IMG/VR virus record: IMGVR_UViG_3300043449_002191
Span: 93,342-157,341 of that record
From: a virus
Direction: 5' to 3' (one strand)
Length of the DNA stretch: 64,000 nt
In this document: piece by piece, positions 1 to 64,000 of the stretch
Position numbering within the stretch: the stretch's first letter is position 1
Layout: the number at the start of each line of letters is the position of its first letter
Made by a program: the position numbers and the translations under genes
The notes under the pieces: model-generated
Told to the model about the DNA's origin: nothing
The model's database searches: none
Seen by the model: the letters and a program-made list of their open reading frames with translations, nothing else

Positions 1-151
1 TGTACTGATCTTCTAGTACTTTTAATTCTGTTGCGGCATTGTTTTTCAATGCTTCTGCCTGGGCTCTAATCCTGTGATCAACATCTTCTACGTTAATTGA
101 GGCTTCGGCTTTTTTATCTGCAATTTTTTCTAATAACTCTTTTAAATCCAT
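1..151 (-). CDS. Partial hypothetical protein (N-terminal 50 codons)
   Basis: The first 50 codons of a leftward gene that continues beyond the window edge. The ATG at 151-149 is preceded by AAGGAG at a good distance, which decides the start. The visible part begins MDLKELLEKIADKKAEA and is charged and rich in Ala, Glu and Lys, so it is probably helical and coiled-coil-like. It lies 31 nt downstream of the DNA polymerase gene and is likely co-transcribed with it. I do not recognise a family and no function can be given. Confidence 0.75.
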   Translation of the reverse strand, partial: MDLKELLEKIADKKAEASINVEDVDHRIRAQAEALKNNAATELKVLEDQY

Positions 152-182
152 ATTGATCTCCTTAAATACTATTATAGCTCTT

Positions 183-3100
183 TTACGACATATTATACTT
201 TTCTAAATCTTCCTGCTTAATATAAGTATCTAGCTTTCTTAATGAAATGCCTCTGTGTGAAATTTTGTAAGTAGCTAAGGCAATAAGACCTTTATACCCC
301 ATTGGAGCTAAAGATGTTCCATAAGCTGGCCACAAAACTTCTTCGGAAAAGGTTCCGTTACAATCTAGTACTACTTTGGTTGCTTGTTTTGATTTATTTT
401 GATAACTAAAAGCTTTTTCCTCAATAACATATGAGATAGTATTGATATCTACATCTTGTCCACCAGGAATTAAAGCTAAATCCCAGTTAATGCTAGCGTC
501 TTTTGGAAGTAGTTTTTGAAGGAAAACTTTCATCTTAGTCATGTCGTTTTCTGCAGCCCACTCTTTTAGTTTTTCTAAATGAAACCCATCAATAATAGGT
601 CTTTTATCCTGAGACATCCAGATATATACACCATGACCTGCAGCAGATTCCACTTTTAAGCCACCACGTTTAGGTAAAACTATATCTCTCAAGTCGTCAG
701 AGTGAATTGTAATAAGCTGCTTTTTAATCATGTACTTACCCAAAGAAGTCATGCCAATATATTCTTCAGGGACTTTTTTAGGCTTTTCTTTACGAATTTC
801 ACCTTTAATCTTTTCAAACATCATGAGCTTTTCCTCTGTCGGCATTCCTTCAGGAAACAGGGAGTCTAGGACGCCAGCGGCAATAAGTTTTAAGCTTATG
901 CCAGTATTTACTGCAGATCTACCTTCCTCAGAGTCTTTGGCTCTTTTAGAGTGATGAGTAGAGATGTACTGATGAATAGACGTATACGGCTTGCCTTTCA
1001 TTAAAGCGTGGTAAGCTTTTTCACCAACCCCGTTAAGGATAGAGAATGGGGCAATGATCTTATCATTCTTAAGCTCATATGTATCTGTCGAGGAGTTAAT
1101 GTCTGGGAGCAATGTAAACTCGGAGACGTGCCTCCAGAACTTTGATGCAAGCTCATCTTTTGATGAGTTAGATAAGATTGCTTTCCACCAGTCAAGAGGA
1201 TAGCGAGTTTTAAGATACATACAGGCATAGGCTACATATGCGTATGATACAGCGTGGGATTTATTAAACGCATAGTTTGCAGAAGCCATGATCTGCTTGA
1301 TTAGCAGGTTAACCTGATCTTCAGTCCAGCCTTTTTTTAAGGCAGCTTCTTTAAGTTTATTTGAAGCATCGTTTAGGACCTTCATATTCTTTTTGCCGAT
1401 ACCACGACGAACTTCATCGGCTTCCGCATCATCCATTTCAGCTATTTTTTTGAAGATTTCAATCGTCTGCTCTTGATATAACTGTACCCCATTAGTTTCG
1501 CCTAAAATAGGCTCTAAGTCGTTATTTACGTAAACAGTAGCTTCGCCCTTACTTCGTGCCACAAACACTTCTGATAGAGTTCTAGAGCTTGTTTCATTTT
1601 CAGGAGCATCTAATGTACCAGGACGGCAAAGTGCGGTTATAGCGGCAATCTGGTCTATAGTCTTGGGTTTAGTAGCTATCAAGTAAGGTCTAACTGTGGG
1701 AGTATCGAACTGGAATACAGATTCTGTATATCCAAGTCCAAAGTTTTCCCAGCATTCTGAGTCATCGGGAAGATTCCATGGGTCCAAGATTACCCCTGTA
1801 CGCTCTTTAATTGACCTTAAGGCGGCCTGAATATCCTTGAGGGTATTTACACCCAGTAAGTCGAATTTAACGCCCCCAGCGGCTTCTGCCCACTTAGGAG
1901 AGAAGGCGGTAACCCATTCATTTTTAGCTTGAATGATAGGCATATAGTCCGTAACAGGATTATCGGTAATTAAATAGCCACAAGCATGACTTCCCTTGTT
2001 TCTCTGTACGCCCATCATTTCGGTAACTACCGCCCATACCTCTGGGTTAGCATCTGCATATTTTTGTAATTTTTCGTTACTTTCAAGTAAACCCTGATTG
2101 TGAACACCACTTTCGTCTGTGTACCCAAAAACAAAGTCATAATCCTCGACCCCTTGTGGAGTCTGAGGCAAGGCTTTAGTAAGATCTTCGGTTTCTTTTC
2201 GGACTGAGCCAAGAATAGTTCTTTCCGCATCTTTAATTGAAGACTTTAACTTTAGTAATACGTTTGTCGATAATCTACAAACTGAATCGCCATACTTGTC
2301 ATTTAAATACTGAATAACCTTACCTTGATCAGAAACGTCCATATCAACGTCAGGCAAAGTATTTGCTTTAATGCGGCCTTCAGTCAAGAATCGACCGAAT
2401 GATAATCCATGTTTTAAGGGATTAATACCAGACACGCCGATTAAATAAAGCAGTAAGCTGCCTCCAGCGGAACCACGGACATTGAGAAGAACGTCATTCT
2501 CTTTGCAGAAGTTAGCAATATCTTCAATAGTTTCAAAATACGCTAATAAATTGATTTTAGAATTATAAGCAAGAACCTCTATCTCCATTTTAAGTCTATC
2601 CATCATTTCTTGGTTTGACCAATCCATACGGCCATACTTATCAATAGTAGACTTAAGTCGATTTAAAAATCTTTCTGAATCACCAGCCAATATCCATCTG
2701 TTTTCTGAAGTTTCTAATTTAAAGTCATTAAATTTAGATGCCCACTGATAAGAGTTATCAACCCACTCTTCGATATCTTTATCAGAAACACCTAGACTAG
2801 CTTTAAGCTTTTCTGCAGCTTCATCAGTACTTAAAATGTGATACGATTCATGGAAACGCCAATTTTCTTGGCCATTTCCAAGGCGAGAGTCTTGAATAGC
2901 TTTATGCTCAGGGTTTGCAAAGTGCGAGTCTAAGGATATAAGGGCAGGATCTTTGTGTTTTTTAGCAAGTTCTAACACAAACTGATTCAAAGGCTTTTGC
3001 CTGTCTTTATCATGTTCGCAGCTACATTCATTTTCCTTAAAATACCCAGGTTTAACAATTCTACCTGAGTCATCTTTTTCCGGTCTAACCCATTCATGAG

Positions 3101-3782
3101 TAACTGAGTGAGGAAAAACCTCTACAAAAAATCCGTCCTGAGCGATTTCTTTAAGTTTCAGGTACATATGCTCGGCTCTTTTAGTGTCAGGCTTAATCAA
3201 TCCATTCCTTGAGCCAAGCAAAAACCATTGAACTGGGCCTCTCATACATGAGCTACCTATTGTGACCTGCCCTTTGACTGACATTAATTCCTCAATAGTA
3301 ATCATGGGTTTAGTTTCGCCGACCTTAACAATAGATCGCTCCCACATAGCTTTAGAAATTTTACAGAAATACTGGTATGCTTGTGGAGTCCTAAAATGTA
3401 CAGTAACGTGAAGATATGTGTCACCCATTGCCTGAGATTTAGCTTCAGATTCGATGTCTGCATCAGAAAGATCAGTCTTTTTACCCCTGAGCCCTTTAGG
3501 TTTAATAGCCTTATTTTTAAGGGCTACTTTGTAAAGGTTTACGTATTCTTCATAGAAAGGGTTTACCATATAGGCTTCGATGCCTAGAATAGGTTTAGCA
3601 CCTTTTTTATTAGCCAATACATATAGTTCCATAGCTGAATTCATGTGCCCATGTTCAGTAAAAGTTACATGGGTAGCGCCAAGTTCTAGATTTTTTTCGA
3701 TTATTTGAGATACTGTAGAGCCGCCGTCTAAACTATAGTCAGAGTGACTATGTGGATTATTTAACTGTTTAAATTTGCCCAT
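183..3782 (-). CDS. dnaE: DNA polymerase III alpha subunit (DnaE-type, C-family) with intact PHP domain
   Basis: The phage replicative polymerase, 1199 residues, about the size of bacterial DnaE (1160). The PHP domain is at the N-terminus: HSH at residues 11-13, D19, TEHG near 42-45, the Glu of KPILGIEAY, the His of TYLHVTVH, the Cys of GSSCMRG and the Asp/His of SLDSHF. These match all nine metal ligands known in DnaE1 enzymes with PHP exonuclease activity. Catalytic palm aspartates appear in LPDVDMD (about residue 475) and KFDLLGV (about 638). Other DnaE signatures are VRGSAGGSLLLYL, ALCRPGTL and ANYAFNKSHAVSYAY. The ATG at 3782 follows a GAGGG site. No separate DnaQ-type proofreading subunit is visible in the window, so the PHP domain may proofread (inference). 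Identification as a C-family polymerase is very secure. Confidence 0.97.
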   Translation of the reverse strand: MGKFKQLNNPHSHSDYSLDGGSTVSQIIEKNLELGATHVTFTEHGHMNSAMELYVLANKKGAKPILGIEAYMVNPFYEEYVNLYKVALKNKAIKPKGLRGKKTDLSDADIESEAKSQAMGDTYLHVTVHFRTPQAYQYFCKISKAMWERSIVKVGETKPMITIEELMSVKGQVTIGSSCMRGPVQWFLLGSRNGLIKPDTKRAEHMYLKLKEIAQDGFFVEVFPHSVTHEWVRPEKDDSGRIVKPGYFKENECSCEHDKDRQKPLNQFVLELAKKHKDPALISLDSHFANPEHKAIQDSRLGNGQENWRFHESYHILSTDEAAEKLKASLGVSDKDIEEWVDNSYQWASKFNDFKLETSENRWILAGDSERFLNRLKSTIDKYGRMDWSNQEMMDRLKMEIEVLAYNSKINLLAYFETIEDIANFCKENDVLLNVRGSAGGSLLLYLIGVSGINPLKHGLSFGRFLTEGRIKANTLPDVDMDVSDQGKVIQYLNDKYGDSVCRLSTNVLLKLKSSIKDAERTILGSVRKETEDLTKALPQTPQGVEDYDFVFGYTDESGVHNQGLLESNEKLQKYADANPEVWAVVTEMMGVQRNKGSHACGYLITDNPVTDYMPIIQAKNEWVTAFSPKWAEAAGGVKFDLLGVNTLKDIQAALRSIKERTGVILDPWNLPDDSECWENFGLGYTESVFQFDTPTVRPYLIATKPKTIDQIAAITALCRPGTLDAPENETSSRTLSEVFVARSKGEATVYVNNDLEPILGETNGVQLYQEQTIEIFKKIAEMDDAEADEVRRGIGKKNMKVLNDASNKLKEAALKKGWTEDQVNLLIKQIMASANYAFNKSHAVSYAYVAYACMYLKTRYPLDWWKAILSNSSKDELASKFWRHVSEFTLLPDINSSTDTYELKNDKIIAPFSILNGVGEKAYHALMKGKPYTSIHQYISTHHSKRAKDSEEGRSAVNTGISLKLIAAGVLDSLFPEGMPTEEKLMMFEKIKGEIRKEKPKKVPEEYIGMTSLGKYMIKKQLITIHSDDLRDIVLPKRGGLKVESAAGHGVYIWMSQDKRPIIDGFHLEKLKEWAAENDMTKMKVFLQKLLPKDASINWDLALIPGGQDVDINTISYVIEEKAFSYQNKSKQATKVVLDCNGTFSEEVLWPAYGTSLAPMGYKGLIALATYKISHRGISLRKLDTYIKQEDLEKYNMS

Positions 3783-3800
3783 TTAACCCTCGCTAAGACG

Positions 3801-4016
3801 TTATTGGTCCACCTTGAAACCATGTCTTAGCTTAATTATAGCACAATTATAAATATCGTCCAGTTCTTTTTGAGTTAGATGTAGCGCTTTTTTGATTAAT
3901 GTCTCAGGAACGCCATCAGGATAAGCATCAAGCATTTTATTAAGTGAATTACCAAACTTTGGCATATCCACAAAATCGCCGTCCATAAGAATTTTATCTT
4001 TTATGTTTTTACTCAC
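3801..4016 (-). CDS. Small hypothetical protein
   Basis: A 71-residue protein if it starts at the GTG at 4016, which overlaps the stop of the upstream gene in the form GTGAGTAA, a coupling arrangement repeated elsewhere in this genome. An alternative in-frame ATG at 4049 would give 82 residues, and neither start has a clear ribosome binding site. The C-terminal half contains TLIKKALHLTQKELDDIYN, which looks like two helices and could be a small helix-turn-helix, but I cannot assign a family. It sits directly upstream of the DNA polymerase gene, so a replication role is possible but unproven. Confidence 0.6.
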   Translation of the reverse strand: MSKNIKDKILMDGDFVDMPKFGNSLNKMLDAYPDGVPETLIKKALHLTQKELDDIYNCAIIKLRHGFKVDQ

Positions 4017-4386
4017 GTTTTTTAAATTCCAAAAGTTTAAAGGAGACATCTTTCATTTCGTCTTCATATCTCATTATAGCATCTTTTTTATTCTCAATAT
4101 TTTTATCGAGAAAAATAATCTTGCGGCTAATTTGATCGGCCTGCTCAAGTAAAGATGCCCTTTTGTAATTTAAATGTATATATTCGGAAATACTTACAAT
4201 TAATGCGCTTGTTTTTAGGATTTTAAGAGTTTCGTCTATTGTTTTTATTCTAGATTCTGTAGAGCTTAATTTAATAAGCTCTTTTTCTTTTTCATTATTT
4301 AAAAGGCGAATGGATTCCTCTGCCACTTCTATAAGAGCAATTAAATCAGTTACATAGATGTTATCTTCTGGGACCCATATTGTCAT
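4009..4386 (-). CDS. Hypothetical coiled-coil protein
   Basis: A 125-residue protein with an N-terminal MTIWVPEDNIYV segment followed by almost continuous charged heptad-like sequence rich in Glu, Lys, Ile and Leu. It is therefore probably a long coiled coil. No enzyme motif is visible. It ends by overlapping the next leftward gene by 8 nt, and it begins 1 nt after the stop of the zinc-finger gene, so the group is likely translated from one message. No family is recognised. Confidence 0.7.
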   Translation of the reverse strand: MTIWVPEDNIYVTDLIALIEVAEESIRLLNNEKEKELIKLSSTESRIKTIDETLKILKTSALIVSISEYIHLNYKRASLLEQADQISRKIIFLDKNIENKKDAIMRYEDEMKDVSFKLLEFKKRE

Positions 4387-4387
4387 A

Positions 4388-4720
4388 TTAAGTTATACTA
4401 CGTTTTTGGTGTGAACAGGCTTCATTATCGCAAGTTAGTGTTGTCAGTTTTTTACCATCAGCCCTTTCCATTGACCAATATTTATACTTACCTTTTCCAC
4501 AAACCTCACAAGACTGACCATCCTGTTTATTCTTTTTTTTCTTACCTTTTTTCTCTATTTCCTCTGGTTCTTCTCCAAGTTTTTTGTTTTGTAAAAATTG
4601 CAACGCTTTATCAAGGGCCTTACGAAGACTGGCATTTTCTTTTTTAAGTTTTTCTAATTCCTTTTTAAGTTGCCTAATTTTGTTTGACCCGTCAGCTCTA
4701 TCTCCAAAAGAGCGTCCCAT
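4388..4720 (-). CDS. Coiled-coil protein with C-terminal zinc-finger motif
   Basis: A 110-residue protein starting at the ATG at 4720, chosen because GAGG lies 5 nt upstream. A longer in-frame reading to 4834 would run back into the phosphoesterase gene and has no such site. Residues about 15-55 are a Lys/Glu/Leu coiled coil, followed by a lysine-rich stretch (KKGKKKKNKQ). The C-terminus holds CEVCGKGKY and then CDNEACSHQ, a CxxC...CxxxxC pattern typical of a zinc ribbon. It could bind nucleic acid or a protein partner. The specific role is unknown. Confidence 0.7.
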   Translation of the reverse strand: MGRSFGDRADGSNKIRQLKKELEKLKKENASLRKALDKALQFLQNKKLGEEPEEIEKKGKKKKNKQDGQSCEVCGKGKYKYWSMERADGKKLTTLTCDNEACSHQKRSIT

Positions 4721-4736
4721 ATTAACCTCGTCGGGT

Positions 4737-6014
4737 TTAATCCTCAATGCTTGTAAAAGGTTTGATAATTTCGTCCAATGAGCTGTCCTTTTCAGCTCCA
4801 CTTGCGTTAATAAAACGCTGGTCTCCAACGGCATGATCTTCCGTTGTTTCCCACATTACTTGGTTTTGCGGTGAGTTCATAATACTAAAAGTTTGAGCAA
4901 ATGAGTTCGGTGGAACTAAAGCTCCATTTAGAATTAAGAAGGCTCCATTAGGAAGTTGCGTACTAAGAGATAGGTGTACGTGACCTAGAGCAAACACTGC
5001 GTACTTTTCATCATCTTTTAAGGATGAGTTTAATCTATTAATTTGAGTTTCAATTGATCTAATTGAAATTGTATTTCCAGGATTCCCTACATTTAAATTT
5101 GTGTCACCATGTGTAGCGTATACTTTATGACCTAGCGCATCATAAACTACCCAAGGAGTAAGGGGTTGATAGAATTTCACATTCGTAATATGTGAACATG
5201 ATTTTTTAACAGCATAGTAAATGGAAGTCTCTAATGCGTTCCATTTTTGAGATGTAGCTCTGCCATTATGAACAGAAACGTCTCGACCATGATTTCCTAC
5301 GGCAAAATTAACAACTACTTCAGGAAAGTTTTCAGCAAAACGTGCAATACCCTGACTCAGCAAGTGAATAGCACGGCAAACCTGTTCATGTACAGGTGCT
5401 GCAGAAGATTTATCATGAAGCTCATTCTCAATAATGTCTCCTAAAATAGATACGACTAGTTTTGTCTCATCTCTATAGTGATCTTTATATGAGCATACAT
5501 TTTTAACAATCTTAGCAAAAGACCTAGACTCTTCAATCTTACCCCAGTTGTGACCAGTCTCTCTAGCTTCTAGATCGCTACCAAAGTGAAGGTCACTCAA
5601 AAGTAAGTTGAGTACCCTCTTTGTTTTTTTGCCTGTCTTCTTTTTTGAAGAAACTTTATAGGGTTTGATATCCAGCTTAGGCTGTTTCTTTAAGATTTCA
5701 TCCAAGTTTCTAAGAAAAAGATCTCTGTCGCCGATTTTTCTTTCAGTTTCAAGTTGCTTTTTTCTTAGGCTTTTCATGTCGTTAACTGATGCTAAGTCTT
5801 TTTGAATCTCATGCCCAAAATGTACGGTTCTAATTTGAGTAAATCCGCCAAACTTTCGGAGAGCCCACTCAGTTGCAAGCCCTCCGTTAGAGAAATACTC
5901 AGTAATTTTTAACAGAGACGGCTCCACATTTGCGGCCCTTGCCACTTTCTTGATATCAGCTACGATATCCTTAAGAGTCAAATTAGTAGTCTCAGTTTTT
6001 TTAACCTTGCCCAT
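4737..6014 (-). CDS. Calcineurin-like metallophosphoesterase
   Basis: A 425-residue predicted metal-dependent phosphoesterase. The five signature blocks are present in order: SDLHFGSD, LGDIIENEL, FAVGNHGRD, YATHGDT and ALGHVHLS, corresponding to the D-x-H, GD, GNH, GH and GHxH metal-binding motifs. The N-terminal 140 residues precede the catalytic core and contain a helical segment (VADIKKVARAANVEPSLL) that may be a small DNA-binding or adaptor domain. The ATG at 6014 is used because GTGAGG sits 6 nt before it; the in-frame GTG further upstream is part of that ribosome site. It is distinct from the Mre11-like nuclease at 22205. The substrate is unknown: nucleic acid or cyclic nucleotide are both possible. 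Confidence 0.85.
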   Translation of the reverse strand: MGKVKKTETTNLTLKDIVADIKKVARAANVEPSLLKITEYFSNGGLATEWALRKFGGFTQIRTVHFGHEIQKDLASVNDMKSLRKKQLETERKIGDRDLFLRNLDEILKKQPKLDIKPYKVSSKKKTGKKTKRVLNLLLSDLHFGSDLEARETGHNWGKIEESRSFAKIVKNVCSYKDHYRDETKLVVSILGDIIENELHDKSSAAPVHEQVCRAIHLLSQGIARFAENFPEVVVNFAVGNHGRDVSVHNGRATSQKWNALETSIYYAVKKSCSHITNVKFYQPLTPWVVYDALGHKVYATHGDTNLNVGNPGNTISIRSIETQINRLNSSLKDDEKYAVFALGHVHLSLSTQLPNGAFLILNGALVPPNSFAQTFSIMNSPQNQVMWETTEDHAVGDQRFINASGAEKDSSLDEIIKPFTSIED

Positions 6015-6032
6015 TAAATACCTCACTGTTTA

Positions 6033-6042
6033 TAAGATTAGG
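6033..6042 (-). promoter_or_regulatory. CCTAATCTTA motif (leftward copy), putative late promoter element
   Basis: Exact CCTAATCTTA on the minus strand, 10 nt after the stop of the upstream gene and 18 nt before the ATG of the phosphoesterase. The GAGG ribosome site lies at least 6 nt downstream of it. It is the only copy found in the leftward block; the other eight are in the rightward virion block. Confidence 0.6.
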
Positions 6043-6052
6043 CACTATTGCC

Positions 6053-6601
6053 TTAATTAGCCGCCGTATCAGTAGTTTTATTAATAGTATAAATATTTTG
6101 AATTGTACAAGTTAAAGTTCCATCGTCATACGTAACCGAAAAAGTATCCCCAACTCTTTTTCCCACGACTGAAGTCCTGAGTTCTTCTGTAATATTCGCA
6201 GAAGTAAGCTCAATCGTTTTAAAAGGGCTTTCCTGGACCTGAGTCCCGTCATTTAATATAAATGTTTCAGATACGGCAACTACAGATTCAGGAGTTGCTT
6301 CTGAAGTTTCAGTCAAGATGTTTTGAGAAACCAAAATCTCGACTTTTTTACGTTCTTTTGAAGCCCTAACTTCATTTAAAGATTTACGAATATCATCAAC
6401 TTTAACTTCAGCAGCTTCAGCAATAGAAGCGCTCAAGTCTTGCAGATACTCAATAGTTTGAACAAGTTCTTGATGACCTTGATGTGTTTGATAAGCAGTC
6501 ACAAACACTCTATTAAGCATACCTTCAAAGCCAGATAGCTTTTTTGTAAGCTCAGTGAGATTAGCTTCTAATGTTTCTAATCGTTCCAATGTAGTTGCCA
6601 T
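6053..6601 (-). CDS. Hypothetical protein, N-terminal coiled coil and C-terminal beta domain
   Basis: A 182-residue protein with a strong AGGAGG site before the ATG. Residues 1-90 are heptad-rich (TLERLETLEANLTELTKKL) and probably form a coiled coil. The C-terminal part contains VVGKRVGDTFSVTYDDGTL, which superficially resembles the GKxVGD turn of GreA/GreB C-terminal and FKBP-like domains. That resemblance is short and I do not treat it as an assignment. A TGATATAAT extended -10-like sequence lies about 14 nt upstream of the ATG. Function is unknown. Confidence 0.75.
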   Translation of the reverse strand: MATTLERLETLEANLTELTKKLSGFEGMLNRVFVTAYQTHQGHQELVQTIEYLQDLSASIAEAAEVKVDDIRKSLNEVRASKERKKVEILVSQNILTETSEATPESVVAVSETFILNDGTQVQESPFKTIELTSANITEELRTSVVGKRVGDTFSVTYDDGTLTCTIQNIYTINKTTDTAAN

Positions 6602-6623
6602 AAATCCTCCTATAGTAATTATA

Positions 6624-7514
6624 TCACTTAAATTCTTCTAATGTTTGTTTATATGAGCTTGTTTTACTCATAAGCTCTTCAACTTTTTCAGCAAATTTTT
6701 TGGCCTGATTACTTTCAGAACCAAAAATAGTTTTGATCTTCATAAGTTCTTGAAGCATTTTATCAATAGCCCTGGTAGAAACTCTAACACTGTCAAGATC
6801 GTCAACCATTACGTTTACAATACCATCTGAAAGACCCATTTTTAGTGCATCCTCAGCTTCTACCCAGAGGTTTTTAAGGACCATAATCTTAAACTTTTCC
6901 AAAGGAATGCCCGATCTTTTAGCAATCTTTGCATCCATTCGAAGCGTATAAGTGTCAATCATAGTCAAAAGACCCTTCATTTCTTCTACAGTTCCTCTAA
7001 CACCACCCGAAGCTGGATGAAACATTAGAACGCTCTTATCCATTGTAAGTCGTTTTTTACCAACTTGGTGTAATTGCGCTCCCATGCTTGCACACAGAGT
7101 AACACAGATTGTACTGATTCGTCCAGACTTTTCTACAAAATCTGTCAATCTAGCGCCATCAAAAACAGACCCACCTGGAGAATCGATAAGCAAATAGACT
7201 TGACCTTCTGTTCTATTTAAAGCATCTTTAAGCATTTGAACAGCAATATCAACAGTTATGTTTTGAACATCGGTGTCAAAAAATACTACATTATTCGAAC
7301 CTTTAATCTCTCTAACAGGCTTGCTGATTGTTTTATCGTCGCTTTTTAAAACGACTTTATCAATTCCTGACCCTTCTACATTTAATTCAGTAATAACTGT
7401 AGAAGTTTTTTGCGGTTGTCCTTCGTTTTTGCCAATTTTATTTAAAATCAGGACGTTTCCAGCGATAGTAATAATAGCGAAACCTAGCGCCAATCCTTTT
7501 AAAAGTTTACTCAT
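6624..7514 (-). CDS. Membrane-anchored ClpP/crotonase-fold serine peptidase-like protein
   Basis: A 296-residue protein with an N-terminal hydrophobic segment (residues about 6-25, LKGLALGFAIITIAGNVLIL) that is a membrane anchor or signal peptide, then a ClpP-like domain. Catalytic Ser lies in TLCASMGAQL and catalytic His in VLMFHPASGG. Ungapped alignment of NLWVEAEDALKMGLSD with the ClpP C-terminal block puts Asn where ClpP has its catalytic Asp, so activity may be weakened. LIDSPGGSVFDG is the usual substrate-binding glycine motif. It is one of three ClpP-like proteins in the window; the others (48294, 49466) lack this anchor. It may act at the membrane or in the periplasm (inference). An SppA-like peptidase is an alternative reading. 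Confidence 0.85.
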   Translation of the reverse strand: MSKLLKGLALGFAIITIAGNVLILNKIGKNEGQPQKTSTVITELNVEGSGIDKVVLKSDDKTISKPVREIKGSNNVVFFDTDVQNITVDIAVQMLKDALNRTEGQVYLLIDSPGGSVFDGARLTDFVEKSGRISTICVTLCASMGAQLHQVGKKRLTMDKSVLMFHPASGGVRGTVEEMKGLLTMIDTYTLRMDAKIAKRSGIPLEKFKIMVLKNLWVEAEDALKMGLSDGIVNVMVDDLDSVRVSTRAIDKMLQELMKIKTIFGSESNQAKKFAEKVEELMSKTSSYKQTLEEFK

Positions 7515-7516
7515 TT

Positions 7517-8305
7517 TTACTCCTTAACATTTTTATTTAAATTTTGAAAGTGGTTTAATAAAGTGGCCGTTGTATTTGCTCCCAAACCACTAATTCCAGA
7601 CGACCCTGAATTGGATTCAGCTTGTCTAGCGTTCATGGCGTCAATTTCTGATTGAGACGGCATTTTTAACGGTTTTCTAGTCGGATCTACAACTTGTGCG
7701 TAGTCGATTCCCTCCTTAGAGACAGACTCACTCTGCCTTCTTTTTCGCTGTTTTGGTTGTGCAGATTGCACAGGTTGTTGTTGACGTGGCGTTTTATAAG
7801 CTTGCTTGGGTACTGAAATAGTGTTAACGACAGTAGTCTTATGCTGGATATCTTGCTGAGCTGTCATTGGCTTAATAGTAGGCGTAGCAGCCTTTTGTTC
7901 TGCAGGCTTGCTGGTATTAAGAACCCTGCTGGCCAAAGCTTTCAATGCATCTACTTCTTCATCTGAAAAAGGAAGGTCCGCCCTTTGTGCCTGAGTAGCT
8001 GTTTCTTCGGGCTTCATGCCTAAAAGACGCTCTAAACGGGAAAGGATGAAGGTTTTGATCTCAGTCTTAACGGCGTCAATGATTTCAGGTCTAGCAGAAC
8101 CCTCGCCAAATAAATCATGCTTAAGAAGAGCTTCGTAAAGCTTTGCCTGCTCAATTCTTTTCATGGCCTCGTTTAGAACAAATGAGCTTTCTTCTTCTTG
8201 GATATAATTCTGAGCAATTTCATCAAGATCATTGGTTGAGTACCTAAGTGTATCTGTGGTATGACTGTACTCGTATTCTTCTTCGTCAACTAAAAAGTTA
8301 TTCAT
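7517..8305 (-). CDS. Hypothetical protein with Pro/Gln-rich linker
   Basis: A 262-residue protein starting at the ATG at 8305, which has GGAGAG upstream; reading frame further upstream is AT-rich and lacks a ribosome site. The N-terminal half is acidic and helical (NDLDEIAQNYIQEEESSF). The middle holds KTFILSRLERLLGMKPEE. The second half is low complexity, with a Gln/Pro/Lys-rich stretch (PRQQQPVQSAQPKQRKRRQ) and a Ser/Gly-rich stretch near the end. No family is recognised. It ends 2 nt before the ClpP-like gene and is probably in one transcript with it. Confidence 0.7.
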   Translation of the reverse strand: MNNFLVDEEEYEYSHTTDTLRYSTNDLDEIAQNYIQEEESSFVLNEAMKRIEQAKLYEALLKHDLFGEGSARPEIIDAVKTEIKTFILSRLERLLGMKPEETATQAQRADLPFSDEEVDALKALASRVLNTSKPAEQKAATPTIKPMTAQQDIQHKTTVVNTISVPKQAYKTPRQQQPVQSAQPKQRKRRQSESVSKEGIDYAQVVDPTRKPLKMPSQSEIDAMNARQAESNSGSSGISGLGANTTATLLNHFQNLNKNVKE

Positions 8306-8528
8306 AAACTCTCCAAAGATTATACATATATAATACCTCGTTTTTAGTATAAATCGTATAAACCAAAAATCTTTTAAAAATATAAGGTAAATGATTGGTT
8401 TAACTGGTGTATTACATATTGCAATATGCAATAATCTAATAAAAACAATATGTTAAGTCTAAAAGTACTTTGACCATGATAAGTAAATATATCTAAAAAC
8501 ATATCACGATCAAAGTCTAGATGTAATT
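8306..8528. promoter_or_regulatory. Intergenic regulatory region with two inverted repeats
   Basis: A 223-nt very AT-rich gap inside the leftward block. Just after the NrdA gene is an imperfect inverted repeat, ACTTTGACCATGATA (8467-8481) against TATCACGATCAAAGT (8502-8516), 13 of 15 paired around a 20-nt loop; it could be a weak terminator for nrdA. At 8417-8433 is a perfect 7-bp dyad TATTGCA-ATA-TGCAATA, a possible operator. Near 8317-8335 the minus strand reads GAGGTATTATATATGTATAAT, offering -10-like boxes for the gene that starts at 8305. None of these is proven. Confidence 0.4.
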
Positions 8529-10256
8529 CTAAGCCTCGCAGGACTTGCAATCAGACTCATCCTTAAAGACACTATCCCCCTTAAGAACACTCTCAGGGCG
8601 CAGGTAATAAAGCCCTTTAAGGCCAAGCTGCCAAGCCTCCAAGTGAACGGAATGGATGTATTTAGCTAACTTCTTCTTATCCTCTTCGTTCTGGACATCA
8701 TCGGGCATAGCGAAAAACAAATTAATACTCTGACCCTGATCAATCCACTTCTGCCTCTGTCCAGCCTGCCTAACGATGGCAAACTGGTTAATCTCACGGG
8801 CGGTAAAAAATACCTCTTTTTCTAAGTCGCTAAGGCCATCTACGTTCTTTACAGACCCTTTATCTTTATTGATCTGATTCCAGACCTCCACAGTATTAAG
8901 TCCTTTAGACTCAAGAAGCTTTTCTAAAACAGGGTTTTTGCGTATAAACGTACCTTTAGCAGACTTCTGGGCATAAATATTAGCTCCAATAGGTTCAACT
9001 CCTTGAGAAACTCCCCCAGAGATAAGACTATTAGAAACAGTAGGGGCAATAGCCAATAAAGTCGCATTCCTTCTAGTTCCAGTTGTATCCCACGGGCAAG
9101 CTCCGTACTCTTTAGCTAATTCTTTTGTAGCCTGATCAGCATCTGCCCTAATTTTACTAAAGATCTCGGCATTAAGCATCATAGACTCATAAGAATCAAA
9201 GGGTATGCTTTTTTCCTGTAGGAGGGTGTGCCAGCCTAAGACACCTAAACCAAGGGGCCTAGCATCTTCAGACATACGTCTAGCCTTATCAAGGCCAGGA
9301 ATGCTTTTAGATTTTTCATTGAATTCCGTAACAATTGCGTCCAAGAACATAATGGCCAGCTTTACGGTGTCAGTATCTTTCCACTCATCATATCGGGCCA
9401 AGTTAAGCGACGAAAGCACACAAACGTAAGTGTATTCGTCTGAAGACGGCAAGAAGATCTCGTTACAAAGCTGAGACGCATAGATTTTACGGCCCCCAAA
9501 GGTCTCTGGAGCCTTTTTGTTGGCCGTGTCGCCAAACATAAGGTATGGCTCTCCAGTCTCAACACGGGCTTTTAAGATCTTGTTCCACAAATTTCGCTCA
9601 TGTTCTGCTCCGTTTAGGGCTTTTTCCATGAAATCATCGGAAATAATCACGGCATGATGAAAGTTTGAGGATTGACAGCGACGAGAAGGGTCTCCAGTGG
9701 GTCTACGGATGTCAATAAATTCATCGATATCACCATGCTCAACCTCTAAATAAATAGCCTCAGCACCTCTCCTGACGCCGCCCTGGGCGGTGGACTGGAT
9801 AACCTGTTCGTCCACCTTCAGCCAGGGGATAATTCCTTCGGACTTACCGTTCCCCCTGATCGCCGCCCCTCTGGGGCGGATAGCGCCGTAGTATTTGCCA
9901 ATACCGCCGCCGTTTTTCGTCAGCATAGCTGTCTCATGGTATCCCTTGAAGATGCCATCTACACTATCCTGGACATACTGTCCAAAACAACTTACGGGTA
10001 AACCCCGTTCGGTGCCACTATTAGACGCAATAGGAGTAGATAAACCAAGCCAATTATTATAAATAATAGAATAGAATTTATCCTCAAGTTCAGGTTTATT
10101 TAGATTCTTAGCAGCAGATTTGCTTACACGACGATACATATCTACAGGCGTCTCTCCATCCAATAGATAGCCACTTTTTAATGTTTGAAATCCCTCAAGC
10201 GTTAACCATTGGGGGGCTTTACCTTGCTGTTTTAACTCTAAAAGCTCGTTAGTCAT
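8529..10256 (-). CDS. nrdA: Ribonucleoside-diphosphate reductase, large (alpha) subunit
   Basis: Catalytic subunit of class Ia ribonucleotide reductase, which reduces NDPs to dNDPs for phage DNA synthesis. It is 575 residues, much shorter than E. coli NrdA (761), and has no N-terminal ATP-cone, so overall dATP feedback is probably absent. The active-site cysteines are visible: GLPVSCFGQY, SQLCNEIF and YVCVLSSLNLA. The radical-transfer Tyr pair is in GLYYLRPES and the C-terminal redox pair is in DCKSCEA. In the SQLCNEI loop the residue usually Asn (NLCxE) is Gln, which is unusual. The ATG at 10256 has GGAG 6 nt upstream and overlaps the nrdB stop by 8 nt (ATGACTAA), indicating translational coupling. 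Confidence 0.95.
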   Translation of the reverse strand: MTNELLELKQQGKAPQWLTLEGFQTLKSGYLLDGETPVDMYRRVSKSAAKNLNKPELEDKFYSIIYNNWLGLSTPIASNSGTERGLPVSCFGQYVQDSVDGIFKGYHETAMLTKNGGGIGKYYGAIRPRGAAIRGNGKSEGIIPWLKVDEQVIQSTAQGGVRRGAEAIYLEVEHGDIDEFIDIRRPTGDPSRRCQSSNFHHAVIISDDFMEKALNGAEHERNLWNKILKARVETGEPYLMFGDTANKKAPETFGGRKIYASQLCNEIFLPSSDEYTYVCVLSSLNLARYDEWKDTDTVKLAIMFLDAIVTEFNEKSKSIPGLDKARRMSEDARPLGLGVLGWHTLLQEKSIPFDSYESMMLNAEIFSKIRADADQATKELAKEYGACPWDTTGTRRNATLLAIAPTVSNSLISGGVSQGVEPIGANIYAQKSAKGTFIRKNPVLEKLLESKGLNTVEVWNQINKDKGSVKNVDGLSDLEKEVFFTAREINQFAIVRQAGQRQKWIDQGQSINLFFAMPDDVQNEEDKKKLAKYIHSVHLEAWQLGLKGLYYLRPESVLKGDSVFKDESDCKSCEA

Positions 10257-11211
10257 TCCATACTCCTTCAAAGTCAATCACACCTCTAGCGTAAGCGGTA
10301 ACCTTACCTGCAAAAAAATCTTGCATTTCTACGCCATTACTTAAAACGTCAAACCATTGTAATCGGTCTAGGGCAGTTTTGTCAATATTTTTCCAATTAG
10401 ACTTTAAGCCAAGCTCATGAAGCTTAGTATTAGCCCTATATCGCATATAGTTCTTAAGATCGCTTTCTGTTAAATTAGGAAGATCACCTTTTTCAAAGGC
10501 TTTTTCAATAAATGCATCTTCTAGCTCAATTGTAAGTCTAGCCGCATCGTAAATTTCTTTTTTTAGCTCATCTGTCCAGATTTCAGGGTTTTCCTTAATA
10601 AACTCCCTAAAAAGCCAGCAGCCAGCATTGCTATGCAAAGATTCGTCTCTAATAGACCAGCTAACAATTTGGCCTACGCCCTTAAGGTAATTCCTTTGAG
10701 AAAAGGACATTAAGATAGCAAAGGAGCTGAATAAGCTGACACCTTCATTAAAGGCAGAGAATACAGCCATTGACTTAGCCAAATCTACTTTATTCTTAGA
10801 TTTCATAGACATTAGCCTGTCAATTTTGCTTTTTGTTGTAGGTTCATGCAAAAAGGCTTCATAATTATCTAGACCAAGAGTATCATTAAGATACGCATAT
10901 CCGGCAATATGTATTGTCTCAAATGAGGAAAACGTATTAGCCATCATCTGAATTTCAGGCTTTTTGAATCGGTTAGCAATAACATTTGTCCAATAATCAG
11001 AAATAATGACCTCGGCTTGAGTAAATCCTTTTAAGATCGACCCAATGACGTGTCTGTCAGTGTCAGATAGATTAATTTTCCAATCATTTACATCCGAAGC
11101 CATTTGAACTTCGGTGTGAAGCCAATGAGATTGCTGGGCCTTTAACCAGTAATCGTAAGCTTGAGGATATTCGAACGGCCTATAGATTGGTCTAGGTGTA
11201 AGTAGTCCCAA
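10249..11211 (-). CDS. nrdB: Ribonucleoside-diphosphate reductase, small (beta) subunit
   Basis: Radical-generating subunit of class Ia ribonucleotide reductase, 320 residues. Diiron ligands and the radical Tyr can be read: the acidic ligand region MASDVNDWK, then FETIHIAGYAYL (Glu, His and Tyr aligning with E115, H118 and Y122 of E. coli NrdB), NEGVSLFSSFA and RDESLHS (Glu/His). The C-terminus (RGVIDFEGVWND) would dock on NrdA. The start appears to be TTG at 11211, with AAGGGGG 4 nt upstream; no ATG fits better. A GGTATAAT box lies 33 nt before the start. It forms a coupled nrdB-nrdA operon. Confidence 0.95.
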   Translation of the reverse strand: MGLLTPRPIYRPFEYPQAYDYWLKAQQSHWLHTEVQMASDVNDWKINLSDTDRHVIGSILKGFTQAEVIISDYWTNVIANRFKKPEIQMMANTFSSFETIHIAGYAYLNDTLGLDNYEAFLHEPTTKSKIDRLMSMKSKNKVDLAKSMAVFSAFNEGVSLFSSFAILMSFSQRNYLKGVGQIVSWSIRDESLHSNAGCWLFREFIKENPEIWTDELKKEIYDAARLTIELEDAFIEKAFEKGDLPNLTESDLKNYMRYRANTKLHELGLKSNWKNIDKTALDRLQWFDVLSNGVEMQDFFAGKVTAYARGVIDFEGVWND

Positions 11212-11244
11212 GTAGCCCCCTTATGCTGTAGTAACTATTTTTTA

Positions 11245-11252
11245 ATTATACC
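11245..11252 (-). promoter_or_regulatory. GGTATAAT -10-like box upstream of nrdB
   Basis: GGTATAAT on the minus strand, partly overlapping the end of the resolvase gene and 33 nt upstream of the nrdB TTG. I see no -35 hexamer 16-18 nt upstream. It matches boxes at 19219-19226, 19418-19425, 26119-26126 and 48268-48275, all directly upstream of genes. Confidence 0.5.
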
Positions 11253-11253
11253 G

Positions 11254-11853
11254 TTATGACTGCTTTAACTCAAGAAGAATTTGGTCTAGATCTAAAGATT
11301 TTTTTTGGGACTCTAAGGATTTAGTGTACCCAAAATAGGCCAATGCAATGGCATCAGCTATATCATGATCTTTTTTAAGTAATTTTAAGTTAAACATATT
11401 ATTGGCCCATAATACTGCAAGGTGTTTTGGTGTAACCTTTCCTCTGGCTACCCCATCTTTAACAGATTTATTATGTTTACGCTGATCTTTAGTCAATTTT
11501 ATGCTTAAATCTGATCGCCATCTAGATGTATCAACATAATACAATTTATTAGTTCTACTATGAATAGCTAATGCCTGCAAAAATAAGCAGTGTATAAATT
11601 CTAGCTGTTTTTGGCTAGATCTAAATTTGCCAGCATTGGTTTGTTCTGCAAAAATATAATCCGGTGATTCTTCTTCAATTTTTTCAAATATAGCTGAATT
11701 GGCCTTATGTGCCCTAAAGTACATTTCTAAATCTTGCAATCTTTGAGACTGAGTGTTAGAAGTTTTTAATAGACCATAAGACAAAAGTTTGCCATCTTCA
11801 ATGACAGCAAACCCTGTTTTTGTTGATATGTCTAATCCTAAAACTTTAGTCAA
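11254..11853 (-). CDS. RuvC-like Holliday junction resolvase
   Basis: A 199-residue RNase H-fold nuclease expected to cut branched DNA during recombination-dependent replication or packaging. The acidic catalytic residues appear in the expected order: VLGLDISTKTGFAV (Asp), YIFAEQ (Glu) and KDHDIADAIALAYFGY (Asp/Asp). The start is taken as TTG at 11853, because GGGGAG lies 7 nt upstream and the TTG overlaps the upstream stop as TTGACTAA. A GTG at 11880 would add nine residues without a ribosome site. It lies between nrdB and small coiled-coil genes. Family membership is clear; the exact substrate is inferred. Confidence 0.88.
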   Translation of the reverse strand: MTKVLGLDISTKTGFAVIEDGKLLSYGLLKTSNTQSQRLQDLEMYFRAHKANSAIFEKIEEESPDYIFAEQTNAGKFRSSQKQLEFIHCLFLQALAIHSRTNKLYYVDTSRWRSDLSIKLTKDQRKHNKSVKDGVARGKVTPKHLAVLWANNMFNLKLLKKDHDIADAIALAYFGYTKSLESQKKSLDLDQILLELKQS

Positions 11854-12160
11854 CGATAGGCTCCCCTTCGACTTCGCCACGTTCCTGAAGGATCTTATAA
11901 ATCAGTTTTGTCTTCATTTTAATAGCTTTAACTGGAAGAGTATAAGTTTCATTAGCAACTTTAAGCTGTTCTTTCAAAGATTTAATGTCTTCATCTTTAG
12001 ATTGAGTTACTTCAAGCAATGTTCTTTGTTTTGCCATATCAGCAATTTTGTCGTTTAATTGCTCATTTTTAAGCATATAAACTTCTTCTACAAATGTAGG
12101 ATCAAGTTCTTTAACTTTATCAAAAAGAGTCTTTGGTCCTTTTTTAGCTTTTTTAGCCAT
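11846..12160 (-). CDS. Hypothetical small helical protein
   Basis: A 104-residue protein with a GGAG site before the ATG. It opens with a lysine-rich stretch (MAKKAKKGPKTLFDKVKEL) and is otherwise helical and coiled-coil-like (KDEDIKSLKEQLKVANETY). No motif is recognised. Its last codons contain the ribosome binding site and overlap the start of the RuvC-like resolvase, so the two are probably translationally coupled. A DNA-associated accessory role is possible but not shown. Confidence 0.7.
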   Translation of the reverse strand: MAKKAKKGPKTLFDKVKELDPTFVEEVYMLKNEQLNDKIADMAKQRTLLEVTQSKDEDIKSLKEQLKVANETYTLPVKAIKMKTKLIYKILQERGEVEGEPIVD

Positions 12161-12163
12161 GGG

Positions 12164-12352
12164 TTACTCCGTAACTGTTTGGTTGTTGTTTTGTTGATCT
12201 AATAAAGCGTTTAAAACGTAAATACCGCCAAGAATTTGAAGTCTTTGAGCTTTTAGGTCTTCTATTAACTGTAAAGCAGTCTTTATTCTTTGATCGACTT
12301 CTTTAAGCTCTGTTTCCAGTTTCTCTTTAAGCTGCTCTTGGTTTAACGTCAT
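12164..12352 (-). CDS. Small coiled-coil protein
   Basis: A 62-residue protein starting at the ATG at 12352 with GAGAGG 5 nt upstream; the frame is open further upstream but without a ribosome site. The sequence is one amphipathic helix pattern (LKEKLETELKEVDQRIKTA) followed by a Gln/Asn-rich tail. Such short coiled coils often oligomerise, but no family is recognised. It lies 3 nt upstream of the next leftward gene. Confidence 0.65.
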   Translation of the reverse strand: MTLNQEQLKEKLETELKEVDQRIKTALQLIEDLKAQRLQILGGIYVLNALLDQQNNNQTVTE

Positions 12353-12368
12353 AAATCCTCTCAACTTA

Positions 12369-12794
12369 TTATAGCATTTTTTCTGATTCAGCGGTCCATA
12401 GAACATCTAATTCAACTATTTCAGCTCCGACAACCGCACATACAACTACCCTGACTGGTTTTTTACCAGAAGATATATATGAGTCTGAAAGCTCCCTAAA
12501 GTATTCTACGACTTTTGTCGGCTTTACTTCCCACTTCCTTACGTTTTCTTCATCCACATTTTCATTAGCACAGATCATTTGAGAATAATTCCTTAAGTCT
12601 TCTTGGGAAATAAATACTCGTACAATCCCACTTGCGCTAGAATTCTCTTCTTTTGGGTTTTCCATGTAAAAAGAAGACCTTGCTCCATCGGTAACCAAGC
12701 ATATGTAGACGGGGCTGTCTTTTGCAATTTTTTCAAAATATGCTTTCATTAAGTTTTCAGGCAACGTGTATGGTCTACTATTGACTAACGACAT
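12369..12794 (-). CDS. Hypothetical protein
   Basis: A 141-residue protein of mixed alpha/beta character (VYICLVTDGARSSFYMEN, SGIVRVFISQEDLRNYSQ, VRVVVCAVVGAEIVELDV). It has no recognised family or catalytic motif. The ATG at 12794 has GGAAGAGAG just upstream and overlaps the end of the Rad50-like gene by 17 nt, so it is probably coupled to it. It could be an accessory protein of the recombination nuclease, on position alone. Confidence 0.65.
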   Translation of the reverse strand: MSLVNSRPYTLPENLMKAYFEKIAKDSPVYICLVTDGARSSFYMENPKEENSSASGIVRVFISQEDLRNYSQMICANENVDEENVRKWEVKPTKVVEYFRELSDSYISSGKKPVRVVVCAVVGAEIVELDVLWTAESEKML

Positions 12795-14586
12795 ATGACT
12801 CTCTTCCGTTATATTCTATCTGTATTACTTTATCAAAACTCTCTTTAATCTCAGTTGCATGATCAATAATAATAACTAGACCATTTACTCTAGATTTAAT
12901 CATATCAATCGCAGCCTGTTTTTCTTCTACTCCAAATCCATCCATGGCTTCATCTAAGCAAACCCAGCCAAGTGCGCTACCAGACCTAGATCTAATAGCC
13001 TCTGATGCAGCTAAATCTGTGCAAAGTTCTATTGAACACTGCTGACCACCCGATAGCTGCCTAAGAGTTCTTGTTTTTCCATGTTTCTGTAGGCTTACAT
13101 TAATCTGCTTTTTTGTGGTCCCCTTGCCTTTTACCTCTTTGTTGGAATCAATTTTAACAACAAATTCGTTTACATTTGGTATTTCAGAGATCATGTCATT
13201 TGCTCTAGATTGAATATCAAGTAGAATTTCATCAAAAATAGAGCCCATAAACCCATCTCTACCAATCATTTTTAAGGCGAGACTATAATTATGCGCCTGT
13301 TTTTGCACAGATAGCAGCTCGACTTGGGCATCATTTAGATTTTTTTGCATAGCAGCTATTTGCTCGATGGACCTTTGCCTATTAAGTTTAATTTTTTCCA
13401 AAGTGTCTAGGTTCATTTGTAACGATGCCTTTTTATCTGAAAGTAACCTGATTGGCATATTTCTGTTTTCAGTTTCCATTTTTATGGACATAATCTTTAC
13501 ATTTAAAGCGGATAATGACTGATTAGTTTGGTCCTCTAATTCTTTCAAGTGAGGCAGTTCTAGTTGAAGAGATTCTGAATTTTTAATATATTGGATGTTT
13601 TCTGAAAACTTTTTACGTTTATCTTCAATAAGGGCCTGGACTTGGTTTACTTTTTCCTGAGAAGTGTTCCAGCCATCTCTGTTGCAAGTGTTGCACATTC
13701 CATTAGATGCGTGTTCGATAAAATTATGCAGCTCCATAACTTCTTGTTTAGTTTTATCGTTTTCTTTTTTTAACATTTCAACTTTTGACATTACTGAAAC
13801 AATATCTTTTTGTCGATTTCTTACAGATAAAAGCTTTGATTCTAATTCTTTTAGTTGACTACTTATCTCAGCCGTTTCTGGCATAGATCTGTCAACAGAA
13901 AGTTTAGAAATTTCAAGGTCAGTTTGCAAAATTTGTTGCCTAATTGATTCTACTTCACTTAAAGATATTTCGTTTGGTAAATTTGAGGAAAAAATTTGAA
14001 TATTTGTTTGAAATCCTTCAATTTTTTGTTTAATTGCAGATTCCGCTCTTTCTAAATCTTTTAATTTTAAATCTATTTCATCAGATGCAGATTCTAGCTC
14101 CCCCAAGTTTAAGGGGTTAGTTAAGAATTCCTTTATCTGTGCATCCGTAGAGTTTATAAACTCACCCTTGGTTCTTTGTTCTCTATATGTGATTATCTTT
14201 AAAACATCCTCAGAGCATTTAACTATGTTACCCATAAAGTATTCTTTTGCTCCAGTAGATAAAGACTCATATGGTTTTCCGTTTATTTGCAAAGAAAACT
14301 TTGGATTTCTAGTTAAAGTGTAGGTATTTGTGCCATCTGTAAGGGTAAGCTCGGCAAATATTGACTTGCTTTCATCATTTTTAAGTTCTGTAGCAGGTGT
14401 AGAGTTTATATCTAAACAAAAGGCCATTGCCTCCATTATTGAGGATTTGCCAGTTCCAGACGAAAGTGTGGAGTTAGTTCTGTAGCCAGAGATTAAAACA
14501 AGACCTTTTTCAGGAAAAGTAACTGCAGCTTTTTCCTTAAAACTCTTAAAACCTTCAATTTCAATCTTTATTGGCCTTAATATCAT
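12778..14586 (-). CDS. Rad50/SbcC-like ATPase (T4 gp46 type)
   Basis: ATPase subunit of a recombination nuclease, 602 residues, near the size of T4 gp46. The Walker A region is TLSSGTGKSSIMEA near the N-terminus, followed by a long coiled coil interrupted by a zinc hook (MCNTCNR, about residue 295). A returning coiled coil leads to the ABC signature LRQLSGGQQCSIEL, then Walker B with catalytic Glu in WVCLDEAMDGFG, and VIIIDHA as the switch His. The ATG at 14586 has AGGAGA 4 nt upstream. The partner Mre11-like nuclease is on the other side of the divergent region (22205-23209), so the two subunits are in separate operons. Confidence 0.93.
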   Translation of the reverse strand: MILRPIKIEIEGFKSFKEKAAVTFPEKGLVLISGYRTNSTLSSGTGKSSIMEAMAFCLDINSTPATELKNDESKSIFAELTLTDGTNTYTLTRNPKFSLQINGKPYESLSTGAKEYFMGNIVKCSEDVLKIITYREQRTKGEFINSTDAQIKEFLTNPLNLGELESASDEIDLKLKDLERAESAIKQKIEGFQTNIQIFSSNLPNEISLSEVESIRQQILQTDLEISKLSVDRSMPETAEISSQLKELESKLLSVRNRQKDIVSVMSKVEMLKKENDKTKQEVMELHNFIEHASNGMCNTCNRDGWNTSQEKVNQVQALIEDKRKKFSENIQYIKNSESLQLELPHLKELEDQTNQSLSALNVKIMSIKMETENRNMPIRLLSDKKASLQMNLDTLEKIKLNRQRSIEQIAAMQKNLNDAQVELLSVQKQAHNYSLALKMIGRDGFMGSIFDEILLDIQSRANDMISEIPNVNEFVVKIDSNKEVKGKGTTKKQINVSLQKHGKTRTLRQLSGGQQCSIELCTDLAASEAIRSRSGSALGWVCLDEAMDGFGVEEKQAAIDMIKSRVNGLVIIIDHATEIKESFDKVIQIEYNGRESYVVSQ

Positions 14587-15559
14587 TAAGTCTCCTGAGT
14601 AGCTCTTCAAAGTCTTGATCTGAGCAGCCTAGATTCAATCTAAAAAATTGATCTGTTGCCCCAAAAAATGAGCCCTCGATACTAATGATATTATACTGTT
14701 TTTCTATTGATTCTTTACCATTTAGATCTGTTTTATGTTTGCACCAAATAAACATACCGTCTAAATCGCCATTTTCTATAGTAAAGGGTAATTTTTTAGT
14801 ATTTTCAATATGTTTTAGTTTTTCTCGTCTATTATTTAGTATTTTTTTACCGTAAGATATTGCATTTATTACATCTTTTTGTTTTATTTTTTCAACAATA
14901 AGCTCCGCAGCTGTAGAATACCCTCCTGTAGAAAGCTCTACATATTCAGTCATGGCATTGGCAATTTTTTTATCTTTACAATATGCGTAACCAATCCTAA
15001 GTCCAGCTAATCCTAAAGATTTAGCTAACGAGTATATTATTATGTCTGCTTTTGGTACGGTTATATCATTTTTATATTGAGGCCATGAATAGCAAGCGTC
15101 TATAACTGTAAAAGATGTTTCGTCTGAATTGTTAAAGTAATCTGCAGAGCATCCGTCTGGATTGTTTGGATGAACAATAAAATTTACACAATTGCTTAAG
15201 GTATTTAATTTGGCGCTGTTTGTTAATATTTTTGAATTGCTATTACCGAAATTAATTAAAACCTTTAACCTGCCCCAATAAAGATCTTTCATTACCCAGG
15301 TGTCTAATCCATAAACCTTTTTAACCGCATATGAAGCTGCTGATACAAGCTGGCTTGCTCCAATACCAACAACAAGATGTTCCTGGTTTTTATGTAACTT
15401 TTTAATTAATGATTCTATCTTTTTTGATGGTATGGCGCAATTGTAGTCAGAAAAATGGCTATATTTTACTTTTATGGTTTTAGTAAAATTTTCCCAATAT
15501 TTAGTCATGTACTTTGGATAACCAAACCCTAAATCTAATGGGCTATTCTTCATCTTCAT
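14561..15559 (-). CDS. PLP-dependent aminotransferase-fold enzyme, alliinase-C-like
   Basis: A 332-residue fold-type I PLP enzyme. Visible signatures are the cofactor-binding turn VVGIGASQLVSAA, FIVHPNNPDGC (the Asn of NPNNPDG contacts PLP), VIDACYSWPQY (the Asp that pairs with the pyridine nitrogen) and the Schiff-base Lys in IYSLAKSLGLAGLRIGYA. The NPDG plus acYxWPqY plus SLAKSLGLAG pattern resembles the alliinase C-terminal/tryptophan aminotransferase-related family more than ordinary aspartate aminotransferases. The start is taken at the ATG at 15559 (GGGGA 8 nt upstream); an ATG at 15553 is also possible. It overlaps the Rad50-like gene start by 26 nt. The substrate is unknown and such enzymes are rare in phages. 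It could make an amino-acid-derived metabolite or modify a defence molecule, which is speculation. Confidence 0.85.
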   Translation of the reverse strand: MKMKNSPLDLGFGYPKYMTKYWENFTKTIKVKYSHFSDYNCAIPSKKIESLIKKLHKNQEHLVVGIGASQLVSAASYAVKKVYGLDTWVMKDLYWGRLKVLINFGNSNSKILTNSAKLNTLSNCVNFIVHPNNPDGCSADYFNNSDETSFTVIDACYSWPQYKNDITVPKADIIIYSLAKSLGLAGLRIGYAYCKDKKIANAMTEYVELSTGGYSTAAELIVEKIKQKDVINAISYGKKILNNRREKLKHIENTKKLPFTIENGDLDGMFIWCKHKTDLNGKESIEKQYNIISIEGSFFGATDQFFRLNLGCSDQDFEELLRRLNDIKANKD

Positions 15560-15818
15560 CTGAAAGTCCCCGTTGCTCTTTATACCTTTCGTCGTCTTGC
15601 TTGCTTCTTTCTTCCATAATATTTTCAATATCATGGAGCCTCTCTACAGCTCTACCCATTACTCCGTTGTCTAATTTTTCAATAACTTGGGTGGTCCCAA
15701 TTTTAATAACAGGCTTTGATGCTACCCCACAGGTAGGGCAATCGGCCACATCTTTTCTTCTTTCTAAAATAAGCTTAAAATCCCCATGCTCTGGACACTT
15801 ATAAGTAAACCAGCCCAT
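15543..15818 (-). CDS. FmdB-type zinc ribbon protein
   Basis: A 91-residue protein with an N-terminal zinc ribbon: YKCPEHGDFKL then DVADCPTCGVASKP, i.e. C-x2-H and CPxCG. This arrangement is typical of FmdB/CxxC_CxxC_SSSS small regulatory proteins. The tail is strongly acidic (GLSDEDEE). GGAGG precedes the ATG, which overlaps the upstream stop as TAATG. It ends overlapping the PLP enzyme's start, so the pair is likely co-translated. The target is unknown. Confidence 0.8.
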   Translation of the reverse strand: MGWFTYKCPEHGDFKLILERRKDVADCPTCGVASKPVIKIGTTQVIEKLDNGVMGRAVERLHDIENIMEERSKQDDERYKEQRGLSDEDEE

Positions 15819-16132
15819 TATTCCTCCAGAGGCAATTGATCAAATCCAGAGCTTTTAATAAACTCTTCAGATGCATCCTTACATATTAAAATTGCAGTTT
15901 CATTCGGCAAATTTAATGTAAGTGCTGATGTACATCCTATAAAAAACCCTAATTGAACATTTTTAGGAATTAAAGCAGAAAGAGCATTTAATCTTTCGTT
16001 TTGATGATTTAAAATAAAAGAGAAAAGCAGCAATAAGACCGCAGTTGTAAATAGGCTTGCCTGTATTTTAGCTTTTTTAATTTCGCTAATATTTTGCCAA
16101 GCATTTTTGATTTTACTTAAAATGTTACTCAT
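15818..16132 (-). CDS. Small single-pass membrane protein
   Basis: A 104-residue protein with one clear hydrophobic helix at residues about 26-42 (LFTTAVLLLLFSFIL) after a lysine-rich N-terminus, so N-in/C-out topology is predicted. The remainder has a second moderately hydrophobic stretch (GFFIGCTSALTLNL). No family is recognised. Its ATG overlaps the GroEL stop by 8 nt (ATGAGTAA) and its own stop overlaps the zinc-ribbon start, indicating tight coupling. Confidence 0.7.
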   Translation of the reverse strand: MSNILSKIKNAWQNISEIKKAKIQASLFTTAVLLLLFSFILNHQNERLNALSALIPKNVQLGFFIGCTSALTLNLPNETAILICKDASEEFIKSSGFDQLPLEE

Positions 16133-17906
16133 TTTCTACCGATCCTCTCTGCCCTGTAGCAGCTTCGAATTGTCTTACAAACTTTTCTTCTTGTTTATCT
16201 GAATCATTATCCCTCTTAAAGGCAACAATACCGCCAAGCGTTCCAAGTAAGGATGCGATTGAAATACTGTTTCTAATAGCTTCAAGTACTGCTGGCGCAG
16301 AATCTAATAAGTCATATGCTGGAACCCATTTTTCTGCTGACAGGTCATAGGTTAACGAATCATCCTTTAAAATGTTGTAAATCTGAGTTAGAATTTCTTC
16401 TGGCACATACCCATAGTTTCTATATAAAGCCTTAACAGGATGAAGCAAGGATTCGCCTAAAATAAGAGCTGCAAGCTTTTTAGGCCAATTATCTGTAATC
16501 TTTTCTGCTCTTACTGTAAGCTCGGCAGCAATTCTTGTAAGAATATACCCACCACCTGGAACAGCACCATGCTTTAAGGCTCCTTTAATCGCCATCCAAG
16601 CGTCCTCAGCTCTATCACGCTTTTCTCTTGTTTCTCCAGACGATGGTCCAGAGATATTGAGTCTTACAATTCCAGCAGTAAGTTTACCAATTCTAACTTC
16701 CAAATCATTTAATTCGTAAATGCTTTCTGGCTTTTCTTTTTGCAGTTTAAGTTCTTCGACTCTGATAGAAATAGCTTCTGGGTCTTCATCAGCAAAAACC
16801 ATTGTTTTATATCGTGATACATCAATTTTCTTAACCCTGGAATTATTGCATACAAATTGTGGGTTAATATCAACAATTGGCCTGTCAATTGGATTAAACA
16901 CTGGAGTTCCAGTATAAGCCTGCAAGTCATACAGGAAATTAGTTCTCCAGTTCTGGATGGCCTTTTCAGGAGTCATTAAAGGTAGGATTTTAACTTTAGA
17001 GTGGGGATGGTTCCAGTTTACGTGCAAGTCTCCAAGAACGATTTCAGAAAATCCATGGGCCACTAATACAATGTTTTTATCCTGTCTGTTTGTCTCATCA
17101 AAATATTCAGAAAGCTTTGTAAATGCTTCAAAAACTTGCGACATATCATTAATGTTACCGTCAAACAGGATCACAATTGGATTGTTTAATTCAACTCCAT
17201 TACCACTCTTATTATTAATAAAGCCATTGGAAAAATTCCTACAAGATTCTTCATATCCACGTTCTACGGTATACCCATTGATTCGCTCAACGATATATTT
17301 TGATGGACCTTGCATTTCTACAATAGTCATGTTCCCTTCTTCTCCGACAAGCTCAAGACCTTCAATAATTGCGTCTGAAAGCTCTAAATCACCATTTCCA
17401 GATAAAGAAGCTACTTTATGTAAAACCTCTTTATAATTATCCCCGTTAATCTTAAGCTTATATTTTTCTACAATCTCTTCCATTACAGGTACAAGCTTTT
17501 CCATTTCCCTAACGATCTTCTGAGGGCTAAGTCTTGGGTTATTTTTTGTGGCATCAGATGTATATTCTGCAATTGCGCTCGAAAGGATTGTTGCTGTAGT
17601 AGTTCCGTCCCCAGCTTCATTTGCAGTTCTAATAGCAGCATCCCTTGCCGCCTCAAGGATAAGCTGTTTAGTAGCTTCTTCATATCCAAGATTTTTAACA
17701 ACAGTCACGCCGTCTTTTGTAATAATTGGCTTCATGTTAACTTCGGAGCGTTCGATCAAAACTTGACGACCACCTGGACCTAAAGTAGCTCCTACCATTT
17801 CAGCAATGTGAGATAGCGTTTTCACAACTTCATCCTGAAGCTTAGTGCTAGATGGAATCATTACTTTTGCTGCAGATTTTGGTTTACCTACTTGAAACAG
17901 ACTCAT
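16125..17906 (-). CDS. groEL: GroEL-like chaperonin
   Basis: A phage-encoded group I chaperonin subunit, 593 residues, longer than bacterial GroEL (about 548). It shows GATLGPGGRQVLIE, ITKDGVTVVKNL, EAGDGTTTATIL (phosphate loop with the catalytic Asp), then GILKLTAG-type LTAGIVRLNISGPSS, EKRDRAEDA and KHGAVPGGGY. It is therefore expected to hydrolyse ATP and fold phage proteins, probably the capsid protein. The ATG at 17906 is preceded by GGAG at 7 nt; the upstream in-frame ATG at 17921 lies before this site. The C-terminus lacks the GGM repeats of bacterial GroEL. A GroES-like candidate is encoded at 21918. Divergence in the apical domain suggests a dedicated client (inference). Confidence 0.95.
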   Translation of the reverse strand: MSLFQVGKPKSAAKVMIPSSTKLQDEVVKTLSHIAEMVGATLGPGGRQVLIERSEVNMKPIITKDGVTVVKNLGYEEATKQLILEAARDAAIRTANEAGDGTTTATILSSAIAEYTSDATKNNPRLSPQKIVREMEKLVPVMEEIVEKYKLKINGDNYKEVLHKVASLSGNGDLELSDAIIEGLELVGEEGNMTIVEMQGPSKYIVERINGYTVERGYEESCRNFSNGFINNKSGNGVELNNPIVILFDGNINDMSQVFEAFTKLSEYFDETNRQDKNIVLVAHGFSEIVLGDLHVNWNHPHSKVKILPLMTPEKAIQNWRTNFLYDLQAYTGTPVFNPIDRPIVDINPQFVCNNSRVKKIDVSRYKTMVFADEDPEAISIRVEELKLQKEKPESIYELNDLEVRIGKLTAGIVRLNISGPSSGETREKRDRAEDAWMAIKGALKHGAVPGGGYILTRIAAELTVRAEKITDNWPKKLAALILGESLLHPVKALYRNYGYVPEEILTQIYNILKDDSLTYDLSAEKWVPAYDLLDSAPAVLEAIRNSISIASLLGTLGGIVAFKRDNDSDKQEEKFVRQFEAATGQRGSVENE

Positions 17907-19212
17907 TATATGCTCCTTCATAATAATCAGTTTTACCGAACTCTATGTTTTTAAATTCTTTTAAAAATTGTTTAGCCTGCTCTTTTAACCAGAGTCTATC
18001 CTGCCTTACTGTTTCAGAGTTTGCTATCTTACTTAACTCGCTATGCAAGAATTTGAACACCTGATAAATCTTGCCAGTTTCATGCTGCTCAAAAACCTCT
18101 TTAACAGTGGCTCCAAAATGCATTTTAATTACGTTTGGTATCATATGGCCAAACTTCTGTATAGCCTGCATCCTAATGTAAAGCTTTGGATTAGTATATT
18201 TACAGAGATCGTAGTTACCATTTGCTACAGGTCTAGCTTTAGGGATATATTCCACCTGTTTTACAGATTCGCCATTCTTAAATATATATTTAACCTTTCT
18301 AACCACATTTGCATAGGCAACTTTGCTAGCTTTTCTTTTCTTCCATACAGCAAGCTCTCTTTTGTATCCAAGAACCTTTAATCCGTCATTACCTTTGGTT
18401 CCGTACTCTCTTTCGTTAACCCACTTAGGGTACATATCTATAAACCATCGGTCAACTAATCCAAGTTCTCCAATTTCCATAAGCTCGTACATATCGCCAG
18501 TTTTGATTTTTTCAATCTGTTTAGATGCATTTTTAATGGCTAGACTTTTTAAATATTCTGATTCGTCTAAACCTATAAAATCAAAGCTCATTCTTTTTAA
18601 TGAAAATGGGGTGTGATTAATAAAAGGCAAGTCTTTTTGCTTAACTTCATTTCCACCATTTAAAGCAAGGCCAAGCCAAACTCTAATAATTCTATCCGAA
18701 GTACACCCACGCTTTCTGTTGTCAAACTTTTTTACGCTTGGTTTTGTAACAATATAAGATGCAATAAAGCCTTTTTTTTCTAAATCAGCAATAATATTAG
18801 TAACTTGTCTGCCAGATATTTTTAATATTTCAGCTATACGATTGTTGTTGATTTTTGTAAGGCCAGAATTCTGAAGGCTTCGTGCTAAAAGAATCCCATA
18901 TACACGTCTATGGTTTTTATGCTTTTCTGTTGGGTATACTGCTGTTATTAATGGAATTTTGCCTGCTGATGGAACTTCTGTTTTTTTACATTCATTTGAT
19001 AAGATGACTCCAGCAGTATTATCTGAGAAGATGTCACTTACAAACTTGTTTTTTGGAGCTACAGTTTTAATAACTTTAACCCTATGCTTAATACCAACTT
19101 CATTTGTTCGATCTTCCCACTTAGAATCCAGGTAGACTTCTGAACTTAATTCAAAATCCTCTCGACTAAGACCAATGGCTACGTTTTTATACTGGTAAAC
19201 AAATGATTTCAT
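17884..19212 (-). CDS. Winged-helix DNA-binding protein, possible replication or regulatory protein
   Basis: A 442-residue protein. Residues about 110-155 contain a helix-turn-helix with wing: NNRIAEILKISGRQVTNIIA followed by DLEKKGFIASYIV. The rest is basic and has no enzyme motif that I recognise. The start is the ATG at 19212; there is no ribosome binding site, and a GGTATAAT box ends 6 nt upstream, so the message may be leaderless. It is the first leftward gene at the divergent region, a common position for a replication initiator or a regulator, but this is positional inference. It overlaps the GroEL start by 23 nt. Confidence 0.7.
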   Translation of the reverse strand: MKSFVYQYKNVAIGLSREDFELSSEVYLDSKWEDRTNEVGIKHRVKVIKTVAPKNKFVSDIFSDNTAGVILSNECKKTEVPSAGKIPLITAVYPTEKHKNHRRVYGILLARSLQNSGLTKINNNRIAEILKISGRQVTNIIADLEKKGFIASYIVTKPSVKKFDNRKRGCTSDRIIRVWLGLALNGGNEVKQKDLPFINHTPFSLKRMSFDFIGLDESEYLKSLAIKNASKQIEKIKTGDMYELMEIGELGLVDRWFIDMYPKWVNEREYGTKGNDGLKVLGYKRELAVWKKRKASKVAYANVVRKVKYIFKNGESVKQVEYIPKARPVANGNYDLCKYTNPKLYIRMQAIQKFGHMIPNVIKMHFGATVKEVFEQHETGKIYQVFKFLHSELSKIANSETVRQDRLWLKEQAKQFLKEFKNIEFGKTDYYEGAYNESVSSR

Positions 19213-19218
19213 GATGCT

Positions 19219-19226
19219 ATTATACC
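19219..19226 (-). promoter_or_regulatory. GGTATAAT box, leftward, leaderless-type promoter
   Basis: Minus-strand GGTATAAT with 6 nt (AGCATC) between its end and the ATG of the winged-helix gene. This places the expected transcription start at the A of ATG. There is no -35 hexamer at normal spacing. Confidence 0.5.
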
Positions 19227-19417
19227 TCAAAAATGACCGCCGCCCATTAGACAAATCAATATTTCCTGGTAATAGACAATAATTTATTAACTTTAATATA
19301 ACTTTAAATAAAAGAATAATTGTTATTAAAAGCTTATCTATAACCTAGAAATATTCATCTTTTTACCGGAATAAGGTATGAAAGTGAATCTGCTATAGTC
19401 GGGCCGCACCAAAAAAT

Positions 19418-19425
19418 GGTATAAT
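19418..19425 (+). promoter_or_regulatory. GGTATAAT box, rightward, leaderless-type promoter
   Basis: TGGTATAAT, a perfect extended -10 (TGnTATAAT), with 6 nt (AAACAC) before the helicase ATG. There is no Shine-Dalgarno site and no -35 hexamer. It mirrors the box on the other side of the region. Confidence 0.55.
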
Positions 19426-19431
19426 AAACAC

Positions 19432-20913
19432 ATGAAAATGCTACTTAAAAACCCTTCTCAAATAATTCTTCCTTCAGATTCAGAGGCTGTAAAAAGCTTT
19501 TTGACATTTACAGACAGGTCCGTAAACTATCAAATTAAAAGGCTTAAAGATAACTACAGGTGGAAAAACTCTGATCCAGAATCATTTCAAGAAAGGCTAG
19601 AGACTTTAAAGGATCAAGCTAAAGTCTGTCTTCTTGATTATGACGAAGATGGTAATGCAGTTACCTACTCAGGTCTAGCTAATGATTTGAACGGTAGATT
19701 TGGATGGGAGTTGCCAGATAATGAAAGTAAACTAACGGACTCAATTATACCCTGGAATAAACCCCCAGAATACTCTCTTAGGTACTATCAAAGAGATGCA
19801 GTGGATGCTTTATTTAAAGTAAAACATGGGGCTGTCAGTTTGCCTACTGGTTCTGGAAAGTCTGCAATAATTTACACTATCTGTAAAGAAAACCCAGTCC
19901 AGACTCTTATTATGACTCCCTCTAAGAGTATTACTAATCAGATTTATAATGAGTTTATTACACTATTTGGTAAAAAGCGTGTTGGTAAGTACGGTGACGG
20001 TAAAAAAGAAATTGGAAAATTATTTACTGTAGCCACTGGACAAGCTTTAACTAGGGTAGAAAAAGGAACTGAAGAGTATGAATTTTTATCAAAAACTCAG
20101 CAGTTTATAGCAGACGAAAGCCACACTACGCCAGCAGAAACATTTGAAAAGGTTTGTCTTGGAGTAGCCAAAAATTCCCAGTTTAGATTCTTTGTGTCAG
20201 CCACTCAAATTAGAACCGATGGATCTGAGCTTGTATTAAAAGGTATTACTGGACCTATAGTATACGCCAAATCATTTAGAGAGCTTGTGAATGAAGGTTA
20301 CTTAGCTAAGCCAATAGTTAGAGTAATTAAAGCGCCTGCAACTGGTTTTTCTTATACCGACATCAACAAAGAAACAAGAGCCCAACTTTACCTTAATCCA
20401 GAGGTTAACAGGATTGCTGCTGAATTTGCAACAAAAGCCGTAACAATAGCCAATAGACCCACCGTAATCTTAATAGAAGAGTTTAGGCAGTTTGTGGCTC
20501 TTAAAAACCATATTGGAATACCGTTTTCATTTGCTCATGGCGGAGCTTCTGATAGAGAAGATGCTTCTGGAGTAAAATTAAAAGATATTTTACCACAAGA
20601 ATACTGGAAATGCGATGTAGAAGAAGAGATTAGGAAGTTTAATAGTGGAGAAACTAAACTCCTTATTGGAACGTCTGCAATCTCTACTGGCGTTGATATT
20701 AAACCGACAGGCTGCATAATTTACCTCCAAGGCGGTATGTCAGAGATTTCCCTTAAACAGGGATTAGGCAGAGCCACTAGAATGGTTCCAGGAAAAATAG
20801 ATTTTATTGCAGTAGATTTTTTAGTAGAAGGTTCACCAGCAATGGAGAGACACTTTCAAGCGAGACTTAATATATATCAGGAATTAACCGACGACATAGA
20901 ATACTTGGGATAA
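19432..20913 (+). CDS. uvsW: UvsW-like SF2 DNA helicase
   Basis: A 493-residue superfamily 2 helicase related to T4 UvsW, which unwinds branched and R-loop structures. Motif Q-like RYYQRDAVDALF is followed by motif I LPTGSGKSA, Ia LIMTPSKSI, II ADESHTT, III FVSATQI, V IGTSAISTGVDI and VI KQGLGRATRM. About 115 N-terminal residues precede the helicase core, as in UvsW. The start is the ATG at 19432; a second ATG two codons later is possible. It is the first gene of the rightward block and is followed after 2 nt by the sigma-like gene. It probably works with the Rad50/Mre11-like nuclease and RuvC-like resolvase. Confidence 0.92.
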   Translation: MKMLLKNPSQIILPSDSEAVKSFLTFTDRSVNYQIKRLKDNYRWKNSDPESFQERLETLKDQAKVCLLDYDEDGNAVTYSGLANDLNGRFGWELPDNESKLTDSIIPWNKPPEYSLRYYQRDAVDALFKVKHGAVSLPTGSGKSAIIYTICKENPVQTLIMTPSKSITNQIYNEFITLFGKKRVGKYGDGKKEIGKLFTVATGQALTRVEKGTEEYEFLSKTQQFIADESHTTPAETFEKVCLGVAKNSQFRFFVSATQIRTDGSELVLKGITGPIVYAKSFRELVNEGYLAKPIVRVIKAPATGFSYTDINKETRAQLYLNPEVNRIAAEFATKAVTIANRPTVILIEEFRQFVALKNHIGIPFSFAHGGASDREDASGVKLKDILPQEYWKCDVEEEIRKFNSGETKLLIGTSAISTGVDIKPTGCIIYLQGGMSEISLKQGLGRATRMVPGKIDFIAVDFLVEGSPAMERHFQARLNIYQELTDDIEYLG

Positions 20914-20915
20914 AT

Positions 20916-21908
20916 ATGAAAGATCAAAAATTAGTAGATTTTAGAGTATTTGTTGGCAAGATGGATAGCATCTTGAAAGAAAATGAAAAAGAAATTGGTA
21001 AAAGCCAAAGACAGCTTTTAAATGACCTATTTTCCGTAGAAAAGCAGTTTAAAGCCTTGTTACTAAAATCAAAAGAAGGCGAAAAGGTATATGAAGATTT
21101 TATTAATTTTATCTTAGAAGAAAAAGAGAATACTTTATCATGTAGGCCATACTTTAGAGAAAGACAGGATACATTTACAAAGCGTATTTTTAATCTATTT
21201 AAGAAAAAAGACAGTAAGAGATTACAAAAATATAAAATAAATTACAAGTTTATGAAATGGGCAATAGAAAAATATACAGGAAAAAATAAAAGATCAATGA
21301 GGAAGCTAATAAAAGAAGCTGAGCATATTAGAAAAACCCTGTGCGAAAACAACCTACCGCTTGTGTTGAATAAAGTTAGAATGTTCTGGTCAAAAACACC
21401 TCAAAAACATTTGGATTATATGGATTTAGTACAGACCTCTACAGAGGGACTTCTTATTGCCATAGATAACTTTGTACCCCCATATAATACTGTTTTCAGG
21501 TCTGTGGCGATTGGCAGAATGACTTTGAATATGATGGAAGATTATAATGACACTATGGTTAAGCTTTCTCCTAAAGATAAGCGTATATTATACAGGGCTA
21601 ATAAAGCCAAGAATATAAAAGAAAACGTATCTAAAACAGAGTTAACAGACTTTGTAAATGAGTCTTTTAAAGGTGTTAGTTCAGAAGATATTGAGAACTT
21701 GCAAAAAGCTACTACAGAAATTGTAGATTTATATTCTCCTAGCTCTAGTGGACTAGCTCCAGTAGAACAAATTGCAGATAAGAACTCAATAGAAGATATT
21801 GTTGAAAAAACTCAATTAAAAGAAAGACTTATGTATTTAATGAAAAACTTAACCCTATTAGAAAGCAAAGTCTTATTGCTTAAACATGGGGAATTTGAAG
21901 GACTTTAA
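20916..21908 (+). CDS. Sigma-70 family factor lacking region 4.2
   Basis: A 330-residue putative phage sigma factor. About 120 N-terminal residues are lysine/glutamate-rich and unassigned. Residues about 145-215 match sigma region 2: ENNLPLVLNKVRMFW, DYMDLVQTSTEGLLIAIDNF and FRSVAIGRM, the core-binding and -10-reading segment. A region 3-like stretch (VKLSPKDKRILYRANKAK) follows. The C-terminus begins region 4 (LMYLMKNLTLLESKVLLLKH) but stops before the helix-turn-helix of region 4.2, which reads -35 elements. The stop overlaps the AAGGAGG site of the next gene. It may direct RNA polymerase to -10-only promoters, as T4 gp55 does (inference). Confidence 0.8.
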   Translation: MKDQKLVDFRVFVGKMDSILKENEKEIGKSQRQLLNDLFSVEKQFKALLLKSKEGEKVYEDFINFILEEKENTLSCRPYFRERQDTFTKRIFNLFKKKDSKRLQKYKINYKFMKWAIEKYTGKNKRSMRKLIKEAEHIRKTLCENNLPLVLNKVRMFWSKTPQKHLDYMDLVQTSTEGLLIAIDNFVPPYNTVFRSVAIGRMTLNMMEDYNDTMVKLSPKDKRILYRANKAKNIKENVSKTELTDFVNESFKGVSSEDIENLQKATTEIVDLYSPSSSGLAPVEQIADKNSIEDIVEKTQLKERLMYLMKNLTLLESKVLLLKHGEFEGL

Positions 21909-21917
21909 GGAGGAAAA

Positions 21918-22208
21918 ATGTCTGCTGTAACAAAAAAAGGTATTTTAGCTGTATCACAGCCACAGTTCAAAAAAGTAGAAGCCGAGCTTAAAGGCGGTAT
22001 TGCAGTTATTGCTCAAAGAATTAACTTAATCAAGGTTGATTTGGTTTTGGGGTATAATTTTAATGGAACTGAACTAACGGCTGGGGATAAAATTATCCTT
22101 AGAGGAGACAGTGGACTACAACCATGGGCTAAGCAAGTCGTTTCTTTAGATAATAAAGAATTTGTTTTGTGCCCAGAAGATCAAATTTTAGGATATGAAA
22201 AAGCATGA
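21918..22208 (+). CDS. GroES/gp31-like co-chaperonin (putative)
   Basis: A 96-residue protein with the length and layout of GroES. KGGIAVI resembles the hydrophobic GGIVL part of the GroES mobile loop. LTAGDKIIL followed by VVSLDNKEFVLCPEDQILG resembles the C-terminal V-GD-V / V-DGEEY / E-DIL pattern of GroES. The phage also encodes GroEL (16125-17906), which makes a dedicated cap plausible. AAGGAGG lies just before the ATG. The resemblance is by eye and the N-terminal part is divergent, so this is a moderate call. It overlaps the nuclease start by 4 nt. Confidence 0.6.
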   Translation: MSAVTKKGILAVSQPQFKKVEAELKGGIAVIAQRINLIKVDLVLGYNFNGTELTAGDKIILRGDSGLQPWAKQVVSLDNKEFVLCPEDQILGYEKA

Positions 22209-23209
22209 AAGTATTGGCCATTGGTGATATGCACGTCAAAAAAGATAACCTGGAAGAGTCGGCTAGACTCACCGATTGGATTTATTCCTTAGCTAAGGAA
22301 AAAGATCCAGATTTTATTGTCTTTTTGGGTGACCAATACGATACAATGGGTATTGTAAGAGTAGAGGTAATTGATTTCTGGACCAGGGCTTACAATAAAC
22401 TGTCAGAATACCCTGTAATATCTCTTATAGGCAATCATGATCTTAACTCAGAAGCAACAGCATCATCCATGGTATCTCACCATAAAGCAACTACGGTAGT
22501 TAAAAATACCCTAATGTATTCTGGCAACATAGGGTTTATGAGCTTTATTAGAGATAACAGTCAGTTTGAAAAAGCAGCCATGGATCTCTATAACAAAGGC
22601 GCAAGGCTTATCTTTTGTCATGCAGAATTCAATGGTGCCCAGTTTGAAAGCGGTGCATATGCCCCACACGGTATTGATGCAAATCTATTCCCAAAAGACT
22701 TAAAGTTTGTGTCGGGACACTTTCATAAAAAACAAGCTTTTGGAAACATCCAGTATTTGGGGACACCTAGACATTTAACCAGAAGCGATATAAACGAAAT
22801 AAAAGGTGTACATATTATTGATACTAACACCTTAAACATGGAATTTATAGCTACGCCACAAAGCGTATGTCAACCGTTTACTTTTATTTCCATAAACTCT
22901 GAAGAAGACTTAAAAAATATACCTACAGACATATCTGATTTTAATAAAGTGTATATAGATATTAAAGGTACGGATGAGCTTATCAAAAAAGCCAAGAAGA
23001 TTGTGCCAATAGGTGCAAAAATAAGAGTTTTTGAAGATCAGGAGCTAATTAAGACATTAGAGATAAAAGAATCAGAAGGAATACCTACAGCATTTTTAAA
23101 GTATTCTGAGAAATTCTTCAATACAAACTCGGCTTCAAAAGATACTCAAGAAGATGTAATGAACTTGGTGTATAAACTTTGCCCATCACTAAAGATTGGA
23201 GAAAAATAA
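22205..23209 (+). CDS. Mre11/SbcD-like nuclease (T4 gp47 type)
   Basis: A 334-residue metallophosphoesterase nuclease, expected partner of the Rad50-like ATPase at 12778. Motifs in order: IGDMHVK (D-x-H), FLGDQYDT (GD), IGNHDLN (GNHD), FCHAEF and SGHFHKKQAF (GHxH), followed by IQYLGTPRHLTRSDINE, which is typical of SbcD/gp47 capping segments. It would resect double-strand breaks for recombination-dependent replication. The start overlaps the GroES-like stop as ATGA. The last 130 residues are a basic accessory domain. Confidence 0.9.
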   Translation: MKVLAIGDMHVKKDNLEESARLTDWIYSLAKEKDPDFIVFLGDQYDTMGIVRVEVIDFWTRAYNKLSEYPVISLIGNHDLNSEATASSMVSHHKATTVVKNTLMYSGNIGFMSFIRDNSQFEKAAMDLYNKGARLIFCHAEFNGAQFESGAYAPHGIDANLFPKDLKFVSGHFHKKQAFGNIQYLGTPRHLTRSDINEIKGVHIIDTNTLNMEFIATPQSVCQPFTFISINSEEDLKNIPTDISDFNKVYIDIKGTDELIKKAKKIVPIGAKIRVFEDQELIKTLEIKESEGIPTAFLKYSEKFFNTNSASKDTQEDVMNLVYKLCPSLKIGEK

Positions 23210-23526
23210 TGAGTAACCCATCTTTTATGGATCAATTGGAATACTTAAAAGGCATGACAATACGACTTGATTCAATTCATGAAGCTCAAAAAACACAGTT
23301 AATGTGGTACGGATTGCTTATTAATGGAACAAAAAACGTAACCTTAAAGATAGATACAGAAAAAAAGATAGTTTATTATGAGTGCGAGGCTGATAAGTTC
23401 AGAAACTCAAAATTCAATAAAGGTTTATATCCAAAGATTGATAGCTGGGCAAAATTACTCTTATGGCCCACAACTGTAATTGTTATTTCAGTAAATGGTA
23501 AGGTTGTATATGACTCAAGGTCCTAA
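23209..23526 (+). CDS. Hypothetical protein
   Basis: A 105-residue protein starting at the ATG at 23209, which overlaps the nuclease stop as TAATG and has TTGGAG upstream. It looks like a small beta-rich protein (NVTLKIDTEKKIVYYECEA, TTVIVISVNGKVVYD) with an N-terminal helix. No family is recognised. It overlaps the terminase small-subunit start by 17 nt. Confidence 0.7.
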   Translation: MSNPSFMDQLEYLKGMTIRLDSIHEAQKTQLMWYGLLINGTKNVTLKIDTEKKIVYYECEADKFRNSKFNKGLYPKIDSWAKLLLWPTTVIVISVNGKVVYDSRS

Positions 23527-24202
23527 AAGTCTAATAACAGTAGACGATATTCAAAAAATGACTATAGTCCCAAGAGATAAGATCATTGAGGCTGCAGAAT
23601 TATTTCTGTCTATACCAGAATTAAATGTGCTAAAAGCATATATGGACAAAGGTGGAATGGAACTTTCTGCAGAAACTGCAGCAAGATTTTATGAGTTATT
23701 CCTAAATGGATCAGACTGCAAAGATATCTACAGGCTTAATGCCGCTTTCCCTTATGAAGCTATACTATGGTCCAGAATAAAGTATAGATGGGATTTAACA
23801 AAAGATGAATATGTGTATAAGCTTCAGGAGACAGTAAGAGAAAAAGTAATGAAAGCACAATTAGAGACAACATCTCTAATGGCTGATATGCTTACCGCTG
23901 CAAATAAAAAAAATAGCGATAAGATTAAGAAGTACCTACAAACCGGAGATGAAGAGACATTAAAAGGCGCATTATCCATTGAGTCACTGCAGTCTCTTTT
24001 AAGGATTACCGAAGGTCTGATAAAGGTCACTGGGCAAGATCGTGTGGTTAAAAATGTCACAGAAACAAAAAATACACAAAACTTAAATGTAAATGTAAAC
24101 ACTTCTAGTAAAGATGATAATTCAGATTTAAGCCCTGAAGCAGCAGCTAAAATATTGGCAGCTATAGCTGAAGATAGAAGAAAAAAGAATGAAAACAGTT
24201 AA
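23510..24202 (+). CDS. terS: Terminase small subunit (putative)
   Basis: A 230-residue protein directly upstream of, and overlapping, the large terminase gene. It is mainly helical, with helix-turn-helix-like spacing in TAARFYELFLNGSDCKDIY and YEAILWSRIKYRWDL, then coiled-coil-like central helices (REKVMKAQLETTSLMADML) and an Asn/Thr-rich linker before a charged tail (EDRRKKNEN). These are normal features of a TerS, which recognises phage DNA as a ring. The ATG at 23510 has AAGG upstream. The call rests on position and architecture, not on a specific motif. Confidence 0.65.
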   Translation: MTQGPKSLITVDDIQKMTIVPRDKIIEAAELFLSIPELNVLKAYMDKGGMELSAETAARFYELFLNGSDCKDIYRLNAAFPYEAILWSRIKYRWDLTKDEYVYKLQETVREKVMKAQLETTSLMADMLTAANKKNSDKIKKYLQTGDEETLKGALSIESLQSLLRITEGLIKVTGQDRVVKNVTETKNTQNLNVNVNTSSKDDNSDLSPEAAAKILAAIAEDRRKKNENS

Positions 24203-26078
24203 CTTAGATCCAAATTTAACAAAAGTATTTAATACTAAGTTTGAAACAAAAGATCAAATGAAGGATTGGGTATTTTTATTTTTAGGTCTAGACTTGCCAG
24301 ATTCATATATTGACCCAGATAGCAACTCAAGTCCTATTGAGTGGATGTTTGACGTTTATAATATGTACAAAACTAATACTGCAGACCAAAGTCCATCTGT
24401 GATTACGGTAAGCTCAAGGGAAAGCTATAAAACTCTTACAGAAGCTATTCTTGCCGTTATACTCATGGGGCACTTTAATGCTACAATATGTCACATGGCT
24501 GCAATTGTTCCACAAGCCACAGCAGCTCAAAAGTATATTACTAATTTTTTAGCAAAAGTAACACCATACATGGAATACTTTGGGCGATCAATTAATTCCC
24601 AAAACGCAAAAGAAGTTTCTATTAAAAACCCAGATGGATCATCTACCTGGATGAAGATCGTCGTATGTACAATTGCCGGAGCTAATTCTAGCCACAGTAA
24701 TGTCCTTTGCGTAGACGAGGTTGATACTATTAGATCGCAAGAGGGTATACGAGCTTATAAAGAAGCGGAATTTATCCCTGGAGTTTTTAATGGGCAAAAT
24801 CCAATTACAATAAAAACCTCTACTATGAAGTTTCCAGGAGGACTTTTTTCAAAAGAAATGGAAAAAGCTTCTAAAGAAAACTGGAAAACATTTAAGTGGA
24901 ATATTTTAGATATAACTGAATATTGCCCATCAGAACGAGCTAGACCAGATCTACCTAAAAAGATCATGTACACTAGAGACAAAAAGCTACCTCTTAAAGC
25001 TATTGGTGAAAAAGAATATGAAAGTTTAACCGATAAAGAAAAAGAAGAATATATAAAGCAAGACGCAATGGGTGGGTGTGCAGGATGCCCTCTTCTCCCC
25101 GTTTGTAAAGGTAGATTACACCAAAGAAGGCCATCGGATAAAGGTGGGTTATGGAAACCGATTTCTTTTACTATATCGCAATTTAAAAAAACAGACCCAG
25201 ACTTAGGCGAAGCCCAGCTAATGTGTTGGAAGCCGTCTTCTCAAGGTATGGTTTATGGTAGATTTCTAGAAAGAGCTGACGGTAAAGGAAACACATATAC
25301 ACTAAAACAGGCATGGGAAGTTTTTACTGGGGACGAAGCTCCAGAAAATGTAAATATTACAATGCTGACCCAGCTCATGAAAGAAAAGGGAATCTCTTTT
25401 TACGCAGGGGTTGACTGGGGATTTAGACATTATTTTGCTATTACTATCTCAGCATTAATGCCAAACAAAGAATGGTGGATCATTGACTCTTATGCTGTTT
25501 CTGGGCTAGAGTTTGAGCAAATGATGGACCTTGCTATGCAGGTTAGGGATATCTATAAACCTAAAATGTGGTTTGCGGATACCGCCCAACCCATGTTTAT
25601 CAAAGCTTTTAAGAAAAACAAAATGCCTTGCAAAAACTTCAAAAAAGATGTTATGGGGGGTATCTCTGCCGTTCGTGGCCAGATCGTTGATGCAAAAGAT
25701 ACCAGAAGGCTTAAAGTTATCATACATGACAGAAACGAAAGCGTCTTGATAGGGTTCAGAGAGCATACTTTTATGCTGGACTCCTTGGGGAATATAACTC
25801 AAGAGCCTGATGATTCGGAAGTTGCAGATACAATGGATACCTTAAGATATCAAGCTCAGAACTTATTTGCACCAAAAAACAAGCCAACAGTTACAGAAAA
25901 TATAGAAAAATCAACTATTTATATGGATAATCCATATGGAGATAGGCCAGAATTCCAAACTCCTCAGCACAGTTGGAACGAAATCAAGAAAAAAGCAATG
26001 ATTTCAACAGCTAAGGAAGAAATAACAGGGGACACAAAAGGAAGTGACGGCATAATCTGGACCTTTGACGATGAATAA
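24189..26078 (+). CDS. terL: Terminase large subunit
   Basis: A 629-residue packaging motor and nuclease. The ATPase has a deviant Walker A, VSSRESYKT (about residues 75-85), and Walker B VLCVDEVD, with a coupling motif KTSTM. A cysteine cluster (GGCAGCPLLPVCKGR) follows the ATPase and may bind metal, which is uncommon. The RNase H-like nuclease has Asp in YAGVDWGFRH, Asp in WFADTAQP and Asp in EVADTMDTLRYQ. It would translocate DNA into the prohead through the portal (27126). The start overlaps the small-subunit gene by 14 nt. Secure assignment. Confidence 0.95.
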   Translation: MKTVNLDPNLTKVFNTKFETKDQMKDWVFLFLGLDLPDSYIDPDSNSSPIEWMFDVYNMYKTNTADQSPSVITVSSRESYKTLTEAILAVILMGHFNATICHMAAIVPQATAAQKYITNFLAKVTPYMEYFGRSINSQNAKEVSIKNPDGSSTWMKIVVCTIAGANSSHSNVLCVDEVDTIRSQEGIRAYKEAEFIPGVFNGQNPITIKTSTMKFPGGLFSKEMEKASKENWKTFKWNILDITEYCPSERARPDLPKKIMYTRDKKLPLKAIGEKEYESLTDKEKEEYIKQDAMGGCAGCPLLPVCKGRLHQRRPSDKGGLWKPISFTISQFKKTDPDLGEAQLMCWKPSSQGMVYGRFLERADGKGNTYTLKQAWEVFTGDEAPENVNITMLTQLMKEKGISFYAGVDWGFRHYFAITISALMPNKEWWIIDSYAVSGLEFEQMMDLAMQVRDIYKPKMWFADTAQPMFIKAFKKNKMPCKNFKKDVMGGISAVRGQIVDAKDTRRLKVIIHDRNESVLIGFREHTFMLDSLGNITQEPDDSEVADTMDTLRYQAQNLFAPKNKPTVTENIEKSTIYMDNPYGDRPEFQTPQHSWNEIKKKAMISTAKEEITGDTKGSDGIIWTFDDE

Positions 26079-26087
26079 AGCTAATAG

Positions 26088-26097
26088 CCTAATCTTA
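26088..26097 (+). promoter_or_regulatory. CCTAATCTTA motif, copy before the 26144 gene
   Basis: Exact motif 9 nt after the terminase stop. It is followed by AATCTT-ATAGA-AAGATT, a 6-bp hairpin overlapping the motif, and then by a separate GGTATAAT box at 26119. Confidence 0.6.
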
Positions 26098-26118
26098 TAG
26101 AAAGATTAATAGTTTTGT

Positions 26119-26126
26119 GGTATAAT
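26119..26126 (+). promoter_or_regulatory. GGTATAAT box (TGGTATAAT)
   Basis: An extended -10 sequence 17 nt before the ATG at 26144, without a recognisable -35. A GAGG ribosome site lies between it and the start. Confidence 0.5.
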
Positions 26127-26143
26127 ACTTTTGAGGAAAAGTC

Positions 26144-27121
26144 ATGAATAATCATATTTTAAACATTATCAATCAATTTATGTGCTACAGTGACCCATCC
26201 GTTACTGATAATCCTCACCAAAGAGCTTTTGATCACCGTAGAGCAATCAATACATTGTCTGTAAAAAATCCATACTCTAGCTCTAAAGTATTGGCACCAG
26301 GGCAATCCTTTAAGTTAATTGATAGCACAACAGAGCATGGCTTCCAAGCTGGAAGCACTATACTTACCTTAGACCTTATTTCTGCGGAAGAATCTTTGTA
26401 CCGATTGTCAGTTAGCGGTCCTGCAGATTTAAAAACGGCACGTTCTGTATCCTCAATTACTTCATGTGCAGTTACAGTAAACAATAACGCTGTAGTAGAG
26501 TTTAATTTTTCTGGAGCCACACTTACAGGAGTCCAAGCTGGAGATCTTCTTAGAATCAAGGGTGCCGTATTACACGACTCTGGAGTCTGCGCTTTTAATC
26601 CGCTTAATTCAGGTTTTTGGAAAATTTTGGCTGTTTCTGGAACAAAAGTAAGCTGCGTTAGGCCAGCAGGTGATGTGGATCAAGCTATTGCAGAAAATAT
26701 AGCAGATGCATCAAGTGATGTTGAATTTTTTGCAGATGACGGAGTTCAAAAAGGAAATAAAATATCGATCAGCGGTACTTTAAGCGTAGTCTCTCAAAGA
26801 GTTTATGAAATTAAAGATGTTACTCCAAGCTATATTGATTTTGTATCTACTCAACCGCTACCATTGGAATCTGACCTTGCTTATGAAGCAGATTCTATTG
26901 TTATCTATAGCATGGTAAAAAAGTTCTTCTATATCGAATGTGATCAAGAGTGTGTAATCAGATTTAATGGAGATACTGGAGATTCTAACAAATTATCTCC
27001 AATCGCTGCAGGAAATAGCCAATTGCCAGCATTTATGTCTAAAGTTGGCGATAGCTATATATGTGAGATTGTAAATAAGTCAATCAACTCCTGCAATATT
27101 AAATTCTTTACTTGTGAGTAA
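26144..27121 (+). CDS. Hypothetical virion protein
   Basis: A 325-residue protein between terminase and portal. It is rich in short beta strands, Val, Ser and Ala (SCAVTVNNNAVVEFNFSGA, KISISGTLSVVSQRVYEI), a composition common in phage capsid-associated or fibre proteins. No catalytic motif and no recognised family. GAGG precedes the ATG, and both a CCTAATCTTA motif and a GGTATAAT box lie upstream, suggesting a promoter here. A structural role is inferred from position and composition. Confidence 0.65.
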   Translation: MNNHILNIINQFMCYSDPSVTDNPHQRAFDHRRAINTLSVKNPYSSSKVLAPGQSFKLIDSTTEHGFQAGSTILTLDLISAEESLYRLSVSGPADLKTARSVSSITSCAVTVNNNAVVEFNFSGATLTGVQAGDLLRIKGAVLHDSGVCAFNPLNSGFWKILAVSGTKVSCVRPAGDVDQAIAENIADASSDVEFFADDGVQKGNKISISGTLSVVSQRVYEIKDVTPSYIDFVSTQPLPLESDLAYEADSIVIYSMVKKFFYIECDQECVIRFNGDTGDSNKLSPIAAGNSQLPAFMSKVGDSYICEIVNKSINSCNIKFFTCE

Positions 27122-27125
27122 TTAA

Positions 27126-29210
27126 ATGGCTAAAGATAACGAAAAGAAACAGCCGATTTTAGCATTAGATCCAGTCTCATATAATATGCTCAAAAAACAA
27201 GAGCAAGATGAGATTGAATCTGCTAGTGCAAAAACAGAAAAAACTGAAGCTCAAGAAAAGTCAGTTCTCGGCATGATTCTAAAGTCACTTCAAAGTCAAG
27301 CTGCCCAACAAGTCGATAGGATGGCCTTTGAGGTTGATCCATTAAATCATAATACTAATACAGCAAACTTTTATAAAGTAAAAACTAATCTTACCCCAGA
27401 TCACGTCATTAAAAAGCTTATTGGTCCAAGTGGGGATGAATTAGTTTCACAAATTCTACAAGCAAGAGCAAACCACATCTCCGCTTTTGGTAGACCTAGA
27501 ACGGATAGATTTTCTACAGGCTTTGATTTTGTCGATATGGATAAAAATGCCATTAGGACAGAAGAAGAGCAAAAAGCTTTACAGGAAAGAGTAGAAAAAG
27601 CCAGAGCATTTCTTTGGAAATGCGGCTTAGAAAAACTTGATACTGAAGCTGATCAGCCTAATTTAAGTCAAATACTCAAACAAGTTGTCAGAGATGGTAT
27701 TGCTTACGGAAGGCTCGCAGTAGAACATTTATACGGAGCAGACCCTAAAACTGGTAAAAAAGTTTATTACGGCTTTAGACCTGTTGACGCCGGAACTGTC
27801 TATAAGATTTTACCTAAACGTGAACAAGACCAGACTTTAAGGGCTCAAGCCGTATCTATTTTAGCTGGTCTTAAAAACGAAAAAATCAGCGTAGAAAAAT
27901 ACAAAAAAGACGAATACAGATACGTTCAAGTTATTGACGGTAAACCTGTCCAAGCATTTGCAGAAGAAGAACTTTCGCTATACAATCTTTATCCTGTCAC
28001 AAACGTAGAATACAATGGCTATCCGCTAACTCCAATTGACCAAGCTTTAAATGCAATCATGACTCACATCAATATTGCAATGCACAATAAGCTGTACTTC
28101 CAAAACGGAAGAGCAGCCAAAGGGATGCTTATTTTTAAATCTGACAGTATAGATGAGTCAACTGTACAGAAGATTAGACTTCAATTCCATCAGTCAATTA
28201 ACTCAGTTCAGAATTCCTGGAGAATGCCAGTATTTGCAGTTGGTGCAGAAGATGACGTACAATTTTCTTCAATAGATACTCAAGGTCGTGACGCAGAGTT
28301 TCAATATTTAATGGATAACAATGCCAGGGTAATCCTTTCGTCTTTCCAAATGTCCCCAGAAGAATTACCTGGGTATGCTCACCTTGCAAGAGGTACTAAC
28401 ACACAGGCTCTTTCAGAATCTGATAATGAATGGAAGCTTACTGCAGCCCGTGATGTAGGTTTACGTCCACTAGTTCTTGATATTCAAGATTTCTTAAATA
28501 ATCATATTTTACCTAAAATTGATGCAGAGTTAGCTAAAACCCACCAAATTGTTTTGGCTGGATTAGAAAAAGATAGTCCAGAAAAAGAAGCTACTAGATT
28601 GCAGCAAGATATGCCTATTCATATGACCTACAATGAGGTCTTGGAATACGTAGAAAAGAATTTGTTAGACAAGTCAGTTGGTGGAGACTTCCCATTAAAC
28701 CCACAGTACCAAGCTATTATCAGTCAATATCTTACAGTAGGTCAAATATTAGAAAGCTTTTTTGGCGTTAAAGACGCATCTAAAGACCCACGTTATCAGT
28801 ACGTAAGAGACCCTTTCTGGTTCCAAAACCAGCAAATTTTATTACAAAAAGCTCAAGTTGCTATGCAGCAACAAATGATGGTTGAGCAACAAATGCAACA
28901 ACAAATGATGGCACAACAACAAGCTGCTATGGGCCAAGATCCTAATGCTCCACAAGAAGGCCAAGATCAATCTTTACCACCACAACAAGGTTCAAATCCA
29001 CAAGATAATATGCAGAAAAATTCTGAATGGGCTATAGCAAATTATCAAGTAATGGAAAAGGCTATTAAAAACAACCACAATTCCATTTCAAAAATGCTCC
29101 TAAATAGACATTCGCAAATGGTAGATAAGCATTTATCTAAATGGTCCGAAGACTCCAAAAAAGCCCTAAAAGAGCTAGAAAAGGTCTTAAAAGATAAGAA
29201 AGAGGACTAA
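27126..29210 (+). CDS. Portal protein
   Basis: A 694-residue portal, the dodecameric head vertex through which DNA passes. It is placed after terminase and before a MuF-like protein. The core has the usual portal features: LKQVVRDGIAYGRLAVEHLYG, ITHINIAMHNK-type helices, and MSPEELPGYAHLARGTNTQA followed by an Asn/Glu-rich helix. The C-terminal 130 residues contain a Gln/Met-rich stretch (AQVAMQQQMMVEQQMQQQMM) and then a basic coiled coil, longer than in typical portals. The stop abuts the next ATG without a gap. Assignment is good, although portals diverge strongly. Confidence 0.85.
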   Translation: MAKDNEKKQPILALDPVSYNMLKKQEQDEIESASAKTEKTEAQEKSVLGMILKSLQSQAAQQVDRMAFEVDPLNHNTNTANFYKVKTNLTPDHVIKKLIGPSGDELVSQILQARANHISAFGRPRTDRFSTGFDFVDMDKNAIRTEEEQKALQERVEKARAFLWKCGLEKLDTEADQPNLSQILKQVVRDGIAYGRLAVEHLYGADPKTGKKVYYGFRPVDAGTVYKILPKREQDQTLRAQAVSILAGLKNEKISVEKYKKDEYRYVQVIDGKPVQAFAEEELSLYNLYPVTNVEYNGYPLTPIDQALNAIMTHINIAMHNKLYFQNGRAAKGMLIFKSDSIDESTVQKIRLQFHQSINSVQNSWRMPVFAVGAEDDVQFSSIDTQGRDAEFQYLMDNNARVILSSFQMSPEELPGYAHLARGTNTQALSESDNEWKLTAARDVGLRPLVLDIQDFLNNHILPKIDAELAKTHQIVLAGLEKDSPEKEATRLQQDMPIHMTYNEVLEYVEKNLLDKSVGGDFPLNPQYQAIISQYLTVGQILESFFGVKDASKDPRYQYVRDPFWFQNQQILLQKAQVAMQQQMMVEQQMQQQMMAQQQAAMGQDPNAPQEGQDQSLPPQQGSNPQDNMQKNSEWAIANYQVMEKAIKNNHNSISKMLLNRHSQMVDKHLSKWSEDSKKALKELEKVLKDKKED

Positions 29211-30098
29211 ATGCAGCTCTCTCTTTTTCAAAGACAGCTAATAATGAATAAGGTCGATGAGCTATTTGATTCAGCAAAAGCTCGTTTACAAGGACGTTTT
29301 TTCAAAGGTCCAGCAATATACTTTGAAGTAATTAATGCAACTCACCCTGAAGAAACTATTGAAGGCATATATACCCACGCCCTTAAAACTATGTTTGGAC
29401 CAACTGCCACTACTTCCTCCGAAAGATCAATAGAACACCTTTCTGAAATAGCTGGAAATTACATTGACGCTCAAAAAATGAAAGTTAAAAATTATGTAAT
29501 TGCAGATGTTTTAAACGCTAAAACCGCAAGCGAGGCATATAAAGCTGTATCTGACAATTTAGGTAAAGCCCAGAAGTACATGGAAATGCTTGTTGCTAAT
29601 GAAACCAAGCTGATACAGTCTTACGCCTCAAAAGAAGGTGTTTCTCGCATTGCTGCAGATATGAAAGACGATAACCCTACTATAGTCTGGTTTGGGCCAG
29701 TAGATAATAAAACTTGTAAGCATTGCAAAGAAATGTATCATGACGATGCTATGCCACTTAAACCAAAACCTTGGAAAATGTCACAATTAAGGGACGGATA
29801 CTTTAAACCAAAAGAATGGGACAGAGCTTCTGTTTTCCATAATGCTCACCCTAGATGCAGACACGCTATGAGTTATGTACCTAAAAATATGGGGTTTAAT
29901 GATAGAGGGCAGATTGAGTTTAAGCATTTTGGATACGACTATTACCAGGATTATTATTCTACACAAAAAAGTCAACCAGAATATGGCGAACCATTAAAAA
30001 AAGAGCTAGACCTTAGTCAATTCTTTATGGATTATGACGAATATATTGAATATCAGATTCAGCATGAAAAGGCTCATCACAAAAACTCCAAACCCTAA
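29211..30098 (+). CDS. Head morphogenesis protein (SPP1 gp7 / Mu F-like)
   Basis: A 295-residue minor capsid protein. The C-terminal half carries the family pattern of paired cysteines and a conserved HPRC: DNKTCKHCKEMY and then HNAHPRCRHAMSYVP, which resembles a zinc-dependent MuF signature. The N-terminal half is helical. It directly follows portal, as in most tailed phages. The extended C-terminus is rich in Tyr, Asp and His. Its stop codon lies inside a CCTAATCTTA motif. Confidence 0.8.
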   Translation: MQLSLFQRQLIMNKVDELFDSAKARLQGRFFKGPAIYFEVINATHPEETIEGIYTHALKTMFGPTATTSSERSIEHLSEIAGNYIDAQKMKVKNYVIADVLNAKTASEAYKAVSDNLGKAQKYMEMLVANETKLIQSYASKEGVSRIAADMKDDNPTIVWFGPVDNKTCKHCKEMYHDDAMPLKPKPWKMSQLRDGYFKPKEWDRASVFHNAHPRCRHAMSYVPKNMGFNDRGQIEFKHFGYDYYQDYYSTQKSQPEYGEPLKKELDLSQFFMDYDEYIEYQIQHEKAHHKNSKP

Positions 30099-30103
30099 TC
30101 TTA
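30094..30103 (+). promoter_or_regulatory. CCTAATCTTA motif, copy before the protease-kinase gene
   Basis: Exact motif whose TAA is the stop codon of the MuF-like gene. The next ATG is 22 nt downstream with GGAG between them. Confidence 0.6.
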
Positions 30104-30125
30104 TTAAAGGTATGGAGATCAAATA

Positions 30126-31832
30126 ATGTCACTGAAAATCGATGGTATTGCCGCATCATCTGCTTTAGATAGTTCTGGTGAAATACTGGAAATAGAAGGC
30201 TTAGATATCTCCGATTTTATCGAAGGTCGTGGTGTACTTAACTGGGAGCATGATAATAAGCATGAAAATACAGTTGGTGCCATAGTCTATGCTAAAAAGA
30301 TTTTACAAAAATCTGACTGCGAAAATGATCGTCAACGTAGGTATTGGGACTCAGTAAAAAAGCCTTTTGTGTATATAATCGGCGAACTTTTTGATGACGA
30401 AGATCATCCAGGCGCAATTGCTATTGCAGCTATGATCAGATATTATTCTAAAAAATCAGAAAAAATGCTAGTTGGCTTTTCAATTGAAGGTTCTACTCTA
30501 GAACGTGATGGCAATATGCTTAAACAGGCTATTGCTAGGCGCTGCGCTATTACCATTAAACCTGCCAATAAAACTGCTATTGCCGACATCTATGAAGATG
30601 AAAAAGTCAAAAAGCTTATGAATGACATGGAAAAATCCCAATCAGACGTACAGCTATTTGAAGTAGACTCTTTTACATTAGAAGATAAAGAAGTTCCATA
30701 TTCCCCATACATGGAAATCCATAAGGCTATTGAAGATCTAAACAAAACATTGACTGCAGGCATGGGTAATGTAGCTCCAAGCCAGTTAGTAGGTGGAGCA
30801 GCTTTAGTTCGTGAGCAATTAAGCGGAACTCAAAAAAATAAGGTAAAAGCCGCCCTAAGAGACTGGGATAAAAGAACGCCCTTAAAACAAGTAATTAAAA
30901 ATGTATTGCCAGAAATTGGCGATAAATATGTAGAACATTTTACTGATTTAGCCGAAGACTTGATGCTTAAAAAATCTATGCAAAATCCAGCAGTTAGATT
31001 ATCATCTAAGCATGGGCATACTCCTCTCCATCCAGAGCAAAACGAATTAATTGAAGGTCTTCAAGTTACACAAGACTTAGATAAAATGCCAGTATTTAAA
31101 CCAAAACACGACCTTTACGGTTCCGCTATATATAAAGGTAAAAACGACAAAGGTCAAACAGTTTTAATTAAAAGCCCAGAAAAAGATAAACCAGAAGACT
31201 TACACAACTTTGCTCAAAAAGCTTCTATGTACCATGGAATAGCAAAAAGCGTTTTTGGTCTTGGCGACAATGTGCCTGAAACAGCAGCATTTAAACATGA
31301 AAGCTTAAAAAACTCAAATAAACATCATGGAGATTGGTTCCAAGCTATTGAGCATAAAAAGGACACTAAGACTCCATTGGAAGACCAAAAAGGGTATAAC
31401 GCCGTTATTGCTACACCTGAAGGTCAAGATAAGCTTTCAAAGCTATTGATAATGGACCATATTTTAGGTGGTAGAGATAGACACGCCGGAAATATTTTAT
31501 TTGATAAAAAAGGCGAGCTGCACCTTATCGATAATGATAGATCTTTTGATCATTACGACTCAGACTTTTTACCTTCAGAAACACACGAAGAAATAATGCC
31601 TGAAAATGGATTTTTAATTTCCGATGATACCGCAAATTGGATTAAAAAAGTTGACCCAAAAATTTTACTTAAGACTATGCTAGACCATGGTATACACCAT
31701 GATACCGCAAAAAAATCCATTTTGAAGCTAAAAGCTTATCAAAAAATGGCAAAAAAGGGATATAATATTAAAGATTTAATAGATAAAGCTCATATGTCTG
31801 TGAGTGCTGCACCCAAGGAAAAGGTTAAGTAA
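30126..31832 (+). CDS. Prohead protease (S78/XkdF-like) fused to a PI3/4-kinase/HipA-like kinase domain
   Basis: A 568-residue two-domain protein. Residues 1-170 look like a phage prohead serine protease: a strand-rich start (KIDGIAASSALDSSGEIL), candidate catalytic His42 in VLNWEHDNKHENTVG and Ser119 in VGFSIEGST. Residues about 320-500 look like a kinase of the PI3/4-kinase/HipA kind, with IKSP near the ATP-site Lys, the catalytic loop DHILGGRDRHAGNILFD (about 443-459) and the metal site HLIDNDRSF. Between them, residues 215-227 (NVAPSQLVGGAAL) repeat a peptide of the capsid protein (NVAPSQLVQGSAL, 21-33). I infer a maturation site that could free the kinase domain inside the head. The order after portal and MuF fits a protease. 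The fusion is striking; kinase activity is untested. Confidence 0.8.
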   Translation: MSLKIDGIAASSALDSSGEILEIEGLDISDFIEGRGVLNWEHDNKHENTVGAIVYAKKILQKSDCENDRQRRYWDSVKKPFVYIIGELFDDEDHPGAIAIAAMIRYYSKKSEKMLVGFSIEGSTLERDGNMLKQAIARRCAITIKPANKTAIADIYEDEKVKKLMNDMEKSQSDVQLFEVDSFTLEDKEVPYSPYMEIHKAIEDLNKTLTAGMGNVAPSQLVGGAALVREQLSGTQKNKVKAALRDWDKRTPLKQVIKNVLPEIGDKYVEHFTDLAEDLMLKKSMQNPAVRLSSKHGHTPLHPEQNELIEGLQVTQDLDKMPVFKPKHDLYGSAIYKGKNDKGQTVLIKSPEKDKPEDLHNFAQKASMYHGIAKSVFGLGDNVPETAAFKHESLKNSNKHHGDWFQAIEHKKDTKTPLEDQKGYNAVIATPEGQDKLSKLLIMDHILGGRDRHAGNILFDKKGELHLIDNDRSFDHYDSDFLPSETHEEIMPENGFLISDDTANWIKKVDPKILLKTMLDHGIHHDTAKKSILKLKAYQKMAKKGYNIKDLIDKAHMSVSAAPKEKVK

Positions 31833-32437
31833 TGAAAGTCTATGTCATTAAAAGCGTAAACTCAGACATCCCCTTGGCTGAAATCAGAACTGATGGCAGA
31901 TCTGTTGATTTTATTGTAGATAATACTGAAGGCCAACTTCCATCAAAAGTGGGCAATAGCCTAGAAGCGCTTAAAAAATACCTAAAGTCTTCTAGTATCT
32001 ACTTAGAAGAACCAACTCAGCCTACAGCACATTTAATCAGATACGTTCTATCAAACGGAGATGTTGCTGAAATCACTACTGACGGTAAAACCTGCCTTTT
32101 AAATGGTAACCTGCTAACTGAGCAAGAAAAATATGCTCTATTTGATGCTATTAAAAGAAAAGAAATTCAAGTATCTAGAAAATCTGATGATATACAACCA
32201 GTTTTACCTAAAGCGCAAAAGCCTTTAGAGGAAATTAAGCCAAAACAACTGCACCCTACTATTCAATCTCAAATGAAAGAATACTTTGAAGAAAAAAGAA
32301 AGCAATTGGAAAAATCAACACCAGATATGGATCATGAGATTGAAGATTCTGTGGCTAAGATGGCCGGAGACAGACAAGAAGTAGGCTTTGTAAGGGACCT
32401 TTTGTATTGGTTAAAGCACGGAGGCAATCGTGAATAA
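31832..32437 (+). CDS. Hypothetical protein with internal duplication
   Basis: A 201-residue protein whose start overlaps the previous stop as TAATG. The first half holds two related units of about 50 residues, each with the pattern AEIxTDGxxxxxxxN (LAEIRTDGRSVDF and VAEITTDGKTCLL), pointing to a duplicated small beta domain. The second half is a charged helix (QMKEYFEEKRKQLEKS). No family is recognised. Its end overlaps the 2068-residue gene by 8 nt (GTGAATAA), so the two are coupled. Confidence 0.65.
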   Translation: MKVYVIKSVNSDIPLAEIRTDGRSVDFIVDNTEGQLPSKVGNSLEALKKYLKSSSIYLEEPTQPTAHLIRYVLSNGDVAEITTDGKTCLLNGNLLTEQEKYALFDAIKRKEIQVSRKSDDIQPVLPKAQKPLEEIKPKQLHPTIQSQMKEYFEEKRKQLEKSTPDMDHEIEDSVAKMAGDRQEVGFVRDLLYWLKHGGNRE

Positions 32438-35400
32438 GACTTTTTTTGACGAAAACACCTCTCCACAAGAGCTTGAATCTACAATAAATCAATATATTGA
32501 TACACCAAAAGATAGTCACCCAGAAGACTTATCAGAAAAGGTATATGAAGCTGCCGCACATCCTCAAATGCCAGCAGCGCATTTATCTAAACTTTACCTT
32601 CATAACATGGCAAAACCAGAAAATACTCCAGAAAATATAGGCAGCCATGAAAGTATAGACTCAGATTTAACTGAAAAAATACTGCAAAATCTAAATACAC
32701 CTAAAGATATACATGAGCAGCACCTTGCAGCTACTCATTCTTCTAATAGCGAGCATCATAACTATGCTATTTCAAATCCTGCAGTATCTAATGATGTTAT
32801 TCAGTCATTTTTAGAAAATAGAGCAAAATCGGAATCTGCTTGGAATATGCCAGCAGAAGAAAATGTCCATCCCGATGTTGGGTTTAATCTATTTAATAAA
32901 GGCCGTGAACTTAAAGACATTGATCCAAAGCATTCAGAAGCACTTAAAGAATATGGATTAGATATTCTACAAAATTCTAAAAAACATACAGACGAAACAT
33001 TAAAGAGAGTAGTAGATGCTTATCATAAAGGCCAGCCATTAAATAGCGGCTTTTTGGGCAATCTTATCTCAAAAAATAAAAATTTGACAAAAGACCAGTT
33101 AAATCAAATTCACAATAAGCATACATCATCTGAAGAGTTTGATCCTGATTATGGTAGCAGTGTTATTTCTTCTATAGCAGAGCATCCTAATACTGATCCA
33201 TCATTACTATCACTAATCGCTAACGATAAAAAGTATAAAAACCATGCATCTGATGCTTTAAAAAATCCTGCGCTTCCTATGGAAGTATTCAATAATAAAA
33301 TTTCAAAATTACCTAAAAGAGGAAATGAACATTACGATCATAATGATGAAATTACTGAATCTTTACTGCAAAATCCAAATATAACAAAAGACCAAGTGTC
33401 AGAACTTTTTAAAAAAGGGTTTAAATCAGCGTTAAATCATGAAAAAACTGATGAGTCATTAATTGAAAATCATTGGAATAGCTCTGACAAAAGCGCAGAT
33501 GCTGCGAATAAAATTTTGCGAACAAAAAACTTGCCTGAAAGTGTCTTAAAAGAGCTTGTTAATCATAAAAATCAAGACGTAGCAATTGAAGCGTTAAATC
33601 ATAAGAATGCTACAGAAAACGTAGTAAATGAAGGTTTAAAAAGAAAAGCTAAAGCAGTACAAGAAGAGGCAGCTAAGCACCCTCTTGTAAAAGATAGAGC
33701 TATTACTGAAAAGCTAAAAAATAAATCAGTAAACGCCTCTACTATAGCTTCTGATAATGATTATAAAGAAAAGTTTGATAAACTTTCCGATTTGGATAAA
33801 TCTAATCTAATTAACCACTTCCATGAAAAGCTCTCAGGCTCAGACATTGATGCAATTGCTAAGAATTCAAAAGAAAAGAAGTCTGATGTATTATTGGCAA
33901 AAAGATTCTTAGCTAGGGATAAAAGTGTACCACAACACATCAAAGACCATCATTCAGATGAGTTTTTTGATATGTTTACTAAAGAATTTGGAACTAATTC
34001 AGATATAAACGTAGATAGAGATGATTTACACAAAAGGCAGTTATTCCAAACCGCAAGAGACCTTTTATCAGATGAAAATCCAACAGCGCAGAAAAGATTG
34101 CTAGAGCATACACCTTTGATGTCAGCGTTAGGCCCTGATGTGGCATCTAAATCTAAAAATCCTGATTTTATTAAAAAGCTAGTCAAAAGAGCTAAAGACG
34201 CTGATGGTGAATCAATAATAGATCGCTGGGGGCACCCAAGACCATATAATTCGTCTGACTTAAGATTATCTGTATTAAAAAATCCAAATCTAAGCCTAGA
34301 AGATCTTAAAGGTCACTTGTCCGACCCGTCTTTTAATGATTTTGATAAATATGCTTTGAATAATATTATGGATAAAACAAAAGGTTCCCCAGAAAAACAA
34401 GCAGAAACACTAAGTTTTTTAAAAAATTTAAACAGACCAGAAGTAAACAAACACCTGCTGTTAGGCAGTTTTTTGACTGGAAATGACCAAGAATCAGCAT
34501 TTGAAAACTTAGAGTCAAAATACGATAAAAGTGAATTTTTAAAGGAAAATGCAGACAAAATTTCTCCATCGTTAGCTGACAGAATTTTAAGTGGCGAATT
34601 TAATGATAATTACACACAAATGAAACATAATCTTTTTAGTGGATTAGAAAATCCCCCTAAAGAAATTGAAGATAAAGTTTTAAATCATTTAGACGAACTT
34701 TCTAAAGGCCCTGTAGCCGATTTAACTGATTCGTTAAACAGTATCTCTAATAGTTTTAAAAAATCTGAAAGATGGAAAAATAACGCTAAAGAGCTGTCAG
34801 CATCAAATCCAACTTTAGCTTCTCAAATGTATTCTCATCATATTGATGTGCTGCCAGCAGAAAAACAAAAAGATGCGATTAGCAACCTTGAAGCTTATGA
34901 AGATTCATTGGGCGTAAGTCCAGAACAAAAAGATATGAGAAAAAAAGCTTTTTGGAAAGCTCAATTGCTAAATATAAATAGGTTAGGTAGAGTATTTGAA
35001 AAAGGAGAATTAGATCATTTAGCAGATCTGCAGAGTACAGATGAAGACGAAACCGCTCTTTCTATCAAATCCCTTTTATTAAACAAACGATTATTGTCAG
35101 ATAACAAAGCTAGCGAAATAGTAGCCAAAGACCCTTCTTTATTTGAAGATTATTATAACTCATTACATAAAATAGATGATAAAATTAAATCTATTGATAG
35201 CGTAATAAATAATCCTAATTCAGATAAAAACTTGCTTTTTAAAGCTGTAGGCAAAATAAATCCTACACATTTATCAGAATATAAAATTGATAAAGATAAC
35301 CAAAATGAAGTTGCAAAGAAATTAGCCAATAAAATTGCTGATTTAAGTAAACTTCAAGATCAAAAACACTTACAGACAGCAGTTCAGGGGCTTACACGCC

Positions 35401-38400
35401 CTATTAAAGGGCATTTAACTGAGGGTGTTTCTGAATCTTTAATTAAAAAAGCTGCCGATGAAATCTTAAAAAACGATAAAATACCCCAAGATAAAAAAGT
35501 AAGAATGTTGTCAGCAGTTTCTTCTGCTATGGATGTCAAAGGGGTAACACATCAAGCAACTTCTAAATTTTTAACTAAGGCTGTATCTGAATCAGAAGAT
35601 GTCAATACACTGCTACCTGCTATCCAGTCTTCTACATTTGATTTTGCAACAAAAACTTCTATGGCTAAAAAAGCAAATGAAATGCTATCAAACCCAGAAG
35701 CTATAGCTAAAGTTGATACCCAAAAATTGCTAGACTTTACTACTAATGCAAACTGTACGGCAGAAGTTAAAACTTTGGTAGCTAACAAAGCAACTGAAGA
35801 ACTTTTTCAAGAACAAGACCTTGATAAACAAGTAGAAAAAGCTGAGAAATTAGCATCAGCGCTAAACTACTCATCAAACGATAGCAGCTTTAATTCTGAC
35901 GCTAGAATTTACCATTTAGCCGAACATCCAAATCCAGAAGTAAGAATGGTCGCCTATAAACAAATGAGATCCACTCTTTCTTCAAACGGAATAGAAAGCA
36001 ACATTGAACTATACAAGAATATGCCAGATGATATTAAGCTTCATCCAATTGATATTGATCAAAATGAAGCAAATAATGCTGATTTTGTAGAAGCATCGAC
36101 TAAAGGCTGGAAATTAGATACATTAATTGTTAATGGTGGAGTTTTAAACAAAGAAAACTCAAAAGTAATGATTAATAGAGCTATTGAGTCCGAAGATCCT
36201 GCCCATAAAAGATTGGCACTTCAATCTTTAATGTCATCTGTGTATACAGACAAAAATGACCTAACTAAACTTGCCAGAGCATCTAGCGAAGAAGACCTAC
36301 TAAAGTCTCTTTCAATAGTCCAAAATCCATTCCAACTAAATGCACATTTTGCTTTATCTGAATTGATGGATAAAGTAGATCAAAAAATGGAAAATCCAGA
36401 GATGGTAATTCATGGTGCTAAATTTTTAGACAAAGAGCATACAAAAAATGTACTTTCTATCCTAAGCGATATTGCCAGTAATATAGGAAAAACTATATTT
36501 GATGAAGGCACTTACGATATTAACGCAAAAAACGAAGTGTATGAAGAGGTTATTAACAAGCATACGGACCATTCCAATACTATTTTGAATAATCTTAAAA
36601 ACCAAATTTTAGAAGAACCATCTGAAACTAAAGTTAAAGTAAATAGTTTAATCAATAACCTAAGAAATATTGTTGCGAATAGTGGGTTAAAGTTTAGCAA
36701 AGAAACTCACAATAAGCTAATGGAGTCCTATAATTTACATAAAGACCTTTATGAAAAATTGGGTACAAGATTTAACACTCCAGTTCTATTAGGTGGAATT
36801 ATTGAAAAAACAGAAGGATTAAATTCCGAAGATTGGAAATCTCTTTTTGAAAAAACTCCTGAATCCAAATATTTTATTGGACATAGATCATCTATAGGAA
36901 CAGACATTTCAGATCATCTATCTTTTTCTAAAGAGGATCAAAATTGGAGTCATTCACCTGTAGCTGTTCAATTTGCTTTAGATAAACTTGATTCCCAATC
37001 TTTAGATAAGCATGGCAAAAGACTTTTTACCGAGGCTTTAAATGCAACAAATGGAAGTCCTAATCAAAAATATGTTATTGAGACTGGTTTAAGTAAAATG
37101 GGCGATAGGCTTAATCATAAAGACTTATTGGACATAAGAAAAGCTTTACCAGAGTTTAGTCAACATTTTGATACCGTAGCTATTAAATCTGGTGCAGGCG
37201 GAAAAGAGCTTTTAGCCGATTCAGTCAAAAAAGTGGAAGAACTTGCTAAAAACAAAGAACAATCTAGCGTTGAGCTTTTATCTGCAATATGCAGAAGTCG
37301 CCACTTAGACGAAAATCTAGCAAATAAAATGTTGGAAATTCATGATAATCACCCAGAAGTAATGGAAGAACTCGCTAACAATAACTCAGTTCACCCTAAC
37401 GTATTGCTTAAAATTCAAAACGAAGCCGCTAAATTGTCACCAAGAACATCTAAAAAGATTGTGGACGCAGTTATTTCAAACTCAAATACTCCATTTGATG
37501 TTGTTAAAAAGGCATTTGAAACTACTCAAAAAGAGTATAAACCATATTTCATGAGCAATACTTCATTTAACCCTGCGCTAGATAACTCTAAATGGGGACC
37601 TAGCCTATTAAGAGAAATGCCAGTAGTCTTACCTGAAGGGCTTCAAAACGTAGATGGGAACTCTTTAAAGCAAAAAACTTCAGAATTTTCTACCGAGTAT
37701 TCAAATAAACGTAAAAAAGCCCTTAATGTAATGGCAGCTATACCTGATACTGGTATTAACTGGGTTGAATTTAAGCGACAAAATCCGTCACTAGAGGCTG
37801 GATTACCAAAAGAAGTTAAAGATATTTTTACTAGAAATGCTAACACTCCAATAACAAAAGAGAATATGGTATCTCTGGTAAAATCTATGGATTCAGAGCA
37901 AAAGAAAAGAGAGTACCACTTAGCGTATTCATCTTGGAGTGGGGTACAAACTCATACTGGAGGCAAAAATCTTGTTATGACTTTAAATCTATCTCAGCAA
38001 ACTGAAGAAGAGCTTAAAAAAGACCCCAAAGTATTTGCTTTATATAAAAAAGTTACTCAAATTGCAAATGGAATATCTGGTAAATCTATAGGAGCGCACC
38101 CAACAACACCATATGCTGTATCTTGGTCTAGAGTTGATACTGATCAAAACGGTGAAGCCTGGGTAATTGAAGAGCTTCAAGCAGATGCTGTACAAAAATT
38201 TAGATCTAATTTCAGAAGAATACTCAACAATATGGCCTCTGGGTCAAATATTGATGGCCATAGTATAACTTCAGAAGAAATGAAATCAATGGTTAAGACT
38301 ATTGAAAAAACTTTTGATGGATGGGACCGAGCTACTATAAATGCAGTTATAGAAAATGCAAAGGCTCATGGAATTAAAAAGCTTTATATGCACGGTCTTG

Positions 38401-38636
38401 GAATCAGAAGCTGTATGTCTGGTGGAGAAATCGGCGGTCCCAAATACACTAAAGACTATATTAACCCAAATATTAAAAGGCTTTATGACCAATTGCCTCA
38501 AGAGTATGGTTTTTCAAAGTGTAAATACTCAGATTACCCCAAAAATAACGCAAAAAGATTCAACGATGATCTTAAGAGCAGAGAATTAAATGATGATTGT
38601 TGGGTACTTGACTTAGAGGAGAAGCCTAAAGCCTAA
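32430..38636 (+). CDS. Giant 2068-residue repeat protein with polyvalent-type C-terminal domain
   Basis: The largest gene here. It starts at GTG with GGAGG 5 nt upstream. Most of the length is made of degenerate helical repeats of about 26 residues, with a NPxhxxxhhxxhh core: NPAVSNDVIQSFLENRA, HPNTDPSLLSLIANDKKY, NPNITKDQVSELFKKG, NPNLSLEDLKGHLSD. This is the same pattern as the near-identical repeats of the Nudix protein at 61994. It probably folds as a long alpha-solenoid. The last 170 residues differ: WVIEELQADAVQKFRSNF, AHGIKKLYMHGLG and YDQLPQEYGF resemble a domain found in phage polyvalent proteins (EEIQSDW...YD..LP). Its location in the head module suggests a virion or ejected protein (inference). 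No enzyme activity is assigned. Confidence 0.75.
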   Translation: MNKTFFDENTSPQELESTINQYIDTPKDSHPEDLSEKVYEAAAHPQMPAAHLSKLYLHNMAKPENTPENIGSHESIDSDLTEKILQNLNTPKDIHEQHLAATHSSNSEHHNYAISNPAVSNDVIQSFLENRAKSESAWNMPAEENVHPDVGFNLFNKGRELKDIDPKHSEALKEYGLDILQNSKKHTDETLKRVVDAYHKGQPLNSGFLGNLISKNKNLTKDQLNQIHNKHTSSEEFDPDYGSSVISSIAEHPNTDPSLLSLIANDKKYKNHASDALKNPALPMEVFNNKISKLPKRGNEHYDHNDEITESLLQNPNITKDQVSELFKKGFKSALNHEKTDESLIENHWNSSDKSADAANKILRTKNLPESVLKELVNHKNQDVAIEALNHKNATENVVNEGLKRKAKAVQEEAAKHPLVKDRAITEKLKNKSVNASTIASDNDYKEKFDKLSDLDKSNLINHFHEKLSGSDIDAIAKNSKEKKSDVLLAKRFLARDKSVPQHIKDHHSDEFFDMFTKEFGTNSDINVDRDDLHKRQLFQTARDLLSDENPTAQKRLLEHTPLMSALGPDVASKSKNPDFIKKLVKRAKDADGESIIDRWGHPRPYNSSDLRLSVLKNPNLSLEDLKGHLSDPSFNDFDKYALNNIMDKTKGSPEKQAETLSFLKNLNRPEVNKHLLLGSFLTGNDQESAFENLESKYDKSEFLKENADKISPSLADRILSGEFNDNYTQMKHNLFSGLENPPKEIEDKVLNHLDELSKGPVADLTDSLNSISNSFKKSERWKNNAKELSASNPTLASQMYSHHIDVLPAEKQKDAISNLEAYEDSLGVSPEQKDMRKKAFWKAQLLNINRLGRVFEKGELDHLADLQSTDEDETALSIKSLLLNKRLLSDNKASEIVAKDPSLFEDYYNSLHKIDDKIKSIDSVINNPNSDKNLLFKAVGKINPTHLSEYKIDKDNQNEVAKKLANKIADLSKLQDQKHLQTAVQGLTRPIKGHLTEGVSESLIKKAADEILKNDKIPQDKKVRMLSAVSSAMDVKGVTHQATSKFLTKAVSESEDVNTLLPAIQSSTFDFATKTSMAKKANEMLSNPEAIAKVDTQKLLDFTTNANCTAEVKTLVANKATEELFQEQDLDKQVEKAEKLASALNYSSNDSSFNSDARIYHLAEHPNPEVRMVAYKQMRSTLSSNGIESNIELYKNMPDDIKLHPIDIDQNEANNADFVEASTKGWKLDTLIVNGGVLNKENSKVMINRAIESEDPAHKRLALQSLMSSVYTDKNDLTKLARASSEEDLLKSLSIVQNPFQLNAHFALSELMDKVDQKMENPEMVIHGAKFLDKEHTKNVLSILSDIASNIGKTIFDEGTYDINAKNEVYEEVINKHTDHSNTILNNLKNQILEEPSETKVKVNSLINNLRNIVANSGLKFSKETHNKLMESYNLHKDLYEKLGTRFNTPVLLGGIIEKTEGLNSEDWKSLFEKTPESKYFIGHRSSIGTDISDHLSFSKEDQNWSHSPVAVQFALDKLDSQSLDKHGKRLFTEALNATNGSPNQKYVIETGLSKMGDRLNHKDLLDIRKALPEFSQHFDTVAIKSGAGGKELLADSVKKVEELAKNKEQSSVELLSAICRSRHLDENLANKMLEIHDNHPEVMEELANNNSVHPNVLLKIQNEAAKLSPRTSKKIVDAVISNSNTPFDVVKKAFETTQKEYKPYFMSNTSFNPALDNSKWGPSLLREMPVVLPEGLQNVDGNSLKQKTSEFSTEYSNKRKKALNVMAAIPDTGINWVEFKRQNPSLEAGLPKEVKDIFTRNANTPITKENMVSLVKSMDSEQKKREYHLAYSSWSGVQTHTGGKNLVMTLNLSQQTEEELKKDPKVFALYKKVTQIANGISGKSIGAHPTTPYAVSWSRVDTDQNGEAWVIEELQADAVQKFRSNFRRILNNMASGSNIDGHSITSEEMKSMVKTIEKTFDGWDRATINAVIENAKAHGIKKLYMHGLGIRSCMSGGEIGGPKYTKDYINPNIKRLYDQLPQEYGFSKCKYSDYPKNNAKRFNDDLKSRELNDDCWVLDLEEKPKA

Positions 38637-38641
38637 TCTTA
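38632..38641 (+). promoter_or_regulatory. CCTAATCTTA motif, copy before the 38659 gene
   Basis: The TAA within the motif is the stop of the 2068-residue gene. The AAGGGG ribosome site begins 6 nt after the motif and the ATG is 17 nt after it. Confidence 0.6.
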
Positions 38642-38658
38642 GGTCTAAGGGGATACTT

Positions 38659-39096
38659 ATGAATTTAGATGAAGCATCTTTAAAAATTGCTAGCGAGCTT
38701 GTAGCTGAATCTACAAAGCTTGAAAAGGCATTGCCTCCTAAACTTGCATATCGTTTTCGCCGCTGGCTACAAAAATTTAAATACAACAAAAGTCCAGAAG
38801 AACTCAATGCGATTAAAAAAGCTTTAAATGAAGCTATCGAAAACCTTTCTCCAGCACTTAAAAAGAATGAGGCTAGGGCATCATTTTTTGATTCTGGAGT
38901 TATTAAGATGGAATTTGGCGGTTCTGTAGATAAAAAAGTAAAAGAAGCTGCTATGGCCTGGGCTAAAAAGAATAATCTCAAAGTATTAGAAGCATCATTG
39001 GAAAAAAGCTCAGATAGTAATAGCTCTATGGTTTTAGGTAAAGAGGCTCAGCCCTCATTAGATTTTTGCGTAAAAACGATAACTTGGAAGTGCTAA
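38659..39096 (+). CDS. Hypothetical protein
   Basis: A 145-residue, lysine-rich, mostly helical protein (LAYRFRRWLQKFKYNKSPEE) with a short beta-like part (DSGVIKMEFGGSVDKKVKEA) and a C-terminal FCVKTITWKC. AAGGGG precedes the ATG. It lies between the giant repeat gene and the capsid-assembly genes, so a head-associated role is possible. No family is recognised. Confidence 0.65.
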   Translation: MNLDEASLKIASELVAESTKLEKALPPKLAYRFRRWLQKFKYNKSPEELNAIKKALNEAIENLSPALKKNEARASFFDSGVIKMEFGGSVDKKVKEAAMAWAKKNNLKVLEASLEKSSDSNSSMVLGKEAQPSLDFCVKTITWKC

Positions 39097-39155
39097 TCCA
39101 TAAGTTATTGGTTTTATTAATGAAAGTTTAATTCAAACTTTTCTTAATTACCTTT

Positions 39156-39172
39156 TAGGTATACTATACCTA
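39156..39172. repeat. Perfect palindrome TAGGTATACTATACCTA
   Basis: Two 8-bp arms (TAGGTATA / TATACCTA) around a single C. It is intergenic, 106 nt before the 39279 gene. It contains GGTATACT, close to the GGTATAAT boxes elsewhere. Confidence 0.5.
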
Positions 39173-39220
39173 TTTTTCTTTAATTAAATCAGATACATAT
39201 AAATAGTCTACTAAAAAAAT

Positions 39221-39230
39221 CCTAATCTTA
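39221..39230 (+). promoter_or_regulatory. CCTAATCTTA motif, copy before the capsid operon
   Basis: Exact motif 48 nt before the ATG at 39279. It is the only copy not adjacent to a stop codon: it lies over 120 nt from the previous gene, so it is not simply a feature of gene ends. Confidence 0.65.
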
Positions 39231-39278
39231 CGAATAGGTTTTGCAAAACCATTAAAACTATATATAGGAGGATATACT

Positions 39279-39695
39279 ATGACAGCTTTTAAATGTCAAG
39301 CTCATAGCAGAGAATTGTCTCAGCGCCTTAAGCTCTCCATTGCTGACCTAGCAATCGAAGAAGCTCTAGATGCCAACGGAATGCCTGAACTGAAAATCGA
39401 AAAAGGTTCAGAAGCTATTTTGGTAAAAATCGAAACTCTTGACAATGCTGGCCGTGTTGACGGTCTTGGATTGCCACAAAGAGTTTACAGCCCACACAAA
39501 TGCACTATCTTGCAAGCTGATGCCGCTTCTGATTTAGAAGTTCGTGCAAAAGTTCTTGCTGCTTGTGCAAAACTCGGAATGAAACTTATGGTTTACGAAG
39601 CGGCAGCTGTTCCTGCATCATGGGATCTTGCTGGTGCTACTAAAACCGCTGAAATCGCTTCTGACGAAATCAACCCTCTTACTCAATCTCAGTAA
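39279..39695 (+). CDS. Putative head decoration or structural protein
   Basis: A 138-residue protein with a very strong ribosome site (AGGAGG) and Ala-rich, compact composition, first gene of the capsid operon. Beta-like strands (GSEAILVKIETLD, GLPQRVYSPHKCTIL) alternate with helix (VRAKVLAACAKLGMKLMVYE). No family is recognised. Position immediately before the scaffold-like and major capsid genes, and the apparently high expression signals, suggest an abundant head protein such as a decoration protein (inference). Confidence 0.65.
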   Translation: MTAFKCQAHSRELSQRLKLSIADLAIEEALDANGMPELKIEKGSEAILVKIETLDNAGRVDGLGLPQRVYSPHKCTILQADAASDLEVRAKVLAACAKLGMKLMVYEAAAVPASWDLAGATKTAEIASDEINPLTQSQ

Positions 39696-39722
39696 TTAAT
39701 TGAGAAGTAGAAGGGAGAGATT

Positions 39723-40589
39723 ATGAATCAGCTATATACAGATCAAGACTTGGATGCTATCATTGCTTCTGTCGAAGAGGCTTTGTCTAAGGCTGAAGTA
39801 TTGGCAAAATCTTCTCTCAGAAAAGATGGCCAAGAAGACGAAGAGCAAGAGCAAGAAGCTCCTGCTGCTGATCAAGCTCCCGAAATGCAAGAGCAAGCCC
39901 CTGCTCCTGATGCTCAAATGGATGAGCAACAAGCACAGGCCCCATCCGAAGAAGCTCCTGAAGAAGCACCTGCTCAAGATGAGCAAGCTGCCCCTGAAGA
40001 AGCACCTGCTCAAGATGAGCAGATGGATGAAGCTCAAGCCGATCAATCACTAGAGCAAGAAGCTCAAGGCGACGAGGACCAAGCCCTTACGGATGAGGAA
40101 TTGGCTCAGATTTATGGAAGTATGGACCCACAGGAATTGGAGCGCCATTATTCTGTTATCCGCCAAATGATTGAACAAGCTTATGCAAAAGCGGAAGCTG
40201 ATGAGTCCGAAGAGGATGAATCCAAGGAAGAAGAAGAAAAAGAAGAAGATGAAAAAGACGAAAAAGAGAGCATGGAAAAGTCAGAAAAGATTTCTGCTTT
40301 AGAAAAGCAAATCGCTGACCAGAACAAAGCTCTTGAAAATATTGCAAAAGCGTTTGAAATTATTGCAAAACCTCAACGCAAAGCAGTTACTGAAATCGAT
40401 TTCATCAGAAAATCAGAAGCCGAAAGCTCTGATAAAACAATGACATTGGAAGAAGTTAAAGCTAAAGCTAATAAACTTGCTCCAGCGTCACTCACCAAGT
40501 CTGAAAGAGATCAAGTGAACTCTTTTATGCTTTACGGTGAAGGAAAAGAACAAATTGAAAAACTAATTAAGTCTAAGGGAGGAAACTAA
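39723..40589 (+). CDS. Scaffold-like acidic protein
   Basis: A 288-residue protein directly upstream of the major capsid gene. Residues 40-115 are extremely acidic and low complexity, rich in Glu, Gln, Pro and Ala, including two copies of a 12-residue unit (PEEAPAQDEQ) encoded by a 36-bp direct repeat. A second acidic run (ESEEDESKEEEEKEEDEKD) precedes a coiled coil (ISALEKQIADQNKALENIA). The C-terminus is basic and helical, as in capsid-binding scaffold ends. LAPASL near residue 252 faintly resembles the VAPSQL peptide shared by capsid protein and protease and may be a cleavage site. Scaffold is the best reading by position and composition. Confidence 0.7.
   Translation: MNQLYTDQDLDAIIASVEEALSKAEVLAKSSLRKDGQEDEEQEQEAPAADQAPEMQEQAPAPDAQMDEQQAQAPSEEAPEEAPAQDEQAAPEEAPAQDEQMDEAQADQSLEQEAQGDEDQALTDEELAQIYGSMDPQELERHYSVIRQMIEQAYAKAEADESEEDESKEEEEKEEDEKDEKESMEKSEKISALEKQIADQNKALENIAKAFEIIAKPQRKAVTEIDFIRKSEAESSDKTMTLEEVKAKANKLAPASLTKSERDQVNSFMLYGEGKEQIEKLIKSKGGN
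39957..40021 (+). repeat. 36-bp direct repeat within the scaffold-like gene
   Basis: Two nearly identical copies beginning at 39957 and 39993, in frame and encoding PEEAPAQDEQ. It is a local coding duplication in low-complexity sequence. Confidence 0.8.
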
Positions 40590-40590
40590 A

Positions 40591-41979
40591 ATGAATGACC
40601 TAGTAAAAACACTAGAAACATTAGTTAAGACCTTGGAAGCAGGTAACTATAACGTAGCTCCTAGTCAGCTCGTCCAAGGTTCTGCTCTCCAGATCGAAAA
40701 CTTGGAATCTGTCATGCACAACACTACGTTTGATGACAGTCACATCAAGCTTCAGAAGCTTTTTTCTGTAAAGAAAGCTAAGAGCTTGCTTGTGCAATTT
40801 AACCGTCAATTGTCTTATGGACGTTTTGGCGGATCTGCTCAGCGTGAAGGCGCTGTAGGTGACATCAATGTTGGCGACTACGTTCGTGCGACTGTCCCTA
40901 TGTGCTTCTACTCTGCAGTAACACGTGTAACAGTTGCTGCCAATATGATGGAAACCATCGATGGCAAAAAAGCTGAAGACCGTGAAGCAGATAACATTGC
41001 AATGAAAATTGCAGGGGACATCGAATTTGACTCCTTTAAAGGTAAGTCAGATTTCTCTAACGCAGGGGTATTCGATGGAAACCCTCTTGCTATGCCAGAG
41101 CTTCCTAGTATGCTTGGTGTTGACGCTCAAATCCGTCAATCGGATATGATCGTTTCTACTCAAGATCTTATGTTTGCAGCTTTTGGTTCAAATCAAAGTG
41201 TTGTTCTTTCTAAGAACGGCGCTCTTGATCAACCACACATCGAAGACCTTGCTCTTCGCAGCCGCATGAACATGGGTAAAGCTGAAACTCTTTTTATTGA
41301 CCCTGTTGTTCTTTCTGGATACAACAAGGCAGTTGCCCTTGGATCAGGATCTAACGCTATTCAACGTATCGTTTTAGCTGGTTCTGCTCAAGACGCTTCT
41401 GGAGCTGATCTTCGTCGTCAATGGGTTTCTAACGGAACTGTGACTCTTGAAGATTCTCGTTTCCTTTCTGGAAAAACTGCTCCTCAACGTCCTATGATCG
41501 GTTCACCTGCTGCTCCTGCTACTGTTGCTGGAACTGCAGCTCCAGGCGGAATTATCCCTGCTGGCGATCATGTTTACGTAGTTACTGCTGAAAACGAAAG
41601 AGGCGAAGGCGTTGCTAAAGCTTCTGCTGCTGTAACAGTTGCTGCTGGTGAAAAAGTTGATCTTGTTATCGCTGGTGTTGCTGGCGCTACTCATTACAAC
41701 GTATACCGTGGCGCTTCTGCTGCTTCTGCTAAGTTTATCGGTCGTGTTAAAGCTGATGGTGCTGCAAGTGTTACTTTTGTTGACCTTGGAAACAAAGCTC
41801 CAGCTTTCGTAACTGGTTACCTTATCCAAAAAGATACTTGGGGATTCCATGAGCTTGCTCCATACTCTCGTATGAAGCTTGCTATCAGCGATTTATCAGT
41901 TCCTGAAGCTCACTTCAGATTCTTGTCTCTTGCTGGATATCAACCACGTAAGAACGTTATCTCTGATAACTTGTTCTAA
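40591..41979 (+). CDS. Major capsid protein with inserted FN3/Ig-like domain
   Basis: A 462-residue capsid protein, identified by its place after the scaffold-like gene, its strong upstream signals and a strong terminator right after it. The N-terminus is helical and contains NVAPSQLVQGSAL at 21-33, shared with the prohead protease (215-227), so residues before this point may be removed on maturation. Residues about 305-405 form a beta-sandwich insertion of FN3/Ig type (GDHVYVVTAENERGEG, ATHYNVYRGASAASAKFIG), followed by the capsid C-terminus (YSRMKLAISDLSVPEAHFRF). Such domains usually project from the head surface. HK97 fold is assumed, not shown. Confidence 0.85.
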   Translation: MNDLVKTLETLVKTLEAGNYNVAPSQLVQGSALQIENLESVMHNTTFDDSHIKLQKLFSVKKAKSLLVQFNRQLSYGRFGGSAQREGAVGDINVGDYVRATVPMCFYSAVTRVTVAANMMETIDGKKAEDREADNIAMKIAGDIEFDSFKGKSDFSNAGVFDGNPLAMPELPSMLGVDAQIRQSDMIVSTQDLMFAAFGSNQSVVLSKNGALDQPHIEDLALRSRMNMGKAETLFIDPVVLSGYNKAVALGSGSNAIQRIVLAGSAQDASGADLRRQWVSNGTVTLEDSRFLSGKTAPQRPMIGSPAAPATVAGTAAPGGIIPAGDHVYVVTAENERGEGVAKASAAVTVAAGEKVDLVIAGVAGATHYNVYRGASAASAKFIGRVKADGAASVTFVDLGNKAPAFVTGYLIQKDTWGFHELAPYSRMKLAISDLSVPEAHFRFLSLAGYQPRKNVISDNLF

Positions 41980-42005
41980 TTAGAAATTTAAAACATTTCG
42001 ACTGA

Positions 42006-42032
42006 AGCGGAGGTAACCCCTCCGCTTTTTTT
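42006..42032 (+). terminator. Rho-independent terminator after the major capsid gene
   Basis: Perfect 8-bp GC-rich stem AGCGGAGG / CCTCCGCT with a 5-nt loop (TAACC), followed by seven T's. It ends the capsid operon 27 nt after the stop and separates it from the convergent leftward genes. Confidence 0.92.
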
Positions 42033-42036
42033 ATTT

Positions 42037-42330
42037 TTAAAGGTACTTAAGCTGCCCACTCTTTTTATAGGCTTGCATATCAATAACCTTAGCCTTACCA
42101 CGGCTTTTTTTCGGCACACCTTTGCCGCTATATGACACAATCAGGTACGATTGAGAATCAACCTGAATATCTTGAACTCTGACCAGACTATATTCTTTCA
42201 AACCGTCCATAATTTGTTTAATAAGCACTTTATCAAAATGAGTCGTTTCAAGTTCTTGAGTTGCTCCAGAGATCGCAAATCCCTGGATGATGCTGTCAAT
42301 CCAATCATTAGCTTCGTAATTAAAATCCAT
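42037..42330 (-). CDS. Hypothetical protein
   Basis: A 97-residue leftward protein convergent with the capsid operon. The N-terminal half is helical and acidic (EANDWIDSIIQGFAISGA), then come short strands and a basic C-terminus (GKGVPKKSRGKAKVID). GGGG lies near the ATG. It shares the word DWI/DWV and general layout with its upstream neighbour at 42334, so the pair may be paralogous (weak). No family is recognised. Confidence 0.65.
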   Translation of the reverse strand: MDFNYEANDWIDSIIQGFAISGATQELETTHFDKVLIKQIMDGLKEYSLVRVQDIQVDSQSYLIVSYSGKGVPKKSRGKAKVIDMQAYKKSGQLKYL

Positions 42331-42333
42331 AGT

Positions 42334-42606
42334 TTACCCCACTTTTAAGAGTTTTTTATCCTTAAAATCAACGTAATAAACAGTTGCGTCAGTCTCATTT
42401 TGAGCCACTTTAGTTATAACATAATAGGGAGTCTCACCTGCAAGAGAAATCTTTTGCAAATTAACCCAGTCAATAATGCCATCGTTAATTGCCTTAGAGA
42501 TCTCAGTAGCTACAGCTTTATCTTGAATGATAACTCGCTTAGCCCCAGAATCAAGTTCACCAACTGCGCTAACTGCCTGTGTAAGTGCTTTATTTTGCTT
42601 TGCCAT
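42334..42606 (-). CDS. Hypothetical protein
   Basis: A 90-residue leftward protein with AAGGAG 6 nt before the ATG and a sigma-70-like promoter just upstream. It contains a helical part (VATEISKAINDGIIDWVN) and strand-rich end (TPYYVITKVAQ, ATVYYVDFKDKKL). With the 42037 gene it forms a two-gene leftward operon inside an otherwise rightward block, typical of an accessory insertion. No family is recognised. Confidence 0.7.
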   Translation of the reverse strand: MAKQNKALTQAVSAVGELDSGAKRVIIQDKAVATEISKAINDGIIDWVNLQKISLAGETPYYVITKVAQNETDATVYYVDFKDKKLLKVG

Positions 42607-42627
42607 AAATATCTCCTTGTTAAATTC

Positions 42628-42656
42628 ATTATTGCGTTAAACAGAACTAAAGTCAA
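42628..42656 (-). promoter_or_regulatory. Sigma-70-like promoter for the leftward pair
   Basis: Minus-strand TTGACT (42656-42651), 17-nt spacer, AATAAT (42633-42628), 21 nt upstream of the ATG at 42606. Spacing and sequence fit a host-type promoter. Confidence 0.6.
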
Positions 42657-42693
42657 CAGAAAAAAGAGATATTATTAAGATAAGGAGATTTTT

Positions 42694-43041
42694 ATGACCA
42701 AATTGTCTAAAAAAGAGAAAAAGTACGTATCTGGACTTATTGCTAAGAAATTGGCCGAAATGGGCGTAAAAGATGAAATTCAGATGGTTAATACCGAAAA
42801 GTACGGTGTTAGACCTGCTCTTAATGAAACAGGTGAGCCCGTCCTTAATGAAGAAGGGCACCCTAAATTAGAAGTATTCTTTAAACAGCAAGCTATGAAT
42901 CCTGTACGTCGAACTATCCGTAACCTTAGAGATCAGGGCTGGGAAGCGTTAGAAGCCTTCTTAGCTATTGAAACAAAGCCTCAACAAGAGGAAGCCTTAG
43001 AAGCAACTGTAGAAGCAACTGCTACTGAAGAAGGACAATAA
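42694..43041 (+). CDS. Hypothetical protein
   Basis: A 115-residue protein with AAGGAG before the ATG, the first rightward gene of the accessory island. The N-terminus is basic and helical (KLSKKEKKYVSGLIAKKLAEM), the middle has a repeated VLNE/ALNE turn (RPALNETGEPVLNEEGHP) and the end is acidic and Ala/Thr-rich. No family is recognised. It lies 1 nt before the 43043 gene. Confidence 0.7.
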   Translation: MTKLSKKEKKYVSGLIAKKLAEMGVKDEIQMVNTEKYGVRPALNETGEPVLNEEGHPKLEVFFKQQAMNPVRRTIRNLRDQGWEALEAFLAIETKPQQEEALEATVEATATEEGQ

Positions 43042-43042
43042 A

Positions 43043-44101
43043 ATGAGAGTACGCAATGGTCAAAGATTCGATCTTTCGTTCATAAGAAAAGACTCCCTTA
43101 CCCATAAGGCTTTGACCAAGCGTTTTGGTACAAATATTAATGAAATCCATGATATCTTATTAAATAACCCTAACTTCCGTATAGCATTGAACTCCATGAC
43201 TTTTGATTACACAAAGTATTCCATTGGTATCCACGCCAATGGTCTTGAAAAGTGGGATTATCCCTCAAAAGAAAATGATTACGGCAATAAATCTGAAGAA
43301 AAGCAGCAATACGATGTTGAGGGTCATCGTTATGCAGACGTATATGCCGAAGTGACTTTGAATTTATTTGACAAAGAGCAGCGAGATATCTATATCCAAA
43401 ATCTAAGCCATACCATGACTCTCTTATGGGAATCAACACAAATCTTAGTAAAAGGGCTCCTAAAGCCTCTTTTTAGAAAAAAGTTTAGGCTTGTAAGCAA
43501 AAAGTATTACAAACCCCTTAGCGGCCTTAAAACTTATTTTCATATTTTAAAACAAATTCCAAAGGCTTTTTCTAGAAAAACATCTCGCTATATTTGGCAG
43601 ATCGACACACATGAAAATTTTATGAATAGTGCCCTAGAAGAAATTGCTTACTCTAGAATTGAATATAAACTACCTCCTAAGCTTTTAAACGAACAGCTTG
43701 AGATGGAGATAGAAAATGTTAAAAGCGAAATCGAAAGATATCCCAAAGATCTTTTAATGGGGGTTTTTGGTTATGATAGAATTGACAATGCTATGTGGAT
43801 TAGGAAAGATGACCCAACAGTAATAGTTGTAGATACAGAAGGCTATCAAAAAGAACTTAAGGATGGCCTGTCTAATAAAGATGTTAAGAATATTGTAGAA
43901 AAATGGTTAAAATTAATATTAGGGTATAATGCAATTAGAGTTAAAAGTACCGAAGCCATTGCATCAAAAAGCCTAGACCTAGACCTTAAGGTTAGTTTAC
44001 TTGAGATGGAAATGGGAGAAGTTTACGAAATTAAAAGTGTGAGCGATCTATACGCATTACTGGGGATAAAAAATGGCAAAGATGAAAGAGATCGAGAGTA
44101 A
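43043..44101 (+). CDS. Hypothetical protein
   Basis: A 352-residue basic protein of mixed structure, with strand pairs (TKYSIGIHANGLEKWDY, RYADVYAEVTLNLFD) in the first third and a coiled coil (LLNEQLEMEIENVKSEIERY) later. No catalytic motif stands out and no family is recognised. Its end overlaps the CYTH gene by 29 nt, so the two may work together, but this is positional only. Confidence 0.65.
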   Translation: MRVRNGQRFDLSFIRKDSLTHKALTKRFGTNINEIHDILLNNPNFRIALNSMTFDYTKYSIGIHANGLEKWDYPSKENDYGNKSEEKQQYDVEGHRYADVYAEVTLNLFDKEQRDIYIQNLSHTMTLLWESTQILVKGLLKPLFRKKFRLVSKKYYKPLSGLKTYFHILKQIPKAFSRKTSRYIWQIDTHENFMNSALEEIAYSRIEYKLPPKLLNEQLEMEIENVKSEIERYPKDLLMGVFGYDRIDNAMWIRKDDPTVIVVDTEGYQKELKDGLSNKDVKNIVEKWLKLILGYNAIRVKSTEAIASKSLDLDLKVSLLEMEMGEVYEIKSVSDLYALLGIKNGKDERDRE

Positions 44102-44681
44102 GTGGGATGCCCTTAAGTTAGATAGGGTATTTTTTAACAACAAAATCTCTCAATACTTCCATAAGTCTAAAATAAGGCATACTTTTCTATATGCAGCAGG
44201 GTTTGATTATTATTATGAAAGTTGTAATGGATATGTAGCTCGACATAGACATGGCGCTGATGTAAACGAGTTAACAGTTAAAGCTAGATTATCAGATCAA
44301 AGTATTAAAGTCAGAAAAGAAGGCAATCTTCACTTAGCTCAAAATACTCCTGTAACAGAAGTGAAAGAATCTTTAGAATTGATGGGATTCAATTTATCTT
44401 TTTCTATCTATAAAGACTGCGATATTTATTTCATTGAGGAAGAAGGTGCTGAGATTAGCATCGTATGGTATGCAGTCGATAGACCTAAGTCTAAAATGAA
44501 GAGACGCTATTTTTTTGAAATCGAAGTCCAAAATGCCCCTGAAAAGAAAAGCTTAAAGCTTCTTAAAAAGTGGACCAAAATTGCCTACAGCTTATTTCAT
44601 TTATCTGATGAAGATTTGATCCACGATAGCTTGTATGAAATATATTCTGGTAAAAGATATAAAACAGTCAAAAGGAAATAA
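44073..44681 (+). CDS. CYTH-superfamily protein (triphosphatase/adenylate cyclase-like)
   Basis: A 202-residue protein that fits the CYTH tunnel-fold pattern. An ExExK motif is at the N-terminus (EIESK, residues 6-10), then GYVARHRHG (basic strand), ELTVKARL (the LTxK strand), IKVRKEG, LELMGFNLSFSIYKD (L-x-x-lGF then Lys), ISIVWYAVD and RYFFEIEV (final EIE strand). CYTH enzymes hydrolyse inorganic or organic triphosphates such as thiamine triphosphate or polyphosphate, or act as class IV adenylate cyclases. The substrate here cannot be told. GGGG lies 7 nt before the ATG. It is unusual in a phage accessory region. Confidence 0.72.
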   Translation: MAKMKEIESKWDALKLDRVFFNNKISQYFHKSKIRHTFLYAAGFDYYYESCNGYVARHRHGADVNELTVKARLSDQSIKVRKEGNLHLAQNTPVTEVKESLELMGFNLSFSIYKDCDIYFIEEEGAEISIVWYAVDRPKSKMKRRYFFEIEVQNAPEKKSLKLLKKWTKIAYSLFHLSDEDLIHDSLYEIYSGKRYKTVKRK

Positions 44682-44683
44682 AA

Positions 44684-45763
44684 ATGAAAAAAGAAAGGGC
44701 AGGTAGTGTAGTTAATTGTGAAGAATGTAAGGCAGAATTCTATATATCCCCTGCTCGACTGAAAAATAAAACTCATACTTGTTCAAGGGAATGCGCTGCA
44801 AAAGTGGCCTCAAAGAAAAAACCTAAAAAAGATGGGGAACAATGCGTTAATTGCGGTAAAGTAAGCTTTTATAAACCTTCAAGGAAAAAGCGAATAAAAG
44901 GATTTTCATGTTGCTCATTGGCTTGTCGTGGAGAGTATCTTAAAACTGCTTATTTAGGAACAAAAAATCCTAATTACAAAAAAGCTGATATTATATATAA
45001 GTGGTTTTACAAAAAAAATCAGCAGATACAGCATTCAGCTAAACAGAGAGGTCTAGACTTTAGTTTAACCGCAGAAATGTTACTTGAGCAATATAAAAAA
45101 CAAAATGGCCTATGTTATTACACAGGAATACCTTTGCAATTGTCAAAAACTGATCAATGGAAAACTCAGGAAGAAGCTTCGCCGGATATATTATCTGTAG
45201 ATAGAGTAAATTCAGAAATTGGGTATATTGAAGGGAATATCGTTCTATGCTGTCTTGCTGTTAATAGAATGAAAGGCTCATATCCGGCCTCTGACGTAAT
45301 GGGTATGTTTAGTTATATTGCTGCAAAACATATGAAAACTTGCTATGCTGAAATAAAGCGAGTAAGAGAAAATGCAATATTGCCACATAAAGCATCCTTG
45401 GGAGATATTGGGTACGACCTCTATGTATCTACAGTTATTGATGAAGGCACTTATCTTACAGTTGGTACAGGGATTGCCATATCTCCTGCAATAGGATGGT
45501 ATTTCGATGTAGTTGCAAGATCGTCTTTACATAAAAAAGGGCTAATGCTTTATAATTGCATAGGAATTATAGATAATTCATATCAAGGTGAAATTATATT
45601 AAAATTATTTAAAACTACTTCGGACAGTTCTGTCAATGTAGGTGATCGTATAGCTCAATTGATTGCTAGGCGCTACACGGTAGTTGAATTGGAAGAAGTT
45701 TCTGAGTTTAGTAACGAGACAGACAGGGGAACGTCTGGTTTTGGGTCAACCGGAAAAAATTAA
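44684..45763 (+). CDS. HNH endonuclease-dUTPase fusion
   Basis: A 359-residue two-part protein. Residues 1-90 hold two zinc-finger-like units (CEECKAEF/TCSRECAA and CVNCGKVSF/CCSLACRG), followed by an HNH-type nuclease core: CYYTGIPL (143-150), ILSVDRVNSEIGYIEGNI (169-186) and NRMKGS, a pattern common in phage homing endonucleases. From M217 a complete trimeric-type dUTPase begins: AILPHKASLGDIGYDLY, VARSSLHKKGL, GIIDNSYQGEI, GDRIAQLI and RGTSGFGSTG (all five motifs). dUTPase removes dUTP and provides dUMP for dTTP synthesis. No stop or ribosome site separates the parts, so it looks like a genuine fusion, perhaps by homing-nuclease invasion. Confidence 0.88.
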   Translation: MKKERAGSVVNCEECKAEFYISPARLKNKTHTCSRECAAKVASKKKPKKDGEQCVNCGKVSFYKPSRKKRIKGFSCCSLACRGEYLKTAYLGTKNPNYKKADIIYKWFYKKNQQIQHSAKQRGLDFSLTAEMLLEQYKKQNGLCYYTGIPLQLSKTDQWKTQEEASPDILSVDRVNSEIGYIEGNIVLCCLAVNRMKGSYPASDVMGMFSYIAAKHMKTCYAEIKRVRENAILPHKASLGDIGYDLYVSTVIDEGTYLTVGTGIAISPAIGWYFDVVARSSLHKKGLMLYNCIGIIDNSYQGEIILKLFKTTSDSSVNVGDRIAQLIARRYTVVELEEVSEFSNETDRGTSGFGSTGKN

Positions 45764-45774
45764 ATAAAAACCCC

Positions 45775-45803
45775 TTGACTTGTGGCTCAAAGTATATTAT
45801 TCT
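45775..45803 (+). promoter_or_regulatory. Sigma-70-like promoter
   Basis: TTGACT (45775-45780), 17-nt spacer, TATTCT (45798-45803), then AGGAGG before the ATG at 45827. Its architecture matches the promoter at 47201. Confidence 0.75.
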
Positions 45804-45826
45804 GGGTTTACAAATAGGAGGTTTTT

Positions 45827-46156
45827 ATGGATACGTTACAAGTCGTTTGCACTACACTTACAGTATATGTTGGCCTTGAACTTTTAGTTTTGGCCGTTTT
45901 ATTGAAAAGATCTCATTCGCTCAGGCAGCGAATTAGACAGTATTTTCTAGGAAATACCGAATATAAACTAGACAGTATTCAAAGCTATCTTCAAGATAAT
46001 TTGCTCGAAGTTCAAAATCTTGCTAGTAAAATCGACAAAGAAATCTTAAATCAAAAAGCTTTTAGGCATTCAATCCGACGAAGAGTTTTGGCTCAAGAGT
46101 CTAAACTGAACGGGTCATTTGTACTTACAGACACAACAAAGGCTAACCGACAATGA
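45827..46156 (+). CDS. Small membrane protein with coiled coil
   Basis: A 109-residue protein with one hydrophobic segment (residues about 5-26, VVCTTLTVYVGLELLVLAVL) followed by a basic region and a coiled coil (YLQDNLLEVQNLASKIDKEI). Strong AGGAGG and a good promoter precede it, so it is probably expressed early or constitutively. It ends overlapping a 39-codon ORF. Small phage membrane proteins may act in lysis, exclusion or membrane remodelling, but nothing specific can be seen. Confidence 0.7.
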   Translation: MDTLQVVCTTLTVYVGLELLVLAVLLKRSHSLRQRIRQYFLGNTEYKLDSIQSYLQDNLLEVQNLASKIDKEILNQKAFRHSIRRRVLAQESKLNGSFVLTDTTKANRQ

Positions 46157-46272
46157 TCTTATTAATTAAAAAGCTCTTCAGTTTTATTGCTTCAGATAAA
46201 GAATTAACAGATTGGAATTATAGGCTTTACTGCTCATATCAAGAAAGCCTATATCAAAGATTAGGAGATTAA
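46153..46272 (+). CDS. Very small protein (39 residues)
   Basis: An ATG overlapping the previous stop as AATGA opens a 39-codon frame (MILLIKKLFSFIASDKEL...) ending 1 nt before the 46274 gene, so it fills the gap exactly. The N-terminal 13 residues are hydrophobic/basic and could be membrane-active. It lacks a good ribosome site of its own and would depend on translational coupling. Its own last codons carry the TTAGGAG ribosome site for the next gene. Confidence 0.45.
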   Translation: MILLIKKLFSFIASDKELTDWNYRLYCSYQESLYQRLGD

Positions 46273-46273
46273 T

Positions 46274-46678
46274 ATGCTTACATTAGAGCAAATAGCCCCA
46301 CCTACAGTGTTTATTTTAAGTGCAGAATCGGATAAAAACAGTGTTGCTGAAAATTTAGCAGCTACTAAAAGACTTGAAGAAGTTTTTGTGCATAGCAATA
46401 TACCGAATAAAAAAATATTTTTGTCCTACAAAGGCAGGGAAGAACTAGGGTTTCTTGTAGTAGGTGAAGAACATGAAAAAGAAGTCCTTCATTTAGCTAT
46501 CATATTCAATCAAGATGGGTATGTAAAAAGCGGTACTTCTAGAAAATCACAGTTTGTTGGCAATGGCAAACCCTCGTTCGATTTAGGCAAACTTAAGCCT
46601 TCTTCAAAAGAAGTGGCGAGAAGTTTAACTAATTGGGTTTATTGCCCAAAATTAGATCAATACTACATTTTCGAGTAA
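46274..46678 (+). CDS. Hypothetical protein
   Basis: A 134-residue soluble protein with mixed strands and helices (TVFILSAESDK, ELGFLVVGEEHEKEVLHLA, NWVYCPKLDQYYIFE). TTAGGAG precedes the ATG. No family or catalytic residues are recognised. It lies in the accessory island between small membrane-protein genes. Confidence 0.65.
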   Translation: MLTLEQIAPPTVFILSAESDKNSVAENLAATKRLEEVFVHSNIPNKKIFLSYKGREELGFLVVGEEHEKEVLHLAIIFNQDGYVKSGTSRKSQFVGNGKPSFDLGKLKPSSKEVARSLTNWVYCPKLDQYYIFE

Positions 46679-46681
46679 AAT

Positions 46682-46879
46682 ATGAAAGAATATCTTAAAG
46701 AAAAGAAAAACGTGATTATAGGAGTGGCACTAATAGTGGTGCCATTCAGCAGCATAGCCTACGGAGCTTTTTTAATTTATAAAGGGGTAAAAAAATGGAA
46801 AAATGGCAAACATACAGAATCAAAGGGACAGAGCTTGAAATCCGAGACTTTGGACCAGAATTTGACGGAAAACCAGTAG
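46682..46879 (+). CDS. Small membrane protein
   Basis: A 65-residue protein with a hydrophobic segment (residues about 11-33, VIIGVALIVVPFSSIAYGAF) between lysine-rich ends, suggesting one pass or a hairpin. The start has only a weak ribosome site, 3 nt after the previous stop. Its last 85 nt overlap the next gene in another frame. The hydrophobic part lies before the overlap, which supports a real gene. Confidence 0.55.
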   Translation: MKEYLKEKKNVIIGVALIVVPFSSIAYGAFLIYKGVKKWKNGKHTESKGQSLKSETLDQNLTENQ

Positions 46880-47172
46880 AACTGTTTCTTCCTGGGAATG
46901 AAAAAAGCGCATTAGATGACCTCCAAGATACATTCAGTTTTCTTTTAAAAGAAAAAATAGAAGACTATGGAAATATTTTAGATGAAAGCGACATGATCAT
47001 TTTGATGGCTGAGCTTAAGATTGAATTGGCAAAAGCTGCTGTTGTGCCTATGCAGTCTTTACCTAAAATCTATTTTCACGAATTATCGGGTAAATTTTAC
47101 GCTTTAACGGGTGAAATGATGTTTTTTGTGCCTAAATTATTAAAAAATGCTAAATCGACCGTATCACATTGA
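46795..47172 (+). CDS. Hypothetical protein
   Basis: A 125-residue acidic protein with AAGGGG upstream of the ATG, overlapping the small membrane protein. It has strands at the start (QTYRIKGTELEIRDFGPEF), a helix (AELKIELAKAAVVPM) and an Phe-rich end (GEMMFFVPKLL). No family is recognised. It is the last gene before the promoter at 47201. Confidence 0.65.
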   Translation: MEKWQTYRIKGTELEIRDFGPEFDGKPVELFLPGNEKSALDDLQDTFSFLLKEKIEDYGNILDESDMIILMAELKIELAKAAVVPMQSLPKIYFHELSGKFYALTGEMMFFVPKLLKNAKSTVSH

Positions 47173-47200
47173 TAATTTAAAAAATTGTACAAAAACACTA

Positions 47201-47229
47201 TTGACAAAGATTTGTGTTTTATGTATTCT
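47201..47229 (+). promoter_or_regulatory. Sigma-70-like promoter for the DUF932 gene
   Basis: TTGACA (47201-47206), 17-nt spacer, TATTCT (47224-47229), then AAGGAG before the ATG at 47272. It is the best consensus match in the window. Confidence 0.8.
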
Positions 47230-47271
47230 AAGTAAGTAAGCAATAAAGCTTATACAAAAAGGAGAAGTTTT

Positions 47272-48231
47272 ATGGCTCATGAAATTCAAGAAAAAGACAA
47301 TATGATTTATGTAGGTGAGCGCCCTTGGCATGGTATTGGAACACCCTTTATTGTTCCTCCTACCTTGGATGACGCTATTGTTGCAGCTAAATTAAACTGG
47401 ACTGTTAAAACAGCCCCCCTATTTACTGCTGCTAACGAAAAAGTAGAAGCATTGGTAACTCGCCGTAGCGACGATAATGCTATTCTTGGTGTAGTTGGAC
47501 CTAACTATCATCCTCTTCAGAATTCTGATGCATTTAAGTTTTTTGAGCCTTTTATCGACTCTAAAGAAGCTTTCATCGAAACTGCAGGTAGCCTTAATAA
47601 CGGCAAGCGAGTATGGGTTCTTTGCAAAATTAACCGTGACCCCTTGGTTATTAAAGGTGATGATACTGTAGAAAAGTTTATCATGCTTTCTAACTCTCAT
47701 GATGGTACAATGGCAGTACGAGTAGGCTTTACTCCTATTCGAGTGGTTTGCAATAACACCTTAACTGCTGCTCATAACTCACAAGCTTCATCGCTTCTCC
47801 GAGTTAAACACACTAAGTCTGTTAATCAAAACCTTGAAAAAGTTCGTGAAATCATGAACTTGGCTAATCAACAATTTGAAGCTTCTGCAGAACAGTACCG
47901 AGTTTTGGCTTCTAGAGAGATTAACTCTAAAGACTTGGAAAAGTACGTTAAGCTTGTTTTTAATCAGAAAGCAACAGAAGAAAAGTCTTTAGAAGAGATC
48001 AATTCACGGGTACTAAACAAAATCATCCCTCTCTTTGAAAAAGGTCGAGGTAATGATATGGCTGAGATCAAAGGCACTTACTGGGCTGCTTATAATGCAG
48101 TAACTGAGTACCTTCAATATGAAAGAGGTGACTCTAACGAATCACGCTTTGACAGTGTGTGGTTTGGCTCAGGGGCTCAGATCTCTAAAAAAGCACTAGA
48201 GGTAGGTCTAGTAATGGCAAATGTTGCCTAA
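47272..48231 (+). CDS. DUF932 phage/plasmid protein
   Basis: A 319-residue member of the DUF932 (TIGR03299) family found in phages and plasmids. Recognisable parts are the start MAHEIQ...YVGERPWHGIGT, the AAKLNWTVKTAPLF region, NYHPLQNSDAFKFFEPF, GKRVWVLCKI and the central VGFTPIRVVCNNTLTAA. The biochemical role is unknown; a link with DNA metabolism or anti-defence has been suggested for the family, without proof that I can give. It is monocistronic: its own TTGACA promoter precedes it and a strong terminator follows. Confidence 0.85.
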   Translation: MAHEIQEKDNMIYVGERPWHGIGTPFIVPPTLDDAIVAAKLNWTVKTAPLFTAANEKVEALVTRRSDDNAILGVVGPNYHPLQNSDAFKFFEPFIDSKEAFIETAGSLNNGKRVWVLCKINRDPLVIKGDDTVEKFIMLSNSHDGTMAVRVGFTPIRVVCNNTLTAAHNSQASSLLRVKHTKSVNQNLEKVREIMNLANQQFEASAEQYRVLASREINSKDLEKYVKLVFNQKATEEKSLEEINSRVLNKIIPLFEKGRGNDMAEIKGTYWAAYNAVTEYLQYERGDSNESRFDSVWFGSGAQISKKALEVGLVMANVA

Positions 48232-48235
48232 AATC

Positions 48236-48262
48236 AAGGGGCTCTTCGGAGCCCTTTCCATT
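48236..48262 (+). terminator. Rho-independent terminator with TTCG tetraloop
   Basis: Nine-pair stem AAGGGGCTC / GAGCCCTTT (one G-T pair) closed by TTCG, followed by TTTCCATTTTT, 5 nt after the DUF932 stop. A GGTATAAT promoter box starts immediately after. Confidence 0.9.
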
Positions 48263-48267
48263 TTTGG

Positions 48268-48275
48268 GGTATAAT
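48268..48275 (+). promoter_or_regulatory. GGTATAAT box before the ClpP operon
   Basis: TTTTTGGGGTATAAT placed between the terminator and the ClpP-like gene, 18 nt before the ATG, with AAGGGA between. There is no -35 hexamer: the upstream position is occupied by the terminator stem. Confidence 0.6.
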
Positions 48276-48293
48276 GATTTTAAGGGATAAGCT

Positions 48294-48905
48294 ATGAAAA
48301 AAATGCAAAGAGACGATATAGATAAATTTTTTGATTACGAGATTTATTTACCCACCAGGACTTTGTATATGGGTTCGGCGTCTTATGACGAAGAAAATGG
48401 CGAATCTGGCACTGATGGTGCTATGGCCGAAAGAATTATCAAAGGGCTTCACATTTTAGACTCTTCCGCACCTTCAAATGATCAACCTATTACTATTATA
48501 ATGAACAATCCAGGTGGTGATGAATATCATGGGATGGCTATTTACGATGCAATAAAGTCTTGTAAAAATCATGTTACAATCAAAGTTATCGGTCATGCCA
48601 TGTCTATGGGCTCTATTATTTTACAAGCTGCAGACCATAGGGTTATGTCTCCTAATTCACGAATGATGATTCACTACGGAACTAAGAGTATTCAAGATCA
48701 CGCTAAAAACTTCTACAAATGGACGGACGAAGGTAAGAAATTTGACTCCTGGATGGAGCATCTATTTTTAGAAAAAATCAGAGAAAAGAATCCGCATTTT
48801 ACTTTAGCTAAAGTAAAACATATGTGCAATTTTGACACCTTTCTATCGGCAACAGAGGCTATTCAGTTGGGGCTTGCTGATAAAATATTAGGAGAAGATG
48901 AATGA
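48294..48905 (+). CDS. ClpP-like serine protease
   Basis: A 203-residue protein of normal ClpP length. The catalytic triad is complete: Ser in HAMSMGSIIL, His in SRMMIHYGTKS, and Asp in FDTFLSATEAIQLGLAD, aligning with S97, H122 and D171 of E. coli ClpP. The handle and substrate strand appear as IIMNNPGGDEYHGMAIYDA. It would form a barrel protease that needs an unfoldase, either host ClpX/ClpA or a phage one. It is the first gene of a short operon that also encodes a second ClpP (49466), a membrane protein and a small protein. The pair may form a mixed barrel (inference). Confidence 0.9.
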   Translation: MKKMQRDDIDKFFDYEIYLPTRTLYMGSASYDEENGESGTDGAMAERIIKGLHILDSSAPSNDQPITIIMNNPGGDEYHGMAIYDAIKSCKNHVTIKVIGHAMSMGSIILQAADHRVMSPNSRMMIHYGTKSIQDHAKNFYKWTDEGKKFDSWMEHLFLEKIREKNPHFTLAKVKHMCNFDTFLSATEAIQLGLADKILGEDE

Positions 48906-49171
48906 AATTTAATAAAGGGTTTTTTACAGTTTTAAAATGGACAAATTTAGTATTTATGATTTTATCAGCCGTGCAAATGTTTACAGTTAAAGACACTAAA
49001 GAAGCTCCTGTGTTTGGCTTTATATTACATTTTTTTGCACTATACGTTTCCCTGGGAGCTATAGAAAAGATTGAAGAACAAGAACGTATGGATACAATTA
49101 AAAGCATGATTGAAGCCGGAAAGATTAAACAAGTAGAAGATTTAGATAAAAAGGAAGAGGAAAGTGAATAG
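48902..49171 (+). CDS. Small two-pass membrane protein
   Basis: An 89-residue protein with two hydrophobic segments (residues about 9-28, FTVLKWTNLVFMILSAVQMF, and 38-53, FGFILHFFALYVSLGA) and an acidic, charged C-terminal tail. The start overlaps the ClpP stop as ATGA and the end overlaps the next gene, so it is coupled to both. It may anchor or regulate a ClpP product at the membrane (inference). No family is recognised. Confidence 0.65.
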   Translation: MKFNKGFFTVLKWTNLVFMILSAVQMFTVKDTKEAPVFGFILHFFALYVSLGAIEKIEEQERMDTIKSMIEAGKIKQVEDLDKKEEESE

Positions 49172-49469
49172 AGTAGTCTCCTTTAAGGCAAATATAAACC
49201 CTAGCCTGGATATACCAGCTAATCAGTCTCATCCAATCTACGATGAGTACGGGTCATTAGTTGGAGCCTTCAATATCAAAGAAGAAGGCGCAGTGATTGG
49301 GTTTTTGTCTACAAAAGGGTACGAGCTATCATTAGAAATATCTCTAGGCGAACCCTTTTACATTACATTAAATCCTGGGGACGATGGAAAAATAGAAAAA
49401 GGTCTAGTAACTAGAAATAAAATTGGTATTAATTCAGCAAAAATCTCTAAAATTGAGGAGTCGTTATGA
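49164..49469 (+). CDS. Hypothetical protein
   Basis: A 101-residue protein starting at GTG, which overlaps the previous stop as GTGAATAG and has GGAAGAGG upstream. It looks like a small beta domain (VVSFKANINPSLDIP, GAVIGFLSTKGYELSLEIS, EPFYITLNPGDDGKIEKG). It lies between the two ClpP genes and overlaps the second by 4 nt. No family is recognised. Confidence 0.65.
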   Translation: MNRVVSFKANINPSLDIPANQSHPIYDEYGSLVGAFNIKEEGAVIGFLSTKGYELSLEISLGEPFYITLNPGDDGKIEKGLVTRNKIGINSAKISKIEESL

Positions 49470-50233
49470 GTAAAGTTGAACAAAGATTTGGTATGTTGCA
49501 CGGATTTCCTGAATTTGGAGGTAACTGTATTTGGGTTACAGATTTTGATCAAAGTGCCACCCTGAGATTTTTTGAGCAATTTCTTGAACTGGAAAAAAAT
49601 CCAGCCGTTAAAATCATCCCCGTCTTCATCAGCAGCTACGGTGGAGAAGTTTACTCTCTTTTAGCTATGCGTGACTTGATGAAAAGTTCAAGCAAACCAG
49701 TGGCCACTATTGCTGTCGGTATGGCCATGTCCTGTGGAGCTTCACTACTTGCCGCTGGGACTAAAGGCTTGAGATTTGCTGCAACTAGTACTGATATCAT
49801 GGTCCATCAAGTAAGCGCAATGACTGCAGGTAAAACATCAGATGTGATTGAAGGAGCCATGGCTATTGCTAGACTTAACGACCAATGGCTTAATCTATTT
49901 GCTAAAGATACTGGCCGCCCCATCCATAAGATTAAAAAAGCTATTACTGATCGCCATAATACTGATTGGATTATGTCTCCTGAAGAAGCAAAGCACTGGG
50001 GGATTGTAGATGAGATTGGCCTCCCAAGACTTATGAGCTATGAGCCAGAAGTGGTCCTAGCTAAACCGTTATCCTTTGACTCTAAAAAAGCTTCTAAAGC
50101 CAGAAAAAGACCTAAAAAAGAGGAGCCTAAGCCTAAAAAGGACGAAGCCAAGACTAAAGTCAAGAAAGATGAGCCTAAATCTAAAAAGGACGAAGCCAAG
50201 ACTAAAGTCAAAAGCAAGAAAAAAAACACCTAA
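49466..50233 (+). CDS. ClpP-like serine protease with lysine-rich tail
   Basis: A 255-residue second ClpP of this operon. Catalytic Ser is in GMAMSCGASLLAAG, His in TDIMVHQVSAM and Asp in TDWIMSPEEAKHWGIVDE, giving a full triad. SYGGEVYSLLAMRDL is the glycine substrate strand. The first 195 residues are the protease; the last 50 form a lysine-rich tail with a repeated KKDEAKTKVK unit (48-bp DNA repeat), unlike normal ClpP. The tail could bind nucleic acid or an acidic partner such as the scaffold-like protein (inference). The start overlaps the previous gene as ATGA. Confidence 0.9.
   Translation: MSKVEQRFGMLHGFPEFGGNCIWVTDFDQSATLRFFEQFLELEKNPAVKIIPVFISSYGGEVYSLLAMRDLMKSSSKPVATIAVGMAMSCGASLLAAGTKGLRFAATSTDIMVHQVSAMTAGKTSDVIEGAMAIARLNDQWLNLFAKDTGRPIHKIKKAITDRHNTDWIMSPEEAKHWGIVDEIGLPRLMSYEPEVVLAKPLSFDSKKASKARKRPKKEEPKPKKDEAKTKVKKDEPKSKKDEAKTKVKSKKKNT
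50133..50211 (+). repeat. 48-bp direct repeat encoding the ClpP lysine-rich tail
   Basis: CTAAAAAGGACGAAGCCAAG recurs at 50133 and 50181, in frame, encoding KKDEAKTKVK twice. This is a recent local duplication. Confidence 0.8.
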
Positions 50234-50236
50234 AAC

Positions 50237-50246
50237 CCTAATCTTA
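50237..50246 (+). promoter_or_regulatory. CCTAATCTTA motif, copy before the 50267 gene
   Basis: Exact motif 3 nt after the ClpP stop and 20 nt before the ATG; GAGAGGG lies between them. It also marks the return from accessory genes to virion genes. Confidence 0.6.
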
Positions 50247-50266
50247 ATTAAGAAGAGAGGGTTCAA

Positions 50267-50680
50267 ATGAAGATAGTTTACAGGCTTTTAGAGCAAGTTT
50301 TAAATGTGAATTCCTTTTATGATGTTGATCGCTATGAGGTTATTCAAGGCAATCAAGAGACTGTTTATTTTAGGCTAAAAGTCCAAAAAGAAACTACTCA
50401 GGATAATAAACTCCAAGATATGCGCTATATCCCAGCCGCTGGGTCTACTGTAGAAGTTACTCTAAGACATATTGATACCAATAAAACTGTTACACGAATT
50501 GCTACTATGGCTTTTCCTAGTGATGACAGATCTGTATGGAAATTTGACATCTTAGCGACTGATCGCTTTGCGTTTGACAGCATGGAAGTTAAACTAACTG
50601 AAAACGGTGTAACAAAACGAGTTGTTGGAAATTCATTTCTAGTTTCTACTCCTGCAAGTGGAAGCGACAACTACTGTTAG
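50267..50680 (+). CDS. Putative virion protein
   Basis: A 137-residue beta-rich protein (QETVYFRLKVQKETTQ, STVEVTLRHIDTNKTVTRIA, DSMEVKLTENGVTKRVVGN), the first gene of the second structural segment. The strand pattern is like an Ig-like or baseplate-type beta-sandwich, but no family is recognised. GAGAGG precedes the ATG. A structural role is inferred from composition and neighbours. Confidence 0.65.
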   Translation: MKIVYRLLEQVLNVNSFYDVDRYEVIQGNQETVYFRLKVQKETTQDNKLQDMRYIPAAGSTVEVTLRHIDTNKTVTRIATMAFPSDDRSVWKFDILATDRFAFDSMEVKLTENGVTKRVVGNSFLVSTPASGSDNYC

Positions 50681-50688
50681 GAGCAGAA

Positions 50689-51567
50689 ATGTCTAAAGAT
50701 CTTAAAAACGCAAAAAAAGCTCCAGGATCTATATACCCAGAATCGGCTATAGATGCTGTAGGATTAAAAAGAGTAGAAAGTTTAATTACTGCTGAGAGGG
50801 TCATCTCAAGATTTTTAGGCGGTATTGCCCTTGTGTACCCCACTACAAAACAAAAGATTACTCCAGATGATATCAATGATGCAATTAATCGTGCTGCTAA
50901 CTTAATAGAAGCAGAGTCTCAAGTAGACGTACAGCCAGTTGTTAGAAGAGTCAGGCTCCCATTTGACCCATATCTTTATCAGTCTAATATCTGGGTTGAA
51001 GTGCCGTATAAGCCAGTTCAAAAGGTCATAAGACTCGCTATCTGCTCAGCTTCCTATCAAGATACATCTGAAGAAAACCAAGCATCTCAGTATCCATCAG
51101 GCGGTGAAATCTATAAGATCCCGAATGAGTGGGTAGACTTATCATATGCTGCTAAAGGTAAAATCTTTGTTAACCCAATTAACCCAGCCTTTACAGCTCT
51201 TGGAACTGGTACAGCCGTATCTGGACAAGCCGGAGCTATTTTACAATTTATTGGTCAGACTGGATGGACACCTGCCTATTGGACAGCAGAAGTTATTACA
51301 GGTTTTTGTACAGAAGATGGAAACGTGCCAGTGATAATCAACGAAATGCTAGGCATGAAAGCCGCTATGTTAATTATTGACAACTTAATTCCATCCTACA
51401 AAATCGCATCCCAGTCTTTAGGGATCGATGGCTTATCTCAATCAGTAAGCGACCTTACTTACCAATTATTGCAACAAAAACGTCAACAACTGGATGCTGA
51501 TCTAGCCAAGCTCATAAAACGAATTAAAATGATGTCTGGCAACACAATGTTCGTTTCTAACGTATAA
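50689..51567 (+). CDS. Putative head-tail connector/neck protein
   Basis: A 292-residue protein with an N-terminal helix region (VGLKRVESLITAERVISRF), a middle part with DPYLYQSNIWVEVPYKPVQ and a helical C-terminus (IINEMLGMKAAMLIIDNLI, then TYQLLQQKRQQLDADLAKL). The mix of helix and a strand-rich middle would suit a neck or connector protein, but I do not recognise a specific family. GGAGCAG precedes the ATG. Confidence 0.6.
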   Translation: MSKDLKNAKKAPGSIYPESAIDAVGLKRVESLITAERVISRFLGGIALVYPTTKQKITPDDINDAINRAANLIEAESQVDVQPVVRRVRLPFDPYLYQSNIWVEVPYKPVQKVIRLAICSASYQDTSEENQASQYPSGGEIYKIPNEWVDLSYAAKGKIFVNPINPAFTALGTGTAVSGQAGAILQFIGQTGWTPAYWTAEVITGFCTEDGNVPVIINEMLGMKAAMLIIDNLIPSYKIASQSLGIDGLSQSVSDLTYQLLQQKRQQLDADLAKLIKRIKMMSGNTMFVSNV

Positions 51568-51575
51568 GGACGACA

Positions 51576-54158
51576 ATGAAGCTAAAGGATTGGCTCTCTA
51601 AAAGAACAGAAAGCATTAATCCAGTCGAAAAGACTGTTTCATATATTCCTTTATTAAATTCGCTGGAAAAAAGTTTTGGTGACGAAATTTATCCAGTAAT
51701 TACAAAACATATCAGCAAAGATCTTACCACCAAAGAGGCTAAAAAACTTGCTTTAGACCTATTAAATAAGTCTTTTAATTCTTTAGTAAAAACAGAATGG
51801 ATTGAAAGCTATAAGTCGCAGTTCCAAAAAGATTATGCCGAAAAAAGTCTACAAAAAGATGTGGCTCTACTTATAAAAGGCTTCAGTATATCTTCTAGTG
51901 ACATGGAAAATCTAATCCTTTTTGACGGATTAAATAAAAGTATGGCCGAAGCTCCTCCTAAGTATGTGGGTGAGCGTCATTCTTATAAACCGTATATTGG
52001 CAAAATACATTCTGATGGTAAACTATCCTGGTATTATAACGACAATCAGTCTAAAATTAATGATACTGAAATTGCTACAGGTTTTCAAAATTGGCTAGAA
52101 AGAAATCATTCATCAGAAAATCACCCAATTATTAGACAATTTTTTAAACAAGCAATGTCATCAGACACAAGACACGCAGTTCCTGCCAGAGACAAAAGTC
52201 CTGGACCAAATATGGTTAGAGCTAGGCATCTTAAAGCTATAATGCAAAATAAAGATGTAATGAATTTTAATGTAAGCCCTCATAAAATATCTATAGCACT
52301 TAAGCGTCACATTCAAGGTGAGCCTATTCATGAGTGGGAATTTACACCTAAAGGCGGCATCAAAGATATTCAGCATCAAAGATCTGGCCAAATGGCAAAA
52401 TCAGAAGACTTAGAAAAAGGTTTACATGGCGATTGGAAAAAAGAGGGATATAAGATTGTCGCTAATTATAACGAAGATGAAAAACAAAACAAAGCGGGAC
52501 TTGCAAACGCATACACAACAAAAGTGTTTGATAAAAACAATAATCACGTTGGCGAAGCTAGCTTTGTCTTACACCCCAATGGGGACGAAGTAAGCGTAAG
52601 CTCTTATGTACATCCAGACCACCAAAGAAAAGGTATTGCCACAGCTATGTATCAAATGGCAGAAAAATATTTTAATTTACCTATAAAAGCCGAAACCCAA
52701 ACCTCTTCAGCCAAAGCTCTTTGGTCCCAGCCTAACCGATCTTTCGGTAAATCAGAAGAGCTTAACAAAGCCGTAGATAATAAAGACTGGTCTAAAATCG
52801 CTAATAAGCATTTTGAAGATGGCGCATTAACAGTTAATCATAAAGGTCATATAGAACAATCTTCCGTTGACCCATCATATAATCACTTACTTTCTGCCCC
52901 ACAAAAATTTAAAGGACATAAGCTTAGTGGTGGTGGAATCTCAGCTAAAATGGTTCATCATATGAATGGTTACTACGATGAAGGCGGAGACTTTGTTTCT
53001 ACACCGCAAAAAACAAATACTTTTATGACAAAGCCATATCATAGAATCCCAGAAAGTCACACAAAATCATGGGTAGATAAGCCTATTTTAGGTTGGGCTA
53101 CAATGACCACAAAGAATTTATTCAATGCAGGCGGCATAGGGCATTTAGCAGAAGACGTGCATACACATGAACATGAAGGTGTGCCTGTAACAGTTCACAA
53201 GTTTGCTAAAGGCTATTCTCCAGTAGCTACTGATGAAACTCTACATAAAAAACAAATTAATCCAGATGACCTACAAAAAATTGCTATTATGGATTACCTG
53301 ACTGGCAATAACGACAGGCATAGCGGAAACATCCTTACATCAAATCATCAGGATGATGAAGGCTATCATAAACCGCTTGCAATTGATCACGAAAGAAACT
53401 TTCAATATAAGAAAAAGCTAAACAGTTTGGGTGGGAAATATCGCCCTATAGATGAAAGTGAAACTCCTCAAGCATTTATGCAGCGCCCTGGAATGAATCA
53501 TGTTAAACATCAAGCTAGATGGTTTTCTCATGAAGAGCCTGTCAATTGGTGGGGCCAAAATAAGCATAAAATTAAGAATCAAATGGAAGCAGAACTTGCC
53601 CATATAAATGATGAAGGCGTCAGAAATCACGTCAGAGACAATTTTAACCATAGATGGGAAAAATTAAGCAGTTGGGCTGATAATCTCAATTCGAGCCAGG
53701 ACTTTTGGAACAAAGACGACTTCCATGTACCATTTAAGGACACAAGAATTATTAAACAACAAGCACCTAAAATTACTAGCAAATTTATCACTGATCAGTT
53801 TAAAGGAGACCCAAAAGCGGCCATCAATCAAATAAGTGATATAATTAATTCAAAGGGTAAGCTTACCGCTAACCAACATCATGCTGTTAAAGCTGGCATG
53901 GATTCGGTTATCAGAAGCTTAAATCCTGAGCAGGCTAAAGACTTACTTAATCATGCTCTAGATAACCCTAAGCTCAACACTAGCGCTCTAAGGAACCATC
54001 ATTTGGACCTTAAAACTGCCCTGTTGACGGGATTGTCCGATAACAATATGACAGAGCATATGCGATCAGTGGCCGATCACATAGACTCCCTACCTGAAGA
54101 GAAGAAAGGCTCTTTACCCCAATGGTCTGAATTTTTCAGACGTAATTTGGCCAGATAA
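51576..54158 (+). CDS. Virion-module protein with GNAT and PI3/4-kinase/HipA-like domains
   Basis: An 860-residue multidomain protein with AAGGACG before its ATG. After about 290 unassigned residues, positions about 305-390 look like a GNAT acetyltransferase: GEASFVLHPNGDEVSVSS and VHPDHQRKGIATAMY (the acetyl-CoA pyrophosphate loop), then SAKALWSQ. Residues about 400-640 look like the same kind of kinase as in the protease fusion at 30126: catalytic loop IMDYLTGNNDRHSGNIL (about 570-586, DRH) and metal site LAIDHERNFQY (about 602-612). The last 170 residues are helical. Neither activity is a normal structural function, so I infer an enzyme cargo or a tail/neck protein that modifies host targets. 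Substrates are unknown. Confidence 0.75.
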   Translation: MKLKDWLSKRTESINPVEKTVSYIPLLNSLEKSFGDEIYPVITKHISKDLTTKEAKKLALDLLNKSFNSLVKTEWIESYKSQFQKDYAEKSLQKDVALLIKGFSISSSDMENLILFDGLNKSMAEAPPKYVGERHSYKPYIGKIHSDGKLSWYYNDNQSKINDTEIATGFQNWLERNHSSENHPIIRQFFKQAMSSDTRHAVPARDKSPGPNMVRARHLKAIMQNKDVMNFNVSPHKISIALKRHIQGEPIHEWEFTPKGGIKDIQHQRSGQMAKSEDLEKGLHGDWKKEGYKIVANYNEDEKQNKAGLANAYTTKVFDKNNNHVGEASFVLHPNGDEVSVSSYVHPDHQRKGIATAMYQMAEKYFNLPIKAETQTSSAKALWSQPNRSFGKSEELNKAVDNKDWSKIANKHFEDGALTVNHKGHIEQSSVDPSYNHLLSAPQKFKGHKLSGGGISAKMVHHMNGYYDEGGDFVSTPQKTNTFMTKPYHRIPESHTKSWVDKPILGWATMTTKNLFNAGGIGHLAEDVHTHEHEGVPVTVHKFAKGYSPVATDETLHKKQINPDDLQKIAIMDYLTGNNDRHSGNILTSNHQDDEGYHKPLAIDHERNFQYKKKLNSLGGKYRPIDESETPQAFMQRPGMNHVKHQARWFSHEEPVNWWGQNKHKIKNQMEAELAHINDEGVRNHVRDNFNHRWEKLSSWADNLNSSQDFWNKDDFHVPFKDTRIIKQQAPKITSKFITDQFKGDPKAAINQISDIINSKGKLTANQHHAVKAGMDSVIRSLNPEQAKDLLNHALDNPKLNTSALRNHHLDLKTALLTGLSDNNMTEHMRSVADHIDSLPEEKKGSLPQWSEFFRRNLAR

Positions 54159-54167
54159 GGAGTTTTT

Positions 54168-55172
54168 ATGTATATATTAAAAATAGAAGACCATAACGGT
54201 AACGAAAAAACCTACAAGATAAACTCCAAAGAAGATCTGCGCCCACTTTACGATGAGTACCCAAATCTTGAAGATGTAATGATGCATTCACATTCTTTAC
54301 AAGAAGGCTTAAATAATATAGCCGATTACCTTTCAACGGGATACTCTACAGCAACTGTTGAATCAACTGAGTTGACCAAAGGTGTAAAGTCTGCATTAGC
54401 TGCACTAGGTATCGCTCTAGGAGCAGCCGTCCCTACAGCCCATCACTCCATGAGCGAAGCTGCTGTACCTAAAATGCAATCACAATTAAAACTAGATGAT
54501 TTTGGCTCTAAACCAGAAGATAAATTCCTCTGGTCAGTAATGCAGGTTGAAAGCTCAGGCGGTAAAAATCTAAAGCATCAACCAGTAAAACATGGACCCT
54601 TAAAGGGGCAAGTAGCCATGGGTCGATGGGGGCTTTTAAAGCCAACTACTGATGAAATGATTACTCGCATGGATCGAGAAGGCAAAGCCACACATGAGCT
54701 TAAGTCTATCCTCAAAATGGATAGAAATACTGCTGAAAAATACTTAAGAAAAAATCCTCACGTAGAAACTCACATAGCAAGATATATGGCTAGGTTGGTA
54801 TCTAAGCGATATAATGGAAATCTACACATGATGGCATGGGCATGGAATGCTGGTCATAATACTGATAAAAGTAAAATTACTAATTCAGTGCTTTTAAATT
54901 CTGATTATGTAAGTAAGTTTAAAAATGCCCATAAACTTAACCCATTCAGAGACCAAAGATCAATTGCCTCTGTTATGAAATCCCAAGGCACTTCTGACCT
55001 AGTTGTTAAAATAAATGAGTGGTTCCAGAAAAGGCTAGATAATGCTAATAAGCCTCTAAGGGATAGTACGTTTGTTCAAGACAAAGGTCCGGTTAGAGAT
55101 AAAGAATTAGATAAAAAACCATCTGATGATTTAATGGAAAAACTAAAACAGCAAATTAAAGGCAAGACCTAA
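54168..55172 (+). CDS. Lytic transglycosylase-like virion protein
   Basis: A 334-residue protein with AAGGAG before the ATG. Residues about 115-260 fit a lysozyme-like SLT domain: catalytic Glu128 in VMQVESSGGKN, the following GRWGLLKPTTDEM and later YMARLVSKRYNGN and MAWAWNAGH. A hydrophobic Ala/Gly-rich segment (residues about 73-92, VKSALAALGIALGAAVP) precedes it and could help cross or bind membrane. The likely role is local peptidoglycan opening during DNA entry. The C-terminal tail is lysine-rich. Its stop lies in a CCTAATCTTA motif. Confidence 0.78.
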   Translation: MYILKIEDHNGNEKTYKINSKEDLRPLYDEYPNLEDVMMHSHSLQEGLNNIADYLSTGYSTATVESTELTKGVKSALAALGIALGAAVPTAHHSMSEAAVPKMQSQLKLDDFGSKPEDKFLWSVMQVESSGGKNLKHQPVKHGPLKGQVAMGRWGLLKPTTDEMITRMDREGKATHELKSILKMDRNTAEKYLRKNPHVETHIARYMARLVSKRYNGNLHMMAWAWNAGHNTDKSKITNSVLLNSDYVSKFKNAHKLNPFRDQRSIASVMKSQGTSDLVVKINEWFQKRLDNANKPLRDSTFVQDKGPVRDKELDKKPSDDLMEKLKQQIKGKT

Positions 55173-55177
55173 TCTTA
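55168..55177 (+). promoter_or_regulatory. CCTAATCTTA motif, 5 nt before an ATG
   Basis: The TAA is the stop of the transglycosylase gene. Only 5 nt (ATATT) separate the motif from the ATG at 55183, and no ribosome site is present. If the motif is a promoter, the message is leaderless. Confidence 0.6.
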
Positions 55178-55182
55178 ATATT

Positions 55183-55674
55183 ATGAAAATAGATGCAAGC
55201 CAAATAAAAGAAAAATGTATCGCAGGGTATTCTAACTCCTCGCCAATAGTCTATGTATATAGCCATGGAGGACTTCATGCATTTTTCAAAAAAGAAGATG
55301 ATGGAGCAATAGTAGCTATTGGAGCCGCCCCTCATAAAGGTATTGCCAAGTTCTTAGCCTTAAAAAAAGATCCAGATATTAAATGGGAAAAAGACTTCAT
55401 TGAGGAAAAGAATCTATCTAAATCAGAAGAAGACATATTCCTTCAACTTAGATCAGTAATTTTTTCCAAGACTTTGGAAATTAAAAAGTCTGAGTCCACT
55501 ACTTATTATCTTTATGAAATAAGCAAAAAGACAATCGAAATCTTAGATAAAGCAGAAATTGAAAATAGAGTCAAAAATAGTGCAGTTGATCTATACTCAC
55601 TCGTAAGAAATACAGACCTTAGTCAAGAGCCTCAACTCCTTATCGACACAAGTTTTGTCAATGGGAGAGTGTAA
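55183..55674 (+). CDS. Hypothetical protein
   Basis: A 163-residue protein with no Shine-Dalgarno sequence before its ATG. The N-terminal third is strand-rich (SPIVYVYSHGGLHAFFKKE, DGAIVAIGAAPHKG) and the rest is helical and charged (EEKNLSKSEEDIFLQLRSV). No family is recognised. Its stop overlaps the next ATG as TAATG. It lies among virion genes. Confidence 0.65.
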   Translation: MKIDASQIKEKCIAGYSNSSPIVYVYSHGGLHAFFKKEDDGAIVAIGAAPHKGIAKFLALKKDPDIKWEKDFIEEKNLSKSEEDIFLQLRSVIFSKTLEIKKSESTTYYLYEISKKTIEILDKAEIENRVKNSAVDLYSLVRNTDLSQEPQLLIDTSFVNGRV

Positions 55675-56576
55675 TGTCAGAAAAAAGACAAGGTGGACCT
55701 AGAAAAAGGGCATCAAGAAAGCCACAAGATACCCAATTGTACTTTAATATTGAAGGGTATCAACAATCTTTCGATAAAGAGGCTTTTAGTGCCTTGGTTA
55801 GAAGCCAGGGTGTAAAGCTTGTGCATTACAAGGCTATCCCAGACCCATCAGGAATGGCTTCTATTGGTGATATTCATGCAGTACAAAGCCAAAGGTCTAG
55901 TTCTGATGGTTTTATTTATAAAAAAGCTGGGACCATCCTTGGATTTTTTTCAGGTAATTCATCTAATTTCCAACTAGAAAACGAAGGGTTCATCAAAACA
56001 GACAGCGCAGTCATTACTTTGCCAGATTATTATGAAGATTGCCCAGACAAAGAAGTGATGGTAGCCCCTTACGATAGGTTCTTTTTAGCTGACATTGAGA
56101 CTAGAACTATAGCCTCTCAGTATGTAGAAGCTTCGGTTCTAGGTGTAGACAAACTCCAGTATCCAGCAACTTGCGTAGAGTTTTTGATTGATGCCGATGG
56201 TATTGAATATGAAGAAGGTAAGCATTTTGAAATAACTCAAGATGGTTTTATTAAATGGACTAGTCAGCAAAGACCAGTTTTTAATGAAAAAACGCTAAAA
56301 GGCACAGTCTATTCAATAAGATACAGGTATACCCCTTATTTTGTTATTATTAGATTGTTGCATGAAATTAGGGTAACTAACATTACTGACCCGAATACAT
56401 ATGAGAGAAAACTTGAAAGAATGCCTTATCAGGTTCTAGTAATGAGAGAACACGTCTTAAGTGACCAAAACCGTAGTCCTTTAGATAACATGACTGACAT
56501 GAGATATCAAAACGCACCTCCTGTAGCTGGAGTGACCGGACCTAGTGACGACAACTCAGATGGCGGAATGCTTTAA
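55674..56576 (+). CDS. Putative neck/structural protein
   Basis: A 300-residue protein beginning with a basic segment (KRQGGPRKRASRKPQ), followed by a beta-rich body (YATCVEFLIDAD-like strands, GKHFEITQDGFIKWTSQ, GTVYSIRYRYTPYFVIIRL). The C-terminus is flexible (SDDNSDGGML). It is a plausible neck or head-completion protein by position, without a recognised family. The gene is coupled to its predecessor by TAATG. Confidence 0.6.
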   Translation: MSEKRQGGPRKRASRKPQDTQLYFNIEGYQQSFDKEAFSALVRSQGVKLVHYKAIPDPSGMASIGDIHAVQSQRSSSDGFIYKKAGTILGFFSGNSSNFQLENEGFIKTDSAVITLPDYYEDCPDKEVMVAPYDRFFLADIETRTIASQYVEASVLGVDKLQYPATCVEFLIDADGIEYEEGKHFEITQDGFIKWTSQQRPVFNEKTLKGTVYSIRYRYTPYFVIIRLLHEIRVTNITDPNTYERKLERMPYQVLVMREHVLSDQNRSPLDNMTDMRYQNAPPVAGVTGPSDDNSDGGML

Positions 56577-56578
56577 AG

Positions 56579-56588
56579 CCTAATCTTA
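56579..56588 (+). promoter_or_regulatory. CCTAATCTTA motif, copy before the 56612 gene
   Basis: Exact motif 2 nt after the previous stop and 23 nt before the ATG, with TAGGAG between. Confidence 0.6.
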
Positions 56589-56611
56589 TCAAGGTAATAA
56601 TAGGAGTTTAC

Positions 56612-56989
56612 ATGGCAAAGAGAAGATCAAAACCCTCAGACAAAACGCTAGGCGGAAACGTAGCTCTTGACATTGGTTTTAACGAGTATGCAGGAGCCCA
56701 CAAAGTAATGGCTTCCGTTATGGGTAAGATGCTTCCACTCGGGGCAACTTCTACTGCATTAAAAATTGATGCAGGAAAAACTATCGCATTATTTAACAAC
56801 AGTGGCTCTACAGTATTTTATTTAACTAGCGGTGACCCTGCAATGGCTGCTCCTACTGGTGGAGCAAACGGAATTCCAGTTGCACCATATTCTTGGCAAA
56901 TTATTACAATGGCTGGTGATACAGTTCTTAGATCAAGCTCAAGTTCACTGTTTGCTTATGAAGTTCTTGACGACACAATTTATCAATAA
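56612..56989 (+). CDS. Putative small virion protein (beta-sandwich)
   Basis: A 125-residue protein with a good ribosome site. The body is a small beta domain with the pattern seen in minor capsid or decoration proteins: TIALFNNSGSTVFYLTSGD, NGIPVAPYSWQII, DTVLRSSSSSLFAYEVLDD. No specific family is assigned. It is likely exposed on the virion. Confidence 0.6.
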   Translation: MAKRRSKPSDKTLGGNVALDIGFNEYAGAHKVMASVMGKMLPLGATSTALKIDAGKTIALFNNSGSTVFYLTSGDPAMAAPTGGANGIPVAPYSWQIITMAGDTVLRSSSSSLFAYEVLDDTIYQ

Positions 56990-56996
56990 GGTTTAA

Positions 56997-58850
56997 ATGA
57001 ATTCATCAAAGGAATTACTTAAAGCTATAGTTGGCAAAGATGGTCTTGAGACTTTAGAAAAAGCCATCTTTAAAAAGAGGACAAATGCTGTCATTGATCC
57101 TCTTGAATACTATTTGCCTTTACTAGTAGTCCCTAGAGCTATTCTTTCATGGTTAATTCAAAATATTAAGCCAATGAAAATCGATGAGCTTAAAACCTTA
57201 GAGTTTCCAAATAATCCAGATATTAAAATAGAAATACAGAAACAGGACGTAGATCAGTACCGTGCTGAATTTGTAGAAAAAGGAAGAGTCATACACTCTT
57301 TTGAAAAACAAAGTTTACCAGCAGTCTCTGGACACTTAATGACTGTAGGCGAACTCTACGACTCTTTTTCATCTGAGAAAGATAAGGCTGATTCTGGCTC
57401 AAAGGAAGAGCCTAAAACAGATGAAGTCCCGTCTTTAGATGTAGCTAGAAGTATAATGGCCATTGGCCGTATTAAAATTCCCAATGAAGATCCAGAACAA
57501 GTTAAATGGGTTACATCTCAAAGTAATGTAAAAGAATTATCTGCCGTTATCGGTAAACTCGTAGATGCATTAGTTGCTAAATCTTCTAAAAAAGAAGAAA
57601 CTTTAGATAAAGCTGCAATAAAAGAACAAGAAGATCAAAACATCGAAGAGACAAAATTACCTGAAACTAAGAAGCCAGCCCCTAAAGAACAATACGATGA
57701 AGTTAAAGTAGCAATTCCAAAAGTAACTGATTATATAAAAGATATTACTCCAGAGCCTAAAGAAGCTCCAGAATCAAAAGCTGCATCAAATGCAACTATA
57801 ACTGTTTCCCAATACCTTAGAAGAAGATCTAAGGGGATGACTAAATCAGAGATCTTAGCTAAGCCTTACCAGTCGGAAGCTCAACGCCGCTGGGCTCATA
57901 CAGAAGCTGGAACAAAAGCTTTAGGTGGAAAAGAAAAAGTTAAGCATTGGGATAAAGAATCTAAAGGCAAAGATTTACCTGAAAAAGTAAATAAAGCTGA
58001 AGAAATAAATTGGGAAAATAAAATAAAAGGTAAATCTGGCTTTAATACCGAAGTTGTAGGCGAAGATGATGATTACATTGAAATAGAAGCTACTCATCCT
58101 GAAACAGGTGCAAGAGTTGGTTATGCCACTGTTGATAAACAGCATCCAGAAGACTTTAATTTTGCTAGAGTTGGAGACATAAAAGTAAATTCTAAATGGC
58201 AAAATAATGGAATTGGTACAGATATTTACACCCATGCTTCAAATTATTTAAAAAAGCCATTAAAAATGAGCCGAGATATTCAACCAGCTGCTAGAAAATT
58301 ACATGAAAAATATTCTTCATTTATACAAAAAGCTGAAATGCCTGGAGGAGCTGCACAGCCTAAAAAGCCTGCTATGCCGCAGCCTCCAAAACCACCAGTT
58401 CCACCAAGTAAAAATCCAGCAGGTGCCGCAGCTAAACAAGCTCAGCAATCCGCTAAAGGTAAAATGGCTACCCCAAAGCCTCCAAAACCAGCAGCAGGCT
58501 CATTAGGACCTAAGCCTCCTAAAGTTGGGGCAATGACTAAAAATGAATACTTTAAAAAGAAGCTTAGTAAGTCAGAAGTTACAGAGTCAGAATTATACTC
58601 TCATTGCGAAATCTGCGGAACTTCTCAGTTTAAGAAAACAGAAAAAGGGCCTGAGTTTAGCCCATGTGCCTGTTTTTCTGTAGTCAAAAAAGATGAAGAA
58701 GGCAACTCTAAAAAGTTTGTCAATGTATTAAGAAAAAGCGATGGAAAGTTTGACTTAGAATTTTCTCCAGAGTCTGACCCAGAAACAGTTAAGTTATTTT
58801 TACTTTCAATGAAGGCAAGACTCTTAATTAAAAAGAACCACGGATTGTAG
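56997..58850 (+). CDS. Virion-module protein with GNAT-like domain and C-terminal cysteine cluster
   Basis: A 617-residue multidomain protein. The first 270 residues are helical and charged with a Lys/Glu/Pro linker. SEAQRRWAHTEAGTKAL (residues about 297-313) is a linker motif seen in other phage head-associated proteins. Residues about 340-445 look GNAT-like: GARVGYATVD, VGDIKVNSKWQNNGIGTDIY and AARKLHEKY. A long Pro/Lys/Ala-rich linker follows. Near the C-terminus are CEICGTSQF and CACFSVV, a possible zinc site. It shares the GNAT idea with the 51576 protein, but the two are not close copies. Function is unknown; enzyme cargo or tail-assembly factor are both possible. Confidence 0.7.
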   Translation: MNSSKELLKAIVGKDGLETLEKAIFKKRTNAVIDPLEYYLPLLVVPRAILSWLIQNIKPMKIDELKTLEFPNNPDIKIEIQKQDVDQYRAEFVEKGRVIHSFEKQSLPAVSGHLMTVGELYDSFSSEKDKADSGSKEEPKTDEVPSLDVARSIMAIGRIKIPNEDPEQVKWVTSQSNVKELSAVIGKLVDALVAKSSKKEETLDKAAIKEQEDQNIEETKLPETKKPAPKEQYDEVKVAIPKVTDYIKDITPEPKEAPESKAASNATITVSQYLRRRSKGMTKSEILAKPYQSEAQRRWAHTEAGTKALGGKEKVKHWDKESKGKDLPEKVNKAEEINWENKIKGKSGFNTEVVGEDDDYIEIEATHPETGARVGYATVDKQHPEDFNFARVGDIKVNSKWQNNGIGTDIYTHASNYLKKPLKMSRDIQPAARKLHEKYSSFIQKAEMPGGAAQPKKPAMPQPPKPPVPPSKNPAGAAAKQAQQSAKGKMATPKPPKPAAGSLGPKPPKVGAMTKNEYFKKKLSKSEVTESELYSHCEICGTSQFKKTEKGPEFSPCACFSVVKKDEEGNSKKFVNVLRKSDGKFDLEFSPESDPETVKLFLLSMKARLLIKKNHGL

Positions 58851-58858
58851 GAGGTCTT

Positions 58859-60028
58859 ATGTCGAACCAAAATATGATCTGGGTAAGCATTGAACTAGAC
58901 GCTCTCTCTGACAAAATGCGTGAATATGCCGATAAGGGTTACTTTAGAGAAGCAAAGGATCTTGACGCTACATCTAAGGCATTAAGTGAAAAATTAAAAT
59001 CAATGATCGGTCAATTTGGCGGTACATTACATTTAGCCATAGTTGATAGATATGCACTAGAAATCCCTATTTCACTAGCTGAACAGCTCAATAATTATCT
59101 AATCCCTATGGTTGAACAATACTCAACAAAAGTCGCAGTAGGCATTGGTCTTAATATGGAAGAGGCTGCTAAAGCTGCCAAGATTTCAGCATATTCCGGC
59201 AAAATAGAATTATTTGACCCATCCGTACATCAATTTGAAAAAGCAGAAGAGCTTTATCTTGATCCGACAGAAGAATTTTCTCCAAATATTTATGACAGAT
59301 CTGATCCAGAATCCCCTACACCTAAAGGTAAAGAAAAAATCAAAGAAGTCCCCCCAGCAACATTCCTTGACCCTAATACTGCAGCACAATTAGATATGGC
59401 AGCAGTTCAAGCTATTTTACAGCAGCTTATGGGACCAGCACAGCAATCTCAACAACAAATGCAGCAACAGATGCAACAACAGATGCAACAGCAGCAAGAG
59501 CAAGACCCTAGAGACTTAAGAGAAGCTTTAAACGGTGGGCAAGTTGAAGGCTATAGTCCAGAAAAATCTCAACAAGAAAAAGAAACTGCTAACTCAGAAC
59601 CGGAAGATAATGAGCCACAGCAGGCACAACCAGAAGAAAAAGACGAAAGTACGGATAAGCTTACTACTTTACTTGGCACTATTAACGATAAAATGCCTCA
59701 ATTAATGGAACTTCACGACAAAAACCCAGAAGCCTTCAAAAAGATTCTTGGATTAGTAAATAAAGTTGTCGCAATGGCTAAAGACAAAAAAGCTAAGGTA
59801 GAAAAGTCTGAAATAGACAGTATGACTGAGCAATTAAATAAAGCCATTAAAGGTCGATATCCAGTAGGTACTATTAAAAATAGAAAAAAGAAAGTCGTTG
59901 TTAATGGTAAAGCAGTTTGGAGATCTGTCATTTCTGGAATGGTCAGAGATAATCAAGGTCAGCCTATTTCCGTGAAGTCTCACAATGCTAAAGCTGATGA
60001 CGGAACGGATGGCATGAGAAATGAATAG
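58859..60028 (+). CDS. Virion-module protein with degenerate palm (Cas10/GGDEF-like) domain
   Basis: A 389-residue protein with TAGGAGG before the ATG. Residues about 6-120 fit the beta-alpha-beta palm layout of nucleotidyl cyclases: strand 1 IWVSIELDALSD (candidate metal Asp), a helix, a hairpin GGTLHLAIVDRYALEIP that aligns with the GGDD hairpin of Cas10/mCpol proteins (here VDR, so degenerate), a helix, strand TKVAVGIGLN and EEAAKAAKISAYSGK with the final Lys. The middle is Gln/Met-rich (a Q-repeat near 200-218), then acidic, then a basic C-terminus. Activity is doubtful because only one acidic residue of the hairpin remains. Confidence 0.65.
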   Translation: MSNQNMIWVSIELDALSDKMREYADKGYFREAKDLDATSKALSEKLKSMIGQFGGTLHLAIVDRYALEIPISLAEQLNNYLIPMVEQYSTKVAVGIGLNMEEAAKAAKISAYSGKIELFDPSVHQFEKAEELYLDPTEEFSPNIYDRSDPESPTPKGKEKIKEVPPATFLDPNTAAQLDMAAVQAILQQLMGPAQQSQQQMQQQMQQQMQQQQEQDPRDLREALNGGQVEGYSPEKSQQEKETANSEPEDNEPQQAQPEEKDESTDKLTTLLGTINDKMPQLMELHDKNPEAFKKILGLVNKVVAMAKDKKAKVEKSEIDSMTEQLNKAIKGRYPVGTIKNRKKKVVVNGKAVWRSVISGMVRDNQGQPISVKSHNAKADDGTDGMRNE

Positions 60029-60926
60029 TTTTAAGATAAGCGTAAACATTGAAGAAGTTACTTCAAAACTAAATCAAACCCAAGAAGCAATTGAAAACGT
60101 ATTAAAGCCTGCTATCGAATCAGTTTCAATAGCTACCCATGCATTTATCTTAAATAAGGCTAACACCGAGCTTAGTGGATTTAAAAGAGAAATGTTTTTA
60201 GGCTTAGGTCAATATGCCAAAAAAGCTTCTGGACAATCTAGTAAAGATGAAAGAGTGGATTCTACCGCAAAAAACGTAAGATGGATAAAAATATCTAACA
60301 ATATGTGGGTAGTTGAAATAGATGAATCTGCTAAATGGATTGAAGAGGGTAGACCTGAAACGTCAATGGCGACCGACCAATGGCTTTTAAAACCAGGAAA
60401 AGCAAAAATAGCAAAAGACGGCTCAACTTACCGATCAATACCATTCAAACAAACTGAAGGTAAAAAAGATGCCCCTGGAGCCAAACCTTTATTTGCAGAA
60501 TTAGTAAAAAGAGCTGCAAAAAGGCAAAATGTTTCACTGACAAAACCTGAAATCGGGTTAGACGGAAAGCCAAAAATTGGCATAGTTGCAAAACTTGATA
60601 TTTCTCCGACTATGACAAGATCTGAATCCCCTGTTTTATACTCCAAACCAAGGACTCTTGAAGAAGCTATGGCCACTGGACTTCAGCCGCATGGCGGAAT
60701 ATTCAAATTAAAAGGTGCTGTTGTAACACAAAAATTAAATAAAAAAGGCAAACCAGTAAAAGAAACAGTTGTTTTTAGGACAGTTTCCTCTAAACATAAA
60801 AACGAATCTAGGTGGATGTATCCACAAGTCCAGGCATTTAATGCTATTCCTGCGGCTCATAAATGGGCAGAAGAGCAAATTAATGCTATAATAAAACAGA
60901 TAGAACAAGATTTTGCAAGGACTTAA
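60021..60926 (+). CDS. Putative neck/tail-completion protein
   Basis: A 301-residue protein whose ATG overlaps the previous stop as ATGAATAG. An N-terminal helical segment (TQEAIENVLKPAIESVSIA) leads to a beta-rich region with KWIEEGRPETSM, similar in style to HK97 gp10-type tail-completion proteins. The C-terminal half is basic (KLNKKGKPVKETVVFR). The family is not certain; position among neck genes is the main support. Confidence 0.6.
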   Translation: MNSFKISVNIEEVTSKLNQTQEAIENVLKPAIESVSIATHAFILNKANTELSGFKREMFLGLGQYAKKASGQSSKDERVDSTAKNVRWIKISNNMWVVEIDESAKWIEEGRPETSMATDQWLLKPGKAKIAKDGSTYRSIPFKQTEGKKDAPGAKPLFAELVKRAAKRQNVSLTKPEIGLDGKPKIGIVAKLDISPTMTRSESPVLYSKPRTLEEAMATGLQPHGGIFKLKGAVVTQKLNKKGKPVKETVVFRTVSSKHKNESRWMYPQVQAFNAIPAAHKWAEEQINAIIKQIEQDFART

Positions 60927-60928
60927 TT

Positions 60929-61972
60929 ATGGGAATTTTAGCTACAGATATTCTAATAAAAAGTGCTATTGAGGCAGCATTTGCTGATCTCAGAAAAAAT
61001 TCTTGGATTTTAGATGAAGTTTTTGGTGATTTAGCAAATGATTCACTGTCTAAACATGAGACAGGCTATAAAGAAGTAGTCGCTGCTAAACAGTGGTTTT
61101 TAGAGCAAAATATTGATGTATACCTAGCTAATAGGTACGATACCCCTAGATTCCCATGCATCACTGTAGTAAAAACCTCCTCTTCTGAAATGGAAAACAG
61201 AGCAGCTCTTTCTGATACATTATTTGAATCAGAAGTTGATGCTAAAGACATTACCAAACGTGTACAAAAAGTTTACGATAACTTTACCCCAAAAGCTTAT
61301 GATAGGTCTACTGGTACGGTAACTTTACCTGATAGCTTAAATACTGCTATAATGGCACCCAATCAATATCTTGTATCCAAAAAAACTGGAAAAGCCTATC
61401 AAATCACTAGCCTTATAGACGAATCCTCTTTTACTATTGACCCTAATGTCAAAGATGATTTTACAGAAGCCTATATTGTCCCTCCAACCGTAGTATGGAA
61501 TTTAACTCAAGAAGTTACCTTTCTTGCTGAATCATTTGCAATTGGACTGCACACGCAATCCGACTTAAATCAAGCCTTATGGCTAAGACAGCTAATGCAA
61601 TACATCTTTCTCAGATATAAAGAAGCCTACCTTGAAAGACGTGGATTTGAGCTTTCTACCTTCAATGTAGGTGCAATTGAGCAAAACCCCCATTTTAGCG
61701 GAGTGGAATTAATCTGGTCTTGTCCTCTAATGATATCAGCTCAAGTTGAAGCTACCTTTGTTAAATATGCCGCACCTAAACTTTCTAAAGTTACTGGCGG
61801 AATAAAAATAGCTAAAGGCCAAAAAACTCCTGAAGAATACGCTGCTCATCAAAATATTCAACCAGTTCCTATAAATCAGACTCCTGCTGAAGAAGTGCCT
61901 ACAGCAAATACAGATCCTCAACAGCAAATTACTGAAATTACTGTAGAAATTAAAACTGACGAGAACCAATAA
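60929..61972 (+). CDS. Putative virion (neck or tail terminator) protein
   Basis: A 347-residue protein with an alpha/beta body: N-terminal helix (TDILIKSAIEAAFADLRKN), strands (TPRFPCITVVKTSSSE, LTQEVTFLAESFAIGLHT), a helix (ALWLRQLMQYIFLRYKEAY) and strands (GVELIWSCPLMISAQVEATF). This order resembles tail-terminator-like proteins, but that is only an impression. The C-terminal 60 residues are a Pro/Gln/Thr-rich tail. It lies just before the Nudix gene. Confidence 0.6.
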   Translation: MGILATDILIKSAIEAAFADLRKNSWILDEVFGDLANDSLSKHETGYKEVVAAKQWFLEQNIDVYLANRYDTPRFPCITVVKTSSSEMENRAALSDTLFESEVDAKDITKRVQKVYDNFTPKAYDRSTGTVTLPDSLNTAIMAPNQYLVSKKTGKAYQITSLIDESSFTIDPNVKDDFTEAYIVPPTVVWNLTQEVTFLAESFAIGLHTQSDLNQALWLRQLMQYIFLRYKEAYLERRGFELSTFNVGAIEQNPHFSGVELIWSCPLMISAQVEATFVKYAAPKLSKVTGGIKIAKGQKTPEEYAAHQNIQPVPINQTPAEEVPTANTDPQQQITEITVEIKTDENQ

Positions 61973-61976
61973 TAAC

Positions 61977-61986
61977 CCTAATCTTA
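61977..61986 (+). promoter_or_regulatory. CCTAATCTTA motif, 7 nt before an ATG
   Basis: Exact motif 4 nt after the previous stop. Seven nt (TGTTAGT) separate it from the Nudix ATG at 61994 and no ribosome site is present, again suggesting a leaderless start if this is a promoter. Confidence 0.6.
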
Positions 61987-61993
61987 TGTTAGT

Positions 61994-64000
61994 ATGAAAA
62001 AGATTGCGATTATTGCTATTCAGCATCCCACAGAAGCAAATTTATACTTGCATGGCCTTAGAGCTGATAATGCAAAATGGGCTTTACCAGGAGGACATTT
62101 TATTCCTGGAGAGCTTCCAGATGAAGCAGCCAATCGAGAGCTTGAAGAAGAAACAGGCTTAAAGGGTATAAAATTAGATAAAGTCGCAGAATCTACTACT
62201 AGTACTCATAATTTACATTTATATCACCATAAATGCACATCTAGTTTAAATTTAAATTCTCAAAATGACCCAGATCAAGAGTTTGTTACATTCAAATGGT
62301 TAGACCCAAAAGAACATGAGAATTTACACATACCTAAAGAAAATAATATACTTATACATCATTTGAAAAATAGCGAAATAAAACCATTTGTTTTTCATGA
62401 ATCTGATCAAGAAGATGAAGTTGATGATGGACACGACCATTTTGGTTATCCAATTAAAGGTTTTATTAAAAAAACTGAAAACATTACTTTTGAGTCTTTA
62501 AAAAAAGGTAAAAAAGATATTTTACAGGTTTTAGGCGCAGAAAGCATAAAACCTGAGCATAAAGAATATATTGATTGGGCACAAAAATTGCCAAATTCAA
62601 ATTGGCAAACTTGGGCCACAAAGCATTATAAGCAAAAGCCACAGGATTTTACACCTGAAATTAAACAAAAAATAGAGCATTTTGCTGGCTCTCAGCATAT
62701 TCCTAATATTGCAAAAGTAACATTTGATAAAAGTCATGATTTACATTCAGGATTAAACTTACTTCATTCCGCTGAACAAGATTACACTAAAAAACTTTCT
62801 GAAAACACTAACCTAGTTACGCCAACACAAAAAACTCAAAAAGTTGTTAACGGTGCTACTAAACCAAACAGACATTGGTTTGGATTAGGAGTTGGTAGCT
62901 GTAAAGCTGAAGGCAAAGCCATGGGGCATTGCGGAAACAGGCCATCAAAAGTAGATGGGGACAAGGTGCTGTCCTTAAGGACAGAGCATAAAGTTGGAGA
63001 TAAAACATTCCATGAACCCCACGTAACTTTTATTTCAAACAATGGGTTTTTAGGTGAAATGAAAGGTCGAGGAAATCTAAAACCTACAAAAGAATACCAT
63101 AAAGATATAGTTGAATTGTTAAAAAATCCTCAAATAAAAGGTATTATTGGTGAAGGGTATAAACCTAAAAATAATTTTCATTTTTCTCATTTATCTACAG
63201 AACATCAAAATGAAGTTTTAGCTCATAATCCTAATTTAATTACTGACACAACATCTAAAGAAAATATAACTAAAATATTAGATACTAAATTACCTGTAAA
63301 ATATCTTCACTTAATTGGTATAATAGCTAAAAATCCAAACCTTGATCCTGTACATCATGCTAAGCTAGTTAATACTAAAGATTTTTCTGTTAGATCATCA
63401 ATAGCTAAAAATCCAAACCTTGATCCTGTACATCATGCTAAGCTAGTTAATAGTAAAGATTCTTATATTAGATCATCAATAGCTGAAAATCCAAACCTTG
63501 ATCCTGTACATCATGCTAAGCTAGTTAATGATGAGGAGTCTTATGTTAGAAGAGCAATAGCTTCAAACCCAAACCTTGATCCTGTACATCATGCTAAGCT
63601 AGTTAATGATGAGGAGTTTTCTGTTAGAAGAGCAATAGCTTCAAACCCAAACCTTGATCCTGTACATCATGCTAAACTAGTTAATGATGAGCAGTTTTCT
63701 GTTAGATCATCAATAGCTGAAAATCCAAACCTTGATCCTGTACATCATGCTAAGCTAGTTAATGATGAAGTTTTTGCTGTTAAATCATCAATAGCTTCAA
63801 ACCCAAACCTTGATCCTGTACATCATGCTAAACTAGTTAATAGTAAAGATTCTTATATTAGATCATCAATAGCTGAAAACCCAAACCTTGATCCTGTACA
63901 TCATGCTAAGCTAGTTAATGATAAAGCTATTGATGTTAGAAAAGCAATAGCTTCAAACCCAAACCTTGATCCTGTACATCATGCTAAACTAGTTAATGAT
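61994..64000 (+). CDS. Nudix hydrolase-domain protein with 26-residue tandem repeats (partial, 3' end beyond window)
   Basis: An open frame of 669 codons with no stop before the window end. Residues 1-135 are a Nudix domain with a perfect Nudix box: GHFIPGELPDEAANRELEEETGL fits G-x5-E-x7-REUxEExGU, with the N-terminal strand KKIAIIAIQHP. Nudix enzymes hydrolyse nucleoside diphosphates linked to another group. Residues about 290-400 contain FGLGVGSCKAEGKAMGHCGN and HVTFISNNGFLGEMKGRGN, a domain of polyvalent phage proteins by style. From residue 444 come tandem 26-residue repeats (IAxNPNLDPVHHAKLVN...), probably an alpha-solenoid. The start is set by the ATG at 61994; no ribosome site is present. 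The protein may be a virion or ejected protein (inference). Confidence 0.85.
   Translation, partial: MKKIAIIAIQHPTEANLYLHGLRADNAKWALPGGHFIPGELPDEAANRELEEETGLKGIKLDKVAESTTSTHNLHLYHHKCTSSLNLNSQNDPDQEFVTFKWLDPKEHENLHIPKENNILIHHLKNSEIKPFVFHESDQEDEVDDGHDHFGYPIKGFIKKTENITFESLKKGKKDILQVLGAESIKPEHKEYIDWAQKLPNSNWQTWATKHYKQKPQDFTPEIKQKIEHFAGSQHIPNIAKVTFDKSHDLHSGLNLLHSAEQDYTKKLSENTNLVTPTQKTQKVVNGATKPNRHWFGLGVGSCKAEGKAMGHCGNRPSKVDGDKVLSLRTEHKVGDKTFHEPHVTFISNNGFLGEMKGRGNLKPTKEYHKDIVELLKNPQIKGIIGEGYKPKNNFHFSHLSTEHQNEVLAHNPNLITDTTSKENITKILDTKLPVKYLHLIGIIAKNPNLDPVHHAKLVNTKDFSVRSSIAKNPNLDPVHHAKLVNSKDSYIRSSIAENPNLDPVHHAKLVNDEESYVRRAIASNPNLDPVHHAKLVNDEEFSVRRAIASNPNLDPVHHAKLVNDEQFSVRSSIAENPNLDPVHHAKLVNDEVFAVKSSIASNPNLDPVHHAKLVNSKDSYIRSSIAENPNLDPVHHAKLVNDKAIDVRKAIASNPNLDPVHHAKLVND
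63323..64000 (+). repeat. 78-bp tandem repeats (eight complete plus one partial) in the Nudix gene
   Basis: Units start at 63323 and every 78 bp up to 63947, each beginning ATAGCT and containing CCTTGATCCTGTACATCATG. Copies differ mainly in the codons after KLVN (TKDFSV, SKDSYI, DEESYV, DKAIDV). They stay in frame, so repeat number can change without breaking the protein. The array continues past the window. Confidence 0.97.

Follow-up and report, generated by a model that had tools for sequence, protein, structure and literature searches.

The stretch of DNA analysed here (the window; 64,000 nucleotides, positions 93342–157341 of a 157,341-base virus record) encodes a sigma-70-type factor of 330 amino acids at 20916–21908 on the plus strand, with an ATG start and a C terminus that reads LTLLESKVLLLKHGEFEGL up to the stop codon. 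The first gene of its operon is a DNA helicase gene (19432–20913, plus strand), present in all 10 relatives compared and adjoining the sigma gene in Myxococcus phage Mx1. A GGTATAAT extended -10 box at 19418–19425 (plus strand) lies 6 nt before the helicase ATG (19432), a leaderless spacing. A small gene weakly resembling GroES follows directly after the sigma gene (21918–22208, plus strand), and a GroEL-like phage protein, also found in Mx1 and most relatives, is encoded at 16125–17921 on the minus strand. The order helicase, sigma, small gene, SbcD-like gene, terminase and portal is shared with Mx1, a cultured member of the clade with a contractile tail. Its sigma WNM70309, annotated only as a putative sigma, is the ortholog and nearest annotated relative, with 33% identity, equal length and the same ending.

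The 330-aa ORF matched PHROG 351, 'RNA polymerase sigma factor' (E = 9e-7), and weakly matched region 2 in Pfam; Sigma70_r2 was likewise matched weakly in 9 of 14 members of the sigma family (best 0.0016). A profile of the family retrieved primary sigma factors from the PDB (E = 2e-8), in an alignment extending from region 2 to about residue 564 of E. coli sigma70. In an AlphaFold model of moderate confidence (pLDDT 75; linker 269–291 disordered, <50), residues 7–329 align with about 94–568 of E. coli sigma70, and the best rigid structural match (VIA-align) was Caulobacter sigma70 domain 2 (Z 12.8, 3.7 Å, 182 residues). The PDB profile and the domain 2 match both identify region 2, the part that binds core and reads the -10 element, and the profile alignment continues through region 3 and its 3.2 linker up to region 4.1. 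The full-length r.m.s.d. is large because domain placement is undefined, so that the assignment of individual domains depends mainly on the sequence profile. On that basis the protein is a primary-type sigma, with a region-1.2-like helical N-terminal domain (about aa 7–135, with conserved RPYFRERQD), region 2 (about aa 136–214, from profile and structure), region 3 (about aa 219–267, three helices in the model), a 3.2-like linker (about aa 268–291) and region 4.1 helices (aa 292–324), and without region 4.2. The earlier note had recognized region 2 and the start of region 4, with the stop before 4.2, which holds; region 3 and the region-1.2-like N terminus have to be added to its account.

Regions 2 and 3.0 belong to the best-conserved parts of the protein. 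One invariant residue of the family is F194, which aligns with the first F in the FSTYATWW of sigma70. The alignment shows no counterpart of the W433/W434 melting pair of sigma70; a near-invariant G-R stands in its place (aa about 194–204). The conserved helix pattern in region 4.1 (L312, E316, K318 and L320) indicates that 4.1 is still in use, and these helices may hold the beta flap.

The sigma ORF stops where region 4.2 would begin, and the next gene begins 9 nt after the stop, so that no 4.2 can be appended. Relatives were collected in two IMG/VR scans: 15 came from the first, with two-row alignment A1, and about 46 from the second, with A3, some of them being near-duplicates; neither a single-sequence scan of viral contigs nor a search of genome contigs returned a relative. 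The same stop place occurs in all of about 40 close relatives, Mx1 included. The C terminus of every family member, including those with identity as low as 31%, lies 0 to about 20 residues past the 4.1 helix L..LT..E.K[VL]L.LKG, and the helix-turn-helix (HTH) of region 4.2, a sigma-70 feature, was found in none of about 40 family members. The two weakest matches (L137 and L138), sigma factors of more distant kinship, retain an intact 4.2 helix (RVKQVEKNALAKI and RVRQIEKKALEEL). One further candidate, L023, was discarded as spurious, its ORF at the match being about 101 aa long and not aligning. Because the stop is shared across relatives, the truncation is an old common trait of the clade rather than an error or a strain mutation, a doubt that the earlier note had raised. 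Region 4.2 occurs in most sigma-70 members and is missing from T4 gp55, so it is not required for membership. The sigma gene is among the few genes common to all 10 relatives compared, and the clade consists of phages of roughly 140–170 kb.

The window also holds nine exact copies of CCTAATCTTA, the late box (0.29 expected), precisely the number previously counted, and the whole 157-kb record holds 22, all but one on the plus strand and nearly all just 5' of a same-strand start codon. In an unseeded analysis, the core CCTAATCT was the most enriched upstream octamer in six genomes with GC contents of 33–54% (G000, G001, G002, G004, G005 and G006); in G007 the top octamer was CTTAATCT instead. 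The core AATCTT is enriched, with its register unchanged, in G009 and Mx1 (CAATCTT in Mx1, 11 versus 1.4 expected), and the Mx1 late box, NNCAATCTT, differs from that of group A in lacking CC. Two fragments with few structural genes gave eight AATCTT sites versus 1.1 expected (G010) and none (G008). Of the 132 late-box sites in seven genomes taken together, 113 have a start on the same strand within 80 nt downstream, where chance would give about 5%; the gene calls are crude, and many box-bearing genes lack functional annotation. None of the open-licence papers listed in a literature search describes the box string from a phage.

Nine of the late-box sites end (counting from the end of CCTAATCT) exactly 7 nt before an ATG, and neighbouring short spacings are rare. 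At the same offset, the remaining 104 sites carry a purine in 88 cases, compared with a background of 56% (p = 3e-10). The leaderless spacing and the purine point to one base, where +1 was placed, giving the register A-17, any base at -16, C-15, C-14, T-13, A-12, A-11, T-10, C-9, T-8, T-7 and A/T-6. Three annotated start codons of Mx1 (36563, 75289 and 121405) fall at the predicted +1. Hexamers that agree with TTGACA in at least five of six positions, at a spacing of 15–19, occur at 4 of 113 late boxes versus 3.1 in shuffles. No column upstream of -17 exceeded 0.12 bits, the only upstream information being that at A-17.

A protein that displaces host sigma on core and shuts off host transcription, leaving the late box to another reader, would be compatible with the loss of the W433/W434 melting pair. 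Against such a decoy role, regions 2 and 3.0 are among the parts conserved best, the box has the register of a -10 element with A-11 and T-7 as used by a sigma, and phrog_351 detects no other sigma of the same kind in eight genomes, the present protein being the sole strong match in each; we therefore hold this role to be extremely improbable.

Eight of the late boxes in the window are on the plus strand. They lie at 26088–26097 (before gene 26144 and the portal operon; seven relatives have the box at their ortholog), 30094–30103 (before the head maturation protease gene, 30126), 38632–38641 (before gene 38659), 39221–39230 (before gene 39279, which precedes the major capsid gene at 40591), 50237–50246 (before gene 50267; present at the ortholog in 8/8 relatives tested, Mx1 included), 55168–55177 (with leaderless spacing, the ATG standing at the predicted +1, 55183), 56579–56588 (before gene 56612) and 61977–61986 (7 nt before the ATG at 61994). 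The ninth, at 6033–6042 on the minus strand, lies upstream of a non-structural, exonuclease-like gene (4737–6026, minus strand). Box-bearing genes include the tail sheath and genes preceding it, baseplate proteins, the head maturation protease, a virion structural protein and the endolysin, along with those that precede portal and major capsid (functions assigned partly through the Mx1 annotation). The late region also contains a 2068-aa ORF with a GTG start (32430–38636, plus strand) that is conserved in six relatives. Recurrence of the box at orthologous genes exceeds chance (p from 3e-11 to 0.0065), with 17 versus 4.5 expected in G005 (p = 3e-11) and 6 versus 2.4 expected in Mx1 (p = 0.0065).

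A second promoter class is formed by GGTATAAT, with nine copies in the window versus 2.0 expected. Five are intergenic, at the positions already reported: 11245–11252 (minus strand; host-type extended -10), 19219–19226 (minus strand; leaderless spacing, divergent from the helicase–sigma operon), the box at 19418, 26119–26126 (plus strand, in tandem with the late box at 26088) and 48268–48275 (plus strand, before gene 48294). The remaining four apparently lie within coding sequence. The class carries T-17, A/G-16 and G-14, a standard extended -10, occurs on both strands and in leaderless cases, and has no TTGACA-like -35; both classes thus lack a -35 element, as the earlier note had stated. A -10 box stands 5–7 nt before an ATG at 19219, 19418 and 55168 in the window and at 36032, 80934 and 30699 in the record, and some leaderless mRNAs would appear to be made from both promoter classes. 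The genes at 48294–48905 and 49466–50233 (both plus strand) each match the Mx1 Clp protease-like protein, and the first of them follows the box at 48268.

The earlier note had left two motif classes as possible targets of the protein. Its reading the GGTATAAT class is conceivable in so far as promoters without a TTGACA-like -35 are usable by a sigma without 4.2. However, T-17 R-16 n G-14 is the canonical housekeeping extended -10, the box precedes the sigma operon itself by 6 nt and also heads a 33-gene minus-strand cluster of small ORFs, and the class is scarce or absent before genes in G005, G009 and Mx1, all of which carry the sigma. We regard this assignment as quite improbable. Since GGTATAAT is of housekeeping type and lies upstream of the sigma operon, the candidate target narrows to CCTAATCTTA, which the sigma is predicted to read. 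The GGTATAAT class is unmatched to the truncation of the phage sigma and is probably an ordinary extended -10 read by host sigma; preceding the sigma operon, it should be active while the phage sigma is still absent, and the box at 19418 is the probable host-sigma promoter from which the phage sigma is made.

The two classes also meet at single sites. At record positions 83337–83353 (L007:3337–3353), GGTATAAT and the late box overlap divergently in ATTATACCTAATCTTA with CC in common, and at 26088–26126 of the window they stand in tandem, 31 bp apart. At such overlapping or tandem boxes, host and phage sigma could exclude each other.

We also considered a split sigma, in which a separate small phage protein supplies the 4.2 HTH. 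Small proteins with a RERIRQ-type, sigma4.2-like helix are encoded in G005 and G009 (L040:17825–18262, plus strand; L070:15623–15988, minus strand), and an HTH protein of LuxR type, about 73–82 aa, is common to G000 and G001. No such protein occurs clade-wide, however, and the late promoters offer no -35 signal for it to read, which makes this arrangement very improbable. A shared stand-alone 4.2 protein was dropped as an explanation, the searches having turned up no such protein in most of the genomes. In G000 the LuxR-type protein (L005:19715–19939, minus strand; 73 aa) lies under a GGTATAAT box and has an ortholog in G001; it is possibly a stand-alone transcription regulator.

Taken together, we consider it likely that the protein is a late sigma that recognizes the CCTAATCTTA box through regions 2 and 3, that has lost region 4.2 and whose operon is started by host sigma. 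Host sigma would first transcribe the helicase–sigma operon from the GGTATAAT extended -10 promoter. The phage sigma would then bind host core through region 2 (on the beta' clamp helices) and the 3.2 linker, with the retained 4.1 helices probably on the beta flap, and would read the long extended -10 box, from -17 to -6, through regions 2.4 and 3.0; with no -35 contact to make, region 4.2 could have been lost. In a second step it would switch on the capsid, tail, baseplate and lysis genes. Conservation of the truncation, domain content, promoter class, register and conservation at orthologous late genes were established by computation; from these we infer the reading of the late box by the sigma, the binding of the flap by 4.1 and the timing.

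Recognition of -10 and extended -10 DNA is the task of regions 2.4 and 3.0 in known sigma factors. The late box is a long extended -10 for which no other DNA contact is needed, and so fits a sigma without 4.2. The 2.4/3.0 segment reads LSPKDKRILYR for the majority of group A, LSPTERRILYL for G007 and HFYPxDK for the Mx1 group. Lineage-specific differences in the box at positions -15 to -13, among them C-14 in group A and T-14 in the G007 type, accompany differences in this segment, a suggestive pattern of one or two events. Motif and sigma are co-inherited within one clade, which is no proof of reading, and another phage regulator could read the box.

If this reading is right, nature has provided a sigma that lacks exactly the -35 reader, paired with base-mapped promoters that apparently lack the -35 element. 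The pair would offer a clean test of the role of region 4.2 and of whether an extended -10 suffices for a whole late programme, and a second system for comparison with T4 late transcription. The late box further enables annotation of late operons in a clade whose genes are mostly unassigned. The system is experimentally tractable, as Mx1 grows on laboratory Myxococcus xanthus; its genome paper did not describe promoters (PMC10720576).

The nearest functional parallel is T4 gp55, a late sigma without region 4.2 that serves promoters consisting of a -10-like element with no -35 (PMC7892883). Both are phage sigmas without region 4.2, and both late promoter sets are -10-only and precede structural genes. 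The T4 system suggests an arrangement in which the sigma needs a flap-bound, gp33-like coactivator, a clamp or both, partners that replace the role of 4.2: at the -10-only T4 late promoters, gp33 sits on the flap in the place of sigma4 (PMC7892883, PMC2988020), and many small proteins of the present phages have no assigned function. Neither a T4-type (gp45-type) clamp (PF02916) nor a beta clamp (PF02768) was found encoded in eight genomes, however, and the sigma, unlike gp55, keeps regions 3 and 4.1, so that its own 4.1 may fill the flap site. We judge dependence on such partners unlikely, while giving it some weight, since a clamp might be supplied by the host.

The likeness to gp55 that the earlier note had drawn does not extend to the proteins. 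The two families form separate PHROGs (234 for gp55, 351 here), and hhalign of one against the other gave a probability of 0.1%, which is no match (gp55 was represented by database record L088, and X01804 was a 100% match of the initial gp55 query). Whereas gp55 has 185 aa and comprises only region 2 and a helix-loop-helix, without region 3, the present protein has regions 1.2, 2, 3 and 4.1; both belong to the wider sigma-70 superfamily. The T4 late box spans -13 to -6, a span that the present box covers, provided that +1 is right, with a different sequence.

A phage-encoded sigma is also known from phiEco32 and phage 7-11, where a short -10-type motif lies upstream of later genes (PMC4331800). 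The phiEco32 gp36 and 7-11 sigmas (PHROG 1740) differ from ours in having 214 aa and an ECF annotation, with a TGATGT core in 7-11. With sigma70/sigmaA the protein shares the fold and the domain order 1.2-2-3-4.1, but it has neither 1.1 nor 4.2, and its -10 and extended -10 sequences are different. We see about an even chance that these phages run late transcription independently of the T4 type and free of a clamp, with a near-complete primary-type sigma minus 4.2 (and 1.1), a 10–12 bp box read via regions 2 and 3, and leaderless late mRNAs in several operons. The sigma family looks like a new variant of phage late sigma, and a second solution beside T4 gp55.

Follow-up and report, generated by a model that had tools for sequence, protein, structure and literature searches.

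A predicted head maturation protease joined to a PI4K-like domain, with a putative cleavage peptide shared with the major capsid protein

Why should a phage head protease carry a kinase-like domain in its own reading frame, and does a peptide that it shares with the major capsid protein (MCP) mark where the two parts come apart? The question is raised by a 568-aa ORF in the window, which is the 64,000-nucleotide stretch of DNA analysed here and lies at the very end of a viral record of 157,341 bp. The ORF is open in one frame and is flanked by portal/minor head genes and by scaffold/MCP genes. The features on which a preliminary description of this DNA had relied, namely the 568-aa frame, His42, Ser119, a D-HILGG-RDRHAGNIL loop and the two related peptides, were all found where it had placed them. 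By combining several enzyme domains, protease and kinase, in a single polypeptide encoded between the portal and MCP genes, the ORF shows the layout of polyvalent proteins (Iyer 2017).

27126-29210, + strand: portal protein (phrog_15361, E 8.9e-23).
30126-31832, + strand: head maturation protease-PI4K-like kinase fusion, 568 aa (matches to phrog_1028 and PF00454).
39723-40589, + strand: scaffold with 8 [hyd]xK[AST] sites against 1.1 expected; a homologue lies upstream of the MCP in phage Mx1.
40591-41979, + strand: MCP, 462 aa, with 55% identity to the annotated Mx1 MCP.

The N-terminal part of the ORF is, as judged from its sequence and model, an assemblin-like head maturation protease with predicted activity. 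Residues 5-235 match phrog_1028 (head maturation proteases) with an E value of 1.7e-12, and N39, E41, H42, S119, E121, and G122 are invariant in a 32-row protease alignment. A model covering residues 1-292 is similar in fold to herpesvirus assemblins (E 9e-4 to 4e-3); its matches include 4v07 (E 8.7e-4) and the proteases of KSHV and HCMV (E 3e-3 to 4e-3), with a low TM over the whole model. No profile match to Peptidase_S78 (PF04586) was found anywhere in the whole record, and the protease is not filed as S78. The profile, the invariant His42 and Ser119, and the model support the earlier assignment of this part as a head maturation protease.

30126-30605, + strand: protease catalytic domain, residues 1-160, with His42 and Ser119 (invariant residues; model matches herpesvirus assemblins).
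30828-30980, + strand: conserved helical tail, residues 235-285 (model helices 235-245, 253-260, and 266-285; conserved across the clade).
31005-31775, + strand: PI4K-like kinase domain, residues 294-550 (model, PI4KII-alpha match, domain HMM E 2e-57).

The C-terminal part has a PI4K-like kinase fold, again by profile and model, and its phosphotransfer activity is putative. Residues 435-480 match PF00454 (PI3/PI4 kinases) with 28.7 bits, the curated cut-off being 27.1. The model of residues 293-568, built from a 41-row alignment, has a pLDDT of 86.5 and a pTM of 0.89, and its best match among solved structures is human PI4KII-alpha (4hne, E 7.5e-7, TM 0.56). The catalytic residues K349, D451, N456, and D469 are all present. 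Structure prediction had been proposed in the preliminary description as a check on the kinase assignment, and the PI4KII-alpha-like model together with the PF00454 match recovers that fold.

Relatives were collected by MCP alignment, which gave 80 further viral loci; a direct protein search of viral contigs for relatives with the whole fusion returned none, and neither did an MCP search in genome contigs. A kinase-like domain forms the C terminus in 18 of 62 proteases, and in eight others a GGDEF domain, its GGDE motif mostly intact, takes the same slot (L056, L057, L058, L062, L064, L065, L075, and L082). Within the protease tree, the GGDEF cases are nested among those with a kinase. A stand-alone GGDEF gene lies close to the protease gene, or immediately follows it, in many of the kinase-bearing phages, so fusion with a neighbour is one route by which the slot may be filled. 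Short proteases with no effector domain also exist (L006, 300 aa; L084, 319 aa), and a large clade in which the protease lies on the strand opposite the MCP has neither a kinase nor a GGDEF domain. Other additions were seen in passing. The head proteases of L079, L023, and L044 have a DUF6321-type end (KRRKSFCARMSGVKGP), the Pfam match having been tested on L079 alone. The protease of L001 (13002-16721, residues ~330-1000) and the long proteases of relatives have a middle region of ~600 aa that contains VPDTHFTRYLFGL and has a faint likeness to HhH-GPD DNA glycosylases, with no Pfam match. In L080 (2353-7122) this region carries an intein-like insert (...LFSTMSPN↓CLDDKTEA...VFITGN↓TAVPLQEL...) at a place where Mx1 has LFSMLSPNKAVPMQEL; Pfam gave no intein or middle-region match there. 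Because inteins tend to insert at conserved active sites, this stretch may have an enzymatic function.

The kinase-like domain could be a pseudokinase with a structural or regulatory part in assembly, and not an injected effector, a reading that we place on the unlikely side. About five fused relatives have lost the catalytic Asp (L055 and L094-L097; among the L092-L097 kinase domains, the Asp of DRHxxN is lost in the last four with the fusion kept). Kinase activity is therefore not conserved throughout; those domains are pseudokinases or have some role besides phosphotransfer, and a non-catalytic role must be possible at least in them. However, the active-site residues are intact in the window and in most others. 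The family members that lack the domain indicate that it is not essential to maturation, and an enzyme of the GGDEF type can replace it. The same domain recurs downstream in a protein with a GNAT domain, beside an SLT-domain gene, and structurally similar domains occur in portal, MuF, ART, and Nudix proteins of other phages; in a viral structure library, uncultured phages are represented by portal and MuF-type proteins that contain PI3/4K-like domains.

51576-54158, + strand: second cargo candidate, 860 aa, with GNAT (308-367) and the same kinase family (422-705), from domain matches.
54168-55172, + strand: SLT transglycosylase-domain protein, adjoining the cargo gene (PF01464 E 1.4e-4, above the cut-off).

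A 1226-aa protein of another locus (L082:14434-18112) contains the kinase-like domain in three copies.

Between the protease and kinase-like domains lies the peptide shared with the MCP.

30738-30821, + strand: shared peptide in the protease, residues 205-232 (MCP alignment and profile; disorder predicted at 215-232).
40621-40704, + strand: shared peptide in the MCP, residues 11-38, with a cut predicted at K13↓T14 (P1 Lys in 82 of 82 MCPs).

The segments NVAPSQLVGGAAL (protease residues 215-227) and NVAPSQLVQGSAL (MCP residues 21-33) differ at two positions. The likeness already noted between the two proteins is real and longer than first described: the full match pairs protease residues 197-238 with MCP residues 3-44 at 52% identity, around a peptide of ~28 residues at the MCP N terminus. 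Its E value is 2e-6 within the set of head proteins and 4e-5 when all 157 kb of the record are considered. By profile, a phage's own protease and MCP share the peptide in 53 of 62 pairs, the window included, and it is present in both proteins of all five Herelleviridae examined, each with its own dialect; with this recurrence the likeness is not a matter of chance. Mx1 has its own variant, AMEAGNFNAxPSTL, in protease and MCP alike, and Brochothrix phage A9 has KSMTTGYxHGGTDQ in both. Proteases without the peptide belong mostly to the clade that lacks effector domains, and in the opposite-strand clade the peptide is often located further into the protein (residue 250-547), preceded by inserts, for example GNAT in L031. 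In the protease of the window, the model predicts a disordered peptide following a helix that ends at residue 210. A profile search of the loci found no third protein with the peptide. LAPASL in the scaffold, which the preliminary description had offered as a third site, is not recovered by this profile and does not reproduce the extended peptide; what is conserved next to it is LTK259↓SER, a site of the cut consensus described below.

The position of the cut is indicated by two characterized relatives. The mature MCP of phage A511 is annotated to begin SFTTGYG, after K23 (K23↓S24); this N terminus was reportedly determined by protein sequencing. The capsid chain of phage 812 in PDB 9row comprises exactly residues 25-463 and starts SFQTGYG after K24 (K24↓S25). 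In the window, the residues aligned with these two lysines are MCP K13 and protease K207, and P1 is Lys in all 44 distinct protease peptides as it is in the MCPs. This alignment predicts cuts at LVK13↓TLEAG in the MCP and LNK207↓TLTAG in the protease. The shared peptide, previously proposed to be the cleavage site, thus appears to be a maturation cleavage region, with the cut itself predicted after K207/K13, ~8-20 residues before NVAPSQL-GG-AAL. That motif is ruled out as the cut because the mature A511 and 812 MCPs begin after the homologous Lys. A mature MCP that keeps residues 14-20 would agree with the corrected model. A second predicted cut, at K283, probably separates the helical tail from the kinase, as judged by its sequence.

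30744-30749, + strand: predicted cut 1, K207↓T208 (P1 Lys invariant; homologous to the A511 and 812 MCP cuts).
30972-30977, + strand: predicted cut 2, K283↓S284, LKK↓SMQ (second consensus hotspot, after the tail).

It is unlikely that the shared peptide is mainly a docking element, a copy of the MCP N-terminal arm that binds the shell or scaffold, so that its ~25 conserved residues would not in themselves reflect substrate recognition and the kinase may stay attached. Such a role would fit conservation that extends to P25', far past the usual range of protease subsites, and the restriction of the long peptide to MCP and protease when other head proteins have the short cut consensus; the two copies also differ at fixed positions P7' (Y/G) and P16' (Q/G). 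However, the P1 Lys, one of the best-conserved residues of the peptide, coincides with the known MCP cuts, and docking and cutting are compatible roles. One result counts against the release scheme favoured below: within the family, residue-level covariation of MCP and protease peptides beyond phylogeny was null (partial Mantel r -0.01, p 0.52), and a positive outcome came only from the deeper comparison of own against other peptides.

The aligned sites give the consensus [hydrophobic]-x-K↓[AST]. A simpler motif, K[AST]-hydrophobic, was only modestly enriched and its reversed control pattern was enriched as well, so P3 was added. The 72 scaffolds contain 564 consensus sites against 124 expected (4.5-fold, z 43.6), although this z-score, like the others, overstates the evidence because the composition shuffles that supply the expectation ignore sequence relatedness. 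The stronger argument is specificity against control residues: patterns with Glu or Asp replacing Lys show no enrichment in scaffolds. Sites are also frequent in five Herelleviridae scaffolds (31 against 8 expected) and are depleted in MCP bodies (27 against 105 expected). The first site is prominent in the 24 effector-bearing proteases, and a second hotspot follows the helical tail (20 against 5.2, controls 0-1). A site lies within 45 aa upstream of the GGDEF domain in six of eight proteases (1.4 expected); the corresponding enrichment is weak for protease-fused kinases (6 of 16 against 3.1), for which the Asp control is equally high. For the kinase domains of non-protease cargo, 19 of 21 have a consensus site ≤45 aa upstream (4.8 expected), and sites are depleted inside these domains (12 against 20.9) and enriched outside them (71 against 34.5). 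The GNAT-kinase protein of the window has sites at K275, K392, and K398, of which K392 and K398 fall between its two domains.

These counts bear on a further reading, in which the C-terminal region of the protease is a mere propeptide that is cut off and then either degraded or lost from the head. Exit from the head is usual for phage propeptides (PMC10052503), and three consensus sites (K349, K374, and K516) fall within the window kinase itself, but a folded enzyme domain of ~30 kDa has been maintained, and cargo kinase domains contain fewer cut sites than expected; we regard this reading as very unlikely. Nothing was found to suggest that the fusion arose by misassembly or accidental read-through, and the single open frame in all six of the closest records searched and in phage Mx1 refutes this.

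Of the readings considered, we favour, with some reservation, the one in which the polyprotein protease trims the MCP, cuts the scaffold and itself, and frees the kinase-like domain in the head for ejection. The domain content, the shared peptide, its homology to known cut sites and the non-random placement of sites were computed directly; the cuts, retention in the head, injection and kinase action on a host target are inferred. The protease would enter the procapsid as one chain composed of protease, MCP-like cleavage peptide, helical tail, and PI4K-like domain. Once active, it would cut after Lys at [hydrophobic]-x-K↓[A/S/T]. The MCP would be processed at K13 and the scaffold broken into fragments, and the protease would cleave its own chain at K207 and probably at K283. 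The kinase-like domain (residues 284-568, about 32 kDa) would thereby be separated inside the head and later ejected with the DNA, and the C-terminal slot would be exchangeable, holding a kinase-like or a GGDEF domain. Because protease and capsid protein have the same cut site, release of the kinase-like part inside the head is likely, and the earlier proposal of a polyprotein layout that would free it is supported. Retention and injection are suggested by the known behaviour of polyvalent proteins (PMC5512222) and of SPN3US gp245, a protease that cleaves off a propeptide at its own C terminus (PMC10052503). If the scheme is correct, capsid maturation doubles as cargo processing, with the protease as the carrier that guarantees the packaging and timing of its effectors. 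Signalling enzymes of the PI4K-like and GGDEF types would then be linked to the first minutes of infection.

Parts of this scheme are found in known systems. Herelleviridae (SPO1 gp3.2/gp6.1, A511 gp84/Cps, and phage 812) have a homologous protease and MCP, the same peptide in the protease C-terminal part and the MCP N terminus, a Lys cut site and scaffolds likewise enriched in Lys consensus sites. Their proteases have about 256-274 aa and end in the tail, without a kinase or GGDEF domain, whereas that of the window has 568 aa; with these two genes compared, the protease tree puts Herelleviridae on a separate, deep, long branch. The named phage nearest to the window is Myxococcus phage Mx1, whose 'putative prohead protease' (WNM70322.1) is the same fusion, with a protease part 44% identical, the shared peptide, and a kinase-like C terminus. 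It has 1239 aa, including a middle region of ~600 aa that is absent from the window, and a separate GGDEF protein is encoded nearby. Since Mx1 has Myxococcus as host and carries the fusion, the idea is directly testable. In herpesvirus UL26, an N-terminal protease is followed, after a site that it cuts itself, by a C-terminal part with a function of its own; the protease (assemblin) has the same fold, but its partner is scaffold and not an enzyme as in the window ORF. In phage T4, Alt and the internal proteins are proteolytically cleaved. Like P1 DdrB, they are processed or delivered effectors of the kind proposed here, but they are not fused to a head maturation protease. The processing of DdrB occurs in connection with packaging, and Alt is injected with the DNA (PMC5512222). 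Polyvalent proteins of phages and plasmids carry kinases, GNAT, GGDEF, and ART domains near virion genes, some with assemblin-like peptidases that are reported always to be C-terminal (Iyer et al. 2017, PMC5512222); the peptidase of the window is N-terminal and is probably a head protease with an MCP-shared cut peptide. The view that kinase delivery by proteolysis would be a new mechanism is weakened by the polyvalent proteins, P1 DdrB, and herpesvirus UL26, since polyprotein effectors processed for packaging, and assemblin-like peptidases within them, were already described (PMC5512222). In the open-licence literature we found no description of cleavage mapping in Mx1 or of this fusion, of a head protease as N-terminal carrier with an MCP-shared release peptide, or of an exchangeable C-terminal slot with a common cut code in cargo.

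The placement of sites in cargo suggests a broader proposal, which we put forward tentatively and would hesitate to call probable: that one code, [hydrophobic]-x-K↓[A/S/T], bounds the domains in both protease and cargo, and that the head protease releases a whole set of injected effectors, so that maturation would trim the shell and also free exchangeable PI4K-like kinases and GGDEF cyclases for delivery. If so, the cut code would allow testable predictions of the injected proteins of these large phages and of the pieces in which they enter the host. Two further features of the locus were observed. A 2068-aa protein encoded between the protease and scaffold genes (window 32430-38636) has 19 consensus cut sites and no clear family match. 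Downstream of the capsid genes, two ClpP-family genes lie near each other (window 48294-48905 and 49466-50233; E 7e-31 and 4e-35), which are possibly a second processing enzyme.
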